In this document: in pieces, positions 1-64,000 of the stretch | Position numbering within the stretch: the stretch's first letter is position 1 | Layout: every line of letters begins with the position of its first letter | Source of the DNA: Hyphomicrobiales bacterium | GTDB taxonomy: Bacteria > Pseudomonadota > Alphaproteobacteria > Rhizobiales > Rhizobiaceae | Direction of reading: 5' to 3' | NCBI GenBank assembly: GCA_900466475.1 | Contig: UBMI01000022.1 | Coordinates: 1 to 64,000, forward strand | DNA: 64,000 bases | The notes under the pieces: model-generated | Seen by the model: only the letters and a program-made list of their open reading frames with translations | The model's database searches: none | What the model was told of the DNA's origin: nothing | Translations under genes and position numbers: made by a program

Positions 1-158
1 GCTCCCATGTGCTCCCCTCCCATGTGCCCCCCTCCCTCGTGGCCTCCGCCTCCGTGGCCTCCGCCTCCACCGTGAGCAAATGCGGGCGCTGCGATGGAGC
101 CAACTGCGAGGGTCAGGGAGATAAGACCTGTTAAGGCGATTTTGCGAAATACAGACAT
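1..158 (-). CDS. Gly/His-rich exported protein, N-terminal part (runs off window edge)
   Basis: Read on the minus strand from ATG at 158, the frame stays open to the window edge. It begins with a clear signal peptide (MSVFRKIALTGLISLTLAVG, then SIAAPAFA and a likely cleavage before HG). The mature part consists of short Gly-Gly-Gly-His repeats with a few Glu and Met residues. AGGAA lies about 8 bases before the ATG. Proteins of this make-up occur in rhizobia and are suspected to bind metals or form part of the envelope; no function is proven. The C-terminus is outside the window. The low-complexity repeat is visible directly, the metal-binding role is inference. Confidence 0.72.
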   Translation of the reverse strand, partial: MSVFRKIALTGLISLTLAVGSIAAPAFAHGGGGGHGGGGHEGGGHMGGEHMG

Positions 159-474
159 GGTGGTGTTCCTAAAAAGGCGGCTCTGTGTAGCCACTAACCA
201 TATGTGTTCATCGAAATTGGCGAACGCCTGCCACAATTCAGGGATCTTGCTCACATCTTGTCACATGTTCTCACCACGACCCGTGGCACCCGTGATCGCC
301 GGTTGCGCGGGAGCGAGGCATTGAGACGACAGCCTTCACCGGGCAAGCCAAATGCCTGATGATCCCGGTCAGCAGAGACACGCTGATCCGTGGGGCAGGA
401 AGAAAACCTATTTCTTAAAGCCCCGTCCCTCATTGGTCCGCAATGGCATCCAGAAGCGAGAATTGCGCCTTTCT
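159..474. other. Intergenic region without a convincing gene
   Basis: This stretch holds the upstream region of the Gly/His-rich protein and the 3' flank of the phosphotriesterase-family gene. Short open frames on both strands show no family resemblance and no good ribosome binding site. No strong hairpin was seen. Confidence 0.5.
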
Positions 475-1389
475 TCAGCGCGCGAATGCCTCGAAGGGAT
501 TGATTTCGGTGAGTTGGCGGATCGCGTCCTGGCTTGCGCCCGCGTTTGTGAGCGCTGGCAGCAGGTTCTCGACAAGGTGCGTGTAAGGTCGCGGGATTCC
601 ACCACCGGGCTGCGCGGGATCATACCAGCCGAGATCGTGGCTTATGAGCAGGTGCTCGCCCAGTCCGGTTTCAAGGGCGCGCATTATCATTGCTACCAGT
701 TCTTGGTCTGGAGCCCTTCCCACATGATCGTATTCGATCCACGCACCGCGCTCCACCAGTGCCCGGTGAAGCCCGAAGTCTTTTTCCTCCTGGGTGTGAA
801 TGGATATGAAGCGCTCCGCTGCGCAACCCTCTGACTGAAGAATGTCCAACTGATCCATTACAACTCGTCCCCGGATCGTATGCGAGCCGATGACCGCATT
901 GGTCCGCACGGACGCTCTTGCCGCTGCGCGCAGGATACGGGCTTCGAGCGGCGTAATTCCATCGTCGCCAGCGCTGAGCTTGATCCATCCCGCCAGTACA
1001 CCGGTGTCCTCCATTCCCTCGGTAAGCTCGCTTACCATCCACTGTTCGAGATCACTCTCACTGGCCTCGGCGATCCAAGCGGGTATCCATGGTTCGCGAT
1101 AGTTGCCGGTCGGGACGACGATCGGGAAGTCGGCTGCCTTCGACACAGCAAGGTCAATGTCAGCACGTCTCCCGACGCCACCCGTCGTGCACTCGACGAG
1201 CAGCGTAACGCCTTGTCTTTTGATCGCCTCAATCTGTGGGACCATAAGTGCCACAACTTCGGCTATCTCCGCCTCGCCATAGCCGGGCTGGTCAGGTGTT
1301 CTAAGATCGACGAACACATGCTCGTGCGGGAGAATCATCCCGAGTTCTTCGCGACGCTTTGGCCCCAGAGTCGTGTAAATCTGCTTCAT
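475..1389 (-). CDS. Phosphotriesterase-family metal-dependent hydrolase
   Basis: A 304-residue TIM-barrel amidohydrolase of the phosphotriesterase (PTE/Php) family. Metal ligands can be placed: H22 and H24 in LPHEHVFVD, the probable carboxylated lysine K137 in GWIKLS, H170 in GSHT, H198 in SIHTQ and the catalytic D252 in ISHDLGW. Length and order fit the family. Members hydrolyse lactones, phosphotriesters or sugar-derived esters, and the substrate cannot be told from sequence. It has no signal peptide, so it is cytoplasmic. It appears to be a single-gene unit: the next gene downstream on this strand is the separate Gly/His-rich gene, and a palindrome lies behind its start. Confidence 0.88.
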   Translation of the reverse strand: MKQIYTTLGPKRREELGMILPHEHVFVDLRTPDQPGYGEAEIAEVVALMVPQIEAIKRQGVTLLVECTTGGVGRRADIDLAVSKAADFPIVVPTGNYREPWIPAWIAEASESDLEQWMVSELTEGMEDTGVLAGWIKLSAGDDGITPLEARILRAAARASVRTNAVIGSHTIRGRVVMDQLDILQSEGCAAERFISIHTQEEKDFGLHRALVERGAWIEYDHVGRAPDQELVAMIMRALETGLGEHLLISHDLGWYDPAQPGGGIPRPYTHLVENLLPALTNAGASQDAIRQLTEINPFEAFAR

Positions 1390-1562
1390 CGTTGACGGCT
1401 CCCCTCCCCCAATTGGTAGAACGACAGAACTTTGAATGCATCGGACCTATCCGGCCCACAGAATAGTTGGGTCAATTGCCGGCAGGACATCGGGCGACAT
1501 CGTGCAGCACAATCGGCACTTAGGCACGGAATAGCCACTGGCTCGCGTCTTGTACGATCTTG

Positions 1563-1592
1563 TCTCTTGCCGGGTGCACACCCGGCAAGAGA
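1563..1592. repeat. Perfect 14-bp inverted repeat (operator- or hairpin-like)
   Basis: The arms TCTCTTGCCGGGTG (1563-1576) and CACCCGGCAAGAGA (1579-1592) are perfect complements with a 2-base centre. It lies between the end of the ABC exporter gene and the start of the PTE-family gene. Neither side carries a T-run, so it is not a standard intrinsic terminator. It may be an operator or a symmetric hairpin. Confidence 0.6.
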
Positions 1593-1650
1593 GCTTCCTG
1601 AGACAACAGTGGATTAGCGGCCCCGATTGCGCCGCCGCCTGTGGTTTCCG

Positions 1651-3441
1651 TCAGGCCACCAGACCCTTGGTCAGTTCCAGCGCCTGCCGCTCGAATAACC
1701 GGCGATAGATGCCCTCGTTGAGCCGGATCAGAGCCTGGTGGTCGCCCTCTTCGACAATCTTGCCTTTGTCGAAGACCAGCAGCCGGTCCAGCGCCCGCAC
1801 AGTGGACAACCGATGTGCGATCACCAGCGTCGTGCGGCCGTCCATCAGGCGCTCCATGGCCTGCTGGATCTGTACCTCGCTCTCGCTGTCGAGGCTCGAC
1901 GTCGCCTCGTCCAGGATCAGCACCGGCGCATCAGCCAGGAAGGCCCGGGCGATGGCAACACGCTGCCGCTCTCCGCCCGATAGCTTGACACCACGTTCCC
2001 CCACCATCGTCTCATAGCCCTTGGGAAGGCCGATGATGAAGTCGTGCGCATTGGCCTGTTTCGCCGCCTGCTCGATTTCACGCCGCGATGCGTTCGGCCG
2101 GCTATAGGCGATGTTTTCCGCCAACGTGCGGTGGAACAGGATGGGTTCCTGTTGCACGATGGCGATCTGGCCGCGCAGGCTTGCCTGCCTGACCTCAGCG
2201 ATATCCTGCCCGTCGATGCGGATCGAACCGGATTTCACGTCATGAAGGCGCTGGATGAGCTTGACGAATGTCGTCTTGCCCGAGCCCGAATGCCCCACCA
2301 GTCCCACACGCTCGCCCGGCTTGATGGTGACCGAAAAGTCCTCATAAAGCGGATTGGGATGAGCGCCATATTGGAAGGTGACGCGATCGAAGACGATCTC
2401 GCCCCTGCCAATCTCGATCGGCACGGCATGCGGCTTGTCCTCGATGCCGAGCGGCATCTTGTCGAGCAGCACCAGTTCTTCCATGTCGTTGACGGCCCGT
2501 TGCAGATTGCGGATGTCCTGGCCGACATTGCGCAGATAGCCCTGCAGGACGAAGAACATCGCCAGCACGAAGGTGATGTCGCCGGGCGTCGCCAATCCCC
2601 GCTGCCACATGACCAGGCCCGTTCCCAAAATACCCGCCTGCATGAAAACCATCATGAAGCCCTGGATCGTGCCGCTCGACGTGCCGCGCTTCCATGTCCG
2701 CCGAGTGCGACTGTCCCATTTGGCCAGCACATGACCCAGCCGCGTCTCTTCGCGGCTCTCGGCGCCGAATGCCTTGACCACCGAGTTGCAACTGATGGCA
2801 TCCGCCAGCGCGCCGCCCAGCTTGGTATCCCAGGCGTTGGCAAGCCTTGCAGCAGGCGAGACAAAACCCATGGAAAGCGCCACGGTCACACCGATGTAGA
2901 TGACCGACCCGACAATCACGATGAGGCCCATGACCGGCCAGTAGCTTCCGAGAACGATACTGGCACCGGCAAGCATGACGATGGACGGCAACAGGGCTAT
3001 CAGCAGCAGGTCATTGAGCGAGTCGAGCGCCCACATCCCGCGGGTAATCTTGCGCACCGTCGAGCCGGCGAAGCTGTTGGCGTGCCAGTCGGTCGAGAAC
3101 CGCTGCACCTTGTGGAAGCCGTTATTGACGACATCCGCCATAATGCGCAGCGTCAGCCGGATAATGCCATTGAAGATGAACCACCGCAGGGCCACGCTCG
3201 TCAGGCCCAGAGCCACGACGATGACAAAGGCGCGTAGGGCGCGATCAGCCTCATTGCCGGCTGCAATGGCATCGACGATCTGGCCGGAAAACACCGGCAC
3301 CATGACTTCAGCAAGCGTGCTTGATATCACCAGCACTACGATGATGCCGACCAATGCCGGCCGATGGCTCCAATGATGAAAGACAAAGCCGAGCACGTGG
3401 CGATACGCGTCGGCGCGGAAATCGAGCTTCTTGCGAGTCAT
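1651..3441 (-). CDS. ABC exporter, fused permease and ATPase
   Basis: A 596-residue half-transporter of the MsbA/LmrA type. The first ~300 residues carry about six hydrophobic segments. The C-terminal ATPase has Walker A GHSGSGKTT (about residue 383), the signature LSGGERQRVAIARAF (about 489), Walker B VLILDEATSSLD (about 509) and the H-loop IAHRLST. It should work as a homodimer in the inner membrane exporting a hydrophobic or amphipathic substrate, which is unknown. It stands alone, with the PTE-family gene behind it on the same strand and the outer-membrane gene divergent in front. Confidence 0.93.
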   Translation of the reverse strand: MTRKKLDFRADAYRHVLGFVFHHWSHRPALVGIIVVLVISSTLAEVMVPVFSGQIVDAIAAGNEADRALRAFVIVVALGLTSVALRWFIFNGIIRLTLRIMADVVNNGFHKVQRFSTDWHANSFAGSTVRKITRGMWALDSLNDLLLIALLPSIVMLAGASIVLGSYWPVMGLIVIVGSVIYIGVTVALSMGFVSPAARLANAWDTKLGGALADAISCNSVVKAFGAESREETRLGHVLAKWDSRTRRTWKRGTSSGTIQGFMMVFMQAGILGTGLVMWQRGLATPGDITFVLAMFFVLQGYLRNVGQDIRNLQRAVNDMEELVLLDKMPLGIEDKPHAVPIEIGRGEIVFDRVTFQYGAHPNPLYEDFSVTIKPGERVGLVGHSGSGKTTFVKLIQRLHDVKSGSIRIDGQDIAEVRQASLRGQIAIVQQEPILFHRTLAENIAYSRPNASRREIEQAAKQANAHDFIIGLPKGYETMVGERGVKLSGGERQRVAIARAFLADAPVLILDEATSSLDSESEVQIQQAMERLMDGRTTLVIAHRLSTVRALDRLLVFDKGKIVEEGDHQALIRLNEGIYRRLFERQALELTKGLVA

Positions 3442-4050
3442 TTTAACCAGCCCGGCCCGTGTTTCGGCAACCGGTTCCTCAAAATCGAGAGTTGAATGGC
3501 ACAGCCCGAGCGGGAGACGAAATGATCCCGTCAGATCAATCGGGCTATGGAGAAAGAGAAAACCGCATGTCGCGAGCGCTCAAGGCGGACCGCGAATGGA
3601 TATGACCTAGTGTCGGGACATTCCACGCGGGAAGGTTTGGATGAATGCTGGTGTCATGCAATGCCTCCCTATGTTCGATCTGAAGCGGCTAGCGTCTTGT
3701 AGCGAACCAATTCGCCGTTGCCAACCGGCTTTTTACAACCTTGTAGAAAGTGATGCGAAAACGACACAATTCAGCGACCTGCAACCTGCATTTGGTCATG
3801 CTGACATCAAGTTCCCGCCTTTTGCGAGGTCAATAAGGAATATTTCTCCGCTGGTTGATGAACCCGGGAAGCCAAACCGATCTATCCTCGGCATGGCACC
3901 TCCTGTTGCACCGATGACACGGGAGTTGCATTGTGAACGCGAACCCAGCCTCCCATCGACCAGGCAACCTTGACTAGCCCCGCATTGCCGGCCATTTTCG
4001 ATGACGTAATGGCGCCTTGGGGGCGATGCTTTACCCGGAGATCAATCTCG
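3442..4050. other. Divergent intergenic region
   Basis: Roughly 600 bp between the ABC exporter and the MipA/OmpV gene, which diverge here. It must hold both promoters. An open frame at 3641-3973 on the plus strand has no recognisable protein features and is not called. No repeat or hairpin stood out. Confidence 0.5.
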
Positions 4051-4884
4051 TTGAGAACGAAAGCCAAGAGGCTTACGCTTTTTTCTGCGGCCTTGGGGGT
4101 GCTGTCAACCGCGTCACTGGCGACTGCCGCTGACCAGAAAGACGCATCCAACCAGTCCGATTCCGGCACCTGGATCGTGACTTTGGGCGCGAGCGTCGAG
4201 TATGGGCCCAAATTTCCGGGCTCGAAGCATGATGGCTTCAGCGCATTGCCCTCTTTCGACATCAGGCGCTTCGACGAGCCGGACGAGAATAGCGCGCCGG
4301 ACGACAATATCGATTATGGCCTTATCGATCTCGGCCGCTTCGAAGCGGGTCCTGTGGTCGGCATTCGCGACAGCCGTTCGCAATCCGATGATAGCCGCTT
4401 GAAAGGCATCCACTCGGTGGATTGGGACATCGATGCCGGTGTTTTTGCACAATATTGGGCGATCCCCAATCAGCTTCGATTCCGCTCCGAAATCCGGCAG
4501 GCCATCTCGAACGGCAGCGGTCTCGTCATCGATATCGGCGCCGATTGGTTCCAGCGGCTCGGTGACAGATGGCTGCTCTCTGCAGGCCCCCGCGCCTCGT
4601 TCGGCAACGGCGCCTATATGCGAGAGTATTTCGGTATTTCGTCAAGTGAAGCATTGCAGAATGGCGCTCTATCCTCCTTCGATGCCAAGGGCGGCTTGAA
4701 GTCGGTAGGCTTCACGGTCTCCGCCGCCTATGATGTGACCCCGACCATAACGCTGCAGATTTATGATCGCTTCGATCGCCTCACGGGAGATGCTGCCGAC
4801 AGCCCGATCACATCGAAGCTCGGCAGCGAGAATCAGAATGTAATCGGCATCTCCCTCGCCAAGGCGTTCAGCGTCAGCTTCTGA
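4051..4884 (+). CDS. MipA/OmpV-family outer-membrane protein
   Basis: A 277-residue outer-membrane beta-barrel protein related to MipA (murein-synthesis scaffold) and OmpV. The TTG at 4051 is chosen because it gives a classic signal peptide (RTKAKRLTLFSAALGVLSTA, then SLATAA before DQ) and has GGAG 10 bases upstream. ATG at 4009 (14 residues longer) or TTG at 3970 are possible but lack a ribosome binding site. The mature part alternates hydrophobic and polar residues, has FPGSKHDGF-type MipA signatures near its start, and ends in the C-terminal aromatic FSVSF usual for barrels. The neighbouring gene on its 3' side converges from the opposite strand. Confidence 0.82.
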   Translation: MRTKAKRLTLFSAALGVLSTASLATAADQKDASNQSDSGTWIVTLGASVEYGPKFPGSKHDGFSALPSFDIRRFDEPDENSAPDDNIDYGLIDLGRFEAGPVVGIRDSRSQSDDSRLKGIHSVDWDIDAGVFAQYWAIPNQLRFRSEIRQAISNGSGLVIDIGADWFQRLGDRWLLSAGPRASFGNGAYMREYFGISSSEALQNGALSSFDAKGGLKSVGFTVSAAYDVTPTITLQIYDRFDRLTGDAADSPITSKLGSENQNVIGISLAKAFSVSF

Positions 4885-4902
4885 ATTCCGCAGCTCAACC
4901 GC

Positions 4903-5268
4903 TCAGCCGGCAGGTCTCGACGCTGTTGCGATCAGCCAGACGCCGGCCAGGATCAGAAGGCTGCCTGCGAGCCGAAGCAGCGGCAATGGCTCGTCAAAGA
5001 CGATCCAGGCAACGCCCATGATGAGGACATAGCTGATGGCCGAGAGCGGGAAGGCCTTGCTGAGATCGAGCTCGGAGAGAACGGTCATCCAGATGGCAAA
5101 GCAGACAATCTCAGCGACAATCGCCGCCAGGAACCAGTGTGACGACAAAATGTCGACCAGCCAGGTTCCGCCGGCTCTGTCTGCATCGATAGCGCTCTGC
5201 TTCAGCAATATCTGTTGCGCCATGTTCAGGAGCGGCACCATCAGCCAGATCGGCCGCAACGCTCTCAC
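4903..5268 (-). CDS. SMR/EamA-like four-helix membrane protein (distal copy)
   Basis: A 121-residue protein with four hydrophobic helices and the small multidrug resistance/EamA-half pattern (for example ELDLSKAFPLSAISYVLIMG followed by a GSLLILAGVWLI helix). Its size and motif resemble ArnE/ArnF, which together flip aminoarabinose-lipid carriers. It is the last gene of the eight-gene operon and overlaps the acyltransferase gene by 4 bp (ATGA). A second such gene lies in the same operon at 8098-8448, so the two may form a heterodimer. The flippase role is inferred from context. Confidence 0.8.
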   Translation of the reverse strand: MRALRPIWLMVPLLNMAQQILLKQSAIDADRAGGTWLVDILSSHWFLAAIVAEIVCFAIWMTVLSELDLSKAFPLSAISYVLIMGVAWIVFDEPLPLLRLAGSLLILAGVWLIATASRPAG

Positions 5269-6440
5269 GCCGTCACCTCACCGCCATCATCGGCCGCAAA
5301 CAGCGGCGACATCATTTTGAGAGCGAATTGCAGCAGTGGATTGGAATGGCGAAAATACATCGCATTTGCCGTCAAGCGGCTTCCGAGCCGAACCTTGTTG
5401 CGATAGTAGGCCTGCCCGCTCTGATAGCGGCCAATCCCGTGATTGAGACAATATTCGAGATTGCTGCACCAGCTGAGATAATAGAGGTTGTGGGACCTGC
5501 CCTTCTGACCATCCATGCAGAAGAATTTGTCGATCAACCTGTCCTTGTCATGGATCAGCAAATTGGCAGCAAGCAGTTCGTCCCCCACAAAATACATCGC
5601 GCAGAAGGACCGCCCCGGCATGCCTTTCAGCACACCATCAAAATAGGCCGGCGTCAGTTCTTCGAACTGTAATCCGCTCCGCTCGCGCGTCTCGCGATAG
5701 AGCTGCATAACGCGCGGCAGAAGATCATCGAAATCCTTGCGATACTCGATCCGTACCTCCTGCCGGCTCCGCAGTTTCCGCCGCATATCCTTGCGGGTCG
5801 CCGAGGACAGTGTGGCGAAATAGGCGTCGATCGTGTCGAATCCGATGTCCAGACATGCCGTCGGCAGTCCACCGATCTCGGCGTACCCTCTTGCCGCCAA
5901 GACCGGCTCCAGGCCTGACGGGATGGGGTGGGGCAGATCCTTAAGCGCTGTAAGCGAGCAGCCTTCCATGCGCGCATGCGCCTCGAAAGCGTCGAGAAGT
6001 TCGGCAAAGAGCTTTGGCCGGCGGGCTTGCGCGATATCAGGATGAAAGCCGATGGAGGCAGTCTCCGTGCAGGGCGAGCCAAGGCAAGCAAGACGGAGCG
6101 TCAGGAACCCGCTGAAGATGCGGCGGATGCCTTCCACCGTTCTGCGGAAGCGGCCAGCTTCCAGGGTCGTCTCAAGGGCGTAGCGGCAAAGGAATGCCGG
6201 CATGGCAGCGACAATCTTGTCGCCTTCGCGCATGATCGCGTAGCGCCACTCGAAACCGTCGATACCGGCTTCCTCGACCGCAAGCAGATAGTCGTAAGTC
6301 TCGATCTCCCCGGGGAAGCAGGCGTCCCAGGCATCGCGGTCAAGCATGCGAATGCTCGGGACGATCATCGCAACTGCCGATGTCGGATCGCTTGAGACCT
6401 GCGTTTCAGGTGACCACACTTTAAGCGCTTGCTGCTGCAT
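5265..6440 (-). CDS. GNAT/FemAB-like N-acyltransferase
   Basis: A 391-residue cytosolic protein resembling the FemAB-like acetyltransferase group (Acetyltransf_6 type, often annotated as peptidoglycan-biosynthesis-related). The C-terminal half shows the GNAT-like pattern: SATRKDMRRKLR, a RETRERSGLQFEEL helix, then YFVGDELLAANLLIHDKDRLIDKFF and YLSWCSNLEYCLNHGIGRYQSGQ. Start ATG at 6440 has GAGG 6 bases upstream. It overlaps the hydrolase gene by 20 bp and the SMR-like gene by 4 bp. It probably transfers an acyl or aminoacyl group to an amine made by the upstream enzymes; donor and acceptor are unknown. Confidence 0.78.
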   Translation of the reverse strand: MQQQALKVWSPETQVSSDPTSAVAMIVPSIRMLDRDAWDACFPGEIETYDYLLAVEEAGIDGFEWRYAIMREGDKIVAAMPAFLCRYALETTLEAGRFRRTVEGIRRIFSGFLTLRLACLGSPCTETASIGFHPDIAQARRPKLFAELLDAFEAHARMEGCSLTALKDLPHPIPSGLEPVLAARGYAEIGGLPTACLDIGFDTIDAYFATLSSATRKDMRRKLRSRQEVRIEYRKDFDDLLPRVMQLYRETRERSGLQFEELTPAYFDGVLKGMPGRSFCAMYFVGDELLAANLLIHDKDRLIDKFFCMDGQKGRSHNLYYLSWCSNLEYCLNHGIGRYQSGQAYYRNKVRLGSRLTANAMYFRHSNPLLQFALKMMSPLFAADDGGEVTA

Positions 6441-7236
6441 ATTCTGCCTCGAAGAATTCCGCCGTCATGTCAGCTACCCGCCTGTGCTGCCGGTCGAGAT
6501 GGATCATGTGATAGCTGTCGTCGAGCCAGCGCAATTCCCGGCGGCCGCCGATGTGCGATGCGATATACAGGGCATGCGAGGGGCCACTGAGATCGTCTTC
6601 GCGCGAATGGAGGATCAAGGTCGGTGTCTTGATCTCGGGAAGCCGGGCTTTCAGCGTCCGGCCAAGCTCATGCATTTCGATCAGGCCACGCCCCGGAAAG
6701 GTTTCGAGCATGCCCTCGCCGGTCATGCCGGCCACCATGCGGCGCATGCGCTCGTCCTTGATGCCGAGGGATGTCGTCTCCCGAAAATTCAGCCGGTCGA
6801 TGAATGGGATAAGCGAGATCCAGCGAATGTGCGGCGAAAACAGCGAATAATAGCGGGGCACGTCCCATCCATCGTAGTGGAAACAGGGCGAATAGACAGC
6901 GACGGCGCGGATCGACAGGGGATTACGATCGGCTGCCATCATCGCCAGTTTGCCGCCAACGCATATTCCGGCGGCAAAGACCGTGTCGCTGCGTTCGCTG
7001 AGCCAGCCAGCCGCGGCTTCGACGCTGTCGAGCCAGTCCTCCCAGCGCGAGCGGCGGAGCGTCGCTTCGTTTTCGCCGTGGCCGGCCAGCAGAGGAGCAT
7101 AGACGCTGAAGCCGCGGCGATGGAATTGCCTTGCCACAAGCCGCATTTCCGCCGGCGCTCCCGTCAGCCCATGAACAAGGATGACGCCCTTGCCGTTCGT
7201 GCCCTCGAGAAAGAAGGAGAGACTGTCAGCCGACAT
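6421..7236 (-). CDS. Alpha/beta hydrolase with Cys nucleophile (GICVGG)
   Basis: A 271-residue alpha/beta hydrolase close in layout to monoacylglycerol lipases/carboxylesterases (oxyanion HGLTGAPAEM, lid, late Asp and His). The nucleophile elbow reads G-I-C92-V-G-G, so the usual Ser is Cys. The Asp is probably D214 or D215 in REDD and the His H243 or H246 in SYHMIH. Cys elbows are known in dienelactone hydrolases and polyhydroxyalkanoate synthases. It may therefore act through a thioester, possibly as an acyltransferase. GGGAG lies 9 bases before the ATG. It overlaps its operon neighbours by 11 bp (desaturase) and 20 bp (acyltransferase). Confidence 0.82.
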   Translation of the reverse strand: MSADSLSFFLEGTNGKGVILVHGLTGAPAEMRLVARQFHRRGFSVYAPLLAGHGENEATLRRSRWEDWLDSVEAAAGWLSERSDTVFAAGICVGGKLAMMAADRNPLSIRAVAVYSPCFHYDGWDVPRYYSLFSPHIRWISLIPFIDRLNFRETTSLGIKDERMRRMVAGMTGEGMLETFPGRGLIEMHELGRTLKARLPEIKTPTLILHSREDDLSGPSHALYIASHIGGRRELRWLDDSYHMIHLDRQHRRVADMTAEFFEAEYAAASA

Positions 7237-8101
7237 GCGGGAATTCTCCCTGCTGGCGGTTCTCCTTAGCCATGAAACCCAGCGCGTGGCAGGTGCTGAT
7301 CACATGCGTGCCTGCCGCATCCTGCTCCTGCTTGATCTGCTCATGAAAGGTACTGAGCTTCGTCCAGTGCATCTTAGGGCGGTAGTGATGCTCGGCGTGA
7401 TAGCCGTTACCGAACCAGAGCCAGTTATAGAAGCCGTTATGGCTGCTGACACCCCAGGCGATTGGAACATCGGGGTCGCCATTCAGATGCTCATAATAGC
7501 CGTTGAGAGAGGACAGGCAGTTCCCCAAATAATAAAACGGCAGGAAAAAGAACGTCGCTCTCCAGTCATAGATAAGAGCGAGGAAGACGAAGGCGAAGAA
7601 CGATACGAGTTCAATGCGCCCCCATCTCGCATCGAACGGCCTTTTCTTCGCAATCGCCCGATGGATGTCGCCGAGATCATCGCGGAAGAAGCTGAGAAAC
7701 GTGTAGGAGAAGACGTTTTCCGGCTCGCCGTTCTTGCCGTGCTTGTAGATCGACAGGAGGTCGACCGTCTCGCCGTTTTCATTGGGACGGTCGCTGTTGC
7801 CGGAATGATGGCGCATATGCACCCAGTGATAATAGACCTGCGAAAAGCCGATCGTTACGGATTCGAGCAGGCTGAATGCATAGTTCATCCACTTCGGCTT
7901 GAAATACGGCGTGTGGATGAAGTTGTGCGAGATGCTGTTGATGTTCCACGATATCGACACGGCATAGACCGCGCCGAGCACAGCCGACAGCCAGAGTGGC
8001 CGGCTTGAGAAGCCGGCAATCAGATAGATGTTGAATGCCAGATGCGCTGTCGCGGCAAGCACCGGCATGACATCCCATTTCGTGTGCGCGAAGATTTTCA
8101 T
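7226..8101 (-). CDS. Membrane fatty-acid desaturase/hydroxylase family
   Basis: A 291-residue di-iron membrane enzyme. The three histidine boxes are visible: H59-N-F-I-H63, H92-W-V-H-M-R-H98-H99 and H235-A-E-H238-H239, with a further H245. Hydrophobic pairs of helices separate the boxes. The open frame extends upstream, but ATG at 8101 (MKIFAHTKWDV) is chosen since it overlaps the stop of the SMR-like gene by exactly 4 bp (ATGA), the pattern seen elsewhere in this operon. It could desaturate or hydroxylate an acyl chain or another lipid; the family also includes carotenoid and sphingolipid hydroxylases. The substrate is not known. Confidence 0.88.
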   Translation of the reverse strand: MKIFAHTKWDVMPVLAATAHLAFNIYLIAGFSSRPLWLSAVLGAVYAVSISWNINSISHNFIHTPYFKPKWMNYAFSLLESVTIGFSQVYYHWVHMRHHSGNSDRPNENGETVDLLSIYKHGKNGEPENVFSYTFLSFFRDDLGDIHRAIAKKRPFDARWGRIELVSFFAFVFLALIYDWRATFFFLPFYYLGNCLSSLNGYYEHLNGDPDVPIAWGVSSHNGFYNWLWFGNGYHAEHHYRPKMHWTKLSTFHEQIKQEQDAAGTHVISTCHALGFMAKENRQQGEFPHVG

Positions 8102-8448
8102 AGTCCCGTCGCTCCGACACAGACCACGCCGGCCGTCACCAGGACGATGCCGAGAGCGTGGCGAAGGTTGATGGTTTCCTTGAAGATAACGGCGCCTGCA
8201 AAAGCGATCGCCGCATAGCTCAGCGCCATCAGTGGAAAGGCCACCGACAACGCCACCTGTTCCAGCACGCGCGTCCACATCACCAGTTCGACCGCCCAGA
8301 ACACGATCCCGAGCCAGATGACCGGTTTCTGAAGGGTTTCGAGCAGCGCGCTTGCAGCGCCGTGCTTGAAGCACAACTCACGGCCGGTTTCGGCAAGAAC
8401 GCAAAAGGCAATGATGGCGAACGTCCATGCTGTCAGTCCCGTCGTCAT
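8098..8448 (-). CDS. SMR/EamA-like four-helix membrane protein (proximal copy)
   Basis: A 116-residue protein with four membrane helices, including an early Glu in CVLAETGRELCFKHG and an EQVALSVAFPLMALSYAAIA segment that is typical of SMR/ArnE-like halves. It overlaps the arginase-like gene and the desaturase gene by 4 bp each, so translation is coupled. It is related to, but clearly different from, the protein at 4903-5268. A heterodimeric lipid flippase or amine exporter is the simplest reading; this is inference. Confidence 0.8.
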   Translation of the reverse strand: MTTGLTAWTFAIIAFCVLAETGRELCFKHGAASALLETLQKPVIWLGIVFWAVELVMWTRVLEQVALSVAFPLMALSYAAIAFAGAVIFKETINLRHALGIVLVTAGVVCVGATGL

Positions 8449-9398
8449 GCCATAAGCTCCGACAGGACTTCGAGCAGCGCGTGGTTTGCCGCACTGTTGA
8501 TGTTGCGGGCAGCCTTCATGTCGTGATGACGGAAGGGCTGGTCGATCAGCACCTCTGCCTTCTTGATCGTCCGCGTGTAGAGATCGCCGCCGTAATACGG
8601 CGTCGAATAATCGCCGGTCACGTCCGCTCCGATGAGATGGTACCGTTCACCGATTTCGCTGAGCAGCCAAAGGACATAGGGTAGCCGCATGCGGCCCTGA
8701 TCCCAATTGGTCACGGCATCGGCGTCGGAGAGAGCGTCCTTGTCGATCGTGACGTAGACCGCTTCGGTTTGGATGCGGCCGAGAAGCCGGTCGAGGAAAT
8801 TGCTCTCGCCGAGTTCCGATATCGATTGCCAGTGCAGGGCTCCGTCGATCTGGCTGAAACTCGGGCCAGAACCGTAGTGCGATTTCACTTTGCTCGGCGG
8901 ATGCTTATAGGGATAAAGTTCAAGGCGGCCGTCGGCTAGCGGCACCAGATTGGCGCCCTTGCGCTCCGGTGACCTGAGGTCGTGGCTGCAAACGCCGAGC
9001 GTTATCACCTTTTTGACCAGGGGCTGTTCGAGCGCCTTGTTGACCCACGAACCGCAATGCATGCCGGGATCGAAATGCACCCAATCCGGGTGATTGTCGA
9101 TATGGATGACGGTGACGGCTTTGCGGCTATTCTCGAGGGCCTGCGACAGAAGAAGAGCCGTCACATGATGGAAGTCGCCCGATCCCATGAAACAAAGGCG
9201 GGCGCCTTCACCAGTTGAGGGCCGGGCCTTCGCCAGGTTGCGCCAGACGGTATCAAGGTCCGGCCGGCGCCCCCACAGCCTGATGGCGCGGCCGCTATCC
9301 TTGTCGTCGACTTCGTGCGCCCCGGCCATCTGGCAGGAATGCACGAAGTCTGGCTGCAACTCCAACGCATCATCAAGATGGAGAAGGAGGAGCTGCAA
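8445..9398 (-). CDS. Arginase-fold (ureohydrolase superfamily) protein
   Basis: A 317-residue protein carrying the metal-binding pattern of arginases/agmatinases in altered form: G74-D75-F-H77-H78 in place of GGDHS, D101-N-H103-P-D105 in place of DAHTD, and T-I-D219-K-D221 in place of SxDxD. All expected metal ligands have a candidate, so a binuclear metal site is likely retained. The flanking sequence is unusual for canonical arginase, so the substrate may be a guanidino or amide compound other than arginine. The start is TTG, supported by GGAG 8 bases upstream inside the 3' end of the aminotransferase gene, which ends 4 bp before it. Confidence 0.82.
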   Translation of the reverse strand: MQLLLLHLDDALELQPDFVHSCQMAGAHEVDDKDSGRAIRLWGRRPDLDTVWRNLAKARPSTGEGARLCFMGSGDFHHVTALLLSQALENSRKAVTVIHIDNHPDWVHFDPGMHCGSWVNKALEQPLVKKVITLGVCSHDLRSPERKGANLVPLADGRLELYPYKHPPSKVKSHYGSGPSFSQIDGALHWQSISELGESNFLDRLLGRIQTEAVYVTIDKDALSDADAVTNWDQGRMRLPYVLWLLSEIGERYHLIGADVTGDYSTPYYGGDLYTRTIKKAEVLIDQPFRHHDMKAARNINSAANHALLEVLSELMA

Positions 9399-9402
9399 GG
9401 TC

Positions 9403-10815
9403 CTATCTCCGCTCGGCGCGCGTCAGAAGCTGGTCGAGCAGCGAGATAGCAAGCTCAATCTCCTCGCGGCTGATCATCAGGTTCGGTGCAAGGGTGATGA
9501 CGTTCTTGTGGTATCCGCCGACGTCGAGCACCAATCCATATTTCCTGCCATCGACCGCAAGATCACCCTTCATGCCTTCGTCGGACATCCAGTCGAGCGT
9601 CGCCTTGTCGGGAGTGAACCCGTCAGGCCCGCAGATTTCCATCCGAAGGGCAAGGCCGAGGCCGTCGACATCGCCGACGATAGGATGCCGCGACTGCAGC
9701 TCCTTCAGGCCTTCGAGGAAGAGTGCGCCTTTTTCCACCACACTCGCGCCGAAGTCGGTTTCAGACACCATCTTCAGCGTTTCGAGAGCGACGGCCGTGC
9801 CCATCGGGTTGCTGGCGAAGGTCGAATGCGTGGAGCCTGGCGGGAAGATCGTCGGGTTGATCATCTCTTCTTTGGCCCAGATGCCCGAAAGCGGGTTGAG
9901 ACCATTGGTGATTGCCTTGCCGAAGACGAGCACATCCGGCGACACGCCGAAATGTTCGATCGACCAGAGCTTTCCGGTCCGATAGACGCCCATCTGAATC
10001 TCGTCGACGACAAGCAGGATGCCATGATCGTCGAGGACCTTCTTGAGCTCCTTGAAGAAATTCATCGGCGGGATGACATAGCCGCCAGTGCCCTGGATAG
10101 GTTCGATGTAGAAGGCGGCATATTCCGATTTTCCAGCCTTCGGATCCCAGACGCCGTTGTACTCACTTTCAAACAGCCGCGCGAATTTCTGGACGCAATA
10201 GTGCCCGTATTCCTCCTTCGACATGCCCTTCGGTCCGCGAAAGTGATACGGGAATTCGATGAATTGGGCCCGTTCGCCAAAATGGCCGTAACGCCGGCGA
10301 TAGCGGTAGCTCGAGGTGATCGACGTCGCGCCGAGCGTACGTCCGTGGTATCCGCCCTCGAAGGCGAACATCAGGCTCTTGCCGCCAGTATAGTTGCGAA
10401 CGAGCTTCAAGGAATCCTCGACTGCCTGCGAGCCGCCGACGTTGAAGTGAACGCGACCTTTCGAACCGAATTTATGTTCGGCATCCCGAGCGATCAGCGC
10501 TGCGAGCTCGACCTTTTCGCGATGGAGATATTGCGAGGCAACCTGCGGCAACCGATCCAGCTGCCGATGCGCGGCATTGTTCAAACGCTCGTTGCGATAG
10601 CCGAAATTGACGGCGGAATACCACATCTGGAGATCGAGAAATGGTGTTTCGGCTGCGTCAAAGACGAATGAACCATCGCAGCTTTCGAAGAATTTCGGCT
10701 TCTGCGAGTAATGAACCGTATCGCCGTGGGAGCAATAGGTCTCTTCGAGCTGTCGCAGCTCGTCTTCAGAGGCGGTGGGGTGCACATTGGCAGCAAGTTT
10801 CAGGTTGGAACGCAT
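9403..10815 (-). CDS. Class III PLP-dependent aminotransferase
   Basis: A 470-residue fold-type I aminotransferase of class III (ornithine/GABA/diaminobutyrate type). Recognisable are the GGSQAVE phosphate-binding turn (127-133), the VVDEIQMG segment with the PLP-ring Asp (about 270-276) and the Schiff-base lysine K300 in FGKAITNGLNPLSG. The usual AKGIGGG wording around the lysine is replaced, which suggests a distinct subfamily. GAGGA lies just before the ATG. It is the second gene of the operon, 12 bp after the HAD gene. It would install the amino group of the pathway product. Confidence 0.9.
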   Translation of the reverse strand: MRSNLKLAANVHPTASEDELRQLEETYCSHGDTVHYSQKPKFFESCDGSFVFDAAETPFLDLQMWYSAVNFGYRNERLNNAAHRQLDRLPQVASQYLHREKVELAALIARDAEHKFGSKGRVHFNVGGSQAVEDSLKLVRNYTGGKSLMFAFEGGYHGRTLGATSITSSYRYRRRYGHFGERAQFIEFPYHFRGPKGMSKEEYGHYCVQKFARLFESEYNGVWDPKAGKSEYAAFYIEPIQGTGGYVIPPMNFFKELKKVLDDHGILLVVDEIQMGVYRTGKLWSIEHFGVSPDVLVFGKAITNGLNPLSGIWAKEEMINPTIFPPGSTHSTFASNPMGTAVALETLKMVSETDFGASVVEKGALFLEGLKELQSRHPIVGDVDGLGLALRMEICGPDGFTPDKATLDWMSDEGMKGDLAVDGRKYGLVLDVGGYHKNVITLAPNLMISREEIELAISLLDQLLTRAERR

Positions 10816-10827
10816 GAAGTCCTCTTC

Positions 10828-11511
10828 TCACGCAGTTTTTGCCACGGCCTGTACAACAGGCTGCCGTGACGGGCTGGAAAGGATGGTTGCGACACTCGCC
10901 TGGATTTCGGCGAAGCCGCTATAGGGGATGAAAGGAAGGCAATTCGCGCGGCAGTAATCCGCAAGCCTGGCCTTGGCGAAGACAAGCAGCGCCTCGTGGG
11001 AGACGCAGAAGTCGCTGCGGCCGTCGCCGATATAGACATGGTTGCCGGACGGCCTCACCTGGGCGCATTTGCACACGCCGGCACCGGCGGTGCAGCTCGC
11101 GCTCTTGAATGGAAAGCCCAGATCGAATTCAGGCATGCCGACGTGCGGGCGAGAAATCAGCCTGTTTGCGATGATCCGAATGTCATCCAGGCCATGCCTG
11201 GCAAGGACCCGCCTTATAAAATGATCGACGCCATCGCTGACGATGACGAGTTCAAGCCCGTTCTTTTCACAGAAGGCCTTGAAAGCCCCAAAGGCATTGT
11301 CGATTTCGATCGTGTCCAGAAATGCGTCGATGTCTTCGCGTCTTGCCTGAAGCAGCTGGATCTGGCGGTGCATGCACTGGGCGGATGTGATCCTGCCATT
11401 GGTCCACTGATCTTCGATCTCGCGCCACTCCGCGCGCGCAAACCGGTCCAGAACGAGATCCGTCACGTCCTCTTTGGATATGGTCCCGTCGAAATCGCAA
11501 AACACCTGCAT
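10828..11511 (-). CDS. HAD-IB phosphatase, MtnX/SerB-like
   Basis: A 227-residue HAD-superfamily phosphatase. Motif I is CDFDGTIS with D6 and D8, motif II is VIVSDG, and motif IV is GDGRSD. ATG at 11511 is chosen: AAGGAG lies 6 bases upstream, whereas the longer GTG start at 11526 would place the ribosome binding site inside the gene. It is the first gene of the eight-gene operon and begins 37 bases after a four-fold repeat array. It should dephosphorylate a small phosphorylated intermediate. Five Cys residues, including the CTAGAGVCKC segment in the cap/core region, are odd for the family and may bind metal. Confidence 0.87.
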   Translation of the reverse strand: MQVFCDFDGTISKEDVTDLVLDRFARAEWREIEDQWTNGRITSAQCMHRQIQLLQARREDIDAFLDTIEIDNAFGAFKAFCEKNGLELVIVSDGVDHFIRRVLARHGLDDIRIIANRLISRPHVGMPEFDLGFPFKSASCTAGAGVCKCAQVRPSGNHVYIGDGRSDFCVSHEALLVFAKARLADYCRANCLPFIPYSGFAEIQASVATILSSPSRQPVVQAVAKTA

Positions 11512-11547
11512 CGCATGCTCCTTCACTGTGAAGAAGCATTTAGCCTC

Positions 11548-11590
11548 GCGAACTGAAGGCGAGATGAGGCGAATATGAAGCGAAACTGAA
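11548..11590 (-). promoter_or_regulatory. Four tandem ~11-bp repeats, probable response-regulator array
   Basis: On the plus strand the units are GCGAACTGAAG (11548-11558), GCGAGATGAG (11559-11568), GCGAATATGAA (11569-11579) and GCGAAACTGAA (11580-11590). The consensus is GCGA-N3-TGAA at one helical turn. It fills the gap between the kinase gene and the HAD gene and lies 37-79 bases upstream of the HAD start. OmpR/PhoB-type regulators bind tandem direct half-sites with this period. TAAAT closer to the gene could be a -10 element. Binding by the adjacent regulator is inferred. Confidence 0.7.
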
Positions 11591-11598
11591 TTGACCGC

Positions 11599-12966
11599 TT
11601 ATGCGGCAGGAATATCGAGGTCCACCTTCAGGCCGGATCCCCAGGCCGGCGTGCTGAGGCTGATCCCGATGTCGAGACGGTTGCCGATATCGGCGACGAT
11701 CGGCAATCCCAGTCCCGCACCCTCCCCGGCTTGCGCGTCGAGGCGGTTGAACCGCTGAAAGGCGGCCTCCCGCTGCTCGAGCGGGATACCGGGGCCGCTG
11801 TCTTCGATGCAGAGCCGAAATCCGCGCGAGCCGGGTTCGATGCGGACCTCGATCCGACCGCCGGCGGGCGAATATTTGATCGCATTGTCGAGGACATTAT
11901 CGATCATGACACGCAGCAGAGCACGGTCGGTCAAGACTTGCGGGTCTTGCGTTGCGACGAGCCCGACGTGGAAACCCCGGCGATTGAGGATGACCCCGAA
12001 ATCCGCCAGGGCTGCCGCCGCAATCTGGCGGAGCGGCAACGCTTCCAGCTGCACCGGTTGATGGCTGACGCGTGCAAGCCGCAGCAACTGCTCTATGAGA
12101 TGCATGGCGCGCTCGTTGCTGACGACGAGGTCCTTCAGCAGGGCCGCGCGCTCCTCATCGGAATCGGCACGATCAAACATTTGCAGGAGCAATTTGATGC
12201 CGGCCTGCGGCGTTCGCAATTGATGGGCAGCAAGATCGGAAAAGCGCCGCTCCATCGTCAGCGAGCGGCCAAGCTTTCGCAAAAGATTGTTGAGCGAGTG
12301 GACAAGCGGCGCCAGATCCCGCGGCAGGGCTTTCGTGGCAATCATCGACAGGTCATCCGGCGTACGGGCACGGATCTGCGAGACCAGCTCCCGGACATTG
12401 GCGAGCCCGTTATTGATGGCGAGCCAGATGATGATGGCACTGACCGGCACAAGAATGAGCAGCGGAAAGGCGAGATTGAGAAGGATGTTATCGACGAGGC
12501 CTTCCCGAAGGATGATCTTCTCGGCGACCTCAATGGTCACGTCACTATTCGGGATCGGCAGAGCATAGACCCGCCAGAGCTCGTTCTGATAGGTCACATC
12601 GGTGAAACCGGCCGAGAACCGCTTGACCTCATCAGGAAAGGCGTTGCTGCTGGCAAAGGCCAGCGCTGACCCCCTCCAGGCGCGAAACGAATGGGCGTCG
12701 GCATAGTCGTCCGCGTCCTCGTTGAGAGCAAGCTGGTTGTCCATGGTGAAATCAAGATCCGGGACCTGCACCGTCGGTCTTGCCGTCAATCTTGTGAGGG
12801 GATGCTTCATCAACGACCAGAGTACATTGGCGTCATTGATCAACTGCGCATCGTAGATATTGTCGATCTCGCGCGTAGCACTGCGATAGGCGAAGATACC
12901 AACGATGGCGATCGTGATGATGAGCGTCGGGAGAATGCGGAGAAAAAGTCGTTGGCTAAGTGTCAC
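11599..12966 (-). CDS. Sensor histidine kinase, TctE/QseC type
   Basis: A 455-residue membrane kinase. TM1 is at about 11-29, a periplasmic 2CSK_N-like sensor of ~130 residues follows with an acidic patch (NEDADDYADAH), TM2 is at about 160-183, then a HAMP-like linker. The H-box FSDLAAHQLRTP has the phospho-acceptor H248, the N-box is DNVLDNAIKYSP (about 356-367), and G-boxes are EDSGPGIP and GAGLGLPIV. It overlaps the regulator gene by 4 bp and is followed after 87 bp by the eight-gene operon on the same strand. The acidic sensor could respond to cations or cationic peptides, as in PhoQ/PmrB systems; this is a guess. Confidence 0.93.
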   Translation of the reverse strand: MTLSQRLFLRILPTLIITIAIVGIFAYRSATREIDNIYDAQLINDANVLWSLMKHPLTRLTARPTVQVPDLDFTMDNQLALNEDADDYADAHSFRAWRGSALAFASSNAFPDEVKRFSAGFTDVTYQNELWRVYALPIPNSDVTIEVAEKIILREGLVDNILLNLAFPLLILVPVSAIIIWLAINNGLANVRELVSQIRARTPDDLSMIATKALPRDLAPLVHSLNNLLRKLGRSLTMERRFSDLAAHQLRTPQAGIKLLLQMFDRADSDEERAALLKDLVVSNERAMHLIEQLLRLARVSHQPVQLEALPLRQIAAAALADFGVILNRRGFHVGLVATQDPQVLTDRALLRVMIDNVLDNAIKYSPAGGRIEVRIEPGSRGFRLCIEDSGPGIPLEQREAAFQRFNRLDAQAGEGAGLGLPIVADIGNRLDIGISLSTPAWGSGLKVDLDIPAA

Positions 12967-13625
12967 TGCTGCCGCTCGACCATGTAACCGACGCCGCGGA
13001 TCGATCGGATGAAATCAGTACCGAGCTTCTTGCGCAGGTTATAGACCGTTACTTCTATCGTGTTGCTCTCAACCGAAACATCCGTGTCGTAGAGCGCATA
13101 CTCGATATCGTTCTTCGTGACGTAACGTCCGCTCCGCTCCATGAGAAGCCGCAGGAGATGGAACTCCTTGGCGGGGATGTGAAGCTGTACGCCATTTCGG
13201 CGGGCCACCATGGCCGAAGGGTCGAGCTCGACGTCGGCGCATCGAATGATTGTCTCGGTGCGGCCCTGCCGTCGCCGGATCAGTGCACGCAGTCGGGCGA
13301 GCAGTTCGTCAAGGTCGAAGGGTTTGACGAGGTAATCGTCCGCGCCTTCGTCCAGGCCGGCGACGCGGTCGCGCACGCTGTCGAGCGCTGTCAGCATCAG
13401 GATCGGAACGTCGTTGCCTCCCCTCCTGAGCGAACGGGCCACATCAAAGCCGCTCGCCTTGGGAAGATTGACGTCGAGGATCACGCATCCAAATTGGCTG
13501 TCGCGCAGCGCGTCGAGCGCCGTCTCGGCATCGCGGAACCAATCTAAGCCATAGGCGTGTTTCTCGAGTGCACGTTTCAGCGAGGAGCCGAGAATGTAAT
13601 CATCTTCGACCAGGAGTATGCGCAC
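12963..13625 (-). CDS. OmpR-family response regulator
   Basis: A 220-residue regulator with receiver domain (phosphorylation site D51 in VILDVNLP, conserved Thr in LMLTALD, Lys in LVKPFD) and a winged-helix output domain (SGRYVTKNDIE...ESNTIEVTVYNLRKKLG, IRSIRGVGYMVE). GTG at 13625 (reading MRILLVEDD) is preferred over ATG at 13664 because AAGGA lies 7 bases upstream and the receiver starts there. It overlaps the kinase by 4 bp. The four-repeat array upstream of the HAD gene is its likely target. Confidence 0.93.
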   Translation of the reverse strand: MRILLVEDDYILGSSLKRALEKHAYGLDWFRDAETALDALRDSQFGCVILDVNLPKASGFDVARSLRRGGNDVPILMLTALDSVRDRVAGLDEGADDYLVKPFDLDELLARLRALIRRRQGRTETIIRCADVELDPSAMVARRNGVQLHIPAKEFHLLRLLMERSGRYVTKNDIEYALYDTDVSVESNTIEVTVYNLRKKLGTDFIRSIRGVGYMVERQQ

Positions 13626-13841
13626 GTCCGCATCCTTGCGATTTAAATTCTCACCATGCTTCATCGGTCTCGATTGAGGCCGAAATCCGGCGAAGATTTC
13701 CGCATGCTGTCGGAAACCCCTCTACGCTGGTGCGGATACTTCGAGACCGAACCGGATTGTATGATCAGTCGGCGGCAGACCGGCAGGCTTTGTTCCTGAC
13801 GGATCGCCTCATCGCAACAGCCTCATGAACGGCGGGGCGTT

Positions 13842-14990
13842 TCAGGCCTCGACATTTCCGGCGCTCACGACAGTCGCGGCGGCGACAGGCGGTTTTGTGA
13901 TGGAATTGCCGGTTTGGGCTCGAAAGAGATGAAGGCGTGCAGGTCGGACCACAAGTTGCAGGACTGCGCGATCCTTGATCGCGACATGATCAGGCAGGTG
14001 GACGATCGTTGCAGTCCCACTGCCCTCCACCGTGCCGTACACATAGGTGTCCGTGCCGATGCTTTCGGCGTAATCGACTTCGAAGCGGATCGGATAACCG
14101 TCGCCGCCACTGCCCTTGGCGAGTTCGAAATGGCTCGGCCGGACGCCGAGGATCACAGGTTCGCCAACGCTCGCCTCTCCCTGCTGTGCTGGAATATCCA
14201 GGCGGCCGAAACCCGGCACGTCGACAACAACATGACCCGGACCGGCCCCGGCAAGCACTCCATCGAAGAAGTTCATCTGCGGCGAGCCAATGAAGCCGGC
14301 GACAAACTTATTGGCGGGGGCCTCGAACAGTTCCAACGGTGTACCGACCTGCTCGACATGTCCGGCATTGAGGACGACGATGCGGTCCGCCATCGTCATG
14401 GCCTCAACCTGATCATGCGTCACATAGACCATGGTGGCGCCGAGCCGCTTGTGGAGACGGCTGATCTCACCACGTGTCTGAACGCGAAGTGCAGCATCCA
14501 GATTGGACAGCGGTTCATCGAACAGAAAGAGCTTGGGGTTCCTGACAATCGCACGACCGATCGCCACGCGTTGCCGCTGGCCGCCAGAGAGTTGTTTCGG
14601 GCGTCGGTCGAGGAGCGGCTCGATGGCGAGCATTCTCGCCGCCTCCGTCACGCGCCGATCGATTTCGGCCCGGCTCATCGTGAGGTTTTCGAGGCCGAAG
14701 GACAGATTCTTGGCAACGGTCATATGGGGATACAATGCATAGGACTGGAACACCATCGCGATCCCGCGATCCCCCGGCGGCGATGCCGTCACGTCGTCGT
14801 CGCCGATAATGATCTTCCCGCCGCTCACGCTTTCCAGGCCGGCGATCAAACGAAGCAATGTGGACTTGCCGCATCCTGAAGGGCCGACCAGAACGACGAA
14901 TTCGCCCTCGTCCACATCGAGATCGACACCATGGAGAATCGAATGATGGCCGAAGCTCTTCCTGACATCGTTCAACTTCAGACCGGCCAT
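13842..14990 (-). CDS. Sugar ABC transporter ATP-binding protein (UgpC/MsmK type)
   Basis: A 382-residue ATPase of carbohydrate importers, with Walker [10 protein letters not shown], signature [15 protein letters not shown], Walker [13 protein letters not shown] and the ~130-residue C-terminal OB-fold (TOBE) extension. ATG at 14990 ([14 protein letters not shown]) is chosen since AAAGGA lies 8 bases upstream; the frame is open further. No permease is adjacent. The matching permeases and binding protein lie at 19.5-22.5 kb and share the same operator type, so this is probably the energising subunit of that importer. Confidence 0.92.
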
Positions 14991-15090
14991 GAATCCATTC
15001 CTTTTGATGTTCCTTCCGAAGGCAGCCGCGAGCACACCGGCAGTCGGATATCCTCCCTCATGTTCCCTACAGTCTGCGTGGAACTAATTA

Positions 15091-15109
15091 GTTCGTCAAG
15101 ATGACGAAC
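15091..15109. promoter_or_regulatory. Putative ROK-repressor operator, copy 1
   Basis: GTTCGTCA-AGA-TGACGAAC is a perfect inverted repeat of 8-bp arms. It lies about 100 bases upstream of the ABC ATPase gene. The rest of the 329-bp gap (14991-15319) has only a weak open frame on the minus strand that is not called. Confidence 0.7.
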
Positions 15110-15319
15110 GTAATTTTCTGTTGCGGCGATTGTAGGTTTTCTCCGCCTGCAGGCGGGATTTTCAATAAATTGATCTCATCAGAGTTCGCGCCGGCGCGGG
15201 TTTCCAGCGGGGATCCCTCTCGGATATCCGACCCTACAATATCACCTTGATCGGTGATGGAACCCTCATTTTTGCCCGCTGCCGCCAGCGTTGTCGCGTT
15301 GAACAAATCTACGTGACAA

Positions 15320-16522
15320 TCAAAGCGGCGGCGGCGGCAAGCGCCGCTGTTCCGGCAGGGTCTGGGGAGAGAAAAGCAGGTTGTGAACGTGGTTCAGCCC
15401 GATTGCGAGGGCCCCTACCAGCGTTGCCCGGCCGCCAAGAACACTTGCCTCGACATCGATGGCACGACGGCTCGCCTTGACGATACCGCGCCGGACGCCT
15501 TCGGCAATGAGAGGATGGCGGCCGATGCTGCCACCGAGAACGACGATCTTCGGATCGACGATCGCATTGACCGAGACGACAAGCAGCGCAGCAATGTCCG
15601 AGACTTTCCCGATCACTTCGACCGCGACAGGATCGTTCTCTTCGGCAAGGGCCAGGATGTCCCGGACGGAGGTATCCTTCTTGCCCCCGGAACGCTCGTA
15701 GAGCTCGCTGATTCCCCGAGCCGCTATCGCGCATTCCAGCGCGCCTCGTTCAAGGCTGTCCTTCGTATAGGGATCGGCGCCAAACGGCATATAGGAAATC
15801 TCGCCACCCGCTCCGTTCGCGCCGCGCATCAGTTTGCCGTCCTGAAGCACGCCAAGCCCGATGCCGGTCCCGAGCGAAATGAAGGCCACAGTATCGATTG
15901 CGGTCGCGCATCCCTGCCAGGACTCGCCGATGACGGCGGCGTTGACGTCGTTTTCCAGGACAACGGGACAGCCAAGCCTCTCGCTGAGCGTCCTGCCAAT
16001 ATCGATATCGGTGATATCGGTGAGGTTCGGCGCCATCGAGAGCGCACCCGTCGCGGGATCGACGACCCCCGGCGTTGCTATCGCCGCCACGAGGACGAAG
16101 TCCCTGGCAATGCCCATCTTTGCAAGCATGTCGGACAGCATCGCCTCCACCTGGTCAATCAGATGATAGCCGCCGCGACGGTCGGATGGATATTCGATTT
16201 CGCCGACAACACTCCCGACGATATTGCCGAGCACGATGCGTGTCGTCGTCGCGCCCATGTCGATACCGACAGCATAGCCGGCATCACCATTGACCTCATA
16301 GGTGATGGCTGTGCGGCCAATGCGCCCGCTCGTGACACCCTTTTCTCGAACCCAACCAGCTTCCTCCAGCGCCCTGATGACCTCGGACATCGTCTGCTTT
16401 GAAAGGCCGGTGATCTTTGAAAGTTCGGCTCGCGACGTGGGTCCGGCATGGAGCAGCACGTCCATAACCGCGCGCACGGAAATCTGTCGCAGCACGGGCG
16501 GCGCGTTTTCGGTCAATACCAT
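15320..16522 (-). CDS. ROK-family transcriptional repressor (NagC/XylR type)
   Basis: A 400-residue protein with an N-terminal winged helix-turn-helix (SRAELSKITGLSKQTMSEVIRALEEAGWV, about 30-60) and a C-terminal ROK sugar-binding domain (GIDMGATTTRIVLGN; ENDVNAAVIGE; FISLGTGIGLGV). The CxCGxxGCxE zinc motif of classical ROK proteins is missing. It diverges from the ROK-kinase gene; operator copy 2 lies between them, so autoregulation is plausible. It likely represses the four transcription units with matching operators and is released by the imported sugar. Confidence 0.9.
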   Translation of the reverse strand: MVLTENAPPVLRQISVRAVMDVLLHAGPTSRAELSKITGLSKQTMSEVIRALEEAGWVREKGVTSGRIGRTAITYEVNGDAGYAVGIDMGATTTRIVLGNIVGSVVGEIEYPSDRRGGYHLIDQVEAMLSDMLAKMGIARDFVLVAAIATPGVVDPATGALSMAPNLTDITDIDIGRTLSERLGCPVVLENDVNAAVIGESWQGCATAIDTVAFISLGTGIGLGVLQDGKLMRGANGAGGEISYMPFGADPYTKDSLERGALECAIAARGISELYERSGGKKDTSVRDILALAEENDPVAVEVIGKVSDIAALLVVSVNAIVDPKIVVLGGSIGRHPLIAEGVRRGIVKASRRAIDVEASVLGGRATLVGALAIGLNHVHNLLFSPQTLPEQRRLPPPPL

Positions 16523-16637
16523 CGTCTAGCTACCCCGCCAGATCCGTCTTCATCGTTGTATCGGTGTTCTGCTTTTTCCATGAAAGCCCGCCGATTTCAA
16601 ACTGCTTGTTGACAGTCCGCAAGCGCGGTCATAATAA

Positions 16638-16656
16638 ATTCGTCAACCTGCCGAAC
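16638..16656. promoter_or_regulatory. Putative ROK-repressor operator, copy 2
   Basis: ATTCGTCA-ACC-TGCCGAAC matches the operator layout with one mismatch between arms. It lies in the divergent region between the ROK repressor and the ROK kinase and ends 22 bases before the kinase start codon, where it would block transcription. Confidence 0.6.
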
Positions 16657-16678
16657 AAATATCGCAAAAGGACTGCAA

Positions 16679-17683
16679 TTGTCAAATATTTCAACCATTG
16701 CGTCTGGCTTGCGACGGGCAAAAATCACTCATCGCGCGGACGAAGCGGGCGGATCTCAAGGCATGGTCGCCGGCGTCGACCTCGGCGGCACCAAGATCCT
16801 GGTAGGGCTTGCCGATCTACAGGGACGTATTCTAGCAAGGGCCGAAGAGCCGACCGAACATGGCGCGGACGCTCCTGTATTGCGGCAAATTCCGCGGATG
16901 ATTTTGTCGCTGCTGCAGGAAAATCGCGAACGCGGTCCGTTGCTTAAGGCTGTCGTCGGCGTACCGGGGGCGGTCTCGCCGGAAACGGGGCTTGCTTCGC
17001 TTTCCCCTCACTTGGCCATCCCGGCCGATCAGCCGCTCGCTGCGTTGCTCGCACGTGCCTTGCCGTGCCCCGTCGTAGTTGAGAACGACGTGAACCTCGC
17101 GGCGTTTGCCGAAGCCACGCTCGGCAAAGGACAGGATCAGGATTCGCTTGCATTTATCGCCTTCGGAACCGGCGTCGGCATGGGGCTGGTCATCGGTGGA
17201 AAACTCTTCCGCGGCCGGCATGGACGAGCAGGAGAACTGGGTTTTCTTCCACTAGGTCCCAATCCTCATCAGGCGGCGCCGCAGGCACGCGCCGGTCTCT
17301 TCGAGGATCAGGTTGATTCGCCTGCAGTGCGCAGCCTCTATGGCGATGGCACCCTGCCGGTCGCCGAGATATTCGCTCGCGCTTTGGCTGGAGACGGGCA
17401 AGCTGTCGCCGCCATCGAAACGCTCGCGAAATCGGCCTCGGTCGGCCTTGCCGCCGTACAGGCCCTCTTCGATCCCGCCCTCATCGTGCTGGGCGGGGGC
17501 ATAGGCTCGCGTCGCGAGTTCGTCGATGCCGTCAGGCGTCACATGCCGATGTTGCTGCCGTTTGAAACACGTATCGAGGCAACCGGGATCGGCCCTGAAG
17601 CCGGCATGCTCGGGGCGCTCATGCTCGGCCTGACCGACCATGCAGCAATTAAGAAGGCAGAAAAACAGGAAGCCGTCCGATGA
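16679..17683 (+). CDS. ROK-family sugar kinase (glucokinase-like)
   Basis: A 334-residue ROK kinase: phosphate-binding GVDLGGTKILVG near residue 35, the ENDVNLAAFAEA catalytic region with Asp, GTGVGMGLVIGG, and VLGGGIG near the end. It lacks the CxCGxxGCxE zinc motif. The TTG at 16679 is well supported by AAAAGGA 6 bases upstream; an internal ATG at 16763 has a poorly spaced site. It overlaps the glycosidase gene by 4 bp, so the two are coupled. It should phosphorylate the monosaccharide released by the partner glycosidase. Confidence 0.87.
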   Translation: MSNISTIASGLRRAKITHRADEAGGSQGMVAGVDLGGTKILVGLADLQGRILARAEEPTEHGADAPVLRQIPRMILSLLQENRERGPLLKAVVGVPGAVSPETGLASLSPHLAIPADQPLAALLARALPCPVVVENDVNLAAFAEATLGKGQDQDSLAFIAFGTGVGMGLVIGGKLFRGRHGRAGELGFLPLGPNPHQAAPQARAGLFEDQVDSPAVRSLYGDGTLPVAEIFARALAGDGQAVAAIETLAKSASVGLAAVQALFDPALIVLGGGIGSRREFVDAVRRHMPMLLPFETRIEATGIGPEAGMLGALMLGLTDHAAIKKAEKQEAVR

Positions 17684-19422
17684 GTTCAGCACAATCAAAA
17701 TCACAGGTTCTGACACCGCTTGACGACGGACAGCTTCGCTCGTCGACGCCGGTGCTCGTCCCGTTCATGGCCCCGCGCCTGCAGGGTGATTGTCGACCGG
17801 AAGGTAGGATCGAGCTTTCGCTATGGGGCGCGGGCAAGCTCGTCAATCTGACGTTCACCGGCTGGAGCGCCCCTTTCACTTATGCACCGAACCGCGTGGA
17901 AGCGCATGGTGGAGGGCTCTATGTGGCGCAGTCGGCACCGGCGCTCTTCTTGAAAGGTGCAAAGCTGCGGACCTTCATCCCTGCCCGGCGCTGCGCATGG
18001 TGGGGCACGACGACGAAGCGCGAACCCATCGAACGGCAAGAGGGTCGCCGCATTGCCCGCACCGGCTGGGGCGTCGCCATCGCGGAGCAAAGGCCTGACG
18101 GCATCTTCGTGACGGCCGGTGCGACGATCGGGGAAGCGCTTGCAGCTCTTGAGCTCGACCAGACGAAACTGATTGCCGAGGCCAATGCCTATGTCACGCG
18201 TTGCGACGCGATGCCCGAGGCGCCTGCTCTGATGCGCAGCATGATCTCGCAAAGCCTGCACGCCGCCTTTTCGAGCATAAGACAGGACGAGCACGGCGCC
18301 TTTGCCGGCCTTGCCGCCGGACAGGCCTACAGCGCGCCGGCTCGCACCTATTACCGGGACGGCTATTGGACACTCCAGGCTCTCCTGGATCGGGAACCGG
18401 GCGCCGTCCGCGCCCAGATCGATCTTCTGGCACGAGGCGTGCAGGACAACGGCGAAGCGCCGAGCGGCGTCATCCTGACCGGACGAGGACAGGCCGAGGA
18501 ATGGGAAAAGGTACGCGTGACAGATCCACGGATCAAGGAGGAGCACCTTCGACCCGGTGACTGGTGGAGCGACCATTTCGACAGCCCGCTCTTCTTCATT
18601 CTGACGATCGGCGATTACATCAATGCGACCGGCGACAGCTCGCCGCTTGCCCTCTACTGGGATAAGGTTTTGGCGATCTTCAATCGTTACTGCAGCTTCG
18701 ACGAAACCGGAACAGGCTTGCCGATCAAGCCGCGGCATGATCGCGATTGGGCCGACAACGTCTATCGTCACGGTTATGTCGCCTATGATCTCGGCCTGTG
18801 GATCGGGGCCCTCGACGTCATCGCAAAGCACGGCGCCGCGCTCGACAAAGCCTTTGCGTCGAAGGCGGCAGCCGTGGCGCAAAAGGCGCGTGCTTCGCTG
18901 GACGAGGCGCTTCTGCAACCGGGCGGCACCTACGCGGACTACGGGACAAAGGCAGATTTCGTCGAAGACCATCTGACGCTCGACAGCCTGACGCTGCTTC
19001 GCTTCAAGGCGGTTTCTCCCGAGCGGGCGAAAGGCGTTCTCGCCAAGGTCCAGGAGATCCTGGAAAGTCGCAACAATGGCGAACAGCCTTACGGAGACTG
19101 GGGCGTGCTTTGCGCCTATCCGCCGTTCAAGCGCCCCAAGGATACGCGTGAGAAATCCTATTTCGCCTATCGCTACCACAATGGCTCGGACTGGCCCTAT
19201 CTTTCCGGGCTCTATGCCGAGCAACGGCTTGCCTACGGCTTGGACGGCGCGGATTACCCGCTCGTGCGCTGGTGGGAGACCTGCCTCGAAGAGGGCTGGA
19301 TGGGAGCGGTCGAATATTTCTCGCCACCCTGGGGACGCGGCTCGCTGCTTCAGGGATGGAGCAGCATGCCGGCCGCCGCCGCGCTTGCCTACAAGGATAG
19401 GCTGCCGGACGCGATCCGCTAG
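17680..19422 (+). CDS. (alpha/alpha)6-barrel glycoside hydrolase
   Basis: A 580-residue cytoplasmic protein without signal peptide. The C-terminal two thirds resemble amylo-alpha-1,6-glucosidase/MGH1-type (alpha/alpha)6 glycosidases: ARTYYRDGYWTLQALL, RHDRDWADNVYRHGYVAYDLGLW, YHNGSDWPYLSGLYAEQRL, and WGRGSLLQGWSS near the end. The N-terminal ~200 residues form a beta-rich domain typical for the family. Acidic residues in YRDGYW, HDRDWAD and GSDWPY are catalytic candidates. The exact GH family and linkage are not clear. It is coupled to the ROK kinase and sits in the ROK regulon, so it acts on imported oligosaccharide. Confidence 0.83.
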   Translation: MSSAQSKSQVLTPLDDGQLRSSTPVLVPFMAPRLQGDCRPEGRIELSLWGAGKLVNLTFTGWSAPFTYAPNRVEAHGGGLYVAQSAPALFLKGAKLRTFIPARRCAWWGTTTKREPIERQEGRRIARTGWGVAIAEQRPDGIFVTAGATIGEALAALELDQTKLIAEANAYVTRCDAMPEAPALMRSMISQSLHAAFSSIRQDEHGAFAGLAAGQAYSAPARTYYRDGYWTLQALLDREPGAVRAQIDLLARGVQDNGEAPSGVILTGRGQAEEWEKVRVTDPRIKEEHLRPGDWWSDHFDSPLFFILTIGDYINATGDSSPLALYWDKVLAIFNRYCSFDETGTGLPIKPRHDRDWADNVYRHGYVAYDLGLWIGALDVIAKHGAALDKAFASKAAAVAQKARASLDEALLQPGGTYADYGTKADFVEDHLTLDSLTLLRFKAVSPERAKGVLAKVQEILESRNNGEQPYGDWGVLCAYPPFKRPKDTREKSYFAYRYHNGSDWPYLSGLYAEQRLAYGLDGADYPLVRWWETCLEEGWMGAVEYFSPPWGRGSLLQGWSSMPAAAALAYKDRLPDAIR

Positions 19423-19438
19423 AGGTTTTGCGACCGAT

Positions 19439-19458
19439 CGCCACCGAGGCGGTTTTTT
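19439..19458 (+). terminator. Short intrinsic terminator after the glycosidase gene
   Basis: CGCC-accga-GGCG is followed by GTTTTTT, 17 bases after the stop at 19422. The stem is short but the T-run is clear. Confidence 0.6.
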
Positions 19459-19474
19459 GAAAGAGCAAATGCCA

Positions 19475-19499
19475 AAGGGCCGCCCGAAAGGCGGCCCTT
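19475..19499. terminator. Bidirectional hairpin between convergent units
   Basis: The arms AAGGGCCGCC (19475-19484) and GGCGGCCCTT (19490-19499) pair perfectly around CGAAA. It lies 24 bases after the end of the minus-strand permease gene and after the plus-strand terminator, and ends the converging transcripts. Confidence 0.75.
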
Positions 19500-19522
19500 G
19501 AAGTATGGAATATAGCGGGCCC

Positions 19523-20341
19523 CTATTCCTTCGTTGCGCCCGCCATCAGGCCGCTCATCAACATACGCTGCAGGGCTGTAAACATGACGAGCACGGGCAG
19601 CACCGAAAGCACCGACATCGACAGCAGCCTCGGCCAGTTGATACCGAAGCGCCCGACCGTATTGGCAAGCGCGACCTGGACTGTCCATTTGTCCTGGTCA
19701 CTGATGATCAGGAACGGCCAAAGATAATCGTTCCAGCGCCATACGAGATTGAAGGCGAGCAGCGTGCCGATCGCAGGTATGGCGAGCGGAACAATGATCC
19801 GCCATAGGATCCGCCATTCCGGCGTACCGTCGAGGCGTGCCGCCTCCAGAAGACTGTCAGGAATGTTGGTGATGTATTGGCGCATGAGGAAGACCCCGGT
19901 CGGGGTTGCCGCCGGCGCGATGATGATGCCTGCCAGCGTGTCGAGAAGATTGAGATCCCGCAGCACCAGAAAGACCGGGATCATGATGATCTGCAACGGC
20001 ACCATCAACGACGACATGATGAGCAGGAAGAAAAGTGTGTCTCCCTTGAACCGAAATTTCGCGAGCGCGTAGCCAGCCATGACGCTGATGGTGACGGACA
20101 GTAGCGCCGAAAGCACGGAGACAATGGCCGAATTACGGAAGAAGATGAGGAACTTCGCGCGCGACACCGTGTCGACGAAATTCTGCAAGGTCGGCTGGGC
20201 CGGCAAAATCGTTGGCGGCCACTGGAAGATCTCCTGTTGTGATTTCAACGAAGACAGGAAAAGCCAGATCGGCGGCATCAGGAAGACGAACAAGGTCAGC
20301 ACGACGAAGGCCAGTCGCCAGGGAGAATAGATGCGTGTCAT
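19523..20341 (-). CDS. Sugar ABC transporter permease, MalG-like
   Basis: A 272-residue inner-membrane permease with about six helices and the EAA loop (EAARLDGTPEWRILWRIIVPLAIPAIGTLLAFN). ATG at 20341 (MTRIYSPWRLAFVVL) is chosen: it overlaps the upstream permease stop by 4 bp, while the longer open frame has no membrane-protein character. It forms the second half of the channel of a carbohydrate importer (CUT1 type). It is the last gene of the binding protein-permease-permease operon. Confidence 0.92.
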   Translation of the reverse strand: MTRIYSPWRLAFVVLTLFVFLMPPIWLFLSSLKSQQEIFQWPPTILPAQPTLQNFVDTVSRAKFLIFFRNSAIVSVLSALLSVTISVMAGYALAKFRFKGDTLFFLLIMSSLMVPLQIIMIPVFLVLRDLNLLDTLAGIIIAPAATPTGVFLMRQYITNIPDSLLEAARLDGTPEWRILWRIIVPLAIPAIGTLLAFNLVWRWNDYLWPFLIISDQDKWTVQVALANTVGRFGINWPRLLSMSVLSVLPVLVMFTALQRMLMSGLMAGATKE

Positions 20342-21291
20342 TTCTCGCTCCGCGATACGCGCAACTGGAAGATCGTGAGGAAAAGCAGGATGATGAACAG
20401 CACCACGGATTGGGCGGCCGCAACGCCAGCCTGCATCGGCTTTTGGAACGCGGTGTCGTAGATCGTCTGTATGAGATAGACCGTTGCCTTGCCCGGCCCG
20501 CCGCCCGTCAGCGATACGACGAGCTCGTAGACCTTGAAGGCCTCGATAGAGGAGAGGACCAGAACGACAGCGAGCGTCGGCTTTAAGAGCGGCAAGGTGA
20601 TATGGGTGAATTGCCGCCACTTGCTGGTGCCGTCGATCGAGGCCGCCTCGTAGTAATCAGTGGAAATCGCGGTCAGGCCTGCAATGAAGATCATCATATT
20701 GAAGCCGGCCTGCGCCCACACCCAGGCGATGACGACGGCGATCTGAGCCATCGTGTCCTGTTCGAGCCATGGGACCGGGGCGAAGCCGATCAGTGAGAGC
20801 AGGTAGTTCACGAGGCCGTTATTGAGGCCGAAGAGCCATCGCCAGGCAACGCCGATGATCAGCAGGCTGATCATTGACGGGAAGAAGACGATCGTACGGA
20901 CGAAGGCAAACAGCCTGGTCTGTGGCGCCAGCAGCAGAGCCAGCGCCAACGAGACGACAATGTTCAGCGGAACCGCGATGATCACGAAAAGAACGGTCTT
21001 GAGCAATGAAACCTGAAAATCGGCATTGCTCAGAAGCCCGATAAAGTTATCCAGGCCGACATATTGCGGCAGCGTGTTGGGCACCTGCGGAACGACGACC
21101 ACACCCCGCTTGAAGAAGGCCATGAAGAGGCCCTGGACCAGCGGATAGAGCGTGAAGGTAACGAGGAGCGCCATTGTCGGCACCATGAGCAGGTAGGGCC
21201 ATCCGAGGCTTGCCAGGCTGCCGCGCAGGCCTTTCGGCACCGGGTGGGGACCCAGTGCCGAACGGCCGTCTTCCAGTATGCCCGTCGTCAC
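20338..21291 (-). CDS. Sugar ABC transporter permease, MalF-like
   Basis: A 317-residue inner-membrane permease. A cytosolic N-terminus is followed by six or more hydrophobic segments and the EAA loop YEAASIDGTSKWRQFTHITLPLLKPTL. It overlaps the binding-protein gene and the second permease gene by 4 bp each. It pairs with the MalG-like permease at 19523-20341. Confidence 0.93.
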   Translation of the reverse strand: MTTGILEDGRSALGPHPVPKGLRGSLASLGWPYLLMVPTMALLVTFTLYPLVQGLFMAFFKRGVVVVPQVPNTLPQYVGLDNFIGLLSNADFQVSLLKTVLFVIIAVPLNIVVSLALALLLAPQTRLFAFVRTIVFFPSMISLLIIGVAWRWLFGLNNGLVNYLLSLIGFAPVPWLEQDTMAQIAVVIAWVWAQAGFNMMIFIAGLTAISTDYYEAASIDGTSKWRQFTHITLPLLKPTLAVVLVLSSIEAFKVYELVVSLTGGGPGKATVYLIQTIYDTAFQKPMQAGVAAAQSVVLFIILLFLTIFQLRVSRSEK

Positions 21292-22529
21292 TTGCTAGCC
21301 TCAAGCGAGGCATCGGCTGCCTTCTTGATCTGCGATATGGCTTCGGCGGAGGTGACCTGACCGGCAACAGCCTGCGTGACGGCTGTCTTCACGGTCCCCC
21401 AGACGGCCTGCATCTGCGGCCAGGCCTGGTCGGTCGCAGCGTAGGCAGGGCTGGCGTTCAACTCGGCCTGCATTGCCGTGATCGCTTCGGTCGCGGCCGG
21501 ATTGTCGTACTTGACGGCTGCTGCCTTCATATTGGCCGGGATCATGCCGAAGGTCTTGGCATATTGTCCCTGGATCTCCGGTGATGTGATCCATTTGATG
21601 AAATCGATCGCTTCCGGAAGATGCTGGCTCGTGTTGAAGGCCACGATATAGTCGCCTCCGTAGATCGACGAGGCGACCGTGCCCCGCGGCGTCGGGCCAG
21701 CCTGCCATGCAAAATGCGCGTTATCCGCCAATCCGGCGATTTGCCAGCTTCCGGACATATAGGCTACGGCCTGACCGGCTGTGAAGATTTCCTTCGGGTT
21801 GTCGGAGCTCGCGCCGGACCAGAGACCGGGCGGCATTGCAGCCTTCGTGATGTCGATGAACTTGTCGAGCGTGCTCGTCCACGCTGCCTCGTCCATGACG
21901 ACCTTTACGGGTTCCTTTTCCGTGTAGATGTGGTTTCCGTACTGATATTCATGAATGATCCAGCGGCTTGCCGAAACGTCCCAGACGAGCGGATAGCGGG
22001 TACCGGACTTTTCTGCGACTTCCTTGATCTTGGGAACGAACTCATCCCACGTCCAACCGGTCGCGTGGTCCGGGACGGCAACGCCGGCCTTCTTGAAGGC
22101 GTCAACGTTCAGGAAGATGCCCGTCGAGGTCACACGCAACGGCGCGGCGATGACCTTGTCGTCGAGCTTGGCGCCATCACCCCAACCTTTGACGAAGTCG
22201 TTGATCCATTCAGGGCCGATCTCCTTTTTGAGGTCAACGAGGAACGGACGGATGACCGGCTCCATCGATGAGGTGAGCGACAGATCCGGCATGATGCCGG
22301 AGGCAGCATATTGCTGGAATTTCTGGACCATCCCATCATAAGGGGTGATCTCGAGGTCGAACGTCGTGTCCGGGTGGAGTTTTGTGTACTGATCGAGCAA
22401 GGCGCGCGTGTTCGCCTCTTCCTGGTCGTTGTCGACATACCAGACGATCTTCAGTTCGGATGCTGCCGCAAGCGAAATCGTCATCGCCAGGGCGCCTGCC
22501 GTCATCATCAATGTCTTGAGCGGTTTCAT
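21288..22529 (-). CDS. Extracellular sugar-binding protein of the ABC importer
   Basis: A 413-residue periplasmic binding protein of the MalE-like family. ATG at 22529 is selected: GGGGA lies 5 bases upstream, and the protein then starts with a signal peptide (MKPLKTLMMTAGALAMTISL, then AAAS). The mature part has the family pattern LKIVWYVDNDQEEAN, YDGMVQKFQQYAASGIMPDL and GGDYIVAFNTSQHLPEAIDF. The ligand is probably a plant-derived oligosaccharide, judged from the GH28 gene divergent to it. Operator copies 3 and 4 lie upstream. Confidence 0.92.
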   Translation of the reverse strand: MKPLKTLMMTAGALAMTISLAAASELKIVWYVDNDQEEANTRALLDQYTKLHPDTTFDLEITPYDGMVQKFQQYAASGIMPDLSLTSSMEPVIRPFLVDLKKEIGPEWINDFVKGWGDGAKLDDKVIAAPLRVTSTGIFLNVDAFKKAGVAVPDHATGWTWDEFVPKIKEVAEKSGTRYPLVWDVSASRWIIHEYQYGNHIYTEKEPVKVVMDEAAWTSTLDKFIDITKAAMPPGLWSGASSDNPKEIFTAGQAVAYMSGSWQIAGLADNAHFAWQAGPTPRGTVASSIYGGDYIVAFNTSQHLPEAIDFIKWITSPEIQGQYAKTFGMIPANMKAAAVKYDNPAATEAITAMQAELNASPAYAATDQAWPQMQAVWGTVKTAVTQAVAGQVTSAEAISQIKKAADASLEASK

Positions 22530-22599
22530 AGGGTTCCCCTTTTTGCTCCTCAAACTCTGGCAACGACCAGCCTCCAAATCTCCCTTTGGCCGATCGTTT

Positions 22600-22618
22600 G
22601 TTCGTAACCATGACGAAT
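22600..22618. promoter_or_regulatory. Putative ROK-repressor operator, copy 3
   Basis: GTTCGTAA-CCA-TGACGAAT matches the operator with one arm mismatch. It lies about 70 bases upstream of the binding-protein start codon and 72 bases from copy 4, close to seven helical turns, so looping between the two is possible. Confidence 0.6.
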
Positions 22619-22671
22619 TAAATACGAGTTTTCGGCGGTGTCAACACAAACAAGATTGACAGGATGAATTA

Positions 22672-22690
22672 GTTCGTCCTGTTGACGAAT
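22672..22690. promoter_or_regulatory. Putative ROK-repressor operator, copy 4
   Basis: GTTCGTCC-TGT-TGACGAAT lies 44 bases upstream of the GH28 start. The 12 bases AATTAGTTCGTC around its left arm are identical to those at copy 1. TTGACG in its right arm (22682-22687) could be a -35 element with TTAATC at 22704, which would make it a direct repressor site. Confidence 0.65.
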
Positions 22691-22734
22691 AAAATGACGT
22701 GGCTTAATCATCCCCAAAGCAACGAGGATCGCCA

Positions 22735-24033
22735 ATGGATATTTCAATCGAGCCCGATGGCGCTGACCTGCAGCAATCCATCGACAGTCTGGTGCGCGCT
22801 GGCGGGGGAACGCTTCTGCTGCAGCCGGGTCGGCACATTACGGGGCCAATTCGCCTGTTCAGCGGTGTGACACTGTCAATCGGGCTGGGCGCCACGCTCG
22901 AGTTCGTCCCTGATTACGAGCTTTATGCCGGAAATTCGGTGAGCGTCATCGCCGAGGGATCCGACCGCGCCTATATCGTTGCGCAGGAGGCCCATGATGT
23001 CGCGATCGTCGGCGACGGCAAGATCCTCGCCTCGGGCGCCGCCTTCAGCACCGGCTTTGACCAGACGGTCGGCACCTACACGCCGAGCGAAAAACGCCCA
23101 CGAGTCCTGGTGTTCGAGGACTGCAGCAAGATCAGGCTGGAAGGCTTTGTCATCGAAGATTCGCCGATGTGGACGGTCCACCTCGTGCGCTGCCGTGACG
23201 TGATAGTCGAGAGCATCACGGTGCTTAACAATCGACAACTCCCGAATACGGACGGGATCGTCATCGACAGCTGTGCAAAGGTCGCCGTGCGCGGCGTCGT
23301 CATCAAAACGGCGGACGATGGCGTCTGCCTCAAGACGAGCCGCAGCGACAAGGGCATCGCACGCTGCGAGGAGATCGAAGTTTCGGACTGCCATGTCGAG
23401 AGCAACAGTTGCGCATTGAAGATCGGCACGGAAAGTTTTGGTGACATCCGCCATGTCGCTTTCACGCGTTGCGAGGTCCACGATTCCAATCGCGCCCTCG
23501 GCATTTTCTCGCGTGATGGCGGAGCGATTGAAGATATTGCCTTCTCGGACATAGATATCGATTGCCACGAAACGCCCGATGGTTTCTGGGGCTCTGGTGA
23601 GCCGCTCACAATTACCCAGCTCGATCGCCGGCCGGAGACGCCTGCTGGCGTCGTGAGCAACGTCCGCATCGAGAACGTGACGGGGAACTGCCAGGGTCCG
23701 ATCAACCTCTTTGCAGAGCGAAGCGGCGGAATTACGGGAATGAGCCTCAGCAACATCAAGTTGACGATTGAGGAAGGCTCCCTGGGGACAGCGAGGCAAT
23801 ATGACCTGCGCCCCACGAGTGCCGACCTCTCGCCGCCCAAGGATCACGAGGGTCGTGGCAATGCCTGGCTGCGGGGAGCCGACGGAAAAATTGTCGGCCT
23901 CGTCGATTACCCAGCCGGCATGCCGGCGCTCTTCGCGCACAATATCGCTGAGCTCACGTTCGAGAACATCGAAATCCAGCGTCCGGAACCTCTGCCAAAC
24001 GGCTGGAACACCGAGACCCTTTGCATCGAGTAA
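22735..24033 (+). CDS. GH28-family polygalacturonase-like glycosidase, cytoplasmic
   Basis: A 432-residue right-handed beta-helix enzyme. GH28 signatures are PNTDGIVID (D173) and TADDGVCLK (D194, D195), followed by SCALKIGTES in place of the usual GHG region and RALGIFSRDGG in place of RIK. Three acidic residues fit the catalytic set. There is no signal peptide, which is unusual for a pectinase and points to intracellular cleavage of imported oligosaccharides, as in exo-acting GH28 enzymes. It diverges from the binding-protein gene with two operator copies between them. Confidence 0.87.
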   Translation: MDISIEPDGADLQQSIDSLVRAGGGTLLLQPGRHITGPIRLFSGVTLSIGLGATLEFVPDYELYAGNSVSVIAEGSDRAYIVAQEAHDVAIVGDGKILASGAAFSTGFDQTVGTYTPSEKRPRVLVFEDCSKIRLEGFVIEDSPMWTVHLVRCRDVIVESITVLNNRQLPNTDGIVIDSCAKVAVRGVVIKTADDGVCLKTSRSDKGIARCEEIEVSDCHVESNSCALKIGTESFGDIRHVAFTRCEVHDSNRALGIFSRDGGAIEDIAFSDIDIDCHETPDGFWGSGEPLTITQLDRRPETPAGVVSNVRIENVTGNCQGPINLFAERSGGITGMSLSNIKLTIEEGSLGTARQYDLRPTSADLSPPKDHEGRGNAWLRGADGKIVGLVDYPAGMPALFAHNIAELTFENIEIQRPEPLPNGWNTETLCIE

Positions 24034-24439
24034 TCGATAAAGGTCGATCATGCCAGGAATAGCCGGGCGCGGGACGTGACGGTCGATGCATGCGAAGAAG
24101 CGACGTCCACGACCCCGGATTATGGTTGCCCCGAAGCCGGTGGACGTCTCCAAGGGCTGAGACGGATTGGACTTACCGATCAAGCGGGACGTGCGTAAGG
24201 CTCCACAGGATCGCTATGTTGAAGACCAGCCGTCTGAAGGATTGCAACGGCGGCAGCTTGATGCCGCCCAATTGATTGCCGCGTGTTCGGTTTTCTCAGG
24301 TTTTCACCAAACTTAACTGTCAGCCCACATCCGGCCTCCTAAAATCCAGCAGACGCCGAGCCCCAAAACCATGTGAAGTAGATGCTAAACCGCATCCCGC
24401 GACGGAGGCAGGCAGTCGTCTTTAACGATGGAGGCCAGC
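24034..24439. other. Intergenic region, no gene recognised
   Basis: About 400 bp between the GH28 gene and the MFS gene. Open frames are short and unsupported. The last part must hold the MFS promoter. No clear terminator hairpin was seen after the GH28 gene. Confidence 0.45.
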
Positions 24440-25672
24440 ATGCTCAACAAAGCCTTTGACGCCCAATGCTCTGCCGTAAAGGTGCACTGCACCGATGCGG
24501 CGCAACAGCGGAAAGCCGGTTTGACGCTTTTCGCGCTCGCCTTGGGAAGCTTCTGCATCGGCACATCAGAATTCGCAAGCATGGGAATCTTGCAGCTGTT
24601 TGCAGCAAGCCTGGGGATCGATCTGCCTGCGGCCACGAATGCGATCACGGCATATGCCTTTGGTGTCGTCATCGGCGCGCCGCTTGTCACGCTTGCCGCC
24701 GCTCGCCTGAACCGACGAACGCTGCTTCTATTGCTCATGACCCTCTTCGTGTGCGGAAACATCCTCTCAGCTTTGGCGACAGACCTCCGGATGTTTGCGG
24801 TGGCTCGTTTCATCAGCGGCGTACCTCAAGGAGCCTATTTTGGGGCAGGAGCCGTGGTTGCGTCGTACATTGTCGGGCCCGGACACGGAGGCAAGGCATT
24901 TGCGCTCGTCATGAGCGGCCTGACGATCGCCACGATCGTCGGATCACCCCTCGCCACCTTCCTTGGCCAAAATCTCGGATGGCGCAACACCTACCTCGCC
25001 GTCGCGTCTCTCGGCGTCTTGTCAACGCTGACGCTGTGGTTCTGGGTCCCAAAGACAACCTCCTTGGATGGCGGCTCCGTCGCCCGGGAGCTCGCCTCTC
25101 TCGGCAGATCGTCAGTCTGGTTGATGATGACGGTCGCCGCGCTTGGCGTAGCGAGCATCTTTGCCGTCTACACCTTCATCGGTGTTTTCGTGACCGACGT
25201 CGTTGCCATAGGGGCGGAATGGATTCCCGTTGCCCTTGCCCTGTTCGGCATCGGCATGACGGTGGGGAACCTGGTGGGCGGCAGGATTGCCGACGTGCAC
25301 CCGGCGCGCGGCATTGTAGTCGGCTTTGGAAGCGCCATCATCGTGCTTGCGATTTTGGCCAGCTTCGGCTCGAACATCCCCACGCTCTTCGTCGGGCTTT
25401 TCTGCGTGGGAGCAACAATGATGACCGCGATACCGACAATCCAGGTCCGCCTCACAAGACTTGCGCCGGAAGCCCCGACCTTGATGGGCGCCATGAACCT
25501 GGCCGCGCTCAATGTTGCGAACGCCATCGGCGCTTGGGCGGGTGGGCTGGCCATCGGCAACGGCTTCGGCTTACTGTCGGCAGTATGGGCCGGGTTCTGC
25601 CTCACACTCCTGGGCTTAGCAGTATTCGCGCTGATCCTGCGTGGCAGCCCGCAGACAGCGTTAGCGCATTGA
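24440..25672 (+). CDS. MFS efflux transporter, DHA1/AraJ-like
   Basis: A ~410-residue transporter with twelve hydrophobic segments. The start has SFCIGTSEFASMGILQ, the pattern of AraJ/YdhP-type drug:H+ antiporters, and loop 2-3 carries AAARLNRRTLLLLLM. ATG at 24440 is preferred because GGAGG ends 5 bases before it; ATG at 24428 lies 4 residues upstream. A long alternative frame over the same region is only a shadow. It stands alone. Substrate unknown; likely a sugar-like or toxic small molecule. Confidence 0.88.
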   Translation: MLNKAFDAQCSAVKVHCTDAAQQRKAGLTLFALALGSFCIGTSEFASMGILQLFAASLGIDLPAATNAITAYAFGVVIGAPLVTLAAARLNRRTLLLLLMTLFVCGNILSALATDLRMFAVARFISGVPQGAYFGAGAVVASYIVGPGHGGKAFALVMSGLTIATIVGSPLATFLGQNLGWRNTYLAVASLGVLSTLTLWFWVPKTTSLDGGSVARELASLGRSSVWLMMTVAALGVASIFAVYTFIGVFVTDVVAIGAEWIPVALALFGIGMTVGNLVGGRIADVHPARGIVVGFGSAIIVLAILASFGSNIPTLFVGLFCVGATMMTAIPTIQVRLTRLAPEAPTLMGAMNLAALNVANAIGAWAGGLAIGNGFGLLSAVWAGFCLTLLGLAVFALILRGSPQTALAH

Positions 25673-25732
25673 GGTGACCTAGCTCCGTAAGTGAACTTGA
25701 CCTCTACCTCGGTCGAGGAATCGATAGAAAGT

Positions 25733-25767
25733 CAGGTTAGCTGGCGTATTGATCGCCAGCTAACCTG
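25733..25767. repeat. 14-bp perfect stem hairpin between convergent genes
   Basis: The arms CAGGTTAGCTGGCG (25733-25746) and CGCCAGCTAACCTG (25754-25767) enclose TATTGAT. It lies 60 bases after the MFS stop and before the end of the converging aldehyde dehydrogenase gene. No T-run follows on either strand. A 3'-end stabilising or factor-dependent terminator hairpin is likely. The rest of the 367-bp gap (25673-26039) shows nothing else. Confidence 0.65.
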
Positions 25768-26039
25768 GATTGGCCGGAACCATCGGTCGATCAAAGTCGG
25801 AAACTCGAACGCTAACTTGGCATTGCCTCAATTTGCGGCGAATCGAGCGGCTCTGCCCAGCGAAGACAGCGCTTCATGAACCTCTCGCTGCGGCTTGATG
25901 ACGTCAGGTCGATCCAGGCTACGAAGAATGGGGCACGACAGAAGATCTCGCTTCCTTTCAATCAAAATGGGCCGCTCAGCCGCGGCCCACCCTGGCACCG
26001 GTAGATCTCGAAATGGTGCGCTCGGCATCGGAAGGCCGG

Positions 26040-27410
26040 TCAGTGCGCGACAAGTACCATCTTCTGGTTTACCAGCTCTTTGATACCGGCGCCTGCGAGT
26101 TCTCGACCGTAACCAGATCTCTTCACCCCTCCGAATGGAAGTTCCGGTCCGGTAAAGGAGGATGTATTGATCCAGACCGACCCCGTCTCGACCTGCGAAG
26201 CGAGGGACTTGGCGCGCTCGACGTCGGCAGTGAAGATCGCCCCCGAGAGCCCGAAGTTCGAGTCGTTGGCGATTCTGACGACGTCATTATCGCTCTTGAT
26301 GACATGCACCTGCGCCACAGGACCGAAGAACTCCTCGAAATAGGCGGGATTATCCCGGGACACATTGGCGAGGACAGTCGGCTTGTAGTAGGCACCCGGC
26401 CCTTCGATCACGGTGCCACCGACCAGAACGCTAGCTCCGGCCTTGACGGCGCGGTCCACCTGCCCCGCGATATCGTCGCGGGCTCCGATGGACGACATCG
26501 GCCCCAGACCGACGGTTTCATCCATTGGGTCGCCGATTTTGATGTTCGTGAAGTTCTCAACGAGCTTGCGAACGAATTCATCGGCGATCTTCTCGTGGAT
26601 GAGGAAGCGTTTCGCACCATTGCAGACTTGTCCGCACCCGCGGAGCCTGGCTTCTACCCCGGCGGCGACTGCCTTATCGACGTCCGCATCGTCTAGGACG
26701 ACGAAGACGTCGCTTCCGCCCAGTTCCATCACCGACTTCTTAAGGTTCTTGCCTGCGTTGGCCGCTACGATGCTACCCGCGCCCTCGGAGCCGGTGAGAG
26801 CCACTCCCTGGATGCGATCATCAGCGATCAGCTTCGAAATCTGGTCGCCCGTCGCGAAGATATTCGTCCAGGCACCCTCCGGTGCACCCGCTTCGGCAAA
26901 CAGTTCTTCAAAGGCGACGGCAGCCTGTGGAACCATGCTGGCATGTTTGGCGAGAACGGGATTGCCGATCGCCAGGTTCGGCCCGGCCACGCGGATCAGT
27001 TGGTAGAAAGGGAAATTCCAGGGCTCGACGGCGACGACGACGCCGATCGGATGATATTCCAGCCATGCGTCGCCCTTCGGTGTCTCCACCTTTTCGCGGG
27101 CAAGAAATGTCTCGGCGTTGTCGGCATAGTACCGGGCGATATCGGCTGTGATCCGCACCTCGGTGCGCGCTTCGTTGATGCGCTTGCCCATTTCCAGAGT
27201 GAGAATGCGTGCCAAGTCGTCCACGCGCTCGCTCACCAGTTCGGCAAAGCGGTGCAGGACCCTGAGCCGCGGTGCTCTGCTACCCTTGCACCAAGGCGAT
27301 TTGTAGAGGGAATGCGCCAGGGTGAGCGCCTTTTCGATTTCCTCCTCGCTGTGGTTGTCGAATGTCCTGAGGACCTTGCCGGTCGCCGGATTTACACTTT
27401 GATATGCCAT
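26040..27410 (-). CDS. NAD(P)-dependent succinate-semialdehyde dehydrogenase family
   Basis: A 456-residue aldehyde dehydrogenase of the Sad/YneI type. The catalytic Cys is C263 in GCGQVCNGAKRF and the general-base Glu is E229 in MELGGSDVF; EPWNFPFYQ forms part of the cofactor site. AAAGGAG precedes the ATG at good distance. It follows the SDR gene by 131 bp on the same strand and may share its transcript. With the SDR it could oxidise reactive aldehydes. Confidence 0.92.
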   Translation of the reverse strand: MAYQSVNPATGKVLRTFDNHSEEEIEKALTLAHSLYKSPWCKGSRAPRLRVLHRFAELVSERVDDLARILTLEMGKRINEARTEVRITADIARYYADNAETFLAREKVETPKGDAWLEYHPIGVVVAVEPWNFPFYQLIRVAGPNLAIGNPVLAKHASMVPQAAVAFEELFAEAGAPEGAWTNIFATGDQISKLIADDRIQGVALTGSEGAGSIVAANAGKNLKKSVMELGGSDVFVVLDDADVDKAVAAGVEARLRGCGQVCNGAKRFLIHEKIADEFVRKLVENFTNIKIGDPMDETVGLGPMSSIGARDDIAGQVDRAVKAGASVLVGGTVIEGPGAYYKPTVLANVSRDNPAYFEEFFGPVAQVHVIKSDNDVVRIANDSNFGLSGAIFTADVERAKSLASQVETGSVWINTSSFTGPELPFGGVKRSGYGRELAGAGIKELVNQKMVLVAH

Positions 27411-27541
27411 GTCATGCTCTCCTTTCGATGTCGGTCGAAACGACTTTTCTTGAGGTTTGGATGCACGCGCTCGTGTAGCTCCATGGTCCGAGCCGGGTCG
27501 GGACCAGTTGAAGTTGCGGCGGTAGCGGATTTAATTTGCGG

Positions 27542-28282
27542 TCAGAATTCCTGCGCCGTCGGACGCAGCAGGATCTCATTGATGTCCACGTCATCGGGCT
27601 GCTCGATTGCAAAGGTGATCGCCCTGGCAACGGAACTCGCGGGGATCGCGGACTTGTAGAATTCCATGACAGCTCCTTGCGACGTGCCGCTGGTCGTGTG
27701 TTTGAGATCGCTCTCGACAGCGCCAGGCTCGATCGAGGTCACCCTGATCTTGCCTCCGATCTCCTGACGCAGGCCCTCAGAAATGGCCCGGACGGCGAAC
27801 TTGGTGCCGGAGTAGACCGTACCACCCGGTGCGAAGACCTTGACCCCTGCGACGGAACTGATGTTGATGATGTGTCCTGTTTCCTGATTGATAAACATCG
27901 GGAGAACGGCGGCAATGCCATACAGGGTGCCCCTGAGGTTGACGTCGATCATCGCGTCCCATTCTTCGGTATTGACTTCCGCCATCGGGCGGATGGGCAT
28001 GAGTCCGGCATTGTTGATCAGGACATCCAACCTTCCAAAATCGGACGCCACCGTGTTCACGACCGCCTTGAACTGGTCCTTGTTTGCCACATCCAGTTCA
28101 TAGGCTTTTGCTTTGCCGCCGGAGGCGGAAATATTGGAAGCGACTTCGTCGAGTTTGCCTCGCCGGCGCGCGGCGATCGCGATCTTCGCTCCCCTTAAAG
28201 CGAGCATCCGGGCAGTCTCCGCGCCGAGGCCCGTGCCTCCGCCTGTGATCAGCACGACTTTTCCTTCGATATTGGTCGTCAT
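27542..28282 (-). CDS. Short-chain dehydrogenase/reductase
   Basis: A 246-residue classical SDR: cofactor motif TGGGTGLG (13-20), NNAG, active-site S143, Y157 and K161 in YSGTK. The basic pair after beta-2 (AARRRGKL) points to NADP(H). It resembles YdfG/serine-dehydrogenase-like SDRs (the ending IEQPDDVDINEILLRPTAQEF is typical). It overlaps the HbpS/GlcG-like gene by 4 bp. The substrate is unknown; a hydroxy acid or aldehyde is plausible. Confidence 0.92.
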   Translation of the reverse strand: MTTNIEGKVVLITGGGTGLGAETARMLALRGAKIAIAARRRGKLDEVASNISASGGKAKAYELDVANKDQFKAVVNTVASDFGRLDVLINNAGLMPIRPMAEVNTEEWDAMIDVNLRGTLYGIAAVLPMFINQETGHIINISSVAGVKVFAPGGTVYSGTKFAVRAISEGLRQEIGGKIRVTSIEPGAVESDLKHTTSGTSQGAVMEFYKSAIPASSVARAITFAIEQPDDVDINEILLRPTAQEF

Positions 28283-28746
28283 CTTCTTTGCTCCTCTCCT
28301 GAAATGGTGAACTGCCTGTCTGCCAGATCGGGATCCATGACGGACACGGCAGCCCGGGCGACAGCGATATCCTGCTCCACCGATCCTGCGCTTGCTCCCA
28401 CCGCGCCGATCAGCCGCCCCTCACGCACCACAGGGAGTCCGCCGCCGAAGATTATGACGTTGCCGCCATTGCTCTGATGGATACCGAAAAGCGGCTCACC
28501 GGGCTGGGCCAGTTTTGCCAGGTAGTCCGTCTTTTTGTCGAAGAGCCTCGTCGTGACGGCCTTCTTGATGGCCAGATCGATGCTGCCGATCAATGCGTCG
28601 TCCTGGCGGATAAAGGCAATCAAATGCCCTCCGGCATCCACCACCGCGATATTGTATGCGATGGCAAACTCCGCCGCCTTTGCTTCCGCAGCTGATAACA
28701 TCAGCTTGGCGTCATCCAGGGTGAGTGTGGAGATAAGCCTGGTCAT
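28279..28746 (-). CDS. GlcG/HbpS-family protein
   Basis: A 155-residue protein of the GlcG/HbpS (DUF336) family, recognisable by AYNIAVVDAGGHLIAFIRQDDA, SIDLAIKKAVTTRLF, GGNVIIFGGGLPVV and GAVGASAGSVEQD. HbpS of Streptomyces binds haem; others sit next to oxidoreductases with unclear roles. GAGGA lies 6 bases before the ATG. It is the first gene of the HbpS-SDR(-ALDH) operon. Confidence 0.9.
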   Translation of the reverse strand: MTRLISTLTLDDAKLMLSAAEAKAAEFAIAYNIAVVDAGGHLIAFIRQDDALIGSIDLAIKKAVTTRLFDKKTDYLAKLAQPGEPLFGIHQSNGGNVIIFGGGLPVVREGRLIGAVGASAGSVEQDIAVARAAVSVMDPDLADRQFTISGEEQRR

Positions 28747-28894
28747 CCCGTGTCCTCAGAATATCCGATGGTGACGCAGCATTCGCAGAACTTTTCATAC
28801 CAACGAAAATACGCCGGGTGATCGGTCGATGCGCGTTCCATCACTTGATTTGGATGTAGGCTAACATCTTGCTTCGCTGACGCACGCTAAACGC

Positions 28895-28914
28895 CGTCAA
28901 TGCGCGTGAAATCT
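28895..28914. promoter_or_regulatory. 20-bp motif shared with the regulator intergenic region, copy 1
   Basis: CGTCAATGCGCGTGAAATCT differs at one base from the sequence at 32509-32528. It lies about 150 bases upstream of the HbpS-like gene. The surrounding 626-bp gap (28747-29372) holds no recognisable gene; short frames there have no support. Confidence 0.5.
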
Positions 28915-29372
28915 GGAATACGTTGCTCTTGTTTGAATTAATAAGGCCGGTCGCAGACGATGGAAGATCTTCAGAGCCCTCAATCAAATGCTGGTTTTAA
29001 GTTGCATAAAGGCAGTGTCGTCCGCGCGGTCTGGGCGCGGCCGATCCGCTCATCGTACTGCAAATGCGCGCCATACGCGGTCTGGACAACACAGCTATTC
29101 CCGGGGTTTCGCGATAATAAGCGCTGTTTAGCAAAACACCGCAAACACGGGCGGCGATGATCGGCGCTATCCCGAAGGCCGCGACTGGCTCGACTGATGC
29201 GTGAAGCTCAGGGTTTTATCTGCGCCGGGAACGGAAGCCACTGCATGGCCAAAGGCTCGCATTATGAAGCCAGCATTCCCGGCATATTCGCGGTTGGCTT
29301 GCGAGCAAGCCTGTGACGGGCGCAACAACGGATCAATGGGTGGCCGTTTGAGAAATCCGGCAAATCGCGATG

Positions 29373-32216
29373 TCAACAGTGCCTGAAATTCTGCAGCTCC
29401 GTCACGAGGTTGCGGGCCTTTTTCAAGTCGGGCGTATCAAATCCATCCTTGAAGCGGCTATAGACCGGTTCAAGGATGCTCTTGGCGTCATCGACCCACC
29501 CGTTATCTCTTAACACGACAGCAAGATCTGTTGCACAACGGATCCTCCAACCCCACGCGCCGTTCGCTTCCGCCGCTTGTAACGATTGACGCAAGGTTGA
29601 AATCGCTTCGTTGTCGTCTCCAGCTGCTCGTTCCTTGACGGCCCGCAAACGGAGCAATTCGGGTACCATCGAACGCTGCGGTCCGATCTCAAACAGGTAA
29701 CCGAGTATACGGGCAGCCTCGTCCACATGGCCGATCGAGTATAGAGCCTTTATCAAGAGCGCGTAGTAAACGTGACGCCCGAGCTGCCGGAGTCCTGTGC
29801 GAAGTTCATCGAACGCTGCCATAAGTCCATTCGAGTCCGTGCGAGCGCCTGAAAGGACGTAGAGCGCCTCCGCGTAACAGTTCGCCACCGGAAGCCACGC
29901 CGGCATGCCGTGCCGATAAATCGTATCCTTCAAGTGCTCGGCGTAGCCCTTAGCGAGAGCGTATTCCTCACATTCACTTAATATGAAAAGCGCCCCGTGG
30001 GTATAGCACGAGATGAGCGTCCACCCATGGTGGGCTTCCAAAGCCTCACGCGCGCAGATCTTGACCCTGCTCAAACCGGTCCCGGGCCTAACCGAGCCCA
30101 GCCACTGCAGTGCGGCCAGCGTTGTTTCGCTCCTGATTTTCGGATCGAGGTCGAAGCGAGAAGCTGCGCCATCGGAAAACCGCCGCACCTCCCGACTTAG
30201 CTTCTCCATCCTGGCGATCGCGGGTGGATATTCACAATGAATGATCTCCAGCTCCGTAAGAAGGATCTCATGTTCCCATCGCGCCGCACGATTGTTCGAA
30301 CGTGTAGCAACGCGTTTCAACCGTTTGAGTATCTTCCGGGCCTCGGTCTGATGACCAGGGAGGAGCCAGTATCTCGCCAAGGCGCCCAAAGCCTGGCACT
30401 CGGCATTCGTATCACCGATTCGACGTGAAAGCTGGATCGCAGTTTCAAACGTCTCGATGGCTTTCTTTGCATCGGCGGAAATATAGCTGCTCACGGCCGC
30501 AAGCCCTACGAGCAGTTTGAGCTTCAAGGCGCGATCATTGCAGCCGATGCGATCGAATTCGGCCAGCGCCTGTTCGCAGTTTCTGCGGGCCTCTTCGCTC
30601 AAAGACAACTCATGCCACAGAGGTATGCCTGATGCGACCAGTTGCATGCCAAGCAGCGGATCGCCGCGAAGAAAAAGCGTCCAGCCTATAGCCTTGCGCA
30701 AATCGTCCGCATGGCCGGCGTAGATCGCATGCCACTGCCGGGCCGGAAGCCTCGCCTGGTCGGCATTCGCACGAGCGAGGATACCCAGCAGAAGACGGGC
30801 ATAGGCATCCGACACCGCACTCAACTCTTCCGAGGCTTCCAGCAGATTGCCTGCGAATGCTCGAGTACTGTCGAGAAGGCGGTATCGCATCCCGCCTGCT
30901 ATCTGTTCGACACTTAACATCGACTTGGCGCGCAGCCCGGCGACGGCATCAAAAACAATCGTTGGATCGAGATCAGGATGGACAACGACGCTGACGACCG
31001 CATCCATATCGAACGTACCCATGAAGATCGAAATGGCACGCAAAACGGCTGCCTCGCTCTTCGTCAGGAGTGCATAGCTCCATTCCAACGTCGCGAGCAG
31101 GGTCTGTTGACGAAGCGGTCCCTCCTCACCACGCCCGACCAGTGTGGTGAAACGATCGCCAAGTTCTTTGAGAACATCGGGAGGACTTAGGCTTGTTAGC
31201 CGGGACGAAATGAGTTCAATGGCGAGAGGCGATCCATCGAGCCGTCTGCATATCTCGGCTACCGCAGAGGCATCCCCATCCTCAATCATGTATTTCCCCT
31301 TCTCGGACGCTCGTTCGACGAGAAGTTGGGGCGCAGAGTAAACAAGGACCTGTTTGGCCGTGTAGGCACGGCCAGGCGGCGGAACTTCCAGAGGAGCAAG
31401 CCAGAAAACCTCTTCTCGCTTCGCGCGGAGAGCCTGGCGGCTCGTCGCGACGATCCGGACGTCCCTGGTGTTGGCAAGGATGACATCGCATAGATGCGCA
31501 GCGGCGTTGAGCACATGTTCGCACGTGTCCAGCAAAAGCAAGGCCTTGCTTCGAGCAAGGATCGATGTGATCGCCTCGAGGTGATCCTGACTACCTGAAC
31601 TGATGCCGAGAGCCGCGGCAATTGAAGGGATAACGAATTCTTCGCCAGCCGCCCGAGAGAGATCGATGAAAGTGACGAGACCTCCCTCCTCGTCTTCAAG
31701 CAACTGCACAATAGCGATCGCCACCGTTGTCTTTCCGATGCCCCCAGGGCCAACAATCGTCGTCAGACGGTTGGCGGCAATACTGCCTCGCAATTCGGCG
31801 ATTTCGGCATCCCGCCCGATAACCGTGCCCAATTCGGGAAATCGGGTATTTGCCACAACGGGCAGATCCGCAATGCTCGGGATATCTCCGGCAACCACCT
31901 GATCGCTTAGCCGATAACCGCGGCCTACAAACGTCCTGATATAGTCCTCAGCGGGAGAATATTCCCTTAGTGCCCGCCTGAGCGAAGCGATCGTCACTTT
32001 CAGATTGGCTTCATGGACAAAGATGCCGGGCCACGCAGCGTTGTACAGCTCTTCCTTGTGTACCAACTCGCCCTTCTTCCGGGCCAGGGTCACGAGCATC
32101 TCCATTGCCCGGCCGCCAAGCTGAACCTCTTCGGCACCGCAAAACAAACGGCGATGCTCCCCGTGAAGGCGAAAGGGACCAAATGCGACCACATCATCCG
32201 GTTCCGTCGATACCAT
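29373..32216 (-). CDS. Winged-helix / NB-ARC-like NTPase / TPR transcriptional regulator
   Basis: A 947-residue regulator. Residues 1-105 form an OmpR-type winged-helix domain (AWPGIFVHEANLKVTIASLRRALRE, IRTFVGRGYRL) without a receiver. A P-loop NTPase follows (GPGGIGKTT at about 156-164; LLLLDTCEHVL as Walker B; sensor-like VATSRQALR). From about 500 on, helix pairs look like TPR/LuxR-type repeats. Such proteins are one-component STAND regulators that bind a ligand through the repeats. GAGGA lies before the ATG. It diverges from the related gene at 32687. Confidence 0.88.
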   Translation of the reverse strand: MVSTEPDDVVAFGPFRLHGEHRRLFCGAEEVQLGGRAMEMLVTLARKKGELVHKEELYNAAWPGIFVHEANLKVTIASLRRALREYSPAEDYIRTFVGRGYRLSDQVVAGDIPSIADLPVVANTRFPELGTVIGRDAEIAELRGSIAANRLTTIVGPGGIGKTTVAIAIVQLLEDEEGGLVTFIDLSRAAGEEFVIPSIAAALGISSGSQDHLEAITSILARSKALLLLDTCEHVLNAAAHLCDVILANTRDVRIVATSRQALRAKREEVFWLAPLEVPPPGRAYTAKQVLVYSAPQLLVERASEKGKYMIEDGDASAVAEICRRLDGSPLAIELISSRLTSLSPPDVLKELGDRFTTLVGRGEEGPLRQQTLLATLEWSYALLTKSEAAVLRAISIFMGTFDMDAVVSVVVHPDLDPTIVFDAVAGLRAKSMLSVEQIAGGMRYRLLDSTRAFAGNLLEASEELSAVSDAYARLLLGILARANADQARLPARQWHAIYAGHADDLRKAIGWTLFLRGDPLLGMQLVASGIPLWHELSLSEEARRNCEQALAEFDRIGCNDRALKLKLLVGLAAVSSYISADAKKAIETFETAIQLSRRIGDTNAECQALGALARYWLLPGHQTEARKILKRLKRVATRSNNRAARWEHEILLTELEIIHCEYPPAIARMEKLSREVRRFSDGAASRFDLDPKIRSETTLAALQWLGSVRPGTGLSRVKICAREALEAHHGWTLISCYTHGALFILSECEEYALAKGYAEHLKDTIYRHGMPAWLPVANCYAEALYVLSGARTDSNGLMAAFDELRTGLRQLGRHVYYALLIKALYSIGHVDEAARILGYLFEIGPQRSMVPELLRLRAVKERAAGDDNEAISTLRQSLQAAEANGAWGWRIRCATDLAVVLRDNGWVDDAKSILEPVYSRFKDGFDTPDLKKARNLVTELQNFRHC

Positions 32217-32508
32217 ATGTTCCTCTTCGCGCGCTCAGGGTCGGCTCCGCGCAGGAATGATATCGACGTCCTTATCGCGCGCGGGCGGACGCGGTAATTT
32301 CCAGGTCATCACGGGTGACCAACGGGCACAGAGTGCCTGTCATCTATGGTGTATTGGACAAATCTACCCCATTCAACTCATGTTAATATGCGGTGTCCAT
32401 CGCTAGCCGATAAAATTTCGTCGATGGGAACCCGACGCTTTAACCGTCAAATCGCCCCCTGACGATATTTTCCGGGCAAGTGCACCTTCCGCGGCGCGCA
32501 AAAATCTC

Positions 32509-32528
32509 GTCAAAGCGCGTGAAATCTC
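32509..32528. promoter_or_regulatory. 20-bp shared motif, copy 2
   Basis: CGTCAAAGCGCGTGAAATCT lies in the 470-bp divergent region (32217-32686) between the two winged-helix NTPase genes. The near-identity with 28895-28914 suggests a common binding protein. The rest of the region is relatively AT-rich and must carry both promoters; no other gene is seen. Confidence 0.5.
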
Positions 32529-32686
32529 GGCCCATCAGCACCAATTTTCTGCGGCGGCAAACGAACCCACTCCATTATTTACCGGATTTTACCCGTCCCT
32601 GCAGCGGGCTTCTGTAAGATCAGAATTGGATACATGTGGATTGGATTGCATCGCCCTAGAGGGCAAAACCATTGAGGGGAACCGAA

Positions 32687-34234
32687 ATGGCGTCTCAAGG
32701 TAACAACGGGCATTTTGGCTTCGGGCCATATCGGCTGCATCCTGCTGCGAGGGTTCTCCTGCGAGGCGACGATCTGCTTGCTATAGGCAGCCGCGCCTTC
32801 GATATCCTGGTCGCTCTCGTGCAAAATCACGGACAGGTCCTCTCCCACGGCGAAATTATGGCGTTCGCATGGCCCGGTCTCAATGTAGAAGCCTCCAACA
32901 TAAGGGTGCAAATGACGCATCTGCGGCGCGAAATTGGCTGCGGTGAAAACGGCAATCGCTATATCGCCAGCGTGGCTGGTCGCGGCTACAGCTTCGTCGC
33001 GCCAGTCACATGGGAAGGGGTATCCGACCCTGAGCAGGCCCGGCCTGCCAACTTGAGCGACGATCAGAACTCCGACAATGGATCGCACACGGCAACGACA
33101 ACTTCCTTGCCGCCTCGTTTGAGCCACCCTATCGGCCGGGACGGGAGTATCGCCAAACTTTCGCAGATGGTGACGAAGCGCCGCTTCGTGAGCATCGTGG
33201 GAACGGGAGGGGTCGGCAAGACGACTCTCGCAATTTTGGTGGCGCACGTTCTCCCTGCATTTGAAGCCGCGTATTTTGTCGACCTTAGTACCATCGACCA
33301 TGAAAAAGCGGTTACGGGAGCGGTTGGCGCAGCACTCGATGTTCCCTTTTCGACAAACGACGGCATTGGTCACGTTATCAGCCAGCTACCGCCGCGACGT
33401 ACACTCGTGATCCTTGATAATTGCGAGCATGTTATCGACGCAGTGGCCCATACGGTGCATTCGCTGCTCAGGCGAACCGCGAATGTGCATATTCTCACCA
33501 CGAGCCGGGAAGCGTTCCGCCTGCCAGGCGAGGCCATCTACCTTCTCCGACCGCTTGCCGTACCTCCGCACACGGAACGTTTGAGTGCCGCTCAGGCGCT
33601 ACTTTGGCCGGCAATCCAGCTTTTCATGGAACGTGCGGTCGATAGCGGCTACCTCGAGCCGTGGGGCGACGAGGAGGCAACAACGATAGCGGCCATTTGC
33701 AGGAGATTGGACGGCAATCCGCTGGCGATCGAACTTGTGGCAAGCCGCATGGGATCCTACGGTCTCTATCGGATTGCAGAACTGTTGAACAACCAGCTCG
33801 CTTTACGATGGAGAGGTAACCGATACGCCAATCCCCGCCACCAAACCGCAGAAGCAATGATGGATTGGAGTTACGCTCTTCTGTCAGACCTGGATCAACA
33901 GGTATTCAGGCGATTATCGGTATTCCCGAGCGAGTTTTCGCTCGATGCAGCCCTTACAATGTTGGACGACGACGGTTTCGCGCAAGCGGAGATCGTCAAG
34001 TCGATTGGCAATCTTATCGACAAGTGCCTCCTTTCATTCCACTCGGGTACGGGACCTGCGCACCTCAAGTTACCGGGCATCGTTAGAAGCTACGCGGAGT
34101 TCAAGCTCCTTGCCTCCGGCGAAAGCGTCGAACAGCGCCAGTCTCTGTACCACGCTCAAGCACCTCAACAATGCTGTGCGAGCATGGTTGTTTCTTCGGA
34201 TGCCCGACAGGCGATGCAACTCCGGGCATCCTAG
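32687..34234 (+). CDS. Winged-helix / NTPase regulator lacking the TPR part
   Basis: A 515-residue relative of the protein encoded divergently at 29373-32216. The winged helix (AWPGLNVEASNIRVQMTHLRREIG, ASVAGRGYSFVAP) and NTPase (GTGGVGKTT at about 172-180; LVILDNCEHVI; LTTSREAFR; LDGNPLAIELVASR) are intact. The sequence stops soon after the segment equivalent to the start of the helical repeats, so ~400 residues are missing. ATG at 32687 has GGGGA 6 bases before it. It may be a natural short regulator or a truncated gene; the last ~30 residues look out of frame compared with the family. Confidence 0.82.
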   Translation: MASQGNNGHFGFGPYRLHPAARVLLRGDDLLAIGSRAFDILVALVQNHGQVLSHGEIMAFAWPGLNVEASNIRVQMTHLRREIGCGENGNRYIASVAGRGYSFVAPVTWEGVSDPEQARPANLSDDQNSDNGSHTATTTSLPPRLSHPIGRDGSIAKLSQMVTKRRFVSIVGTGGVGKTTLAILVAHVLPAFEAAYFVDLSTIDHEKAVTGAVGAALDVPFSTNDGIGHVISQLPPRRTLVILDNCEHVIDAVAHTVHSLLRRTANVHILTTSREAFRLPGEAIYLLRPLAVPPHTERLSAAQALLWPAIQLFMERAVDSGYLEPWGDEEATTIAAICRRLDGNPLAIELVASRMGSYGLYRIAELLNNQLALRWRGNRYANPRHQTAEAMMDWSYALLSDLDQQVFRRLSVFPSEFSLDAALTMLDDDGFAQAEIVKSIGNLIDKCLLSFHSGTGPAHLKLPGIVRSYAEFKLLASGESVEQRQSLYHAQAPQQCCASMVVSSDARQAMQLRAS

Positions 34235-34433
34235 ATCGCGCTTGCATTTCCGGCGTTCAAGACAGTGACGAGCTGGCGATGAAGGGTCTGAGGAACCTCG
34301 GACAGCGAGGCCTTCGCACGCGATCTACCGCGGCGAAATCGCAGGATTTAACCACAATTAATAAGCGTCTGAAGCTCGCTTGATGGATTATCCCCGATGT
34401 CGCCATCAAGCGCAAATGATCGGAGAACGCTGC

Positions 34434-35189
34434 ATGTCCCGAAACCTTGGACTTATTCTCAGTGCCCTTGTAGCGTTCGCGAGCATATCTCCCGCCGCGG
34501 TCGCGGCGGACCTCAAAGCCAAGACCGTCGTCCTTGTTCACGGCGCTTTCGCCGACGGATCGTCCTGGCAGAAGGTCATCCCTCTCCTGGAAAAGGCAGG
34601 ATTGAAAGTTGTCGCCGTCCAGAATCCACTGGAGTCCCTGGAAAGCGACGTGGCCTTCACCAAGCGCGCGATCCGCGATGCCGAAGAACCCATCGTGCTC
34701 GTCGGTCATTCGTGGGGCGGCGTGGTCATCACAGAAGCGGGTAATGACCCGAAGGTGAAATCGCTGGTCTACGTGGCCGCCTACGCGCCTGATGCCGGTC
34801 AATCGCTGGTCGACGCCGCCTCCAAATACCCCGACCAGGAAAGCCGAAAGACATTCCTCAAGGATGAGGATGGTTATCTCAAGATAAGCGATGAGGGGAT
34901 CTCCAAGTACTTCGCGGCTGGCCTGTCACCGGACGAGCAGAGGGTCGTTGCGGTCGTGCAGGGACGGTTCCATGTGCGCGCCACCACCGCACCCGTCAGC
35001 CATGCCGCCTGGCGTGACAAACCTTCATTCATGGTTGTGGCAACTGAGGATCAGATCATTGCTCCCCAGATGCAAAGGGACCAGGTGAAATCTGCGAAAG
35101 CCGAGATGATCGAGGTCCCGTCCGGTCACATTGCGATGCTGTCCCATCCCAAAGAAGTTTCCGATCTCATTGTGGAAGCGGCCCGATAG
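34434..35189 (+). CDS. Exported alpha/beta hydrolase
   Basis: A 251-residue hydrolase with a signal peptide (MSRNLGLILSALVAFASISP, then AAVAA). Oxyanion motif VLVHGAFADGSSW, nucleophile S93 in GHSWGG, late acid ATEDQII and His in PSGHIAML are in place. ATG at 34434 has GGAG 8 bases upstream. Family members are small esterases and salicylate-esterase-like enzymes; the substrate is open. A cytosolic relative is encoded at 49613-50392. It is followed 65 bp later by a DJ-1-like gene. Confidence 0.88.
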   Translation: MSRNLGLILSALVAFASISPAAVAADLKAKTVVLVHGAFADGSSWQKVIPLLEKAGLKVVAVQNPLESLESDVAFTKRAIRDAEEPIVLVGHSWGGVVITEAGNDPKVKSLVYVAAYAPDAGQSLVDAASKYPDQESRKTFLKDEDGYLKISDEGISKYFAAGLSPDEQRVVAVVQGRFHVRATTAPVSHAAWRDKPSFMVVATEDQIIAPQMQRDQVKSAKAEMIEVPSGHIAMLSHPKEVSDLIVEAAR

Positions 35190-35254
35190 CTGCAAGACGT
35201 CGTGACCATCCGTCGAACCGTACCGATTTAATCACATCAAGTGAGGAGGCAGTC

Positions 35255-36055
35255 ATGAGCAAGGGTAAAGTGCTTGTCGTCGGGTCGAACGCCACCCGGA
35301 TCGAGATTCGAGGCGGGGGAACCGGCCCGACCGGCCAATATCTCAACGAAACCGTGGTGCCAGCCATGGCTCTTGATGATGCCGGATATGAGATCGTGCT
35401 GGCGACGCCAGACGGCACCAAGCCGCATATTGATCCTGTGTCGAACGTTGCAGAGCACTTTGGTGGTGATGAAGCGGCTCTGCAGCGCGGTCGCGCCTTT
35501 TTCAATGACAATCCGGGAATGAAGAACGTCCGGACGTTGAGATCGGTGATCGACGAGGGGCTTGACGGATATGCAGGTGTCTTTGTGCCCGGCGGTCAGG
35601 CGCCGGTCGTCGACCTCATGCAGGACGCCGATCTCGGCGAAATCCTGCGCCATTTCCACGCGCGCCGGAAGCCCACCGCCTTTCTCTGCCACGGTCCGAT
35701 CGCCTCGCTCGCCGCGCTGCCGCAGACGAAGGAATACCGGGCTGCATTAATTTCCGGCGACCTTGCCAAAGCGTCCGAGTTGGCGAAAGGCTGGCAATAT
35801 GCGGGCTACAAGATGACGGTATTCTCCGCTAGCGAAGAGAAGCCGATCGAAGAACAGATTCTTCACGGCGAGCTCTATTTCAACATGCCTGATGCATTGA
35901 GCCGAGCAGGCGGCGACGTGACCACAACTCCGGTCGACTTCTCCCCTCATGTGATTGAGGATCGCGAACTGATCACAGGCCAGAACCCGCGATCGGATCA
36001 TCCCCTTGCAGCGAAATGGGTCGATGCCCTCAACCGGGTGGCCGTTCTGGCGTGA
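35255..36055 (+). CDS. DJ-1/PfpI-superfamily (type 1 glutamine amidotransferase-like) protein
   Basis: A 266-residue protein with the nucleophile elbow FLC145HGP and the conserved acid E32, as in Hsp31/YhbO-like chaperone-glyoxalases. GAGGAGG lies at good distance before the ATG. Members protect against reactive carbonyls or stress. It stands between two other stress-type genes on the same strand and may be cotranscribed with the hydrolase. Confidence 0.88.
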   Translation: MSKGKVLVVGSNATRIEIRGGGTGPTGQYLNETVVPAMALDDAGYEIVLATPDGTKPHIDPVSNVAEHFGGDEAALQRGRAFFNDNPGMKNVRTLRSVIDEGLDGYAGVFVPGGQAPVVDLMQDADLGEILRHFHARRKPTAFLCHGPIASLAALPQTKEYRAALISGDLAKASELAKGWQYAGYKMTVFSASEEKPIEEQILHGELYFNMPDALSRAGGDVTTTPVDFSPHVIEDRELITGQNPRSDHPLAAKWVDALNRVAVLA

Positions 36056-36068
36056 ACTGGTGGAATAC

Positions 36069-36099
36069 GGCGCGGAAAGTGTTTGGCACCTTCCGCGCC
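36069..36099. terminator. Strong hairpin after the DJ-1-like gene
   Basis: GGCGCGGAA (36069-36077) pairs with TTCCGCGCC (36091-36099), and the loop contains a further GTG/CAC pair. It starts 14 bases after the stop. No T-run follows, so termination may be partial. A second small hairpin CGCAAGG/CCTTGCG follows at 36121-36140 before the monooxygenase gene. Confidence 0.55.
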
Positions 36100-36162
36100 G
36101 CCACGCCGGCAATGTCTCTCCGCAAGGATTTGTCCTTGCGAATTCCATCAGGAGCTTGCGCC

Positions 36163-36462
36163 ATGACGCAATCACCGACCAAAATTACTGCCATCCTGAC
36201 TGCTCACCTCGGCAAGGCGGCCGAGTTACGAGCACTGCTTGTTGGCATGGCACCGCTTTGCAGAGCCGAACCAGGCAATCTGCGTTGGGATGTCTGGCGC
36301 GACCGGACGCATGGCGAGCGCTACGTGCTCGACGAACTGTATCTGGATGCCTCTGCTGTAGAGGCACATCGCCAGACGGCGCATTATCAGGCTTATCTGG
36401 CCAAGATCCCCGAGCTTGCCGAGCGAACGGCCTGGGTATTGGAAGCTGTGGAGATCGGATAG
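36163..36462 (+). CDS. ABM-domain monooxygenase (YgiN-like)
   Basis: A 99-residue antibiotic-biosynthesis-monooxygenase (ABM) domain protein: KITAILTAHLGKAAELRALL, EPGNLRWDVWRDRTHGERYVLDELYLDASAVEAH. Dimeric ferredoxin-like members oxidise quinols or aromatic substrates without cofactor. ATG at 36163 has GGAG 8 bases upstream; the longer frame overlaps the DJ-1 gene and is not used. Confidence 0.87.
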   Translation: MTQSPTKITAILTAHLGKAAELRALLVGMAPLCRAEPGNLRWDVWRDRTHGERYVLDELYLDASAVEAHRQTAHYQAYLAKIPELAERTAWVLEAVEIG

Positions 36463-36492
36463 CAGGCAGAGATACGGTCGCTGCCAGTCCGC

Positions 36493-37698
36493 CTAAGACG
36501 CCGCCGCTACCGTTTTCCGGCTGAGGATGCCGATCACGAGGGCGCCGCACAGCGCGGCAATAGCTGCAAAGCCGAACACCCCTGGTAACCCCTGCGCTTC
36601 GACAGTGAGGCCTCCAATAGCCGCCCCACTCGAAATGGCGACCTGAAAGGTCGTCAACATCAACGCACCGGCGCTTTCTGCTTCGTCGGATGCTGCCTGC
36701 GTGACGAAGCTCTGAACGCTCACTGGCAGGGCGCCGAAGGCAAACCCCCACAGTGCGGTCGCGACGAAAGCAACGCTTGGAAGGCTGCCGGCCAGCGCTA
36801 GCGCCAATGTTGTTGCAGCGATCCCGGTAGCCGCGATGACGATGGATAGTGCCGTGTTGCGCTCGGAAACAAAACCGCCGAACAGATTGCCGATGAAGCC
36901 GCCGATCCCGAAGGCCAGCAGAACCGCAGATATCCCCTCGACCCCAAAATGTGGAACGGTTTCGAGGAAGGGCCGAATGAAGGTGAAACCGGCGAAATGA
37001 CCGGCGACCACCAGCAAGACGGTCAGAAGGCCCAGTCTGATTGCCGGGCGGCGTAGCACCGTGGCCATCGTGCCCAATCCTGCAGCGCCGACGGACGGCA
37101 TCGCAGGTAGGGTTAGGAGTTGGGTCATGAAGGCAAGACCGCCGACCGCAGCCGCGATGACAAATGCAAAACGCCAGCCATAGACTTCTCCGACCCAGGC
37201 ACCGACGGGTGCAGCGCAAACCGTTGCAACGGATACGCCGGTCATGATGATCGCCATCGCCCGGGGCATCAGCCGCTCGGGAACAAGCCGCATGGCGAGC
37301 GCCAGCGACAAGGCCCAGAAGCCGCCGAGCGCGATCCCCAGCAACCCTCGAGCAACAAGAAGCGTCGCGAGCCCATCGGCGAATGCCGCCAGGAGACTGG
37401 AAATGATGAGCAGGGCGGTCAATCCGAGCAGAGTGAGACGACGGTCAAACCGGCTGGTGCCAATGACAATTGCAGGACCTGCTATCGCGCCGATCACAGC
37501 GGTCATGGTCACCGACTGGCCGGCAGCGCCGATACTGACGTGAAGATCTTGTGAAATCGGTGTGAGCAGGCTCGCCGGAAGAAACTCGGCCGTTACGAGG
37601 CCGAAGACGCCGAGCGAGAGCGATACGACTCCTGCCCAGGCCGGACTGGCCTCCTTGTTGCTGGTATGGAAGCCGTTGGCTTCGGGATTGATGTTCAT
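36493..37698 (-). CDS. MFS efflux transporter, NepI-like
   Basis: A 401-residue transporter with twelve helices, with features of purine-nucleoside/drug efflux proteins (VTAEFLPASLLTPISQDL; ALGGFWALSLALAMRLVPERLMPRAMAII). ATG at 37698 has GGAG 6 bases upstream, better than ATG at 37725. It diverges from the AraC-type gene at 37804, which probably controls it. Convergent with the ABM gene. Confidence 0.9.
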   Translation of the reverse strand: MNINPEANGFHTSNKEASPAWAGVVSLSLGVFGLVTAEFLPASLLTPISQDLHVSIGAAGQSVTMTAVIGAIAGPAIVIGTSRFDRRLTLLGLTALLIISSLLAAFADGLATLLVARGLLGIALGGFWALSLALAMRLVPERLMPRAMAIIMTGVSVATVCAAPVGAWVGEVYGWRFAFVIAAAVGGLAFMTQLLTLPAMPSVGAAGLGTMATVLRRPAIRLGLLTVLLVVAGHFAGFTFIRPFLETVPHFGVEGISAVLLAFGIGGFIGNLFGGFVSERNTALSIVIAATGIAATTLALALAGSLPSVAFVATALWGFAFGALPVSVQSFVTQAASDEAESAGALMLTTFQVAISSGAAIGGLTVEAQGLPGVFGFAAIAALCGALVIGILSRKTVAAAS

Positions 37699-37747
37699 TG
37701 CCGTCTCCAGAAATTGTGCTGACAAGGCTAGACGGCTCGCGCTGGTG

Positions 37748-37762
37748 TTTCTATGCTAGAAA
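37748..37762. promoter_or_regulatory. Palindrome in the MFS/AraC divergent region
   Basis: TTTCTA-tgc-TAGAAA is a perfect 6-bp inverted repeat placed centrally in the 105-bp region between the two start codons. It is a candidate operator for either gene. Confidence 0.4.
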
Positions 37763-37803
37763 ATCTACAAGACATGACCGTTCGTCCAAATAACGAGGAC
37801 ACG

Positions 37804-38754
37804 ATGAGCGACGCACTGACGGAAATGATGCGGGGGCTTCGTCTTGACGGCGTCGATTACGGTCGTTGCCAGCCGTCGGCCCCGTGGGCGACCGCGTTTC
37901 CAACAAAGAGTGAAGCGCAGTTTCATTTTCTGGCGGCCGGAGAGGCATTCGTGCAGACGCCGGACGGAGAATGGATGGAAATGCACCCGGGTGATGCGGT
38001 CCTGCTGCCGCGGGGCGATGCCCATGTGCTTGCAAGTGCGCCAGGCATAGTTCCGACGCCCGTCGAAGCCCTGCCGCGCAAGGCGGTCTGCGATGGCATC
38101 GTCGATCTGCAATGCCCCTGTGCGGATAGCAAGAACCTGCTGTTCTTCGCGGTCATGCGTTTCAATGTCGACAAGCGCCATCCGTTGCTGCAACTGATGC
38201 CCGATGTGATGCGCACAAGCGATCTTGCGGCCAGTGAACCTTCGATTCCGTCCCTGCTCGATGCGATGATGCGCGAGGTCGATATGAACCGCGTCGGGGC
38301 TGGCGGTATCCTCGCCCGGCTTGCGGATGTTCTGACCGCGACGATCATCCGCGCTTGGGTGGAGCACGGCTGCGGCGACTCCTCTGGATGGTTGACCGCC
38401 GTTCGCAATCCCGATGTGGGCCGGGTCCTGGCAGCGATCCATCTCGATCCGTCCCATGACTGGACGGTCGACGAACTCGCTCGCAAGATGGGCGCCTCCC
38501 GTTCCGGGTTTGCAGAGCGCTTCGCCAAAACCGTTGGCGAGACACCCGCTCGGTACGTCGCCCGCATGCGCATGCACCAGGCGCATCAATGGCTGCGGGA
38601 AGGGCAGCGCGTGGCTACGATTGCCGAACGTCTTGGCTATGAATCGGAGGCGTCATTCAGCCGGGCGTTCAAACGCATCATCGGCGCCCCGCCCATGACG
38701 TTCCGAGGGCGACCGCAGGATGGTCGTGCTTCCTCGCCGGAGCGTCTCATTTGA
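37804..38754 (+). CDS. AraC-family regulator with cupin-type sensor
   Basis: A 316-residue regulator. The N-terminal half is a cupin-like AraC-binding domain (FHFLAAGEAFVQTPDGEWMEMHPGDAVLLPRGDAHVL); the C-terminal ~100 residues hold two helix-turn-helix motifs (WTVDELARKMGASRSGFAERFAKTVGETPARYV and IAERLGYESEASFSRAFKRIIG). ATG at 37804 is chosen (GAGGA 4 bases upstream); ATGs at 37753 and 37774 are in frame. It diverges from the NepI-like pump, its likely target. A paralogue lies at 50530. Confidence 0.9.
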   Translation: MSDALTEMMRGLRLDGVDYGRCQPSAPWATAFPTKSEAQFHFLAAGEAFVQTPDGEWMEMHPGDAVLLPRGDAHVLASAPGIVPTPVEALPRKAVCDGIVDLQCPCADSKNLLFFAVMRFNVDKRHPLLQLMPDVMRTSDLAASEPSIPSLLDAMMREVDMNRVGAGGILARLADVLTATIIRAWVEHGCGDSSGWLTAVRNPDVGRVLAAIHLDPSHDWTVDELARKMGASRSGFAERFAKTVGETPARYVARMRMHQAHQWLREGQRVATIAERLGYESEASFSRAFKRIIGAPPMTFRGRPQDGRASSPERLI

Positions 38755-38952
38755 TGGGAACCTAAGCGCCGAAACGCCATGACTTAGCAGCAGTGCTCCG
38801 GTCCTTCCGGCGAGATTGCCAGAGCCCAGCGCTATTCCAGGAAGTCACGTGATCGATCGAGATCATAACCGGGAATCTGAAGAAGCGTCAGCGTGTCTCG
38901 TGATGGGCAGCCGACAGTCGAAGTAATCGGCCTCGCCCTCCTCACGGCGTCA

Positions 38953-39405
38953 CTAGCCTCGATAGGCTCGCTCGAGATCGGTGATGACGATCTTCTTCAT
39001 CTTATACATTGCCTGTAATACCCGTCCTGCCTTCTCCTTGTCGGGGTCGGAGACCATCCGCAGCAGGATCGTTGGCGAGACCTGCCAGTAGACGCCGAAC
39101 TTATCCGTCAGCCAGCCACAAGGCTGTTCCTTGCCGCCTCCAGACGTCAACGCGTTCCAGTAATAGTCGGTTTCCGCCTGGTCGTCGGTTTCGACCAGGA
39201 AGGAAAACGCCTCATTGTATGGCACATGAGAGTGAGCGTTCAGAGCGGCTATCGGCAAGCCCTCCAGTTCGAAGCGGACAACCGACAACTCAGGATCAGG
39301 CAGATCGATGCGCCCGAGTATCCTCGATCCCTTGAAGACCGACGTGTAGAACTCCACGGCCTCCTCGGCCTGAGACGCGAACCAGAGATGGGGATAGATT
39401 TTCAT
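38953..39405 (-). CDS. VOC/PhnB-like protein
   Basis: A 150-residue vicinal-oxygen-chelate fold protein of the PhnB/3-demethylubiquinone-methyltransferase-like group: KIYPHLWFASQAEEAVEFYTSVFKGSRI, ALNAHSHVPYNEAFSFLVE, CGWLTDKFGVYWQVSP. Many members are of unknown function. AAGGAGA precedes the ATG. It ends near a 198-bp gap and lies 12 bp after the DUF1127 gene on the same strand, so they may form an operon. Confidence 0.9.
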   Translation of the reverse strand: MKIYPHLWFASQAEEAVEFYTSVFKGSRILGRIDLPDPELSVVRFELEGLPIAALNAHSHVPYNEAFSFLVETDDQAETDYYWNALTSGGGKEQPCGWLTDKFGVYWQVSPTILLRMVSDPDKEKAGRVLQAMYKMKKIVITDLERAYRG

Positions 39406-39417
39406 ACGGCTTCTCCT

Positions 39418-39693
39418 TCAGTCGAGGCGACCGGCAGTCCGGCCATTGTCGGCCTGGATCAATGACCCATCCCAATCACGCTCAAAGCCGATGTCCTGCA
39501 GTCGGTGGTTGGAAAAGCGTGCAAGATATCCCATCGTCCACCGGTGCCTGATGCCAGCGACCAAGCGAACCACCTGTTGGATGGTCGCTGTACGAAGCGG
39601 TTCGAGCGTCGCCATGGATAGCGGGGCGGGTTCAGCGGTGTTGAGACCGCAACTTCCATTTTGGGCGAGAGTAATAGTCACAGCAATCTCCAT
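39418..39693 (-). CDS. DUF1127-domain protein
   Basis: A 91-residue protein ending in a DUF1127 segment (GYLARFSNHRLQDIGFERD). In Agrobacterium, DUF1127 proteins affect phosphate and carbon regulation through RNA. ATG at 39693 is taken, although a GTG twelve bases further in has a better-spaced GGAG. The long upstream extension of the frame overlaps the divergent LysR gene and is not used. Confidence 0.75.
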   Translation of the reverse strand: MEIAVTITLAQNGSCGLNTAEPAPLSMATLEPLRTATIQQVVRLVAGIRHRWTMGYLARFSNHRLQDIGFERDWDGSLIQADNGRTAGRLD

Positions 39694-39823
39694 TTCCAGA
39701 ACCTGACATTGCCATCCGCTAGATCGAGAAAGGCGTTGTCGATGGCCGAGAGTGCGCTGCTCCCGGCTGGACGACAAACGAATATTCGTGCAGGATTTGT
39801 GAGCAATAGTCACAGGTGAACCG

Positions 39824-40711
39824 ATGCCGAGACGACTTCCGCCTCTCACCACGCTTCCGGCCTTCGACGCTGCGGCCCGTCATCTGAGCTTCACCAAAGC
39901 AGCGGCAGAACTCCATGTGACGCATGGAGCTGTCAGTCGTGCCATCCGCAACTTGGAGGAACAACTCGGCACCCGGCTTTTTGAACGGGGAACCCGCTCC
40001 GTCCAACTGACGTCGGAAGGTGCCGCCTATGCTGCGGAGATCGGCGCAGCGCTGGATCGGATAGGTGCTGCGACAATCGTCGCAAGCGCGCCCAAATCAG
40101 CAGGTGTCCTCAATGTCAGCACGTCGGACGGCTTTGCCGGCCGGTGGCTTGTGCCGAGGCTCCATCGCTTCCATCGCGCCAACCGTGACATCGATGTGCG
40201 TCTGTCGACGTCCGGCACGTTTTCGGATTTCATCAGAGACGGAATTGACATCGCGATCCGCTACGGCGCCGGAGGATATGACGGCGTGATATCGGAATTC
40301 CTGGCTGAGGAAGAGGTTTCGCCTGTCTGCAGTCCGGAGCTGCTGCAGGGGGAGCATGCGCTGCGAACACCCAACGACCTCAAGCATCAAAGACTCATCC
40401 ACGACAACTTCCGCATCGACTGGGCGACCTGGCTCCGGGCCGCGGGTCTGGACGATATCAACCCCGATAATGGGGTAAGGTACGAGTCTGCGGCCTATGC
40501 CGTAGAAGCGGCGGTGCATGGCGAAGGCGTGCTCCTGGGCAGGAGCGCGCTCGTCTCTGCCGACCTGGCGGCTGGCCGACTTGTGCGGCCCTTTGACCTA
40601 GCGCTGAAATCCAGATGGAACTACTACGTCGTCTACCCGGACGGCGCTCTGCGTCAGCGGAAAGTCAGAGCGTTCCGCGACTGGCTGTTCAGCGAAATGG
40701 CGGCCGGCTGA
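39824..40711 (+). CDS. LysR-family regulator, GcvA-like
   Basis: A 295-residue LysR protein. The winged helix at the start reads LTTLPAFDAAARHLSFTKAAAELHVTHGAVSRAIRNLEEQLGTRLFER. The effector domain (VSTSDGFAGRWLVPRLHRFHR, DIDVRLSTSGTFSDFIRDGIDIAIRYG) is of the GcvA/AmpR subgroup. AGGTGA lies 4 bases before the ATG. It diverges from the DUF1127/VOC unit across 130 bp and probably controls it. Confidence 0.92.
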   Translation: MPRRLPPLTTLPAFDAAARHLSFTKAAAELHVTHGAVSRAIRNLEEQLGTRLFERGTRSVQLTSEGAAYAAEIGAALDRIGAATIVASAPKSAGVLNVSTSDGFAGRWLVPRLHRFHRANRDIDVRLSTSGTFSDFIRDGIDIAIRYGAGGYDGVISEFLAEEEVSPVCSPELLQGEHALRTPNDLKHQRLIHDNFRIDWATWLRAAGLDDINPDNGVRYESAAYAVEAAVHGEGVLLGRSALVSADLAAGRLVRPFDLALKSRWNYYVVYPDGALRQRKVRAFRDWLFSEMAAG

Positions 40712-40790
40712 CTTGGAAGCCCCACAGAACGCGATAGCGCTAGCCAGAAGGCGGGTTCCGAACGCGCAAAAGCCAAGATGTTCGCGGCAA

Positions 40791-43308
40791 TCAATCTCCC
40801 ACGACAAAATTGACAAGGCGGTCTGGTACCGCGATTTCTTTTCTAATTTGCTTGCCTTCGAGCAGCGTACTTACGCGCGGATCATTCTTGACGACAATCA
40901 GAAGCGTGTCGGCAGACAGACCGGGAGCGGCGAACACTTTGTGACGCAGCTTACCGTTAATTTGAACAGCGTACTCGCGACGCTCGTCTTCAGCCAGAGT
41001 TTCATCGAATGACGGCCACGGGGCATAGGCAAGTGAGGTCTTGTGACCCAGCATGCACCATAATTCCTCGCAGATATGAGGCGCGAAAGGAGCCAGCAGC
41101 AACACGAAAGTTTCCACCGCCGCCCGCGGCCTTTGATCCAGCGCGATCAATGTGTTCGACATCTCCATCAGCTTGGAAATCGCTGTGTTGAACCGCATCG
41201 CGTCGATATCCTCACTGACCGCGCGCACACTCTTGTGCATCAGGCGAACGATATCGCCTGTGGGCGGGGTATCGCTGATCTGGTCGCTGAGGCTGTCGGC
41301 TTCGTTGGCGATCATGCGCCAGACCCGGTGCAGGAAGCGACTGACGCCGGCGACGCCCGACATCTGCCACGGCTTGGCGACGTCGAGCGGGCCCATGAAC
41401 ATCTCGTACAGCCGCATGGAATCGGCACCATAGAGATCGATCACCTCGTCCGGATTGACCACATTGACCTTGGACTTGGACATCTTCTCCACCTGCTGGC
41501 TCACCGGCATCTCACCGGCGAACCATCGGCCATTGCGCTCGCGGACATCATTGGGACGGTAATACTTGCCGGTGGCGTCGCGGTAGGAGAAGGCCAGGAT
41601 CATGCCCTGATTAAACAGTTTCTGGAACGGCTCTTTGGTTGATACGACCCCGATATCGAAGAGCACCTTGTGCCAGAAGCGGGCATAAAGCAGATGCAGT
41701 ACGGCATGCTCGGCGCCGCCAACGTAGAGATCGACGGGCAGCCAATATTTCTCCACCGCCGGATCGATCGGAGCCAGGGCGTTTTTCGGATCGGCAAAGC
41801 GCAGATAATACCAGCAAGAGCCCGCCCATTGGGGCATCGTATTGGTTTCCCGCAGCGCCGCCAGACCGGTAGCGGGATCACTCGCGCATCCAGCCCTCGG
41901 CCCGCGCCAGTGGAGGTTCGCCTGTTTCGGTCGGCTTGTAGTCGTCGAGCTCCGGTGCCAACAACGGAAGCGCATCCGCTGGCAGGGGTACAATAGCGCC
42001 ATCCGTCCGGTGCAGGATCGGGAAAGGCTCGCCCCAATAGCGTTGGCGCGAAAACAGCCAGTCGCGCAGGCGATATTGCTTGCGGCCTCGCCCCACGCCC
42101 TGCTCTTCAACCCAGGCAATAGCGGCCCGCTTTGCCGTTGGTGTGTCGAGACCGGTCCAGGGACCCGAATTGATCAGCAGGCCCTCACCCTCCCAAGCTT
42201 CTTCCTCGATATCGGTTTCCGCCGAGGCTGCGACAACTTCAACGATCGGCAGGCCGAAAGCACGTGCAAATGCGTGGTCGCGACTATCGTGGGCTGGCAC
42301 CGCCATGATTGCGCCGGTACCAAAGCCCGTCAGCACGTAATCGGCGATCCATACCGGCATTGGTGTGCCGGAGGCAGGATTGATGGCATATGCGCCGGTG
42401 AATACGCCGGTCTTGTCGCGCTCCTGCGATTTTTCGACATCACTCTGCGTCGCAGCGCGGGCGAGATAGGCCTGCACCGCCTCTCGCTGCGCTGGCGTCG
42501 TGATCGCCGCTACCGCTGCATGCTGGGGCGACAGCACGAGGAAGGTCGCTCCCCAGATCGTCTCGGGCCGAGTGGTGTAGACACTGATGCGCTCTCCGCG
42601 CCCTCCAATGGCAAAGGCAATCTCTGCTCCTTCCGAACGACCGATCCAGTTGCGCTGCATGGTTTTGATGCCCTCGGGCCAGTCGAGCCCGTCCAGGTCT
42701 TCCAGCAGACGGTCGGCATAGTCGGTGATCTTGAGCATCCATTGGCGCATGAGGCGGCGCTCGACAGGCTCCCCCGTCTCCACATATCTGGCGTCCTTGA
42801 CCTCTTCATTGGCCAAAACCGTCCCTTGTGCCGGACACCAGTTGACCGGCACCTCTGCCTGATAGGCAAGGCCACGTTCGTAGAGCTTGAGGAAGATCCA
42901 CTGTGTCCAGCGGACAAAATCGGGATCGGTGGTGGAGAGTTCGCGGCTCCAGTCGTAGGAAAAGCCCAGTCGCTGCACCTGGCTTTTGAAGTTGGCGATA
43001 TTGGTCCTGGTGGTAACGGCGGGGTGTACACCAGTGCGCACTGCATAGCGCTCCGCCGGCAACCCATAGGCATCCCAGCCCATCGGATGCAGCACGTTGA
43101 AACCTGCCATCCGCTTGTAGCGCGCGACGATATCGGTCGCGGTATAGCCCTCCGGATGCCCGACATGCAGGCCTTCGCCAGAGGGGTACGGAAACATGTC
43201 GAGTACGTAGTATTTCGGCTTGGAGCGATCTTCGCCGGTTCGGAATGTCGAATTTGTGTGCCAGTAGTTCTGCCACTTGGGCTCAATACGCTTTGGATCG
43301 TAAGCCAC
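40791..43308 (-). pseudogene. leuS: Leucyl-tRNA synthetase, frameshifted (second-type LeuRS)
   Basis: The N-terminal part (43308 to about 41878) and the C-terminal part (down to 40791) are in different frames. The break lies near 41878-41885, between GWMRE and DPATGLAALRETN; the total length is 839 codons plus one base. The HIGH motif is HVGH in [13 protein letters not shown], the editing region [21 protein letters not shown] is complete, and KMSKS is KMSKSKVNVV. The start is GTG with AGAGG 5 bases upstream. The [12 protein letters not shown] form is that of Firmicutes/Bacteroidetes LeuRS, whereas alphaproteobacteria normally have HMGHVRNY. So this is probably an acquired extra copy. An attenuator with leader peptide precedes it. 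A sequencing error cannot be excluded. Confidence 0.85.
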
Positions 43309-43350
43309 AATTGCCTCTATCGGTTGATCTGGCCGAAGAGAGCAATAAAA

Positions 43351-43371
43351 AACCCGCCTCTTCGGCGGGTT
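43351..43371 (-). terminator. Attenuator terminator upstream of leuS
   Basis: In the minus-strand transcript AACCCGCC-GAAGA-GGCGGGTT is followed directly by TTTTATTG, an intrinsic terminator 43 bases before the leuS start. The upstream segment GGTGGGTT (43401 down to 43394) can pair with AACCCGCC over 8 positions, one of them G-U, forming an antiterminator. CCCAC inside the leader (43437 down to 43433) can pair with GTGGG of that segment and so restore termination. Confidence 0.85.
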
Positions 43372-43405
43372 GCATCATAAAAGCGCGCACGCTAACCCAC
43401 CCTCG

Positions 43406-43453
43406 TCAAGCAAAGGTGCCTAGGAGCAGGATGTGGGCGGCGCTATAATTCAT
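43406..43453 (-). CDS. leuS leader peptide with Leu-Leu-Leu
   Basis: A 15-residue frame, MNYSAAHILLLGTFA, ends at 43406. Codons 9-11 are CTG, CTC and CTA (43429 down to 43421), three Leu codons in a row placed between the two strands of the 1:2 pause hairpin. Ribosome stalling at these codons would free the antiterminator segment. The ribosome binding site is weak. The arrangement mirrors PheM in front of pheST in E. coli. Confidence 0.75.
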   Translation of the reverse strand: MNYSAAHILLLGTFA

Positions 43454-43472
43454 GATTGAACCAGTGCCATGA

Positions 43473-43500
43473 ATTTTATCGAATGTCCACGTCGGAACAA
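43473..43500 (-). promoter_or_regulatory. Probable leuS leader promoter
   Basis: On the minus strand, TTGTTC (43500 down to 43495) and TAAAAT (43478 down to 43473) are 16 bases apart. Transcription would start about 13 bases before the leader-peptide ATG. Confidence 0.5.
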
Positions 43501-43718
43501 TCCCGAAGCGCGCCGCCACGAACTCGCATCACTATCGTTCGCGCAACACGCCCATTCTGGCAGCGGAGAACCTGCGAGATTCCGCTGCCCCGATCTGATA
43601 CTTGCTCTTTCAGTCCCTGGATCCGGAGAGAGGACTTCTTTAGGCAGCCAACGCCCTCCTCCCAGACCCCAGGGTCACGTCGTCTTGTCGGTAGACGCCT
43701 CGTGCCTAGATCCACCAG

Positions 43719-45002
43719 ATGGACGCCAAGCAAACAAAAACCGATGGCAAATCGGTAGGAGCACACCCGCGCAAGCTTCCGCAGCGGCTGAGCGCCACGA
43801 TTATAGAGGAAGTCGAGCGCCAGTTGGGCGGGCGCACGCGTGATATTCGCCTCGATGGAGAACTCGCTTATCTTTTTCGCGAACGCTCCTGGCCGCAGGC
43901 TTCAAAAATCATCCGCGCCTGGATGGCCTGGGTTATCGTACTCGATGTCCTGGCGCTCGGCCTCAACGCAATCCTGCTTCCAATCGAAACCGTCGAACCA
44001 ATGCTGCTTCCAGCAGCCATCCTTCCCCCCGCTGCCATCGTGACGGAGATCGCTTTTCGAAAGCCCCTGGCGCCTTGGCAACATGGCGTATTCCTTCTTT
44101 CCGGGGTTTTTCTGATTCTGCTCTCTGTGGCCTTGGTAGGCGTCAACACTGGCGGCGAGTTTTATGAACGGCACCTCACCATCATGCTCTTTGTGGCCGT
44201 TACCGCCATCGTCATATTTCCCATGCCGTTAAGCTGGGGGATTGCCATTGCTGCTTATGCCCTTGGGATCTACCTCACGTTTCAGCTTCGAAACCCTGAT
44301 ATCGCTGTGGGAAGCGCGATCGCAGGGACGCTGTTTTTCACAGGAGGCGTCGCGGCAACGGTGGTGGCGCGCCGTACCGCGATTATCCTTGCCCAGAAGA
44401 CCTTCCTGCTCGAGTTGCGGGACCGAAATCGGCTGGCGGATCTGACGGATGCAAATGCCCGCCTCGAACTGCTTGCACGAACCGACCCGCTGACAGGTGT
44501 CGCGAACAGACGTTCGATGATGGATGCCCTGCAGCGTTGCTGGAAGGACGAACAGGGCGCAAATACCATTGCGATGCTGATGTGCGATGTCGACGACTTC
44601 AAGAGGCTCAACGACAACCTCGGTCACGCCGAGGGTGATCGCTGTCTGGTCAAGGTTGCCGGCATCATTCAGAGCAGCATGAGAGATGAGCAGGATCAGG
44701 TCGCTCGCTACGGGGGCGAAGAATTTCTGGTTCTTCTCCCAGGGGCCGATGACCGCACCGCCAGATCAATTGCTGCGACAATCCGAAGCCGCGTGGAAGC
44801 TGCCTCTCTCCCCAACCCGACATCTCGCGTCATGCCCTACATCACCGTGAGCATCGGAGTGGCAACGGCGTCGCGAGATGGTGACCGGGCATCGGCGGAG
44901 GACCTTCAGCGCCGGGCTGACGCGGCTCTCTACCTCGCTAAGGAAAAAGGCCGGAACTGCGTTGTTTCCTACGGTGACAAGAACGATCAAGCGATGAAAT
45001 GA
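43719..45002 (+). CDS. Membrane-bound diguanylate cyclase (GGDEF)
   Basis: A 427-residue protein. About five or six hydrophobic helices (residues ~70-210) are followed by a short coiled linker and a GGDEF domain with the active motif RYGGEEF (about 329-335). The MCDVDDFKRLNDNLGHAEGD segment holds the metal-binding Asp. The inhibitory I-site RxxD is replaced by D-E-Q-D, so feedback inhibition by c-di-GMP may be absent. The start ATG at 43719 has no clear ribosome binding site. It diverges from leuS. Confidence 0.9.
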   Translation: MDAKQTKTDGKSVGAHPRKLPQRLSATIIEEVERQLGGRTRDIRLDGELAYLFRERSWPQASKIIRAWMAWVIVLDVLALGLNAILLPIETVEPMLLPAAILPPAAIVTEIAFRKPLAPWQHGVFLLSGVFLILLSVALVGVNTGGEFYERHLTIMLFVAVTAIVIFPMPLSWGIAIAAYALGIYLTFQLRNPDIAVGSAIAGTLFFTGGVAATVVARRTAIILAQKTFLLELRDRNRLADLTDANARLELLARTDPLTGVANRRSMMDALQRCWKDEQGANTIAMLMCDVDDFKRLNDNLGHAEGDRCLVKVAGIIQSSMRDEQDQVARYGGEEFLVLLPGADDRTARSIAATIRSRVEAASLPNPTSRVMPYITVSIGVATASRDGDRASAEDLQRRADAALYLAKEKGRNCVVSYGDKNDQAMK

Positions 45003-45298
45003 GCGGCTCGATTAATTGTCGTTGCGTCGACGGCAGGCGACGAAGGATAAGTGGCCGGATCCGATCGCCATCTCCAGAACAATTCCCTTTAAATTCAGGA
45101 TTTAACCCGGGCATCGAACATCCTTCGCCTATAACCCTCAGACACGCAAGTCTATGATCACGCTGCTAGGGACATTGAACTCCATGCGGCCTTCCCATTC
45201 GCACCACAATCCACTTCACCTCGGACTTTGGTCCGTTTTCGACAAGATTTTTCTGTGCATGATCCAGAGTTATATCTAAATCTGGGGGAGGAAATACT

Positions 45299-45514
45299 GT
45301 GATCTACGAAAAGCGGAATGTTACCGATAGCGAAAAAGAACGGACTCGTTTCGAAAAGGAAGCGGCCGAAGCTCTCAACAGGCATTACCGGCGCCCGATC
45401 GCAATCTGGTTTTCCTGGCAGCCAGGCCAGAAGCCGAATACGATTGATCTGCGAGCCACTCCCCAAGTGCTAGAGCAGGCCGAAGGCCGGGGGCCAGTCA
45501 TCAGGGATCACTGA
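45299..45514 (+). CDS. Small protein of unknown function
   Basis: A 71-residue frame starting with GTG. A strong GGGGGAGG lies 7 bases upstream, which is the main support. The protein is charged at the start (EKRNVTDSEKERTRFEKEAAEALN) and ends with RATPQVLEQAEGRGPVIRDH; no family is recognised. It has no signal peptide. The 296 bp before it (45003-45298) show no other gene; TATATC at about 45270 may be part of its promoter. Confidence 0.6.
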   Translation: MIYEKRNVTDSEKERTRFEKEAAEALNRHYRRPIAIWFSWQPGQKPNTIDLRATPQVLEQAEGRGPVIRDH

Positions 45515-45810
45515 TTGTCGCTTTTGAAGTGCGCCGGGGTTGTGATAGCCAGGACGTCGCCGCCGCCAGTATCAGGCGACGCGCGATTTCGCAGGTGTGA
45601 TGCCTCTCCCTTAAACCCTCGAACGGTGGCCACGTCTAAGACTGACCGTCGATCGCGAGGCGACCGGGACATCGATGGCGTTCGGCTCTATCGGCCTCCG
45701 TCGAAGTATGTCTACGCCTTTCGGTTGAAAACCCGCGAAGCTCCTTCCTTCTGCCGATGACAATGCTAGAGTTTCGGTTGGTGACCCGGCTAACATCAGC
45801 AGAGTGGTGA

Positions 45811-46455
45811 ATGAAGGCTTTGCTTACAAAGGCCGCGGCGACGGTCATCGTACTGTTCGCACGCGCCGTCACGGCGGTCCGCGCCGTGTGGCCTGAGGGA
45901 GGGCTGCCCTCCCGCCCTTGTGTTTATTATGCCAACCACTCCAGCCACGGCGATTTCGTTCTGGTCTGGACGGTACTGCCGCCAAGGCTGCGGCATCGAG
46001 CCCGTCCGGTCGCAGGGGCTGAATACTGGCTGAAGTCCTGGCTCAATCGCTTCATCGGCAGCGATGTCTTCAACGCGGTGCTGATTGCGAGGGATCGGGA
46101 CAAGCGAACGGAAGATCCCGTCACGCAGATGGCCTCGGCCATCGATGCCGGTTCGTCCCTCATTCTCTTCCCGGAAGGTACGCGAAACCAGTCCGACGCA
46201 CGGCTCCTCCCGTTCAAAAGCGGCATCTTCCATCTGGCGATGGCGCGCCCTGATGTCGATCTCGTGCCAGTCTGGATCAGCAATCTCAACCGCGTCATGC
46301 CGAAAGGCGAGATCGTTCCGATACCGCTGATCTGCACGGTTACTTTCGGCAGCGCTTTGAGGATCGCACCGGGAGAAGAGAAGGATGTTTTTCTTGAACG
46401 GATGCAGGCCGCTCTGCTGGCCCTGTGTCCGAACACTGTAGGCGGTGGGGAATGA
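45811..46455 (+). CDS. PlsC-like 1-acyl-glycerol-3-phosphate acyltransferase
   Basis: A 214-residue acyltransferase with an N-terminal hydrophobic helix, the catalytic H43-X4-D48 in NHSSHGD and the acceptor-binding FPEGTR (about 120-125). It would acylate lysophosphatidate or a related glycerolipid at the inner membrane. It is the first of four genes with 1-4 bp overlaps. The region before it (45515-45810) has only an unsupported open frame. Confidence 0.88.
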   Translation: MKALLTKAAATVIVLFARAVTAVRAVWPEGGLPSRPCVYYANHSSHGDFVLVWTVLPPRLRHRARPVAGAEYWLKSWLNRFIGSDVFNAVLIARDRDKRTEDPVTQMASAIDAGSSLILFPEGTRNQSDARLLPFKSGIFHLAMARPDVDLVPVWISNLNRVMPKGEIVPIPLICTVTFGSALRIAPGEEKDVFLERMQAALLALCPNTVGGGE

Positions 46456-47399
46456 GTGGCGCGAACTCCGATCTTATGACGCTTGTAGCCGGGATCTTCG
46501 GCGTGCTCATTGTTGCGTCAGTCATCGGTTACATATTGCAGCAACGCTTCTCGCCGAACGGCTCGAATGCGGCTGTCGAAAACCTAAACGCGCGGATCAA
46601 GGCGTGGTGGGTCATGGTCATCCTGATCGGCATCGCTTTCATGGCGGGCCGTATCGGCGTATTGATCCTGTTTGGCTTTTGTTCGTTCGCAGCACTTCGC
46701 GAATTCGTAACCCTCATCAATACAAAAAGGGCGGATCACTGGGCGCTTGCGGCAGCCTTTTTCGTTGTCGTTCCGATCCAGTATTTTCTGCTCTGGGCCG
46801 AGCAATACGGCATATTTTCAATCTTCATCCCGGTCTACGCCTTCCTGCTGATGCCGATCATCTCGGTATTGCGAGGCGATACGGAGCGCTTTCTCGTCCG
46901 CATCGCGGAAGTCCAGTGGGCCTTGATGATCTGTGTCTTCTGCGCGTCCCATGTGCCAGCTCTGCTGACCTTGAAGATACCGGGATATGAGGGCCGCAAT
47001 GTGCTGTTGATCGCCTTCCTGGTGATCGTCGTCCAGCTCAGCGATGTCCTGCAATATGTCTGGGGCAAACTGTTCGGACGCACAAAGATTGCGCCAAGAC
47101 TGTCACCATCGAAAACGGTCGAGGGCTTTGTGGGCGGTGTCATCAGTGCGACGCTGATTGGAACGGGCCTCTGGTGGATTACTCCATTTGCACCGCTTCA
47201 GGCCGGTCTTCTCGCCCTGGTCATCACGCTGATGGGCTTCTTCGGCGGCCTGGTGATGTCCGCGATCAAACGGGACCGCGGCGTCAAGGATTGGGGCAAT
47301 CTCATCGAAGGCCACGGCGGATTGATCGACAGGCTTGATTCCGTCGTCTTCTCTGCGCCCATCTTCTTCCATCTTACCCGCTACTGGTGGTCCCTCTGA
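46452..47399 (+). CDS. CdsA-like phosphatidate cytidylyltransferase
   Basis: A 315-residue membrane protein with about eight helices and the CdsA signature near the C-terminus (SAIKRDRGVKDWGNLIEGHGG, then LIDRLDSV). It makes CDP-diacylglycerol from CTP and phosphatidate. ATG at 46452 overlaps the acyltransferase stop (ATGA). The housekeeping cdsA of rhizobia normally lies in the uppS-cdsA-dxr region, so this is likely a second, specialised copy. Confidence 0.88.
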   Translation: MSGANSDLMTLVAGIFGVLIVASVIGYILQQRFSPNGSNAAVENLNARIKAWWVMVILIGIAFMAGRIGVLILFGFCSFAALREFVTLINTKRADHWALAAAFFVVVPIQYFLLWAEQYGIFSIFIPVYAFLLMPIISVLRGDTERFLVRIAEVQWALMICVFCASHVPALLTLKIPGYEGRNVLLIAFLVIVVQLSDVLQYVWGKLFGRTKIAPRLSPSKTVEGFVGGVISATLIGTGLWWITPFAPLQAGLLALVITLMGFFGGLVMSAIKRDRGVKDWGNLIEGHGGLIDRLDSVVFSAPIFFHLTRYWWSL

Positions 47400-47794
47400 T
47401 GCCTGTTTTGCTGCAACGTCTTCTGCGCAGCGGAGTGGTGCACGTCCTGTTTGCCTTTCTGGCGATGGGCAGCTGGGCCGTCTTCGCCAATCGCACCCAC
47501 GCCATGCCGGCGCCGCTCTATGCCGGTCTCGTGCAGGGGACGATTTCCGCCGCCCTGACGCTTTTCCTGAAATCGGTGATCGACTGGATTTCCGTCCGCT
47601 TCAGCGGTCCAGCACGATTTTGGGCACCGCCGCTGATTGCCTGCCTTGGCTCTGCCAGCACTCTTGTGGTGATCCATGCGGCGAGCGGTACGCCGGAAAT
47701 ACTTCGGACCATCGCGCTGCCGTTGCTTGTATCGACGACTTATGCCGCGATCTACAATTATTCGATCTCCGCAAGACGAGGATTCGACGCATGA
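47399..47794 (+). CDS. Membrane protein of unknown function in the phospholipid operon
   Basis: A 131-residue protein with about four hydrophobic helices (VVHVLFAFLAMGSWAVF, APLYAGLVQGTISAALTLF, APPLIACLGSASTLVVIHA, TIALPLLVSTTYAAIYNY). The start codon shares one base with the CdsA-like stop (TGATG) and the stop overlaps the next gene by 4 bp. It may help transport or anchor the pathway; no family was recognised. Confidence 0.8.
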   Translation: MPVLLQRLLRSGVVHVLFAFLAMGSWAVFANRTHAMPAPLYAGLVQGTISAALTLFLKSVIDWISVRFSGPARFWAPPLIACLGSASTLVVIHAASGTPEILRTIALPLLVSTTYAAIYNYSISARRGFDA

Positions 47795-48432
47795 TGGAGA
47801 CAGCAGACAGGAGGCCGCTAGCAAGCCGCAATACCCGATGGGCGGGCGCCATCGCCCGATGGATGGCCGCACGCGCAATCACGCCGAACCAGATCTCGCA
47901 AGCCAGTATGCTCGCTGCGGCAATTGCCGGCAGCACTTTCTATCTGGCGGGACAGACAACAGGCTTGCCGCGTGCGGGCTACCTGCTCCTTGCTGTTCTG
48001 TTCTGCCAGGCGCGCCTCCTTTGCAACCTGTTCGACGGCATGGTGGCGGTCGAAGGCGGAAAGGGAGAGGCTGACGGTCCTTTCTGGAACGAATTCCCGG
48101 ATCGCATCGCCGACCTGATGATATTCGCCGGCGTTGGCTATGGCATCGGGATGCCGGGGTTGGGCTGGGCCGCCGGCGCTTTCTCCGTGCTGACAGCCTA
48201 TGTCCGGGAACTCGGCCGCGCCACCGGCAATCCCAGCGACTTCTCCGGCCCGATGGCAAAGCAGCATCGAATGGCAACGATCACGGTGGCGGGATTGGCA
48301 TCCCTTCTCGAGCCGTTATGGGGCTGGCAGAACCAGATTCTGACCATCGGTCTCTGCGTCGTCGCGGCGGGAGCAGCCCTTACAGCGATCCGCCGCTCGA
48401 GGACATTGATAACCCGTCTCAAGCTTCGCTGA
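47791..48432 (+). CDS. CDP-alcohol phosphatidyltransferase with variant motif
   Basis: A 213-residue membrane enzyme. The family motif DGx2ARx8Gx3Dx3D appears as D82-G83-x2-A86-V87-x8-G96-x3-N100-x3-D104, so Arg is Val and the third Asp is Asn. D104 would be the general base and remains. It would transfer a phosphatidyl group from CDP-diacylglycerol to an alcohol that cannot be named. The start ATG at 47791 overlaps the previous stop; the longer frame is an artefact. Its 3' end overlaps the convergent ornithine cyclodeaminase gene by 14 bp. Confidence 0.88.
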   Translation: MMETADRRPLASRNTRWAGAIARWMAARAITPNQISQASMLAAAIAGSTFYLAGQTTGLPRAGYLLLAVLFCQARLLCNLFDGMVAVEGGKGEADGPFWNEFPDRIADLMIFAGVGYGIGMPGLGWAAGAFSVLTAYVRELGRATGNPSDFSGPMAKQHRMATITVAGLASLLEPLWGWQNQILTIGLCVVAAGAALTAIRRSRTLITRLKLR

Positions 48433-49393
48433 TGGTGCTCTTTGGGTCGACACCCTTCGTGTATGTGTGATGCAGAAAAGCAGCACATGCGAGGTCCTGG
48501 ACTATGGAGCCGAGTGATTTGTAGATTGTCACATCGGCCTTGCTTACCCTGCCCTGCGACGCGCCGGCAAACACTGCTCCTATCTCCGCAAGAACATCGA
48601 TTTCGGAAACAAGTCCGGCCGCCTTTGCCCTCAGGAATTCAGCGCCTTGCGTGATGACGCCTTCTCGATGGTCAGGAAAAAACCGTGCTCGCTTGACAAG
48701 CATTTCGTCGATCTCGGCCGGTCCAGCGTAGCTGGATCCAACGACATTGACATGCGCCCCATCACGAACATCTGCAGAAAAGAGGATCGGATCCTGGGCC
48801 GATGTTGTCGTGCAGATTATATCCGCCGTTTCAACCGCAGCCCTCGGGCTTGTTGCGACTTCTGTAGAAATGTCAATTTCCTGGCGAATACGTTCACAAA
48901 GATCTTGCGCCTTTTCCCGCGATCGTCCCCATATCGCAATGTGCTCAAGTTCACGAACATGCGGGACTGCGAGAGCGTGCTGCCACGCTTGCTCTCCCGT
49001 GCCGAGGATCGCAAGCCGTTTGGCGTCTGCGCGAGCCAATATGTCCGTTGCCGCGGCGGAAGCGCAGGCGGTTCTTATCGCGGTGACCGCACCTGCATCG
49101 ACTAAACAGGTCGGCGCCCCAGTGCTTCTGTCGAAGAGCAGGATGGCTCCTTGATGCGATCGACCATGTGCTGCCGCGGATGGGAAGACGCTGACGAGTT
49201 TCGCACCGAACCCCGCGCCATCCAGGACACCTGACATAACGCCGAATAGATCACCGTTGCCGAGATCGATGACGTTGCGAAGAGGCTGCCGGGATTGTCC
49301 CGTCGACAGTCTGATCATGGCCTCTCGCATGAGAGAAATGCAGCTCTGGCGTCCTAATCTGTTTGCCACTTCTTCGGGGCCGATCACGATCAA
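48419..49393 (-). CDS. Ornithine cyclodeaminase/mu-crystallin family protein
   Basis: A 324-residue NAD-dependent protein: SRQPLRNVIDLGNGDLFGVMSG, TAIRTACASAAATDILARADAKRLAILGTGEQAWQH, and VNVVGSSYAGPAEIDEMLV. Members act as ornithine cyclodeaminases, alanine dehydrogenases or ketimine reductases. TTG at 49393 (reading LIVIGPEEVANRL) is preferred, since AAGGA lies 7 bases upstream and family proteins start near this point; ATG at 49432 is the alternative. It stands alone. Confidence 0.87.
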   Translation of the reverse strand: MIVIGPEEVANRLGRQSCISLMREAMIRLSTGQSRQPLRNVIDLGNGDLFGVMSGVLDGAGFGAKLVSVFPSAAAHGRSHQGAILLFDRSTGAPTCLVDAGAVTAIRTACASAAATDILARADAKRLAILGTGEQAWQHALAVPHVRELEHIAIWGRSREKAQDLCERIRQEIDISTEVATSPRAAVETADIICTTTSAQDPILFSADVRDGAHVNVVGSSYAGPAEIDEMLVKRARFFPDHREGVITQGAEFLRAKAAGLVSEIDVLAEIGAVFAGASQGRVSKADVTIYKSLGSIVQDLACAAFLHHTYTKGVDPKSTISEA

Positions 49394-49612
49394 GGTTCGT
49401 TCCTTCCTTTTCTTAAGCGCAGCCGACATCATTGATGTGGGTCGGCAGTTTCAAGCCGTTGATTAAATTCCGGAGAGGTTAGGCAAAATTACCGATTGAA
49501 CGATCTTTTCAGCTCGAGACGAGATATAGAACAGGAGCACCAAAGGCTCAGCAGGAAGTGCGGAGGCGAACGTCATCCGCCCGCGCGATCGCAGCAATGT
49601 TCTCGGTGCCGT

Positions 49613-50392
49613 TTACTCAGTCGCGCTCTCGATCGCCGCGGCGAGCCCATCAGCGTCAGTCAGGAACGGCAGGTGGCCCGCTTGCAGCGTCACAGTGCGG
49701 CGCACCGCCATGCTGCCAACCATCCTGGCCTGGAAGGCGGGACTGATAACCTGATCCGCGCTGGTATGGACGTAGACCTTATCGACCTTCCCGAACCGGC
49801 TGTTCGTGAGGCGCACGGGGGTCACCAACGGAACCACGGGCTCGTCGAGGATGAGGCCCGGCAGCTTCTCCTTCAGAGGCGCCGGACCGTCATTGGCAAA
49901 CAGTTCGGCACGCGCCGAGTATTCGACCACGGCAATCCCCTTTTCCTGGTCGATCCTCAGATGCGGCCCGATCTTGGCGTCGTGATCCTGCTGGGCCAGC
50001 GACAGGAGCGAGTCCCCGTCATGCGGGAGGTAAGCGGCGACAAAGACCAGTGTCTTGATCTTCTCTGACGCCCGCTCGGCGGCAGCAGCGATGACGATGC
50101 CGGCGAAACTGTGGCCGACCAAAATCACGGGACGATTGGCATTGGCAAGCGCAATGAGCACCGTATCGCGGTATAGATCGAGACTGACCGCGTCAGGGGT
50201 CATCGGGTTTGACGGTCGACCAGGCAAATCGATTGTCAGAACCTCATGACCGGCGGCCTGCAGCTTGGCTGCGACATGCCCCCAAACAAAGCCGCTGGCG
50301 AAAGCGCCGTGAACGAGAATGACGGGCGGCTTTTCTGCAGCCATGGCGGAGGCGTTTGAAGTAGAGTTTGGTACAGAGTTTCCGGCGGTCAT
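49613..50392 (-). CDS. Alpha/beta hydrolase (cytosolic relative of the gene at 34434)
   Basis: A 259-residue alpha/beta hydrolase: PVILVHGAFASGFVWGHVAAKL, nucleophile S95 in GHSFAG, late TSADQVISP and QAGHLPFLTDADGLA with the catalytic His. ATG at 50392 has AAGGA 8 bases upstream; the longer frame overlaps the divergent AraC gene. No signal peptide. It diverges from the AraC-type gene, its likely regulator. Confidence 0.88.
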   Translation of the reverse strand: MTAGNSVPNSTSNASAMAAEKPPVILVHGAFASGFVWGHVAAKLQAAGHEVLTIDLPGRPSNPMTPDAVSLDLYRDTVLIALANANRPVILVGHSFAGIVIAAAAERASEKIKTLVFVAAYLPHDGDSLLSLAQQDHDAKIGPHLRIDQEKGIAVVEYSARAELFANDGPAPLKEKLPGLILDEPVVPLVTPVRLTNSRFGKVDKVYVHTSADQVISPAFQARMVGSMAVRRTVTLQAGHLPFLTDADGLAAAIESATE

Positions 50393-50529
50393 TTCATTGT
50401 TCCTTCGCATTTTTGCTGGTAATTTCAGCGGCAGTCGACAGGCAAAAACTAGGGGAAAGCCGGAGGTCGGGATATGCCACTGCTTCCGAAATACATGATG
50501 GATCGTCCGGAATGACGCAGGACTTTGGG

Positions 50530-51462
50530 ATGTCGGCGGCACGCAATGACGTGCTGTCAGAGGTGTTGAAGCTGATCCGTCTACGCGGTGAGTTGGTTTA
50601 CAGCGCTTTTCTCGGAGAACCGTGGGGGCTGCAGTTTCAGCCCGGACCCGCACACTTTTATTTCATTGAGACGGGTCAGGTCTTGGTAACACCGGCCGGC
50701 GAGAGGCCAACGCGGGTCAATCAGGGCGATCTTGTCTTGTTGCCATTGGGAAAAGGCCACGTGATCACCGACGCCCTGGGTTCACCGGCGGAGAATATCG
50801 GCTTGGTCGCGGCCGAACATTTCGATCGAGACGAGTTGGTACTGCGACATGGCGGTGACGGGCCAGTCAGCCAACTGGTCGGAGGCTTTTTCAGCTTCGA
50901 GGGAAGCCAGCTTCCCGCGGTCATGTCCGCGCTTCCGGCCTTGATTCACATCCCTCGCGGCGACGCCGGAACACCGCCATGGCTCGCAGCCATATCGCGT
51001 TTCCTGGTCGCGGAGGCACGGCAACCTGATCCAGGCTCGTCCCTGATGATTTCCCGCCTGATCGACCTCCTGGTCATTCGTACCTTGCGCAGTTGGGCAG
51101 CAATCGAGGCCAACCACATGGGATGGCTTGGAGGGTTGGGCGAGGAGCGAATTGGACGGGTCCTCAACGCCATGCACGCTGATCCCTTCCGGCGCTGGAC
51201 CGTGCAGTCGCTTGCCGAGATCGCAAGAATGTCCCGCTCCATTTTTGCAGAGCGATTTACCGCCGCGGTCGGCGAGCCGCCTCTGCGTTACCTGTCGCGA
51301 TGGCGTCTCACAATAGCCGCCGACTTGCTCCGCAGCGGCGGATTGAAAGTAACCGAGGCGGCCTATCGCTGCGGATATGCGTCGGATGCGGCGTTCAGCC
51401 GTGCGTTCAAGGCCCATTTCGGCTATGCGCCGAGCGAGGCCAAGAACCGCCAATTGCCGTGA
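50530..51462 (+). CDS. AraC-family regulator with cupin-type sensor
   Basis: A 310-residue paralogue of the regulator at 37804: a cupin-like sensor (FYFIETGQVLVTPAGERPTRVNQGDLVLLPLGKGHVI) and two helix-turn-helix motifs (WTVQSLAEIARMSRSIFAERFTAAVGEPPLRYLSRWR and VTEAAYRCGYASDAAFSRAFKAHFG). ATG at 50530 has AGGA 7 bases upstream; ATG at 50512 is possible. It probably controls the divergent hydrolase. Confidence 0.9.
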   Translation: MSAARNDVLSEVLKLIRLRGELVYSAFLGEPWGLQFQPGPAHFYFIETGQVLVTPAGERPTRVNQGDLVLLPLGKGHVITDALGSPAENIGLVAAEHFDRDELVLRHGGDGPVSQLVGGFFSFEGSQLPAVMSALPALIHIPRGDAGTPPWLAAISRFLVAEARQPDPGSSLMISRLIDLLVIRTLRSWAAIEANHMGWLGGLGEERIGRVLNAMHADPFRRWTVQSLAEIARMSRSIFAERFTAAVGEPPLRYLSRWRLTIAADLLRSGGLKVTEAAYRCGYASDAAFSRAFKAHFGYAPSEAKNRQLP

Positions 51463-51724
51463 GTGTCATCGAGCGCAGTACGTAGCCTGCAGCTTACGAA
51501 TGCAAGATCCGGGCTGGATGCGAATTAAAACTCTGCCGGGACAACGTCTGAGCCTGTCCGTCTGGTGACAGTTGGAAATTTGATAGATACCCTACTCCTG
51601 CCCTAGCTCCTTGAACTATATCCGCCGGGTTCGCAACGGTGATATCTTGGCGAGACTGCGAGGAGCCTGGCTTGATGATGGAGCCTAAATGACTTCATCG
51701 CTCCCGAAGTGAGAGGATCTCGTC

Positions 51725-52606
51725 ATGCTGAATTCCAAAACATTGTTCGTGGCTTCGTCTCTGGCGTTGGCGATCACGGGATCCGCCTCCGCGCAAATGC
51801 CTCCGCAGCAGCCGGACTCGAAAGCCTTCAAGATTGGCTCCCTCGATCTGGTTTCGTTGCACGACGCCCAGTTCGTACTGCCCAATGACGGCAAGATCTT
51901 CGGTATTGGACACTCCCCGGAGGAAATTGGTGAAGTACTAAAGGCGTCAGGTGCGCCGACCGATACCGTGACGCTGAGCGTAGATGCGTTGTTGGTGAAA
52001 GAGCCAGAGCGCGTGATCCTGATCGATACCGGGGTCGGTGGAGCGCTGCAGCAGTCCCTCGCTCAGGCAGGCACCAAACCGGAAGAGGTTACCGACATTC
52101 TGATCACCCATTCACATCCCGATCACATGGGCGGCCTCGTTAAGGACGGCAAGCTGGCCTTCCCCAAGGCAGCAATCCGCATGTCGTCGGCGGAATGGGA
52201 GTTTGCCAGGAAGAACGCCCAGCTTGAGGACGTCGTCAAGGTGATCGAAGGAAATGTGAAGACGTTCAATCCGGGCGTGGAGGTCGTGCCGCAGATAACT
52301 TCGGTCGGCTTGAAAGGCCACACACCGGGCCATGTCGGTTATGAAATCGTATCCGGCAAGGAGAAGCTGCTGGACATTGGTGACACGGTGCACAGCTCGA
52401 TCATCTCGCTTGTAAAACCGGAATGGCTCGTTGGGTTCGACAATGACGAAAAGGGCGGCGAGAAGAACCGCATCGACACCTTGAAGAAACTAGCGAAGGA
52501 CAAGGAACTCGTCTTCACGCCGCACTTCCCCTTCCCGGGCGTCGGTCGCATCGCAGCCGACGGCGATCACTTCTCGTGGCAGCCAAGCGTTCCGACAGCG
52601 AAGTAA
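51725..52606 (+). CDS. Exported MBL-fold metallo-hydrolase
   Basis: A 293-residue protein with signal peptide (MLNSKTLFVASSLALAITGS, then ASA before QM). Metal motif H129-S-H131-P-D133-H134, the Asp of LIDTGVGG, the His of GLKGHTPGHVGYE, the Asp in DIGDTVHSS and the His of FTPHFPFPGVG fit a dinuclear metallo-beta-lactamase fold. It resembles quorum-quenching lactonase-like and other periplasmic hydrolases; the substrate is unknown. GAGG lies 8 bases before the ATG. It is preceded by a 262-bp non-coding gap. Confidence 0.9.
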   Translation: MLNSKTLFVASSLALAITGSASAQMPPQQPDSKAFKIGSLDLVSLHDAQFVLPNDGKIFGIGHSPEEIGEVLKASGAPTDTVTLSVDALLVKEPERVILIDTGVGGALQQSLAQAGTKPEEVTDILITHSHPDHMGGLVKDGKLAFPKAAIRMSSAEWEFARKNAQLEDVVKVIEGNVKTFNPGVEVVPQITSVGLKGHTPGHVGYEIVSGKEKLLDIGDTVHSSIISLVKPEWLVGFDNDEKGGEKNRIDTLKKLAKDKELVFTPHFPFPGVGRIAADGDHFSWQPSVPTAK

Positions 52607-52703
52607 TCGCCCGGTCCGGAACGAAAGGCAGTTTGAGAAGCGGAGCATCGATCTTGGCAATCTCGAGCCGGGTGTCTGGCGCGAATTTGCCTGTGAACAA
52701 ACT

Positions 52704-53444
52704 ATGCGAAAAGTTGTAATTTCCCGCGATCCGGGTAATTCGTTGGAAAGTATTCAATCTGAGAAATATTCATTTTGTTCAGATACAACTAGATCAGGAC
52801 GAACATCTTTGAGCAAAGAAATTCCCAGCATCAATGATCTGGCACATCAATTTTATCGGGATCATAAGAAGGTTCTTGATCTGCTCGCGAAACCGAGCCC
52901 TGCGCTTGGCTTTGATGTCGCGGCTCAAAGATTGTTCGGCAAAAAGCCCGAGCGAAAGCAGGTGCTCGCAACTGTTGTCGGTCAATTCGTCTACTGTCGA
53001 ATGGAAAAGAACCAGGTAACCTTCCTACCGGCTGACTGGAAGGACAAACTGGACAACATGCAAAGCATTTGGACAGGCTGTGAGAACTGGTGGCTTGGAT
53101 ACCCGCTCATCACCTATCTGTCGACAAGGTCCGGCAAGAACGGTGCTGACGGCGAGCTGCATCTCAATATCGAGCTGGGCCCGCTTTCGGACCACCGGCT
53201 TCGAAAAGGAATTATCGCTACTCTCGCAGCGGAAGCATCCGCGAAAGGCCTGAAACGGATCGGGTTTCCGGCCGGAGCGGCCGACAACGGCCGGCTATAC
53301 TCCCGGTTCCTGCAGAAAAGCTCGGTTTCGCTCGATGATTCTTACAACGCGCATGAGGTCGAACATAAAATGCGCCATCTCCTTGTTGAATTCGAACCAG
53401 AATTCGATTTTGTCGCAAACGTCATCCCGCGGTTCCCCATTTAA
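52704..53444 (+). CDS. Protein of unknown function
   Basis: A 246-residue frame. A start at TTG 52809 (LSKEIPSINDLAHQFYRDHKK) with AGGA 9 bases upstream is as likely as ATG 52704, whose upstream part is AT-rich and poorly protein-like. The protein has no signal peptide or membrane helix. Notable stretches are IWTGCENWWLGYPLITYLSTR, LNIELGPLSDHRLRKGIIATL and FPAGAADNGRLYSRFLQK. No family is recognised. It precedes the orphan flagellin gene by 247 bp. Confidence 0.6.
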   Translation: MRKVVISRDPGNSLESIQSEKYSFCSDTTRSGRTSLSKEIPSINDLAHQFYRDHKKVLDLLAKPSPALGFDVAAQRLFGKKPERKQVLATVVGQFVYCRMEKNQVTFLPADWKDKLDNMQSIWTGCENWWLGYPLITYLSTRSGKNGADGELHLNIELGPLSDHRLRKGIIATLAAEASAKGLKRIGFPAGAADNGRLYSRFLQKSSVSLDDSYNAHEVEHKMRHLLVEFEPEFDFVANVIPRFPI

Positions 53445-53628
53445 GAAACCACTATCTCCCGTTAGCTTGCCGTTAACCTTCTCGGGTGCAAATGCGTTAA
53501 CGATAATTCGCGGGACGATTGAAATCGCAACCCACAGTAATGAGTTTCGACCCTCAAGGTCTATGCGTAACGGTCTCGCCATGATGACGAGCACCCCCAG
53601 TGGTTAACCGTTGAAGTGTTCCGACATC

Positions 53629-53670
53629 GCTAGCAGCCTGCGCCGGACCGGCTGAAGTCCGGGGGCTAGC
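53629..53670 (+). promoter_or_regulatory. Leader hairpin upstream of the flagellin gene
   Basis: The outer arms GCTAGC (53629-53634 and 53665-53670) and inner arms CCGGAC/GTCCGG (53643-53648 and 53657-53662) form a two-part stem that ends 21 bases before the GTG start. It may control translation or mRNA stability, as flagellin leaders do in Caulobacter. Confidence 0.45.
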
Positions 53671-53691
53671 CTATTCCCACGGGGCTTTAAC

Positions 53692-55419
53692 GTGACCAGC
53701 ATTCTGACGAACACATCCGCCATCGCCGCACTTCAGACGCTTCGAAGCGTCAACGCGGGACTTGAGAAAACACAGCATCAAGTCAGCTCCGGCCTCCGAG
53801 TTCAAAAGGCGTCAGACAACGCGGCTTATTGGGCGATCTCGACAACGATGAGGTCGGACAACAGGGCATTCTCGGCTGTATCCGACGCCATCGAATTGGG
53901 GGCAGCGACGGTCGACACTGCTTATGCCGCGACGTCATCCATCATCGACATCCTTGGTGAATTCAAAGCCAAACTCGTTGCGGCCAAGGAAAAAGGCGTC
54001 GACAAATCGAAAATTCAGGACGAACTCAACCAGCTTAGCGCGCAGGCGCAGGCAGCCGTGATATCGGCGAGCTTCAGCGGCCAGAACTGGCTGAGCACCA
54101 ACGCTTCGACGCACCTGATGGAAACCACCGAACTTGCAACCGATGTGGCCTCTTCCTTCGTCCGTTCGGAGAATGGAGCGGTGGCCGTCACGACGACGAA
54201 GGTGAACCTCAAGAACACCAGCATGCTGAACGCCGGAGGCGGCGGCATCCTGCAGAAGGAGCTCGGCGGTGTCGGCGACATCGGCGGCTTCCGAAGCACG
54301 GGCATCAATTCCGTGGCGCACGAAGGCCACGAAAGCCACAGTTTCACCGGCCCGGCGACTTTCGGCACCACGGACTACATCACGTTCGATCTGGTTGTGG
54401 ATGCAGGTACGCTTTCGGGAGGTATTACCTATTCCGGGCTGAGGATCGACAAGGCTGTCATCGACTCCGCGCTAGGCACGAGCGACGGCACGATCCATGA
54501 CGGTGCAGAGATGCGAAAAGTGCTCCAGAAAGTATTCGCCGACAACGCTGTCAAAGCGACCGCCAATGAGACAATGTTCACAGGCTCGACGACAGCAACG
54601 GATGTCTTTGAGATCGGTTCCCTTGAGACTTCCGGTCATCCAGGTTCCAGCATCGATATCTCCAATGTCGTATCCAATCTCGGAAGCTCGTATCCCGCCG
54701 GCTTCGCCATGGGCCTGGAAAACCCGCCGAGACAGAACCACGACAATATGTATCCGGAAGCGTGGTTCGATTTCACCAAGCCGTTCACCGTATCGCCGAC
54801 GTCGCAGATTTTCTTCGACGCTCAGGTCGGTCCCGGCGCGCCTCAATCCTTCACCATCGACCGTGCGACCGTCGATGCGGCACTCGGCACGACCGACGGC
54901 ACAGTTGGAAGTGCCGCGGACCTCGCGACCGTCATAGAATACGTCACGACCGGGATGGGCCTTTCGGTGACCACGTCCGGCAACCAACTGACGTTTTCCG
55001 CGGATCGGACAATGTTTCCGGAAGCAGGCAATCGCGCCGCCCGCGTCATGGTCGGGAATGTCACGTCCAATCCGACCTGGGCTTTGGAATTCGATCTCGC
55101 CGAAGTCGATGTGACGACATCAAGCTTCACTGTCGACGAATACCTGGTTGGCGTCGAATATATGCTCCATCGATCGACGACCAGCGGCAGCGTCCTTGGC
55201 TCCCTCGACAAGCGCCTGGGCATGCAGTCGGATTTCGTCAGCCATCTTCAGGCCAGCATGACATCCGGTATCGGACGCTTGGTCGATGCAGACATGGAAG
55301 AAGTATCCGCGAGGCTGACGGCCCAACAAACCCAGCAACAGCTGTCCGTCCAGGCACTTCAGATCGCCAATCGGGGACCGAGTACGATTCTTCAGCTTTA
55401 CTCGGGACGTCAGAGCTAG
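53692..55419 (+). CDS. Flagellin with long central domain, orphan copy
   Basis: A 575-residue flagellin; rhizobial flagellins are usually 320-430. The N-terminal D0/D1 part (MTSILTNTSAIAALQTLRSV, SSGLRVQKASDNAAYWAISTTMRSD) and the C-terminal part (ARLTAQQTQQQLSVQALQIANRGPSTILQLY) are well kept. The central region has a repeated unit: IDKAVIDSALGTSDGTIHDG near residue 251 and IDRATVDAALGTTDGTVGSA near 388. The start is GTG. No other flagellar gene is near, so it lies outside the main cluster and may be a surface variant. Confidence 0.9.
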   Translation: MTSILTNTSAIAALQTLRSVNAGLEKTQHQVSSGLRVQKASDNAAYWAISTTMRSDNRAFSAVSDAIELGAATVDTAYAATSSIIDILGEFKAKLVAAKEKGVDKSKIQDELNQLSAQAQAAVISASFSGQNWLSTNASTHLMETTELATDVASSFVRSENGAVAVTTTKVNLKNTSMLNAGGGGILQKELGGVGDIGGFRSTGINSVAHEGHESHSFTGPATFGTTDYITFDLVVDAGTLSGGITYSGLRIDKAVIDSALGTSDGTIHDGAEMRKVLQKVFADNAVKATANETMFTGSTTATDVFEIGSLETSGHPGSSIDISNVVSNLGSSYPAGFAMGLENPPRQNHDNMYPEAWFDFTKPFTVSPTSQIFFDAQVGPGAPQSFTIDRATVDAALGTTDGTVGSAADLATVIEYVTTGMGLSVTTSGNQLTFSADRTMFPEAGNRAARVMVGNVTSNPTWALEFDLAEVDVTTSSFTVDEYLVGVEYMLHRSTTSGSVLGSLDKRLGMQSDFVSHLQASMTSGIGRLVDADMEEVSARLTAQQTQQQLSVQALQIANRGPSTILQLYSGRQS

Positions 55420-55506
55420 CGTGATGCGTCGGCGGCCGAGCCCGCCCGCCCGTTCTGGATACTCATGCCGCCGATCTAATTTCTAAAAGGCAGATTGCAG
55501 ATGCAG

Positions 55507-55568
55507 GCGGACCGCACAGCCGGCTTTAGCGGGACTATAGGGCTTGGGTCCCCGGCTGTACGGTCCGC
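55507..55568. repeat. Long inverted repeat (17-bp arms) after the flagellin gene
   Basis: The arms 55507-55523 (GCGGACCGCACAGCCGG) and 55552-55568 (CCGGCTGTACGGTCCGC) pair with a single C-A mismatch around a 28-base loop. No T-run follows. It could be a terminator variant or a small structured RNA. The rest of 55420-55743 shows no gene. Confidence 0.6.
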
Positions 55569-55743
55569 GCATCTTGCTCGCGACGAAGACTTAAGTTCCA
55601 GCCCACCGTAAGAACTGATCGATGGATATCAGCCGAATACAGATGGCAGGAACCTGGTCTCCATTTCGTCACATCGCCCTGTCTGACTGGGAGTGAAGCT
55701 CAAGGCAGTCACTGAACAGCCGCGCGCATACCGGTCGCAATGA

Positions 55744-55965
55744 TTAGGAGCAGCCGCGCTTCTGCATCCGCTTTAGGATTTTCGCTTTTTTCTCTACTTC
55801 ATCACCGGGTCTCTTGCCGCCTGTCGTTCGCGACAAGCGATCCTGCATTTGTTCGCAGGTTTTGCGTGGGCGATTATCATCCCGATCCTTCCGGCGAGCG
55901 TCGGCTTCGTCCCCGCTGCTCAACAACATCGTCGCAGAAACAAGGCTGACGATTGCGGTTCTCAC
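55744..55965 (-). CDS. Small exported basic protein, hypothetical
   Basis: A 73-residue frame starting with GTG. The first ~23 residues (MRTAIVSLVSATMLLSSGDE, then ADA) resemble a signal peptide. The rest is charged (RRKDRDDNRPRKTCEQMQDR) with two Cys. AAGG lies about 9 bases before the start. No family is recognised; whether it is a gene is moderately supported by its protein-like character. Confidence 0.5.
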   Translation of the reverse strand: MRTAIVSLVSATMLLSSGDEADARRKDRDDNRPRKTCEQMQDRLSRTTGGKRPGDEVEKKAKILKRMQKRGCS

Positions 55966-56788
55966 TTGGGGCTGCCTTCGGGATTCGGTTGATTGCGATC
56001 CACCAGTCGCGCGGGTTGCTTATCAACCCTACCACAATCGGACGGCGGTTGGAGTGCGTCCGCTAGCAATGATGTCGACGCATTTTGCACCATCAGGAGC
56101 GGAAGCGGCCTTCGGTAGCAGAACTGCATGGCTGCGATTGCTTTGAAATACGGCATCTTGCTCCACGCGCCCGTGATCGCGCCACGCCCGGAAAGGAGAC
56201 ATCGGACCGGCTTGTCAACGAGGCGGTGTTCCGCTTGCGGGCAGGTCCGGCACCAGTCCCGACCCTCTAGGAGAATGACGTTATTATTCCGACTCAACCA
56301 ACACCCGAATAAAGTCGATTGCGTCGATCTCCGACTTTAGGGCGAATATGCTGATAATGCTGGATCTCATTGACCCAGGGGGGAAGTATCGGTCAGAGGC
56401 AATATCGGCGCGACCCCTGAAGAAGAAGGACAACTACCCTCTCTTCGGGCCGTATTTCAAATTCGGCACGTACCGGCGTCGAATTCTAGGCACTCTCCAC
56501 TTCCGGTTCGACGAGTTTTCACAGTCATCCACGCGAGCTGGTCTCGCACAGCTGTGCACGTCGCACCGACGTGCACCCCGGCACCCACTTGCCACCACTC
56601 AAAGGTCTGTCGAGGCATTGACGAGCGAACCGGGATACAATCGTGCACTAAATTCTCCGCCCGGTCCGACCAGACACTTCGGCTCAATTGCACTGTCACG
56701 CGTTTTTCACGCGACAATTTGCAACCATACGATTAACTCTCTCGCTCAAAACGTGTTGGCCGATCGTATCGCCGTGGGGTATTGCGTC
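55966..56788. other. Long intergenic region without clear gene
   Basis: About 820 bp. Open frames on both strands (for example 55962-56297 minus and the upstream part of the frame from 56348 plus) lack family features, signal peptides or good ribosome binding sites. Composition looks like decayed or non-coding DNA. Confidence 0.45.
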
Positions 56789-57052
56789 ATGAAATTCGAC
56801 ACCTCTACCGAATTTGATCAAGTCATCCTCATCTTCAAAGATCCCGGCCGACGGCTGATCGTTCGGACCGTGCAGGAGGCTGCCAACGCTTTGCTGAAAG
56901 ACTGGCCATCGGACGATGGCGAGGAGTTTTTATCTGCGGTGAAAGCGTGTGTCGACGTGATGACCGGGAAAGCTAGTAGCTGGGAGCTAAGAAGCGCGAT
57001 CCTCCGGGCCGCTAATGAAGCTGGTGTGGCCGCGGTTGCCGTACTTCATTGA
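56789..57052 (+). CDS. DUF982-domain protein
   Basis: An 87-residue protein of the rhizobia-specific DUF982 family (LIVRTVQEAANALLKDWPSDDGEEFLSAVKACVDVMTG, then LRSAILRAANEAGV). The family is of unknown function and occurs in many paralogues in Rhizobiales. ATG at 56789 is selected because the domain starts there; the frame open from 56348 has no protein-like character before it. Confidence 0.82.
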   Translation: MKFDTSTEFDQVILIFKDPGRRLIVRTVQEAANALLKDWPSDDGEEFLSAVKACVDVMTGKASSWELRSAILRAANEAGVAAVAVLH

Positions 57053-57119
57053 GCGATGGGCGCCCGCCATGGATCGTCTGGCGGGCCATATCTGCTTCAG
57101 GTCGAAGCGATGGTGACAC

Positions 57120-58004
57120 CTAACCCGATCCCGCCAGAAGTGACGCGTGCTCAGCAAGCTTGCGAGCGGCGAACTCGGTGAAGAGCCGCACACGCTTCGT
57201 CTTGCGTGTCTCACCCTGCGTGAGAAGCCAGAGCGTGCCGTACATGTGCAGGTCAGTTCCAGGTACCCTCACCAGCGTTGGATCGGCATCTCCGACGAAG
57301 CACGGCAGCGTCGTCATTCCCAGCCCCTGCCGCACCGCGACGATCTGCGCCGCGGCATCCGTGACCCTGAATGGCACGCCTGAACTACGGGTCTCACCAT
57401 GGCGGACCCATTCGGGAATACCGTGAGCGCTTATGACGATCCACCGGACAGGATCGGGCCCGCCGGCATTCCATGCGGGCAACAGATCGCGAGACATATA
57501 GATTGCGCCGAACACATCCGGCCCCTTCAGGCCGTGAAGATTGGGTGGCAGGGTCTTGCGGTCATAAACGACGCGGATCGCGACGTCGGCCTCTCGGTTC
57601 GTCAGGTTCGCCAGGTCGCCGGATGACATGATGTCCATCTCGATGTCCGGATGCGAGCGCGCGAAGTCAGCGAAATCAGGCATGAGGAGGTGTGTCGCAA
57701 GTGTCGGGGCCAGCGTCACCCGCAGTAGCCCGCGCACGCTTTGGTCGCGACCGAGGACGCGGGTCTCCAACTGATGCGACGAGGCTTCCATCTGCTCCGC
57801 GAGCTCGCGTACCTCTTCCCCCGCCGCCGTTATGTGATAACCGGAAGGCAGCTTCTCGAACATCCGCGCTCCAAGACGCTCCTCAAGCTGGCCGATACGC
57901 CGAAGGACAGTGGAATGGTTCACGCCGAGAACCAGGGCAGCCGCCCGGACTGATCCGGCTCGCGCCACGGCAAGAAAATAGCGAACGTCATCCCAGTCAA
58001 TCAT
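57120..58004 (-). CDS. LysR-family regulator
   Basis: A 294-residue LysR protein: winged helix MIDWDDVRYFLAVARAGSVR, then LGVNHSTVLRRIGQLEERLGARMFEK; effector domain with VTLAPTLATHLLMPDFADFARSHPDIEMDIMSSG. ATG at 58004 is the family-typical start; the longer frame is not used. It diverges from the SDR gene at 58230, which it likely controls. An inverted repeat TGTGC-N6-GCACA at 58124-58139 lies between them. Confidence 0.92.
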   Translation of the reverse strand: MIDWDDVRYFLAVARAGSVRAAALVLGVNHSTVLRRIGQLEERLGARMFEKLPSGYHITAAGEEVRELAEQMEASSHQLETRVLGRDQSVRGLLRVTLAPTLATHLLMPDFADFARSHPDIEMDIMSSGDLANLTNREADVAIRVVYDRKTLPPNLHGLKGPDVFGAIYMSRDLLPAWNAGGPDPVRWIVISAHGIPEWVRHGETRSSGVPFRVTDAAAQIVAVRQGLGMTTLPCFVGDADPTLVRVPGTDLHMYGTLWLLTQGETRKTKRVRLFTEFAARKLAEHASLLAGSG

Positions 58005-58123
58005 GGTGCATTCCGGCACCGCAGCGGTGCGCCCTCCAAGCTGTTCTCCAATCCAAACTACCGCTGCACGCTTAGAAAGCAAATCGGCTAGCCAATCGAG
58101 CCGGATCGTTTTTGCACCACCCT

Positions 58124-58139
58124 TGTGCGTGCTTGCACA
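58124..58139. promoter_or_regulatory. Candidate LysR-type operator
   Basis: TGTGC-GTGCTT-GCACA is a perfect 5-bp inverted repeat 91-106 bases upstream of the SDR start. LysR proteins bind such dyads, but the classical T-N11-A spacing is not exact here. Confidence 0.4.
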
Positions 58140-58229
58140 CTGATACCCGGAATCCGGTGGCCCTATGTTGGTGTTCTCGGGGTTTGGCAAGCCAACCATA
58201 CCCGCGGAACACAACGAAGGATGCACAAC

Positions 58230-58964
58230 ATGAACAGACTAAACGGAAAGACTGCCATTATCACCGGTGGTGCCACTGGCATCGGCCGTGCCGCGGCGAA
58301 GCGCTTCATCGAGGAAGGCGCCTTCGTCTTCATCTTCGGTCGCAGGCAGGAAGCGCTTGACGCGGCCCTGGCCGATCTAGGGCCAAATGCCCGCTCTGTG
58401 CAAGGCTCGGTCTCCGACGAGGCGGACCTGGATCGTCTTTATGCGGCAGTGAAGGCCGAGCGCGGCACACTCGACATCGTCTTTGCCAACGCAGGAGCGG
58501 GAAGTCCGCTTCCCCTTGGCAAAATCACCGCAGAGCATATCGACGACACCTTCGACACCAATGTGAAGGGCACGATCTTCACGGTGCAGAAAGCGCTTCC
58601 GCTCATGGGACAAGGAGGGTCAATCATACTGACCGGATCGAGCGCAGGCACCACGGGCGCCCCGGCATTCACCGCCTACAGTGCCAGCAAGGCGGCGGTG
58701 CGCAACCTCGCCCGGACCTGGGCCGAGGACCTGAAGGGCACAGGCATCCGTGTCAACGTGCTCTCGCCCGGTGCAACGGCGACCGAACTCGCGAAGGATG
58801 CGCTTGGCGAGGAAGGGCAGAAGGCTTTCGCGTCGATCACCCCGCTCCAGCGCATGGCGGATCCGTCAGAAATCGCAGCTGTGGCCGCTTTCCTCGCGTC
58901 GCCGGACAGCAGCTTCATGACCGCCAGCGAAGTCGCCGTTGATGGCGGCCTGGCCCAGCTCTGA
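58230..58964 (+). CDS. Short-chain dehydrogenase/reductase
   Basis: A 244-residue classical SDR: TGGATGIG cofactor motif, NAGAG, active-site Ser in LTGSSAG and Tyr/Lys in YSASK, followed by the conserved ending ASEVAVDGGLAQL. The FGRRQEALD segment after beta-2 indicates NADP(H). ATG at 58230 has AAGGA 8 bases upstream; ATG at 58221 is possible. It is followed 71 bp later by the reductase-like gene, probably as an operon. Confidence 0.92.
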   Translation: MNRLNGKTAIITGGATGIGRAAAKRFIEEGAFVFIFGRRQEALDAALADLGPNARSVQGSVSDEADLDRLYAAVKAERGTLDIVFANAGAGSPLPLGKITAEHIDDTFDTNVKGTIFTVQKALPLMGQGGSIILTGSSAGTTGAPAFTAYSASKAAVRNLARTWAEDLKGTGIRVNVLSPGATATELAKDALGEEGQKAFASITPLQRMADPSEIAAVAAFLASPDSSFMTASEVAVDGGLAQL

Positions 58965-59035
58965 CGCTCAGCCTGCTTGCGCCTTCGAAAAACGAGCGGG
59001 GCGCCTGGGAATTTCATGAACCAAGGGAGAAGATT

Positions 59036-59635
59036 ATGACCTATGCAATCATTGGCTTCGGCAAGATCGGCCAGGCTCTCGCCAAGGCGTTCGCCCGAAG
59101 CGGCATTGAAGTATCCGTTGCCACCACTCGCGATCCGGAAAGCTTTGCATCTGAGGCCGCCGCGATTGGGCCCAGGATCATCCCGAAGACACTGACGGAC
59201 GCAATCAAGGCGGACGTCATCTTTCTGGCTGTCCGTTTCGAGGCTCACCCCGATGTCGCAAAGGCGCTGTCGGACTGGAAAGGGAAGATCATCGTCGACG
59301 TTACCAATGCCTATGGGGTGCCCCTTGAGATGCTGGGAGACCAGCCTTCCGCCCGAGTAATTGCGAACGCGTTTGCAGGCGGCAAGGTGGTCAAAGGGTT
59401 CAACCATCTGGTCGCCGGGGTCCTTGAACAAGATCCGGATATCCACGGTGGCAAGAGGGTTGTGTTCCTGGCGAGCGACGACGAGGACGCGTCAAAGCAG
59501 ATCGGCACGCTTGCGGAAAATCTCGGTTTTGCGCCGATCAACCTCGGCCGACTTTCCGAAGGCGGACTGCTCGTGCAGGCGCGCGGGAACAAATGGGGTC
59601 ATCTGATCTTCAAGGACTTGGTCAAATTCAACTGA
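59036..59635 (+). CDS. NADPH-binding reductase, F420:NADP oxidoreductase-like
   Basis: A 199-residue Rossmann protein (YAIIGFGKIGQALAKAFARSGIEVSVATTRDPE; FLAVRFEAHPDVAKAL; IVDVTNAYG; VVKGFNHLVAGVL). It belongs to the NADPH-dependent F420 reductase/ProC-like group that in Proteobacteria has unknown small substrates. GGGAGAAG lies just before the ATG. Probably cotranscribed with the SDR. Confidence 0.87.
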   Translation: MTYAIIGFGKIGQALAKAFARSGIEVSVATTRDPESFASEAAAIGPRIIPKTLTDAIKADVIFLAVRFEAHPDVAKALSDWKGKIIVDVTNAYGVPLEMLGDQPSARVIANAFAGGKVVKGFNHLVAGVLEQDPDIHGGKRVVFLASDDEDASKQIGTLAENLGFAPINLGRLSEGGLLVQARGNKWGHLIFKDLVKFN

Positions 59636-59673
59636 TCTCGTTTTCGCAGACCCAAGAGAAGCCGGAGAATCCA

Positions 59674-59888
59674 ATGAGCAGCGGCGACAAGGAAGGGTTG
59701 CTGGCGCTATCGGCCGAAGACATCCAGTGGATCGTTCCCGGGAACGCCATCACGGACACTCGGGTGTCAACGCCACAAACAAGCCGTTCATGAATGACTG
59801 GGTCACAATTATCGTCGAGAACGGGAAAGTGGCGGCCATCAGCGAATACATCGACACGCAGGCGCTGGCACGAATTTCAGGCGATTGA
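59674..59888 (+). pseudogene. SnoaL/NTF2-like protein remnant
   Basis: The N-terminal piece MSSGDKEGLLALSAEDIQWIVPG and the C-terminal piece VNATNKPFMNDWVTIIVENG with KVAAISEYIDTQALARISGD lie in different frames, joined near 59760. Together they match the two ends of a SnoaL-like ketosteroid-isomerase-fold protein whose middle (~50 residues) is deleted. It follows the reductase gene and was probably part of the same operon. Confidence 0.7.
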
Positions 59889-60071
59889 CAGCGCGATCCG
59901 TGCGGCAAGACCGTCCTGCGCAACGGAACCTTTTGCTTCGATGAGTGATTAAATCGGCGACGGTGGATCACCCTGTTCGTCGCCGGCCGATGATAAATCT
60001 CATCGACCGCAATCGGGTCTCCCCAGAATGTGAACGCTTGGTAACTTGAAATATAAAAGGCGAAAGGCTTT

Positions 60072-60434
60072 ATGCAGCCGATGAACTCGAAGCACTTCAT
60101 CACGGCCATGAGCATTGCAGCTTTGACGGCATGCTCACATATCGAGCCTCTTGAGACGCCCCTCGCCCAGTCAGCAATCCCGCACGAGGCGCCTTTGACG
60201 GATCAAGCAGTGATCGCAGATACTGTCGGTCGCGGTCCTGTCGGCGCAAGCGCGCTCGCCTGGGCCAACCCGTCGACAGGCAGCGCGGGGGTTATCGAAC
60301 AGATCGATGCCAGTACCGATGGACCGGACGGATGTCGCCGTTTCGTAACCAGCCGGCAATCGCTCGACGGCATGACGCGCTTCAATGGCGTAGCCTGCCC
60401 GTCCGGGGACAGTTGGAAACTGGGCGGGCAATAG
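60072..60434 (+). CDS. Surface lipoprotein, RT0821/Lpp0805 family
   Basis: A 120-residue lipoprotein. The signal peptide ends in the lipobox IAALTAC. The C-terminal domain (ALAWANPSTGSAGVIEQIDA, RRFVTSRQSLDGMTRFNGVACPSGDSWKL) matches the 17-kDa-antigen/RT0821 type surface proteins. AAAGG lies 4 bases before the ATG. It stands alone between pseudogene remnants. Confidence 0.82.
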   Translation: MQPMNSKHFITAMSIAALTACSHIEPLETPLAQSAIPHEAPLTDQAVIADTVGRGPVGASALAWANPSTGSAGVIEQIDASTDGPDGCRRFVTSRQSLDGMTRFNGVACPSGDSWKLGGQ

Positions 60435-60501
60435 GGCCAGCCGAACGTCAGTGACCGATGCCAGCAGCCGTGAACGCTTCGCCGTTTAGCGACGGAGGCT
60501 G

Positions 60502-60735
60502 TCACGAAGGTCCTCCCATGCGGTCCACAAGGTGGCGTGTTTCCTCGGCAATCGCCAATATTATGCCTGACTTGCGGGTGGAGGCGAAATCCAACCCGGT
60601 GAAATAGAGGCCCGGCAGGGCCGCCACGCCATCGTGGACAGGCTGCCCCGCGGCATCGAGCGCACCGTCGAGCTTCATCCAACTGAAATCGCCCTTGAAG
60701 CCTGTGCACCAAAGAGCAAAAATCGGGTGCTTCAT
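60502..60735 (-). pseudogene. Flavoprotein monooxygenase/oxidoreductase, C-terminal fragment
   Basis: Only the last ~77 residues remain: FALWCTGFKGDFSWMKLDGA, then GLYFTGLDFASTRKSGIILA and IAEETRHLVDRM. This is the C-terminal end of CzcO-type FAD/NAD(P)-dependent oxidoreductases, with the CTGF signature that follows the NADPH site. The FAD- and NADPH-binding parts are absent upstream, so it is a remnant. Confidence 0.75.
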
Positions 60736-61156
60736 CCTGAACTCCTTCAAGCGTCTGTGAGCGCCCGCGAAGGTCCACGGTATTTCTGATTCAATCGCCA
60801 ATGGAATCGATAGAAGTCTACCGGATATCACATCGCAATGACGAGACGAGCCTGCAGGCCCTGTCTTGCGGCGTCCTTTAGTACATGCTCAATTTGATTT
60901 TCGATTGTGGAAACTCAGTCTATGCTGTCGCCTGTCGGGATGAAGTTGGCAAGCAGGCTCGAATTCTCGCAACAATGCGTTCGTTCGCCTCGTAAGACGT
61001 CTCCTCGTCCCTGGTCGCGAGCGTTGAGGGGTTCAGGACGAGCGAGTCGAAGCTTACCGAACTGGTCGTCTCATCCGTATTGAGGCAGACTTCGTCGAAG
61101 AGTTCGAGGCCTGGAGCACGACCTAGATGGCGCGCTTCGGCTAAGAGGATTCAGAG
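60736..61156. other. Intergenic region with decayed sequence
   Basis: About 420 bp behind the flavoprotein remnant. No intact gene was seen; short frames have no family features. It may contain further remnants, but none could be named. Confidence 0.4.
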
Positions 61157-61336
61157 GTGAAATTGTTTCTGCTCCTGCCCCTGATTGCGATTGTCTGTTC
61201 GGGCTGTTCGACCGAGCCACCCACCGTGTCCCGAGCGGTGCGCCCTCAAAGCCGTCACGCATCACACCTTCCCCAAGCGCCAAGCTGTGAAAGCAAGCCT
61301 AATTTTGAAGGGATGTTGCGTACACTCTGCTATTGA
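61157..61336 (+). CDS. Small lipoprotein of 59 residues
   Basis: A GTG-started frame with AGAGGA 7 bases upstream. The translation begins MKLFLLLPLIAIVCSGCSTE, a lipoprotein signal with cleavage likely before the Cys of CSGC, and ends PNFEGMLRTLCY. It is short, with a basic and proline-rich middle. Two more Cys lie in the mature part. No family is recognised. The next 285 bp (61337-61621) hold no supported gene. Confidence 0.62.
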   Translation: MKLFLLLPLIAIVCSGCSTEPPTVSRAVRPQSRHASHLPQAPSCESKPNFEGMLRTLCY

Positions 61337-61621
61337 GGCTTGTTTGTGCGCCTGGACCGCAGCCGGCCTCAGTCATGAGAAATGCAACGCGCGCAGTTAC
61401 GGAGAGGCCAGCGAGAGGGCGGTCGAATTTACGCGCCGGCAGATCGGCATCTTGAGCAGCGGCGGTCATTTCCCTGAAATCGATATCGCAACAACAGGGA
61501 CCTGGGCTGCCGATCCCGCTCGCACGACCTACCTCCTGGAGTGAGGACGCCGGCTGTTTCCTCGGCAATCTTTCCAGGTCCAGTAGCGGAACCGATACCA
61601 TCCTAGCGGCTGGCACCAGCG

Positions 61622-62419
61622 CTAAGCCTCTCTATGCTTGGCTGCTGCAAGAATGGTCTCCCCGATATCGGCAAAGCCTAGGCCGGCCGGCCGGGTCGAA
61701 ATCCACCGAGGGGCATGTGAGAGCTGCGGCAAAATCGCCAGGACATTGTTCACGCCGAAAGAATTGTCGATGTAGCCGAACATCGGTGCATCGTTGCGGG
61801 AATCGCCGACAAAAGCCGTCGCCAGCGGAACTGCTTGCGGGCTGAGGCCAAATTCCTCGATCAAGAGGCGTTCGCTCATCGAGCGTTTGTCGTAATTGCC
61901 GATCCATGTGTTGATATGGATCGAACTGATGGCGACGGTTGCCCCACGGTCACGCAGACAAGCCGCCAAGCGGTCTACCTCGGCCGGTGGATGGCCTACG
62001 ATATCAATGGCGACATCCGCCAGCCGAAAGGCTTGATCATGTGCAATCCGAAAGCCCAAGCCCTCACGTGCGATAATGTCGACGACCGTTTGGAGATGGC
62101 GCCGTTGACGCTCGGTCTGGACCGCCTGTCCCTCCCAATAGTCGAAGACCACATCGCGCCCTCGGCGGAAAACTGCATAGGCGCCGCTTTCGCCTATGAC
62201 CGCCTTGACGGGCCAGGCGCGAACAATGTGCTCACACCAACCGGCAGAACCGCCAGTGACCGGAATAACCGCAATACCGGCATCGTTCAGATCCCAAAGC
62301 ACCTGATAGGTCTCCGGGAGCAACTGTCCGTCGGTCGTCAGCGTGTCGTCAATATCGGTGAAGAGGTAACGCACGCCCCGAAGCTCGTCAGCAGATGGAG
62401 TTCGATCAACAAATGTCAT
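61622..62419 (-). CDS. HAD-IIB hydrolase (sugar-phosphatase-like)
   Basis: A 265-residue HAD phosphatase: motif I FTDIDDTLTTDG, motif II VTGGSAGW, a C2-type cap, and motif IV FVGDSRNDAPMF. It is close to mannosyl-3-phosphoglycerate/sucrose-phosphate phosphatases in layout. ATG at 62419 shares one base with the stop of the DeoR gene (TGATG). In this operon it may dephosphorylate a sugar- or glycerol-phosphate. Confidence 0.88.
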   Translation of the reverse strand: MTFVDRTPSADELRGVRYLFTDIDDTLTTDGQLLPETYQVLWDLNDAGIAVIPVTGGSAGWCEHIVRAWPVKAVIGESGAYAVFRRGRDVVFDYWEGQAVQTERQRRHLQTVVDIIAREGLGFRIAHDQAFRLADVAIDIVGHPPAEVDRLAACLRDRGATVAISSIHINTWIGNYDKRSMSERLLIEEFGLSPQAVPLATAFVGDSRNDAPMFGYIDNSFGVNNVLAILPQLSHAPRWISTRPAGLGFADIGETILAAAKHREA

Positions 62420-63201
62420 CAATTTTCCTCGCCGCTTGTGACGATTTCGACGCCGCTTGCGGCAAGCGCTTGCCGGATCTGCGGTTCGCCCGGCAAGCGA
62501 TCCGTGTAGAAGCGGTTGAGTTGTTTGAATGGAGCGACGCGAACAGCCGCCGTGCGCTCCCATTTGCTGACGTCGGCCGCGAGAAAGCGCGTCTGCGAAT
62601 TCTCGATCAGAGCATTGGTTATCTGCGCCTCACCGTAGCTGAAATCCATGATACCGTTAGTCGCACTCAGTGCACCGGCACCAAAGACCGCATAGTTGGC
62701 GTAGAATTTCTCGATGAACTTGATGACGTCAGCGCCAACCACGTCGCGGTCGTCGTGACGTAGCAAGCCACCCGTCAAATGCACTTCGACGCTCGGCGCG
62801 TCGCAGAGCGTAAGCGCCACATGGATATTGTTGGTCACGACGGTCAGCCCCTTGTGGTCGCGCAGTGCTTCGGCCACGAACTGGACGGTGCTGCCGACCC
62901 CGAGAAAGACGGTCGAATCCGGACCGATATCACTTGCCAAGCGTCTGGCGATCGCCCGTTTGGCGCGCTTGTTCAACTGCGCTCGTGCATTGAGCGAGAT
63001 ATTGCTGCCCTCGATCGGAAGATCCACTCCACCGTGAAATCGCCGTGCAAAACCAAGGTCGCACAGCGTATTGATGTCGCGGCGTATCGTCTGCGTCGTC
63101 AGGTCGTATCGACGCGCAAGCTCCTCGATAAACTGGGTCCCTTCACTCTCGATCAACGCCAGGATTTCACGCTGTCGCGCCGAGATCATGCGCTGCGCCA
63201 T
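62419..63201 (-). CDS. DeoR-family regulator (GlpR-like)
   Basis: A 260-residue regulator with N-terminal helix-turn-helix (SARQREILALIESEGTQFIEELARRYDLTTQTIRRDINTL) and the sugar-phosphate-binding DeoRC domain (VFLGVGSTVQFVAEAL, VVTNNIHVALTL, LTGGLLRHDDRDVVG). GlpR-type proteins respond to glycerol-3-phosphate or sugar phosphates. It lies between the GDPD and HAD genes and probably controls this operon. Confidence 0.92.
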   Translation of the reverse strand: MAQRMISARQREILALIESEGTQFIEELARRYDLTTQTIRRDINTLCDLGFARRFHGGVDLPIEGSNISLNARAQLNKRAKRAIARRLASDIGPDSTVFLGVGSTVQFVAEALRDHKGLTVVTNNIHVALTLCDAPSVEVHLTGGLLRHDDRDVVGADVIKFIEKFYANYAVFGAGALSATNGIMDFSYGEAQITNALIENSQTRFLAADVSKWERTAAVRVAPFKQLNRFYTDRLPGEPQIRQALAASGVEIVTSGEEN

Positions 63202-63210
63202 CGGCTGTCC

Positions 63211-63963
63211 CTACTTTAGAAAGAGGCTCGGATCATCGGTTATCACACCTGTCAGCCCTGCCGGCCAGAAGGACGTCAGCAGGCGGGGGTCGTTGCATGT
63301 CCATGCGCGAACTTTGATGCCGCGACTTGCGGCCTCTTCCAGGAATCCGATGCTCAGCGATTTATAAAGGAGATGGATGGTCTTCGCCGGCACAGCTGCA
63401 AGTCGGTCCACCCAGTCCTCGGGAAGCTTGCTCCAGAGCATGGCAAGATCATAGTTCGCATCCAGCGTATGCATCGCCCGCAATGCCTCAGGATCGAAGC
63501 TCGAGATCATCACTTGCGTATGCGCTGCGCGACTTTGGAGATGCTCATGGACCGTTCTCGTCAGCTGCTCGAGCGACGTCTGATGCGGATGCTGCTTGAT
63601 TTCGACATTGATGTTGAGACCAAGGCGGCCCAGTTCCGGTACGACATCGGCAAGCAGCGGGATCTTTTCTCCCTTGAATTCCTCGCCGAACCACGAGCCT
63701 GCATCGATCCCGGAGAGATCGGCGGCTGTCATATGCTTGAGGTGTCCCTTCGAAGAGGAGCAGCGATCGACCGTTACGTCATGAATGACGACGGCGGTTC
63801 CGTCGCCAAGTAGCGCCACATCCAGTTCGACCCACTCTGCGCCCTGGTCGGCTGCCGCCTTGAATCCGGCGATCGTGTTTTCGGGCGCGACAGCGGATGC
63901 GCCGCGATGAGCCTGGATTTCTTTTTTGGCCACGTCCGAAGCCAATATATGCTGTGTGATCAT
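63211..63963 (-). CDS. Glycerophosphodiester phosphodiesterase (UgpQ-like)
   Basis: A 250-residue GDPD: catalytic His pair and acids in HRGASAVAPENT, WVELDVALLGDGTAVVIHDVTVDR and NVEIKQHP. It cleaves glycerophosphodiesters to glycerol-3-phosphate and an alcohol. ATG at 63963 is taken; GTG at 63969 is two codons longer. No signal peptide, so cytosolic. It ends 9 bp before the DeoR gene; upstream genes, perhaps a ugp-type transporter, are beyond the window. Confidence 0.9.
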   Translation of the reverse strand: MITQHILASDVAKKEIQAHRGASAVAPENTIAGFKAAADQGAEWVELDVALLGDGTAVVIHDVTVDRCSSSKGHLKHMTAADLSGIDAGSWFGEEFKGEKIPLLADVVPELGRLGLNINVEIKQHPHQTSLEQLTRTVHEHLQSRAAHTQVMISSFDPEALRAMHTLDANYDLAMLWSKLPEDWVDRLAAVPAKTIHLLYKSLSIGFLEEAASRGIKVRAWTCNDPRLLTSFWPAGLTGVITDDPSLFLK

Positions 63964-64000
63964 GTTCACTTCTCAAAATAAAGTTCAGTATTGTCGAAGT

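Follow-up and report, generated by a model that had tools for sequence, protein, structure and literature searches.

Organisation of the operon and its regulatory genes

The window analysed here is a 64 000-nucleotide stretch of a Hyphomicrobiales genome (contig UBMI01000022.1), and between positions 11511 and 4903 its minus strand carries eight co-directional ORFs, all confirmed by an ORF check and family matches, in line with what a sequence-only reading had proposed. The seven junctions measure +12, +4, −4, −4, −11, −20 and −4 nt; the gaps were correctly described as no longer than 12 bp, but the 'mostly 4-bp overlaps' of that reading apply to three of the seven junctions. The first gene (10828–11511) encodes a phosphatase matching the HAD-IB MtnX-like family, with catalytic motifs conserved in 84 sequences; its best start is the ATG at 11511, as annotated in the related locus L007. 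It is followed by genes for a class III PLP aminotransferase (9403–10815; Aminotran_3 match), approximately 70–90% identical in other genera where present, and for an arginase/ureohydrolase-fold metal hydrolase (8445–9398). A first, ArnE-like small membrane protein of the SMR type (8098–8448) precedes a membrane di-iron desaturase/hydroxylase (7226–8101) with an FA_desaturase match and three His boxes, which starts at the ATG at 8101 and not at the upstream GTG at 8374; the short form is also annotated in L007 and L008. The last three genes encode an alpha/beta hydrolase (6421–7236; Hydrolase_4 match) closest to monoacylglycerol lipases, with the nucleophile motif GICVGG (GxCxG), a FemAB-like/GNAT transferase of 391 amino acids (5265–6440) and a second, ArnF-like SMR protein (4903–5268).

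Directly upstream on the same strand is a QseBC/PmrAB-like pair, so that the cluster does have its own two-component system, as had been claimed. The OmpR-family response regulator (12963–13664) matched the NCBIfam models QseB and PmrA with 207 and 199 bits (cut-offs 345 and 330, respectively), and its gene overlaps by 4 nt that of a QseC/PmrB-like sensor histidine kinase with a 2CSK_N sensor domain (11599–12966). The distance from the end of the two genes to the phosphatase gene is 72–87 nt, according to the phosphatase start used. Between the kinase and phosphatase genes lies a candidate operator of four TCA half-sites with an 11-bp period (11553–11589, minus strand), and relatives keep such an array ahead of their phosphatase genes. 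When a pattern was tailored to this very site, the 7.2-Mb genome gave no second match (backward control 0). The array was found neither upstream of the window's own regulator gene nor upstream of its MipA gene.

Conservation, neighbouring genes and promoter elements

Related loci were fetched via the arginase-fold gene, each extending 5.5 kb or more to either side of it. The resulting 91 loci are mostly from Rhizobiaceae, so the counts given here are not independent. A full core of phosphatase, PLP aminotransferase, arginase-fold enzyme, two ArnE/F-like SMR proteins, alpha/beta hydrolase and FemAB/GNAT transferase was present at 85 of the 91, which came from Alpha- and Gammaproteobacteria. This conserved-neighbourhood search removes the suspicion that the genes rarely occur together, and seven of the eight families proposed as a unit hold as its core; the desaturase, present in 58/91 loci, does not and is better regarded as a tailoring enzyme. 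Plasmid records with the aminotransferase (E 1e-90 or better) also held the arginase-fold gene in 34 of 34 cases, the lists being compared by eye. The arrangement goes beyond chance, as it is found again in different orders and classes and as all 34 plasmid records hold both genes. The distribution is patchy and often plasmid-borne: within the window's genus, 65 of 148 species genomes carry the cluster, and a one-genome-per-species collection gave at least 576 candidate places, the best 80 of which were examined. The aminotransferase DNA of locus L121 had no match in E. coli genomes.

In relatives the unit is extended by cyclopropane (CFA) synthase, ACP/KAS and DevC/MacB-like pumps. A CFA synthase adjoins 30 of the 58 loci with a desaturase versus none of the 33 without one, and minority members include KAS (6/91), ACP (5/91) and DegT aminotransferases, which adjoin the SMR pair in 11/91 loci. 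Pump parts comprise a DevC/MacB-like permease (14/91), an HlyD-like adaptor (15/91) and an outer-membrane factor (6/91). The convergent neighbour of the operon in the window encodes a MipA/OmpV outer-membrane protein (3970–4884, plus strand), an association conserved in 57/91 loci; beyond it lies an MsbA-like ABC exporter (1651–3441). MipA has been reported as a co-sensor of polymyxin in P. aeruginosa (PMC10936184). Its membership of the same regulon was considered but is not proposed, as the strict TCA array was present in 0 of 35 MipA upstream regions. In three of the 91 loci (L068, L069 and L075) ArnT/ArnB/ArnA-C-like genes lie directly upstream of the same two-component system, L075 having ArnC and ArnD as well, and in one (L008) EptA and DgkA are present. 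Together, the MipA, arn and EptA–DgkA neighbours suggest a defence against cationic peptides, the most specific of these links (arn, EptA) being limited to 4/91 loci.

The type of promoter element follows the local regulator, with TCA arrays accompanying OmpR-type systems and −24/−12 sites accompanying sigma-54 pairs. At least three TCA half-sites with the 11-bp period were found in 34 of 54 OmpR-wired loci (shuffle expectation 0.10), the other 20 lacking the strict array, and a −24/−12 site in none of the 54. Conversely, 11 of 13 sigma-54-wired loci had a −24/−12 site (expectation 0.06), with no match in the remaining two, and none of the 13 had a TCA array. A third motif, TGAGG-N16-GCGTC, occurred at 14 sites in 8 of 12 Caulobacterales-type loci (backward control 0); it was derived from six phosphatase upstream regions already inspected and, left unchanged from then on, located the remaining eight sites. 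These sites precede seven phosphatase operons, one ACP-KAS, two ACP-like, one CFA-synthase and three weakly glycerophosphotransferase-like genes. In GC-rich DNA a downstream ORF says little by itself; the regulon argument rests on the identity of the genes behind the motif. No ECF-type site preceded the phosphatase gene in 5 of the 12 loci, and an initial ECF-promoter pattern with an incorrect N18–24 spacer had no matches in seven Caulobacterales-type and 76 other regions.

Protein folds and comparison with known systems

The arginase-fold enzyme had a weak Pfam Arginase match (3.8e-9) and no NCBIfam model above its cut-off; among solved structures, the single sequence retrieved one match at E 0.59 and a profile reached 3e-6. 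Its predicted structure (pLDDT 94.7) has the ureohydrolase fold, with 8d27 at Z 23.6 (rmsd 2.9, 241 aligned) and with amidinohydrolase, guanidinase, formimidoylglutamase and arginase structures all within about 1.2 Z of it. Across 47 sequences H77, H78, D101, H103, D219 and D221 are invariant and D105 is conserved in at least 90%; from the motif, we take these seven residues to be the binuclear metal ligands.

The FemAB-like protein matched only FemAB_like and Acetyltransf_6. Against solved structures its single sequence retrieved nothing at E 1 or better, and a profile nothing better than E 0.2, those entries being unrelated. The predicted structure (pLDDT 90.2) shows a dual GNAT (Fem) fold across most of the protein and is nearest to FemX (6snr; Z 22.0, rmsd 4.7, 303 aligned) and Sbb17 (9wqw; Z 21.6, rmsd 2.9, 276 aligned), followed by MprF (Z about 18–19); the fold also occurs in enzymes that use acetyl-CoA or myristoyl-CoA (Z about 16–17). 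Since FemX and Sbb17 depend on aminoacyl-tRNA, the 'N-acyltransferase' of the sequence-only reading may, judging from the model, carry out aminoacyl transfer instead of fatty N-acylation.

For both SMR proteins the best models were ArnE and ArnF, ahead of the Qac/Ebr models, with scores below the equivalog cut-offs (47.5 bits versus 92 for ArnE with the first protein, 45.5 versus 99 for ArnF with the second). The second protein also matched EamA, for which the first scored 23.3 bits, below the Pfam cut-off of 28.2.

The cluster shares PLP amination, an amide hydrolase and an SMR heteropair with the arn operon, which adds 4-amino-4-deoxy-L-arabinose to lipid A, is likewise under PmrAB-type control and is a direct neighbour of the cluster in L068, L069 and L075. 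It differs in lacking UDP-sugar enzymes, in having a class III and not a DegT-type aminotransferase, and in the presence of acyl-chain enzymes; ArnA, ArnC, ArnD and ArnT were absent from the Pfam and NCBIfam matches of the eight window proteins. With MprF/LpiA (aminoacyl-phosphatidylglycerol synthase/flippase), which pairs with the hydrolase AcvB, it shares a Fem/GNAT-fold transferase, a flippase part and an alpha/beta hydrolase. In the window, however, transferase and SMR proteins are separate and there are dedicated amine-forming enzymes; the FemAB-like protein has no PF09924 match and is not an LPG_synthase_C domain fused to a multi-span flippase, the similarity being one of fold only. In its proposed logic the cluster resembles arn or mprF, with different enzymes. 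Ornithine-lipid synthesis by OlsB/OlsA also combines a GNAT N-acyltransferase with an amine lipid, but neither PF13444 (E 0.01), which we take to be OlsB's family, nor an OlsA-type acyltransferase was among the window protein matches. The permeases of L010 and L060 matched the devC model of the glycolipid exporter DevBCA (58–61 bits versus a cut-off of 290), although such a permease is an accessory in relatives and not part of the window's cluster. The lipidated polyamine proposed earlier resembles, as a product class and as a lead only, the homospermidine lipids of Myxococcus (hsl genes; PMC9548883). The earlier reading recognised no described pathway in this combination, and no title listed in searches of the open-licence literature concerns the cluster, a weak absence given that scope.

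Proposed pathway and alternative readings

We consider, with moderate confidence, that the genes form an inducible operon making and flipping an aminated, acyl-bearing envelope lipid, perhaps one that confers resistance to membrane-attacking peptides. The lipid reading is based on conservation, gene order, regulator-matched promoter elements, folds and acyl-chain-gene linkage. Of the earlier envelope-lipid claim, the single conserved, co-regulated unit and the lipid direction were supported, and the label of the FemAB-like enzyme was changed. In the proposed scheme, the aminotransferase and phosphatase would provide a small, amino-alcohol-like amine building block, for which a serinol (RtxA-like) head group may be a candidate. 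The FemAB-like transferase would link it as an amide either to an aminoacyl group donated by tRNA or to an ACP-borne acyl group, and head group or lipid may be trimmed or unmasked by the arginase-fold enzyme and the lipase-like hydrolase. The acyl chain would be finished by the desaturase where present and in relatives by cyclopropane synthase. The two SMR proteins would act as an ArnE/ArnF-type flippase, with a DevC/MacB-type pump possibly taking the product onward in some lineages, and the adjacent two-component system would induce the genes when the envelope is attacked, cationic peptides being the likeliest agents. No head-group-to-lipid transferase was evident in the window's operon.

Alternatively, a small amine might be placed on lipid A or an undecaprenyl-linked carrier in an Arn-like pathway of amine formation, FemAB-like N-protection, arginase-fold deprotection and flipping by the SMR pair, the product being modified LPS and not a free lipid. 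The ArnE/ArnF best matches, the DegT genes adjoining the SMR pair, a UppP gene in a Roseomonas locus and the three loci with arn genes next door all fit this. We nevertheless regard it as unlikely, as the eight window proteins include no glycosyltransferase, ArnC or ArnT match, the SMR scores fall below the equivalog cut-offs, and the membership of ACP/KAS, CFA synthase and desaturase in the operon or regulon would be left unexplained. The product could instead be an acylated amine that is secreted as a signal, surfactant or antibiotic through the SMR pair and a DevC/MacB-type pump; the pump parts and the patchy, often plasmid-borne distribution would agree with this. Also in its favour, argolaphos biosynthesis has one COG3146 protein and one PF13480 protein as proposed amide ligases (PMC8976061). 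A separate idea, that a pterin-dependent enzyme belongs to COG3146, found no support in Xanthomonas (PMC3223725). Secretion appears improbable, slightly more so than the Arn-like route: at the score applied, no DevC-type permease is present in 77/91 loci, the regulators and some neighbours are envelope-stress-like, and no NRPS or PKS is annotated in the seven annotated loci. Finally, the cluster might serve to degrade or detoxify guanidino compounds or amines, its SMR proteins carrying drugs or guanidinium out of the cell; guanidinium export is known for some SMR proteins. The ureohydrolase fold with its retained metal ligands would suit this reading, which is nevertheless very improbable, given that the SMR proteins fit ArnE/ArnF models better than Qac/Ebr and that the lipase-like hydrolase and the desaturase, CFA and ACP/KAS links would go unexplained.

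The envelope-lipid reading can be extended, tentatively, to a new class of envelope aminolipid encoded in Alpha- and Gammaproteobacteria by a mobile cassette that swaps its regulator between OmpR-type, sigma-54 and ECF control, with a ureohydrolase-fold head-group step and a Fem-fold aminoacyl-tRNA transferase adding charge; this would possibly constitute a third general route of cationic-peptide defence beside arn and mprF. As the operon is small and its candidate operator clear, the pathway is directly testable. If the reading is right, many environmental Proteobacteria would possess an uncharacterised lipid pathway, which would mean a further class of lipid, a novel task for an arginase-type enzyme and an envelope defence that plasmids also spread.

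Organization and conservation of the cluster

The eight minus-strand genes span 11511 to 4903, and their successive junctions are +12, +4, -4, -4, -11, -20 and -4 nt. Directly upstream, 72–87 nt away, are kinase and regulator genes closest to QseC/PmrB and QseB/PmrA, and on the opposite flank lies a convergent MipA/OmpV gene (3970–4884, plus strand), assigned by family match. An MsbA-related ABC exporter is encoded just past the MipA gene (1651–3441, minus strand), scoring below the MsbA model cut-offs. The window belongs to contig 18 of a genome of 7.2 Mb. Over its whole length, the cluster stretch (4903–11526) showed 98.9% identity to plasmid p1 of 'Sinorhizobium sp. B11', and one more genome from the same species also has a cluster gene. 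Elsewhere in the window, a leucyl-tRNA synthetase gene (40791–43308, minus strand) is divided into two overlapping ORFs in different frames covering model positions 1–470 and 475–842, which may reflect a sequencing error or a damaged additional copy, and a 575-aa flagellin-like protein (53692–55419, plus strand) matched the flagellin model at residues 1–193 only.

When a collection with one genome per species was scanned by pattern, at least 576 places were found to encode relatives of the arginase-fold protein, of which the best 80 were used, and the set was enlarged with plasmid loci and further genome stretches. Counting was restricted to 91 loci with at least 5.5 kb on each side of the arginase-fold gene, shorter loci being excluded. 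The transferase was present in all 91, the hydrolase in 88, the phosphatase in 87, at least two SMR genes in 87 and the class III aminotransferase in 85 (a HemL-like aminotransferase in four more). The sequence-only reading had proposed a coupled unit of eight families; this held for the core, complete in 85/91 loci, but not for the desaturase, found in 58/91, figures that are counts and not independent events since every locus was retrieved through one gene and the set is clumped phylogenetically.

The exceptions fell into three pairs. In L011 (Bartonella; 10720–13242) and the identically arranged L125, an aminotransferase, transferase and arginase-fold trio adjoins AlgX-like and DltB-like MBOAT genes, hinting at a different transfer step. 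L068 and L069 gave no SMR match; in these two loci an extra membrane-type protein (9476–9994 and 9458–9994, respectively; DUF4337 in L068) is encoded between the aminotransferase and arginase-fold genes. L113 and L114 lack the aminotransferase and phosphatase within the stretch covered. The Pseudomonas putida locus L088 carries two copies of the transferase gene (11300–12460 and 18054–19181). In two further loci, MprF C-terminal matches lie at the very start of their contigs (L127, G000:C35:1-612; L128, G000:C21:1-612), which suggests that the assembly broke within or close to this gene.

All 34 plasmid records having the aminotransferase also had the arginase-fold gene. Another 14 plasmid arginase-fold records were without the cluster aminotransferase at E 1e-90, and in all three of these used as loci (Roseomonas L012, Azospirillum L013 and Aureimonas L014) a HemL-like enzyme replaces it. 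Distribution was patchy, own genome included: 65/148 genomes at genus level, 6/199 in the family sample (single-sequence search, looser cut-off), 3/385 in the class sample and 16/398 in the phylum sample.

Predicted properties of the encoded proteins

The arginase-fold model (pLDDT 94.7) matched ureohydrolase structures at Z 21.6–23.6 among the 50 matches listed, in which arginase, proclavaminate amidinohydrolase, guanidinase, formimidoylglutamase and guanidinopropionase lay within about 1.2 Z. Its putative metal ligands are conserved, and a TNWDQG stretch after the last metal motif is invariant. For the FemAB-like protein (pLDDT 90.2), the nearest folds were FemX, Sbb17/Sba18 and FemA (Z 20–22), followed by MprF (17–19), then CoA-using GNATs and N-myristoyltransferases (16–17). 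In argolaphos synthesis, one COG3146 protein and one PF13480 protein are proposed as aminoacyl-tRNA ligases (PMC8976061).

The aminotransferase is the best-conserved member; its nearest solved relatives include both racemases and aminotransferases, so that its substrate is not fixed by them. Monoacylglycerol lipases are the nearest relatives of the hydrolase, whose nucleophile column holds Cys in 70/86 sequences and Ser in 16; the phosphatase is closest to MtnX. Three His boxes of the desaturase were invariant across 62 sequences.

Promoter elements and regulators

The conserved unit is real and has a control element of its own. Ahead of the phosphatase gene, with starts assigned by script, at least three TCA half-sites with an 11-bp period occurred in 34/54 loci with an OmpR-type pair (dinucleotide-shuffle expectation 0.10), and the four-site form with one TAA permitted in 45/54 (raw count); none of the 54 had a sigma-54 site. 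Loci with a sigma-54 pair showed -24/-12 sites in 11/13 (expected 0.06) and the TCA array in 0/13. Where neither pair was present, the strict array and the sigma-54 site were each found in 0/14 loci and the relaxed array in two. These counts indicate that a change of regulator is accompanied by a change of control element. The strict four-site pattern, derived from the window's own site, occurs once in the genome (11553–11589), and no array lies upstream of either the regulator gene or the MipA gene in the window.

ECF sigma, FecR and TonB-receptor genes lie upstream in 4/91 loci, all of Caulobacter type. A third element, TGAGG-N16-GCGTC, gave 14 sites in 8/12 Caulobacter-type loci (the 12 include L077, classed as Alphaproteobacteria only; backward control 0), with genes starting 27–83 nt downstream. 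The targets were seven phosphatase operons, one ACP–KAS pair, one CFA synthase, two ACP-like genes (18.7 bits against a cut-off of 20.8 for one, the other assessed by eye) and three genes from a single family. One member of this family weakly matched a glycerophosphotransferase model (E 0.0089), whereas a further member, in L067, gave no such match. Acyl-chain genes thus share the control element.

Probable lipid product and possible role in envelope defence

The desaturase, present in 58/91 loci, is itself a link to acyl chains. CFA synthase adjoins the cluster in 30/58 loci with the desaturase versus 0/33 without (Fisher p 6e-8, relatedness uncorrected), and KAS and ACP genes occur in 6/91 and 5/91 loci. 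Together with the common ECF-type promoters, these acyl-chain links support a lipid product.

Links to defence come from other neighbours. ArnT/ArnB/ArnA-C-like genes directly precede the two-component system and cluster in L068, L069 (assigned by similarity to L068) and L075, the last additionally with ArnC and an ArnD scoring over its model's cut-off, while L008 adds EptA and DgkA. MipA is near the cluster in 57/91 loci, the window's genome having three MipA genes in total; P. aeruginosa MipA is a polymyxin binder and proposed ParS co-sensor (PMC10936184). However, the specific links span just 4/91 loci, and the TCA array was found in 0/35 MipA upstream regions. Although similar in logic to arn and mprF, the cluster is a member of neither by the tests for membership, and the best-supported reading is a pathway for an aminolipid, predicted to be inducible and to include a dedicated flippase.
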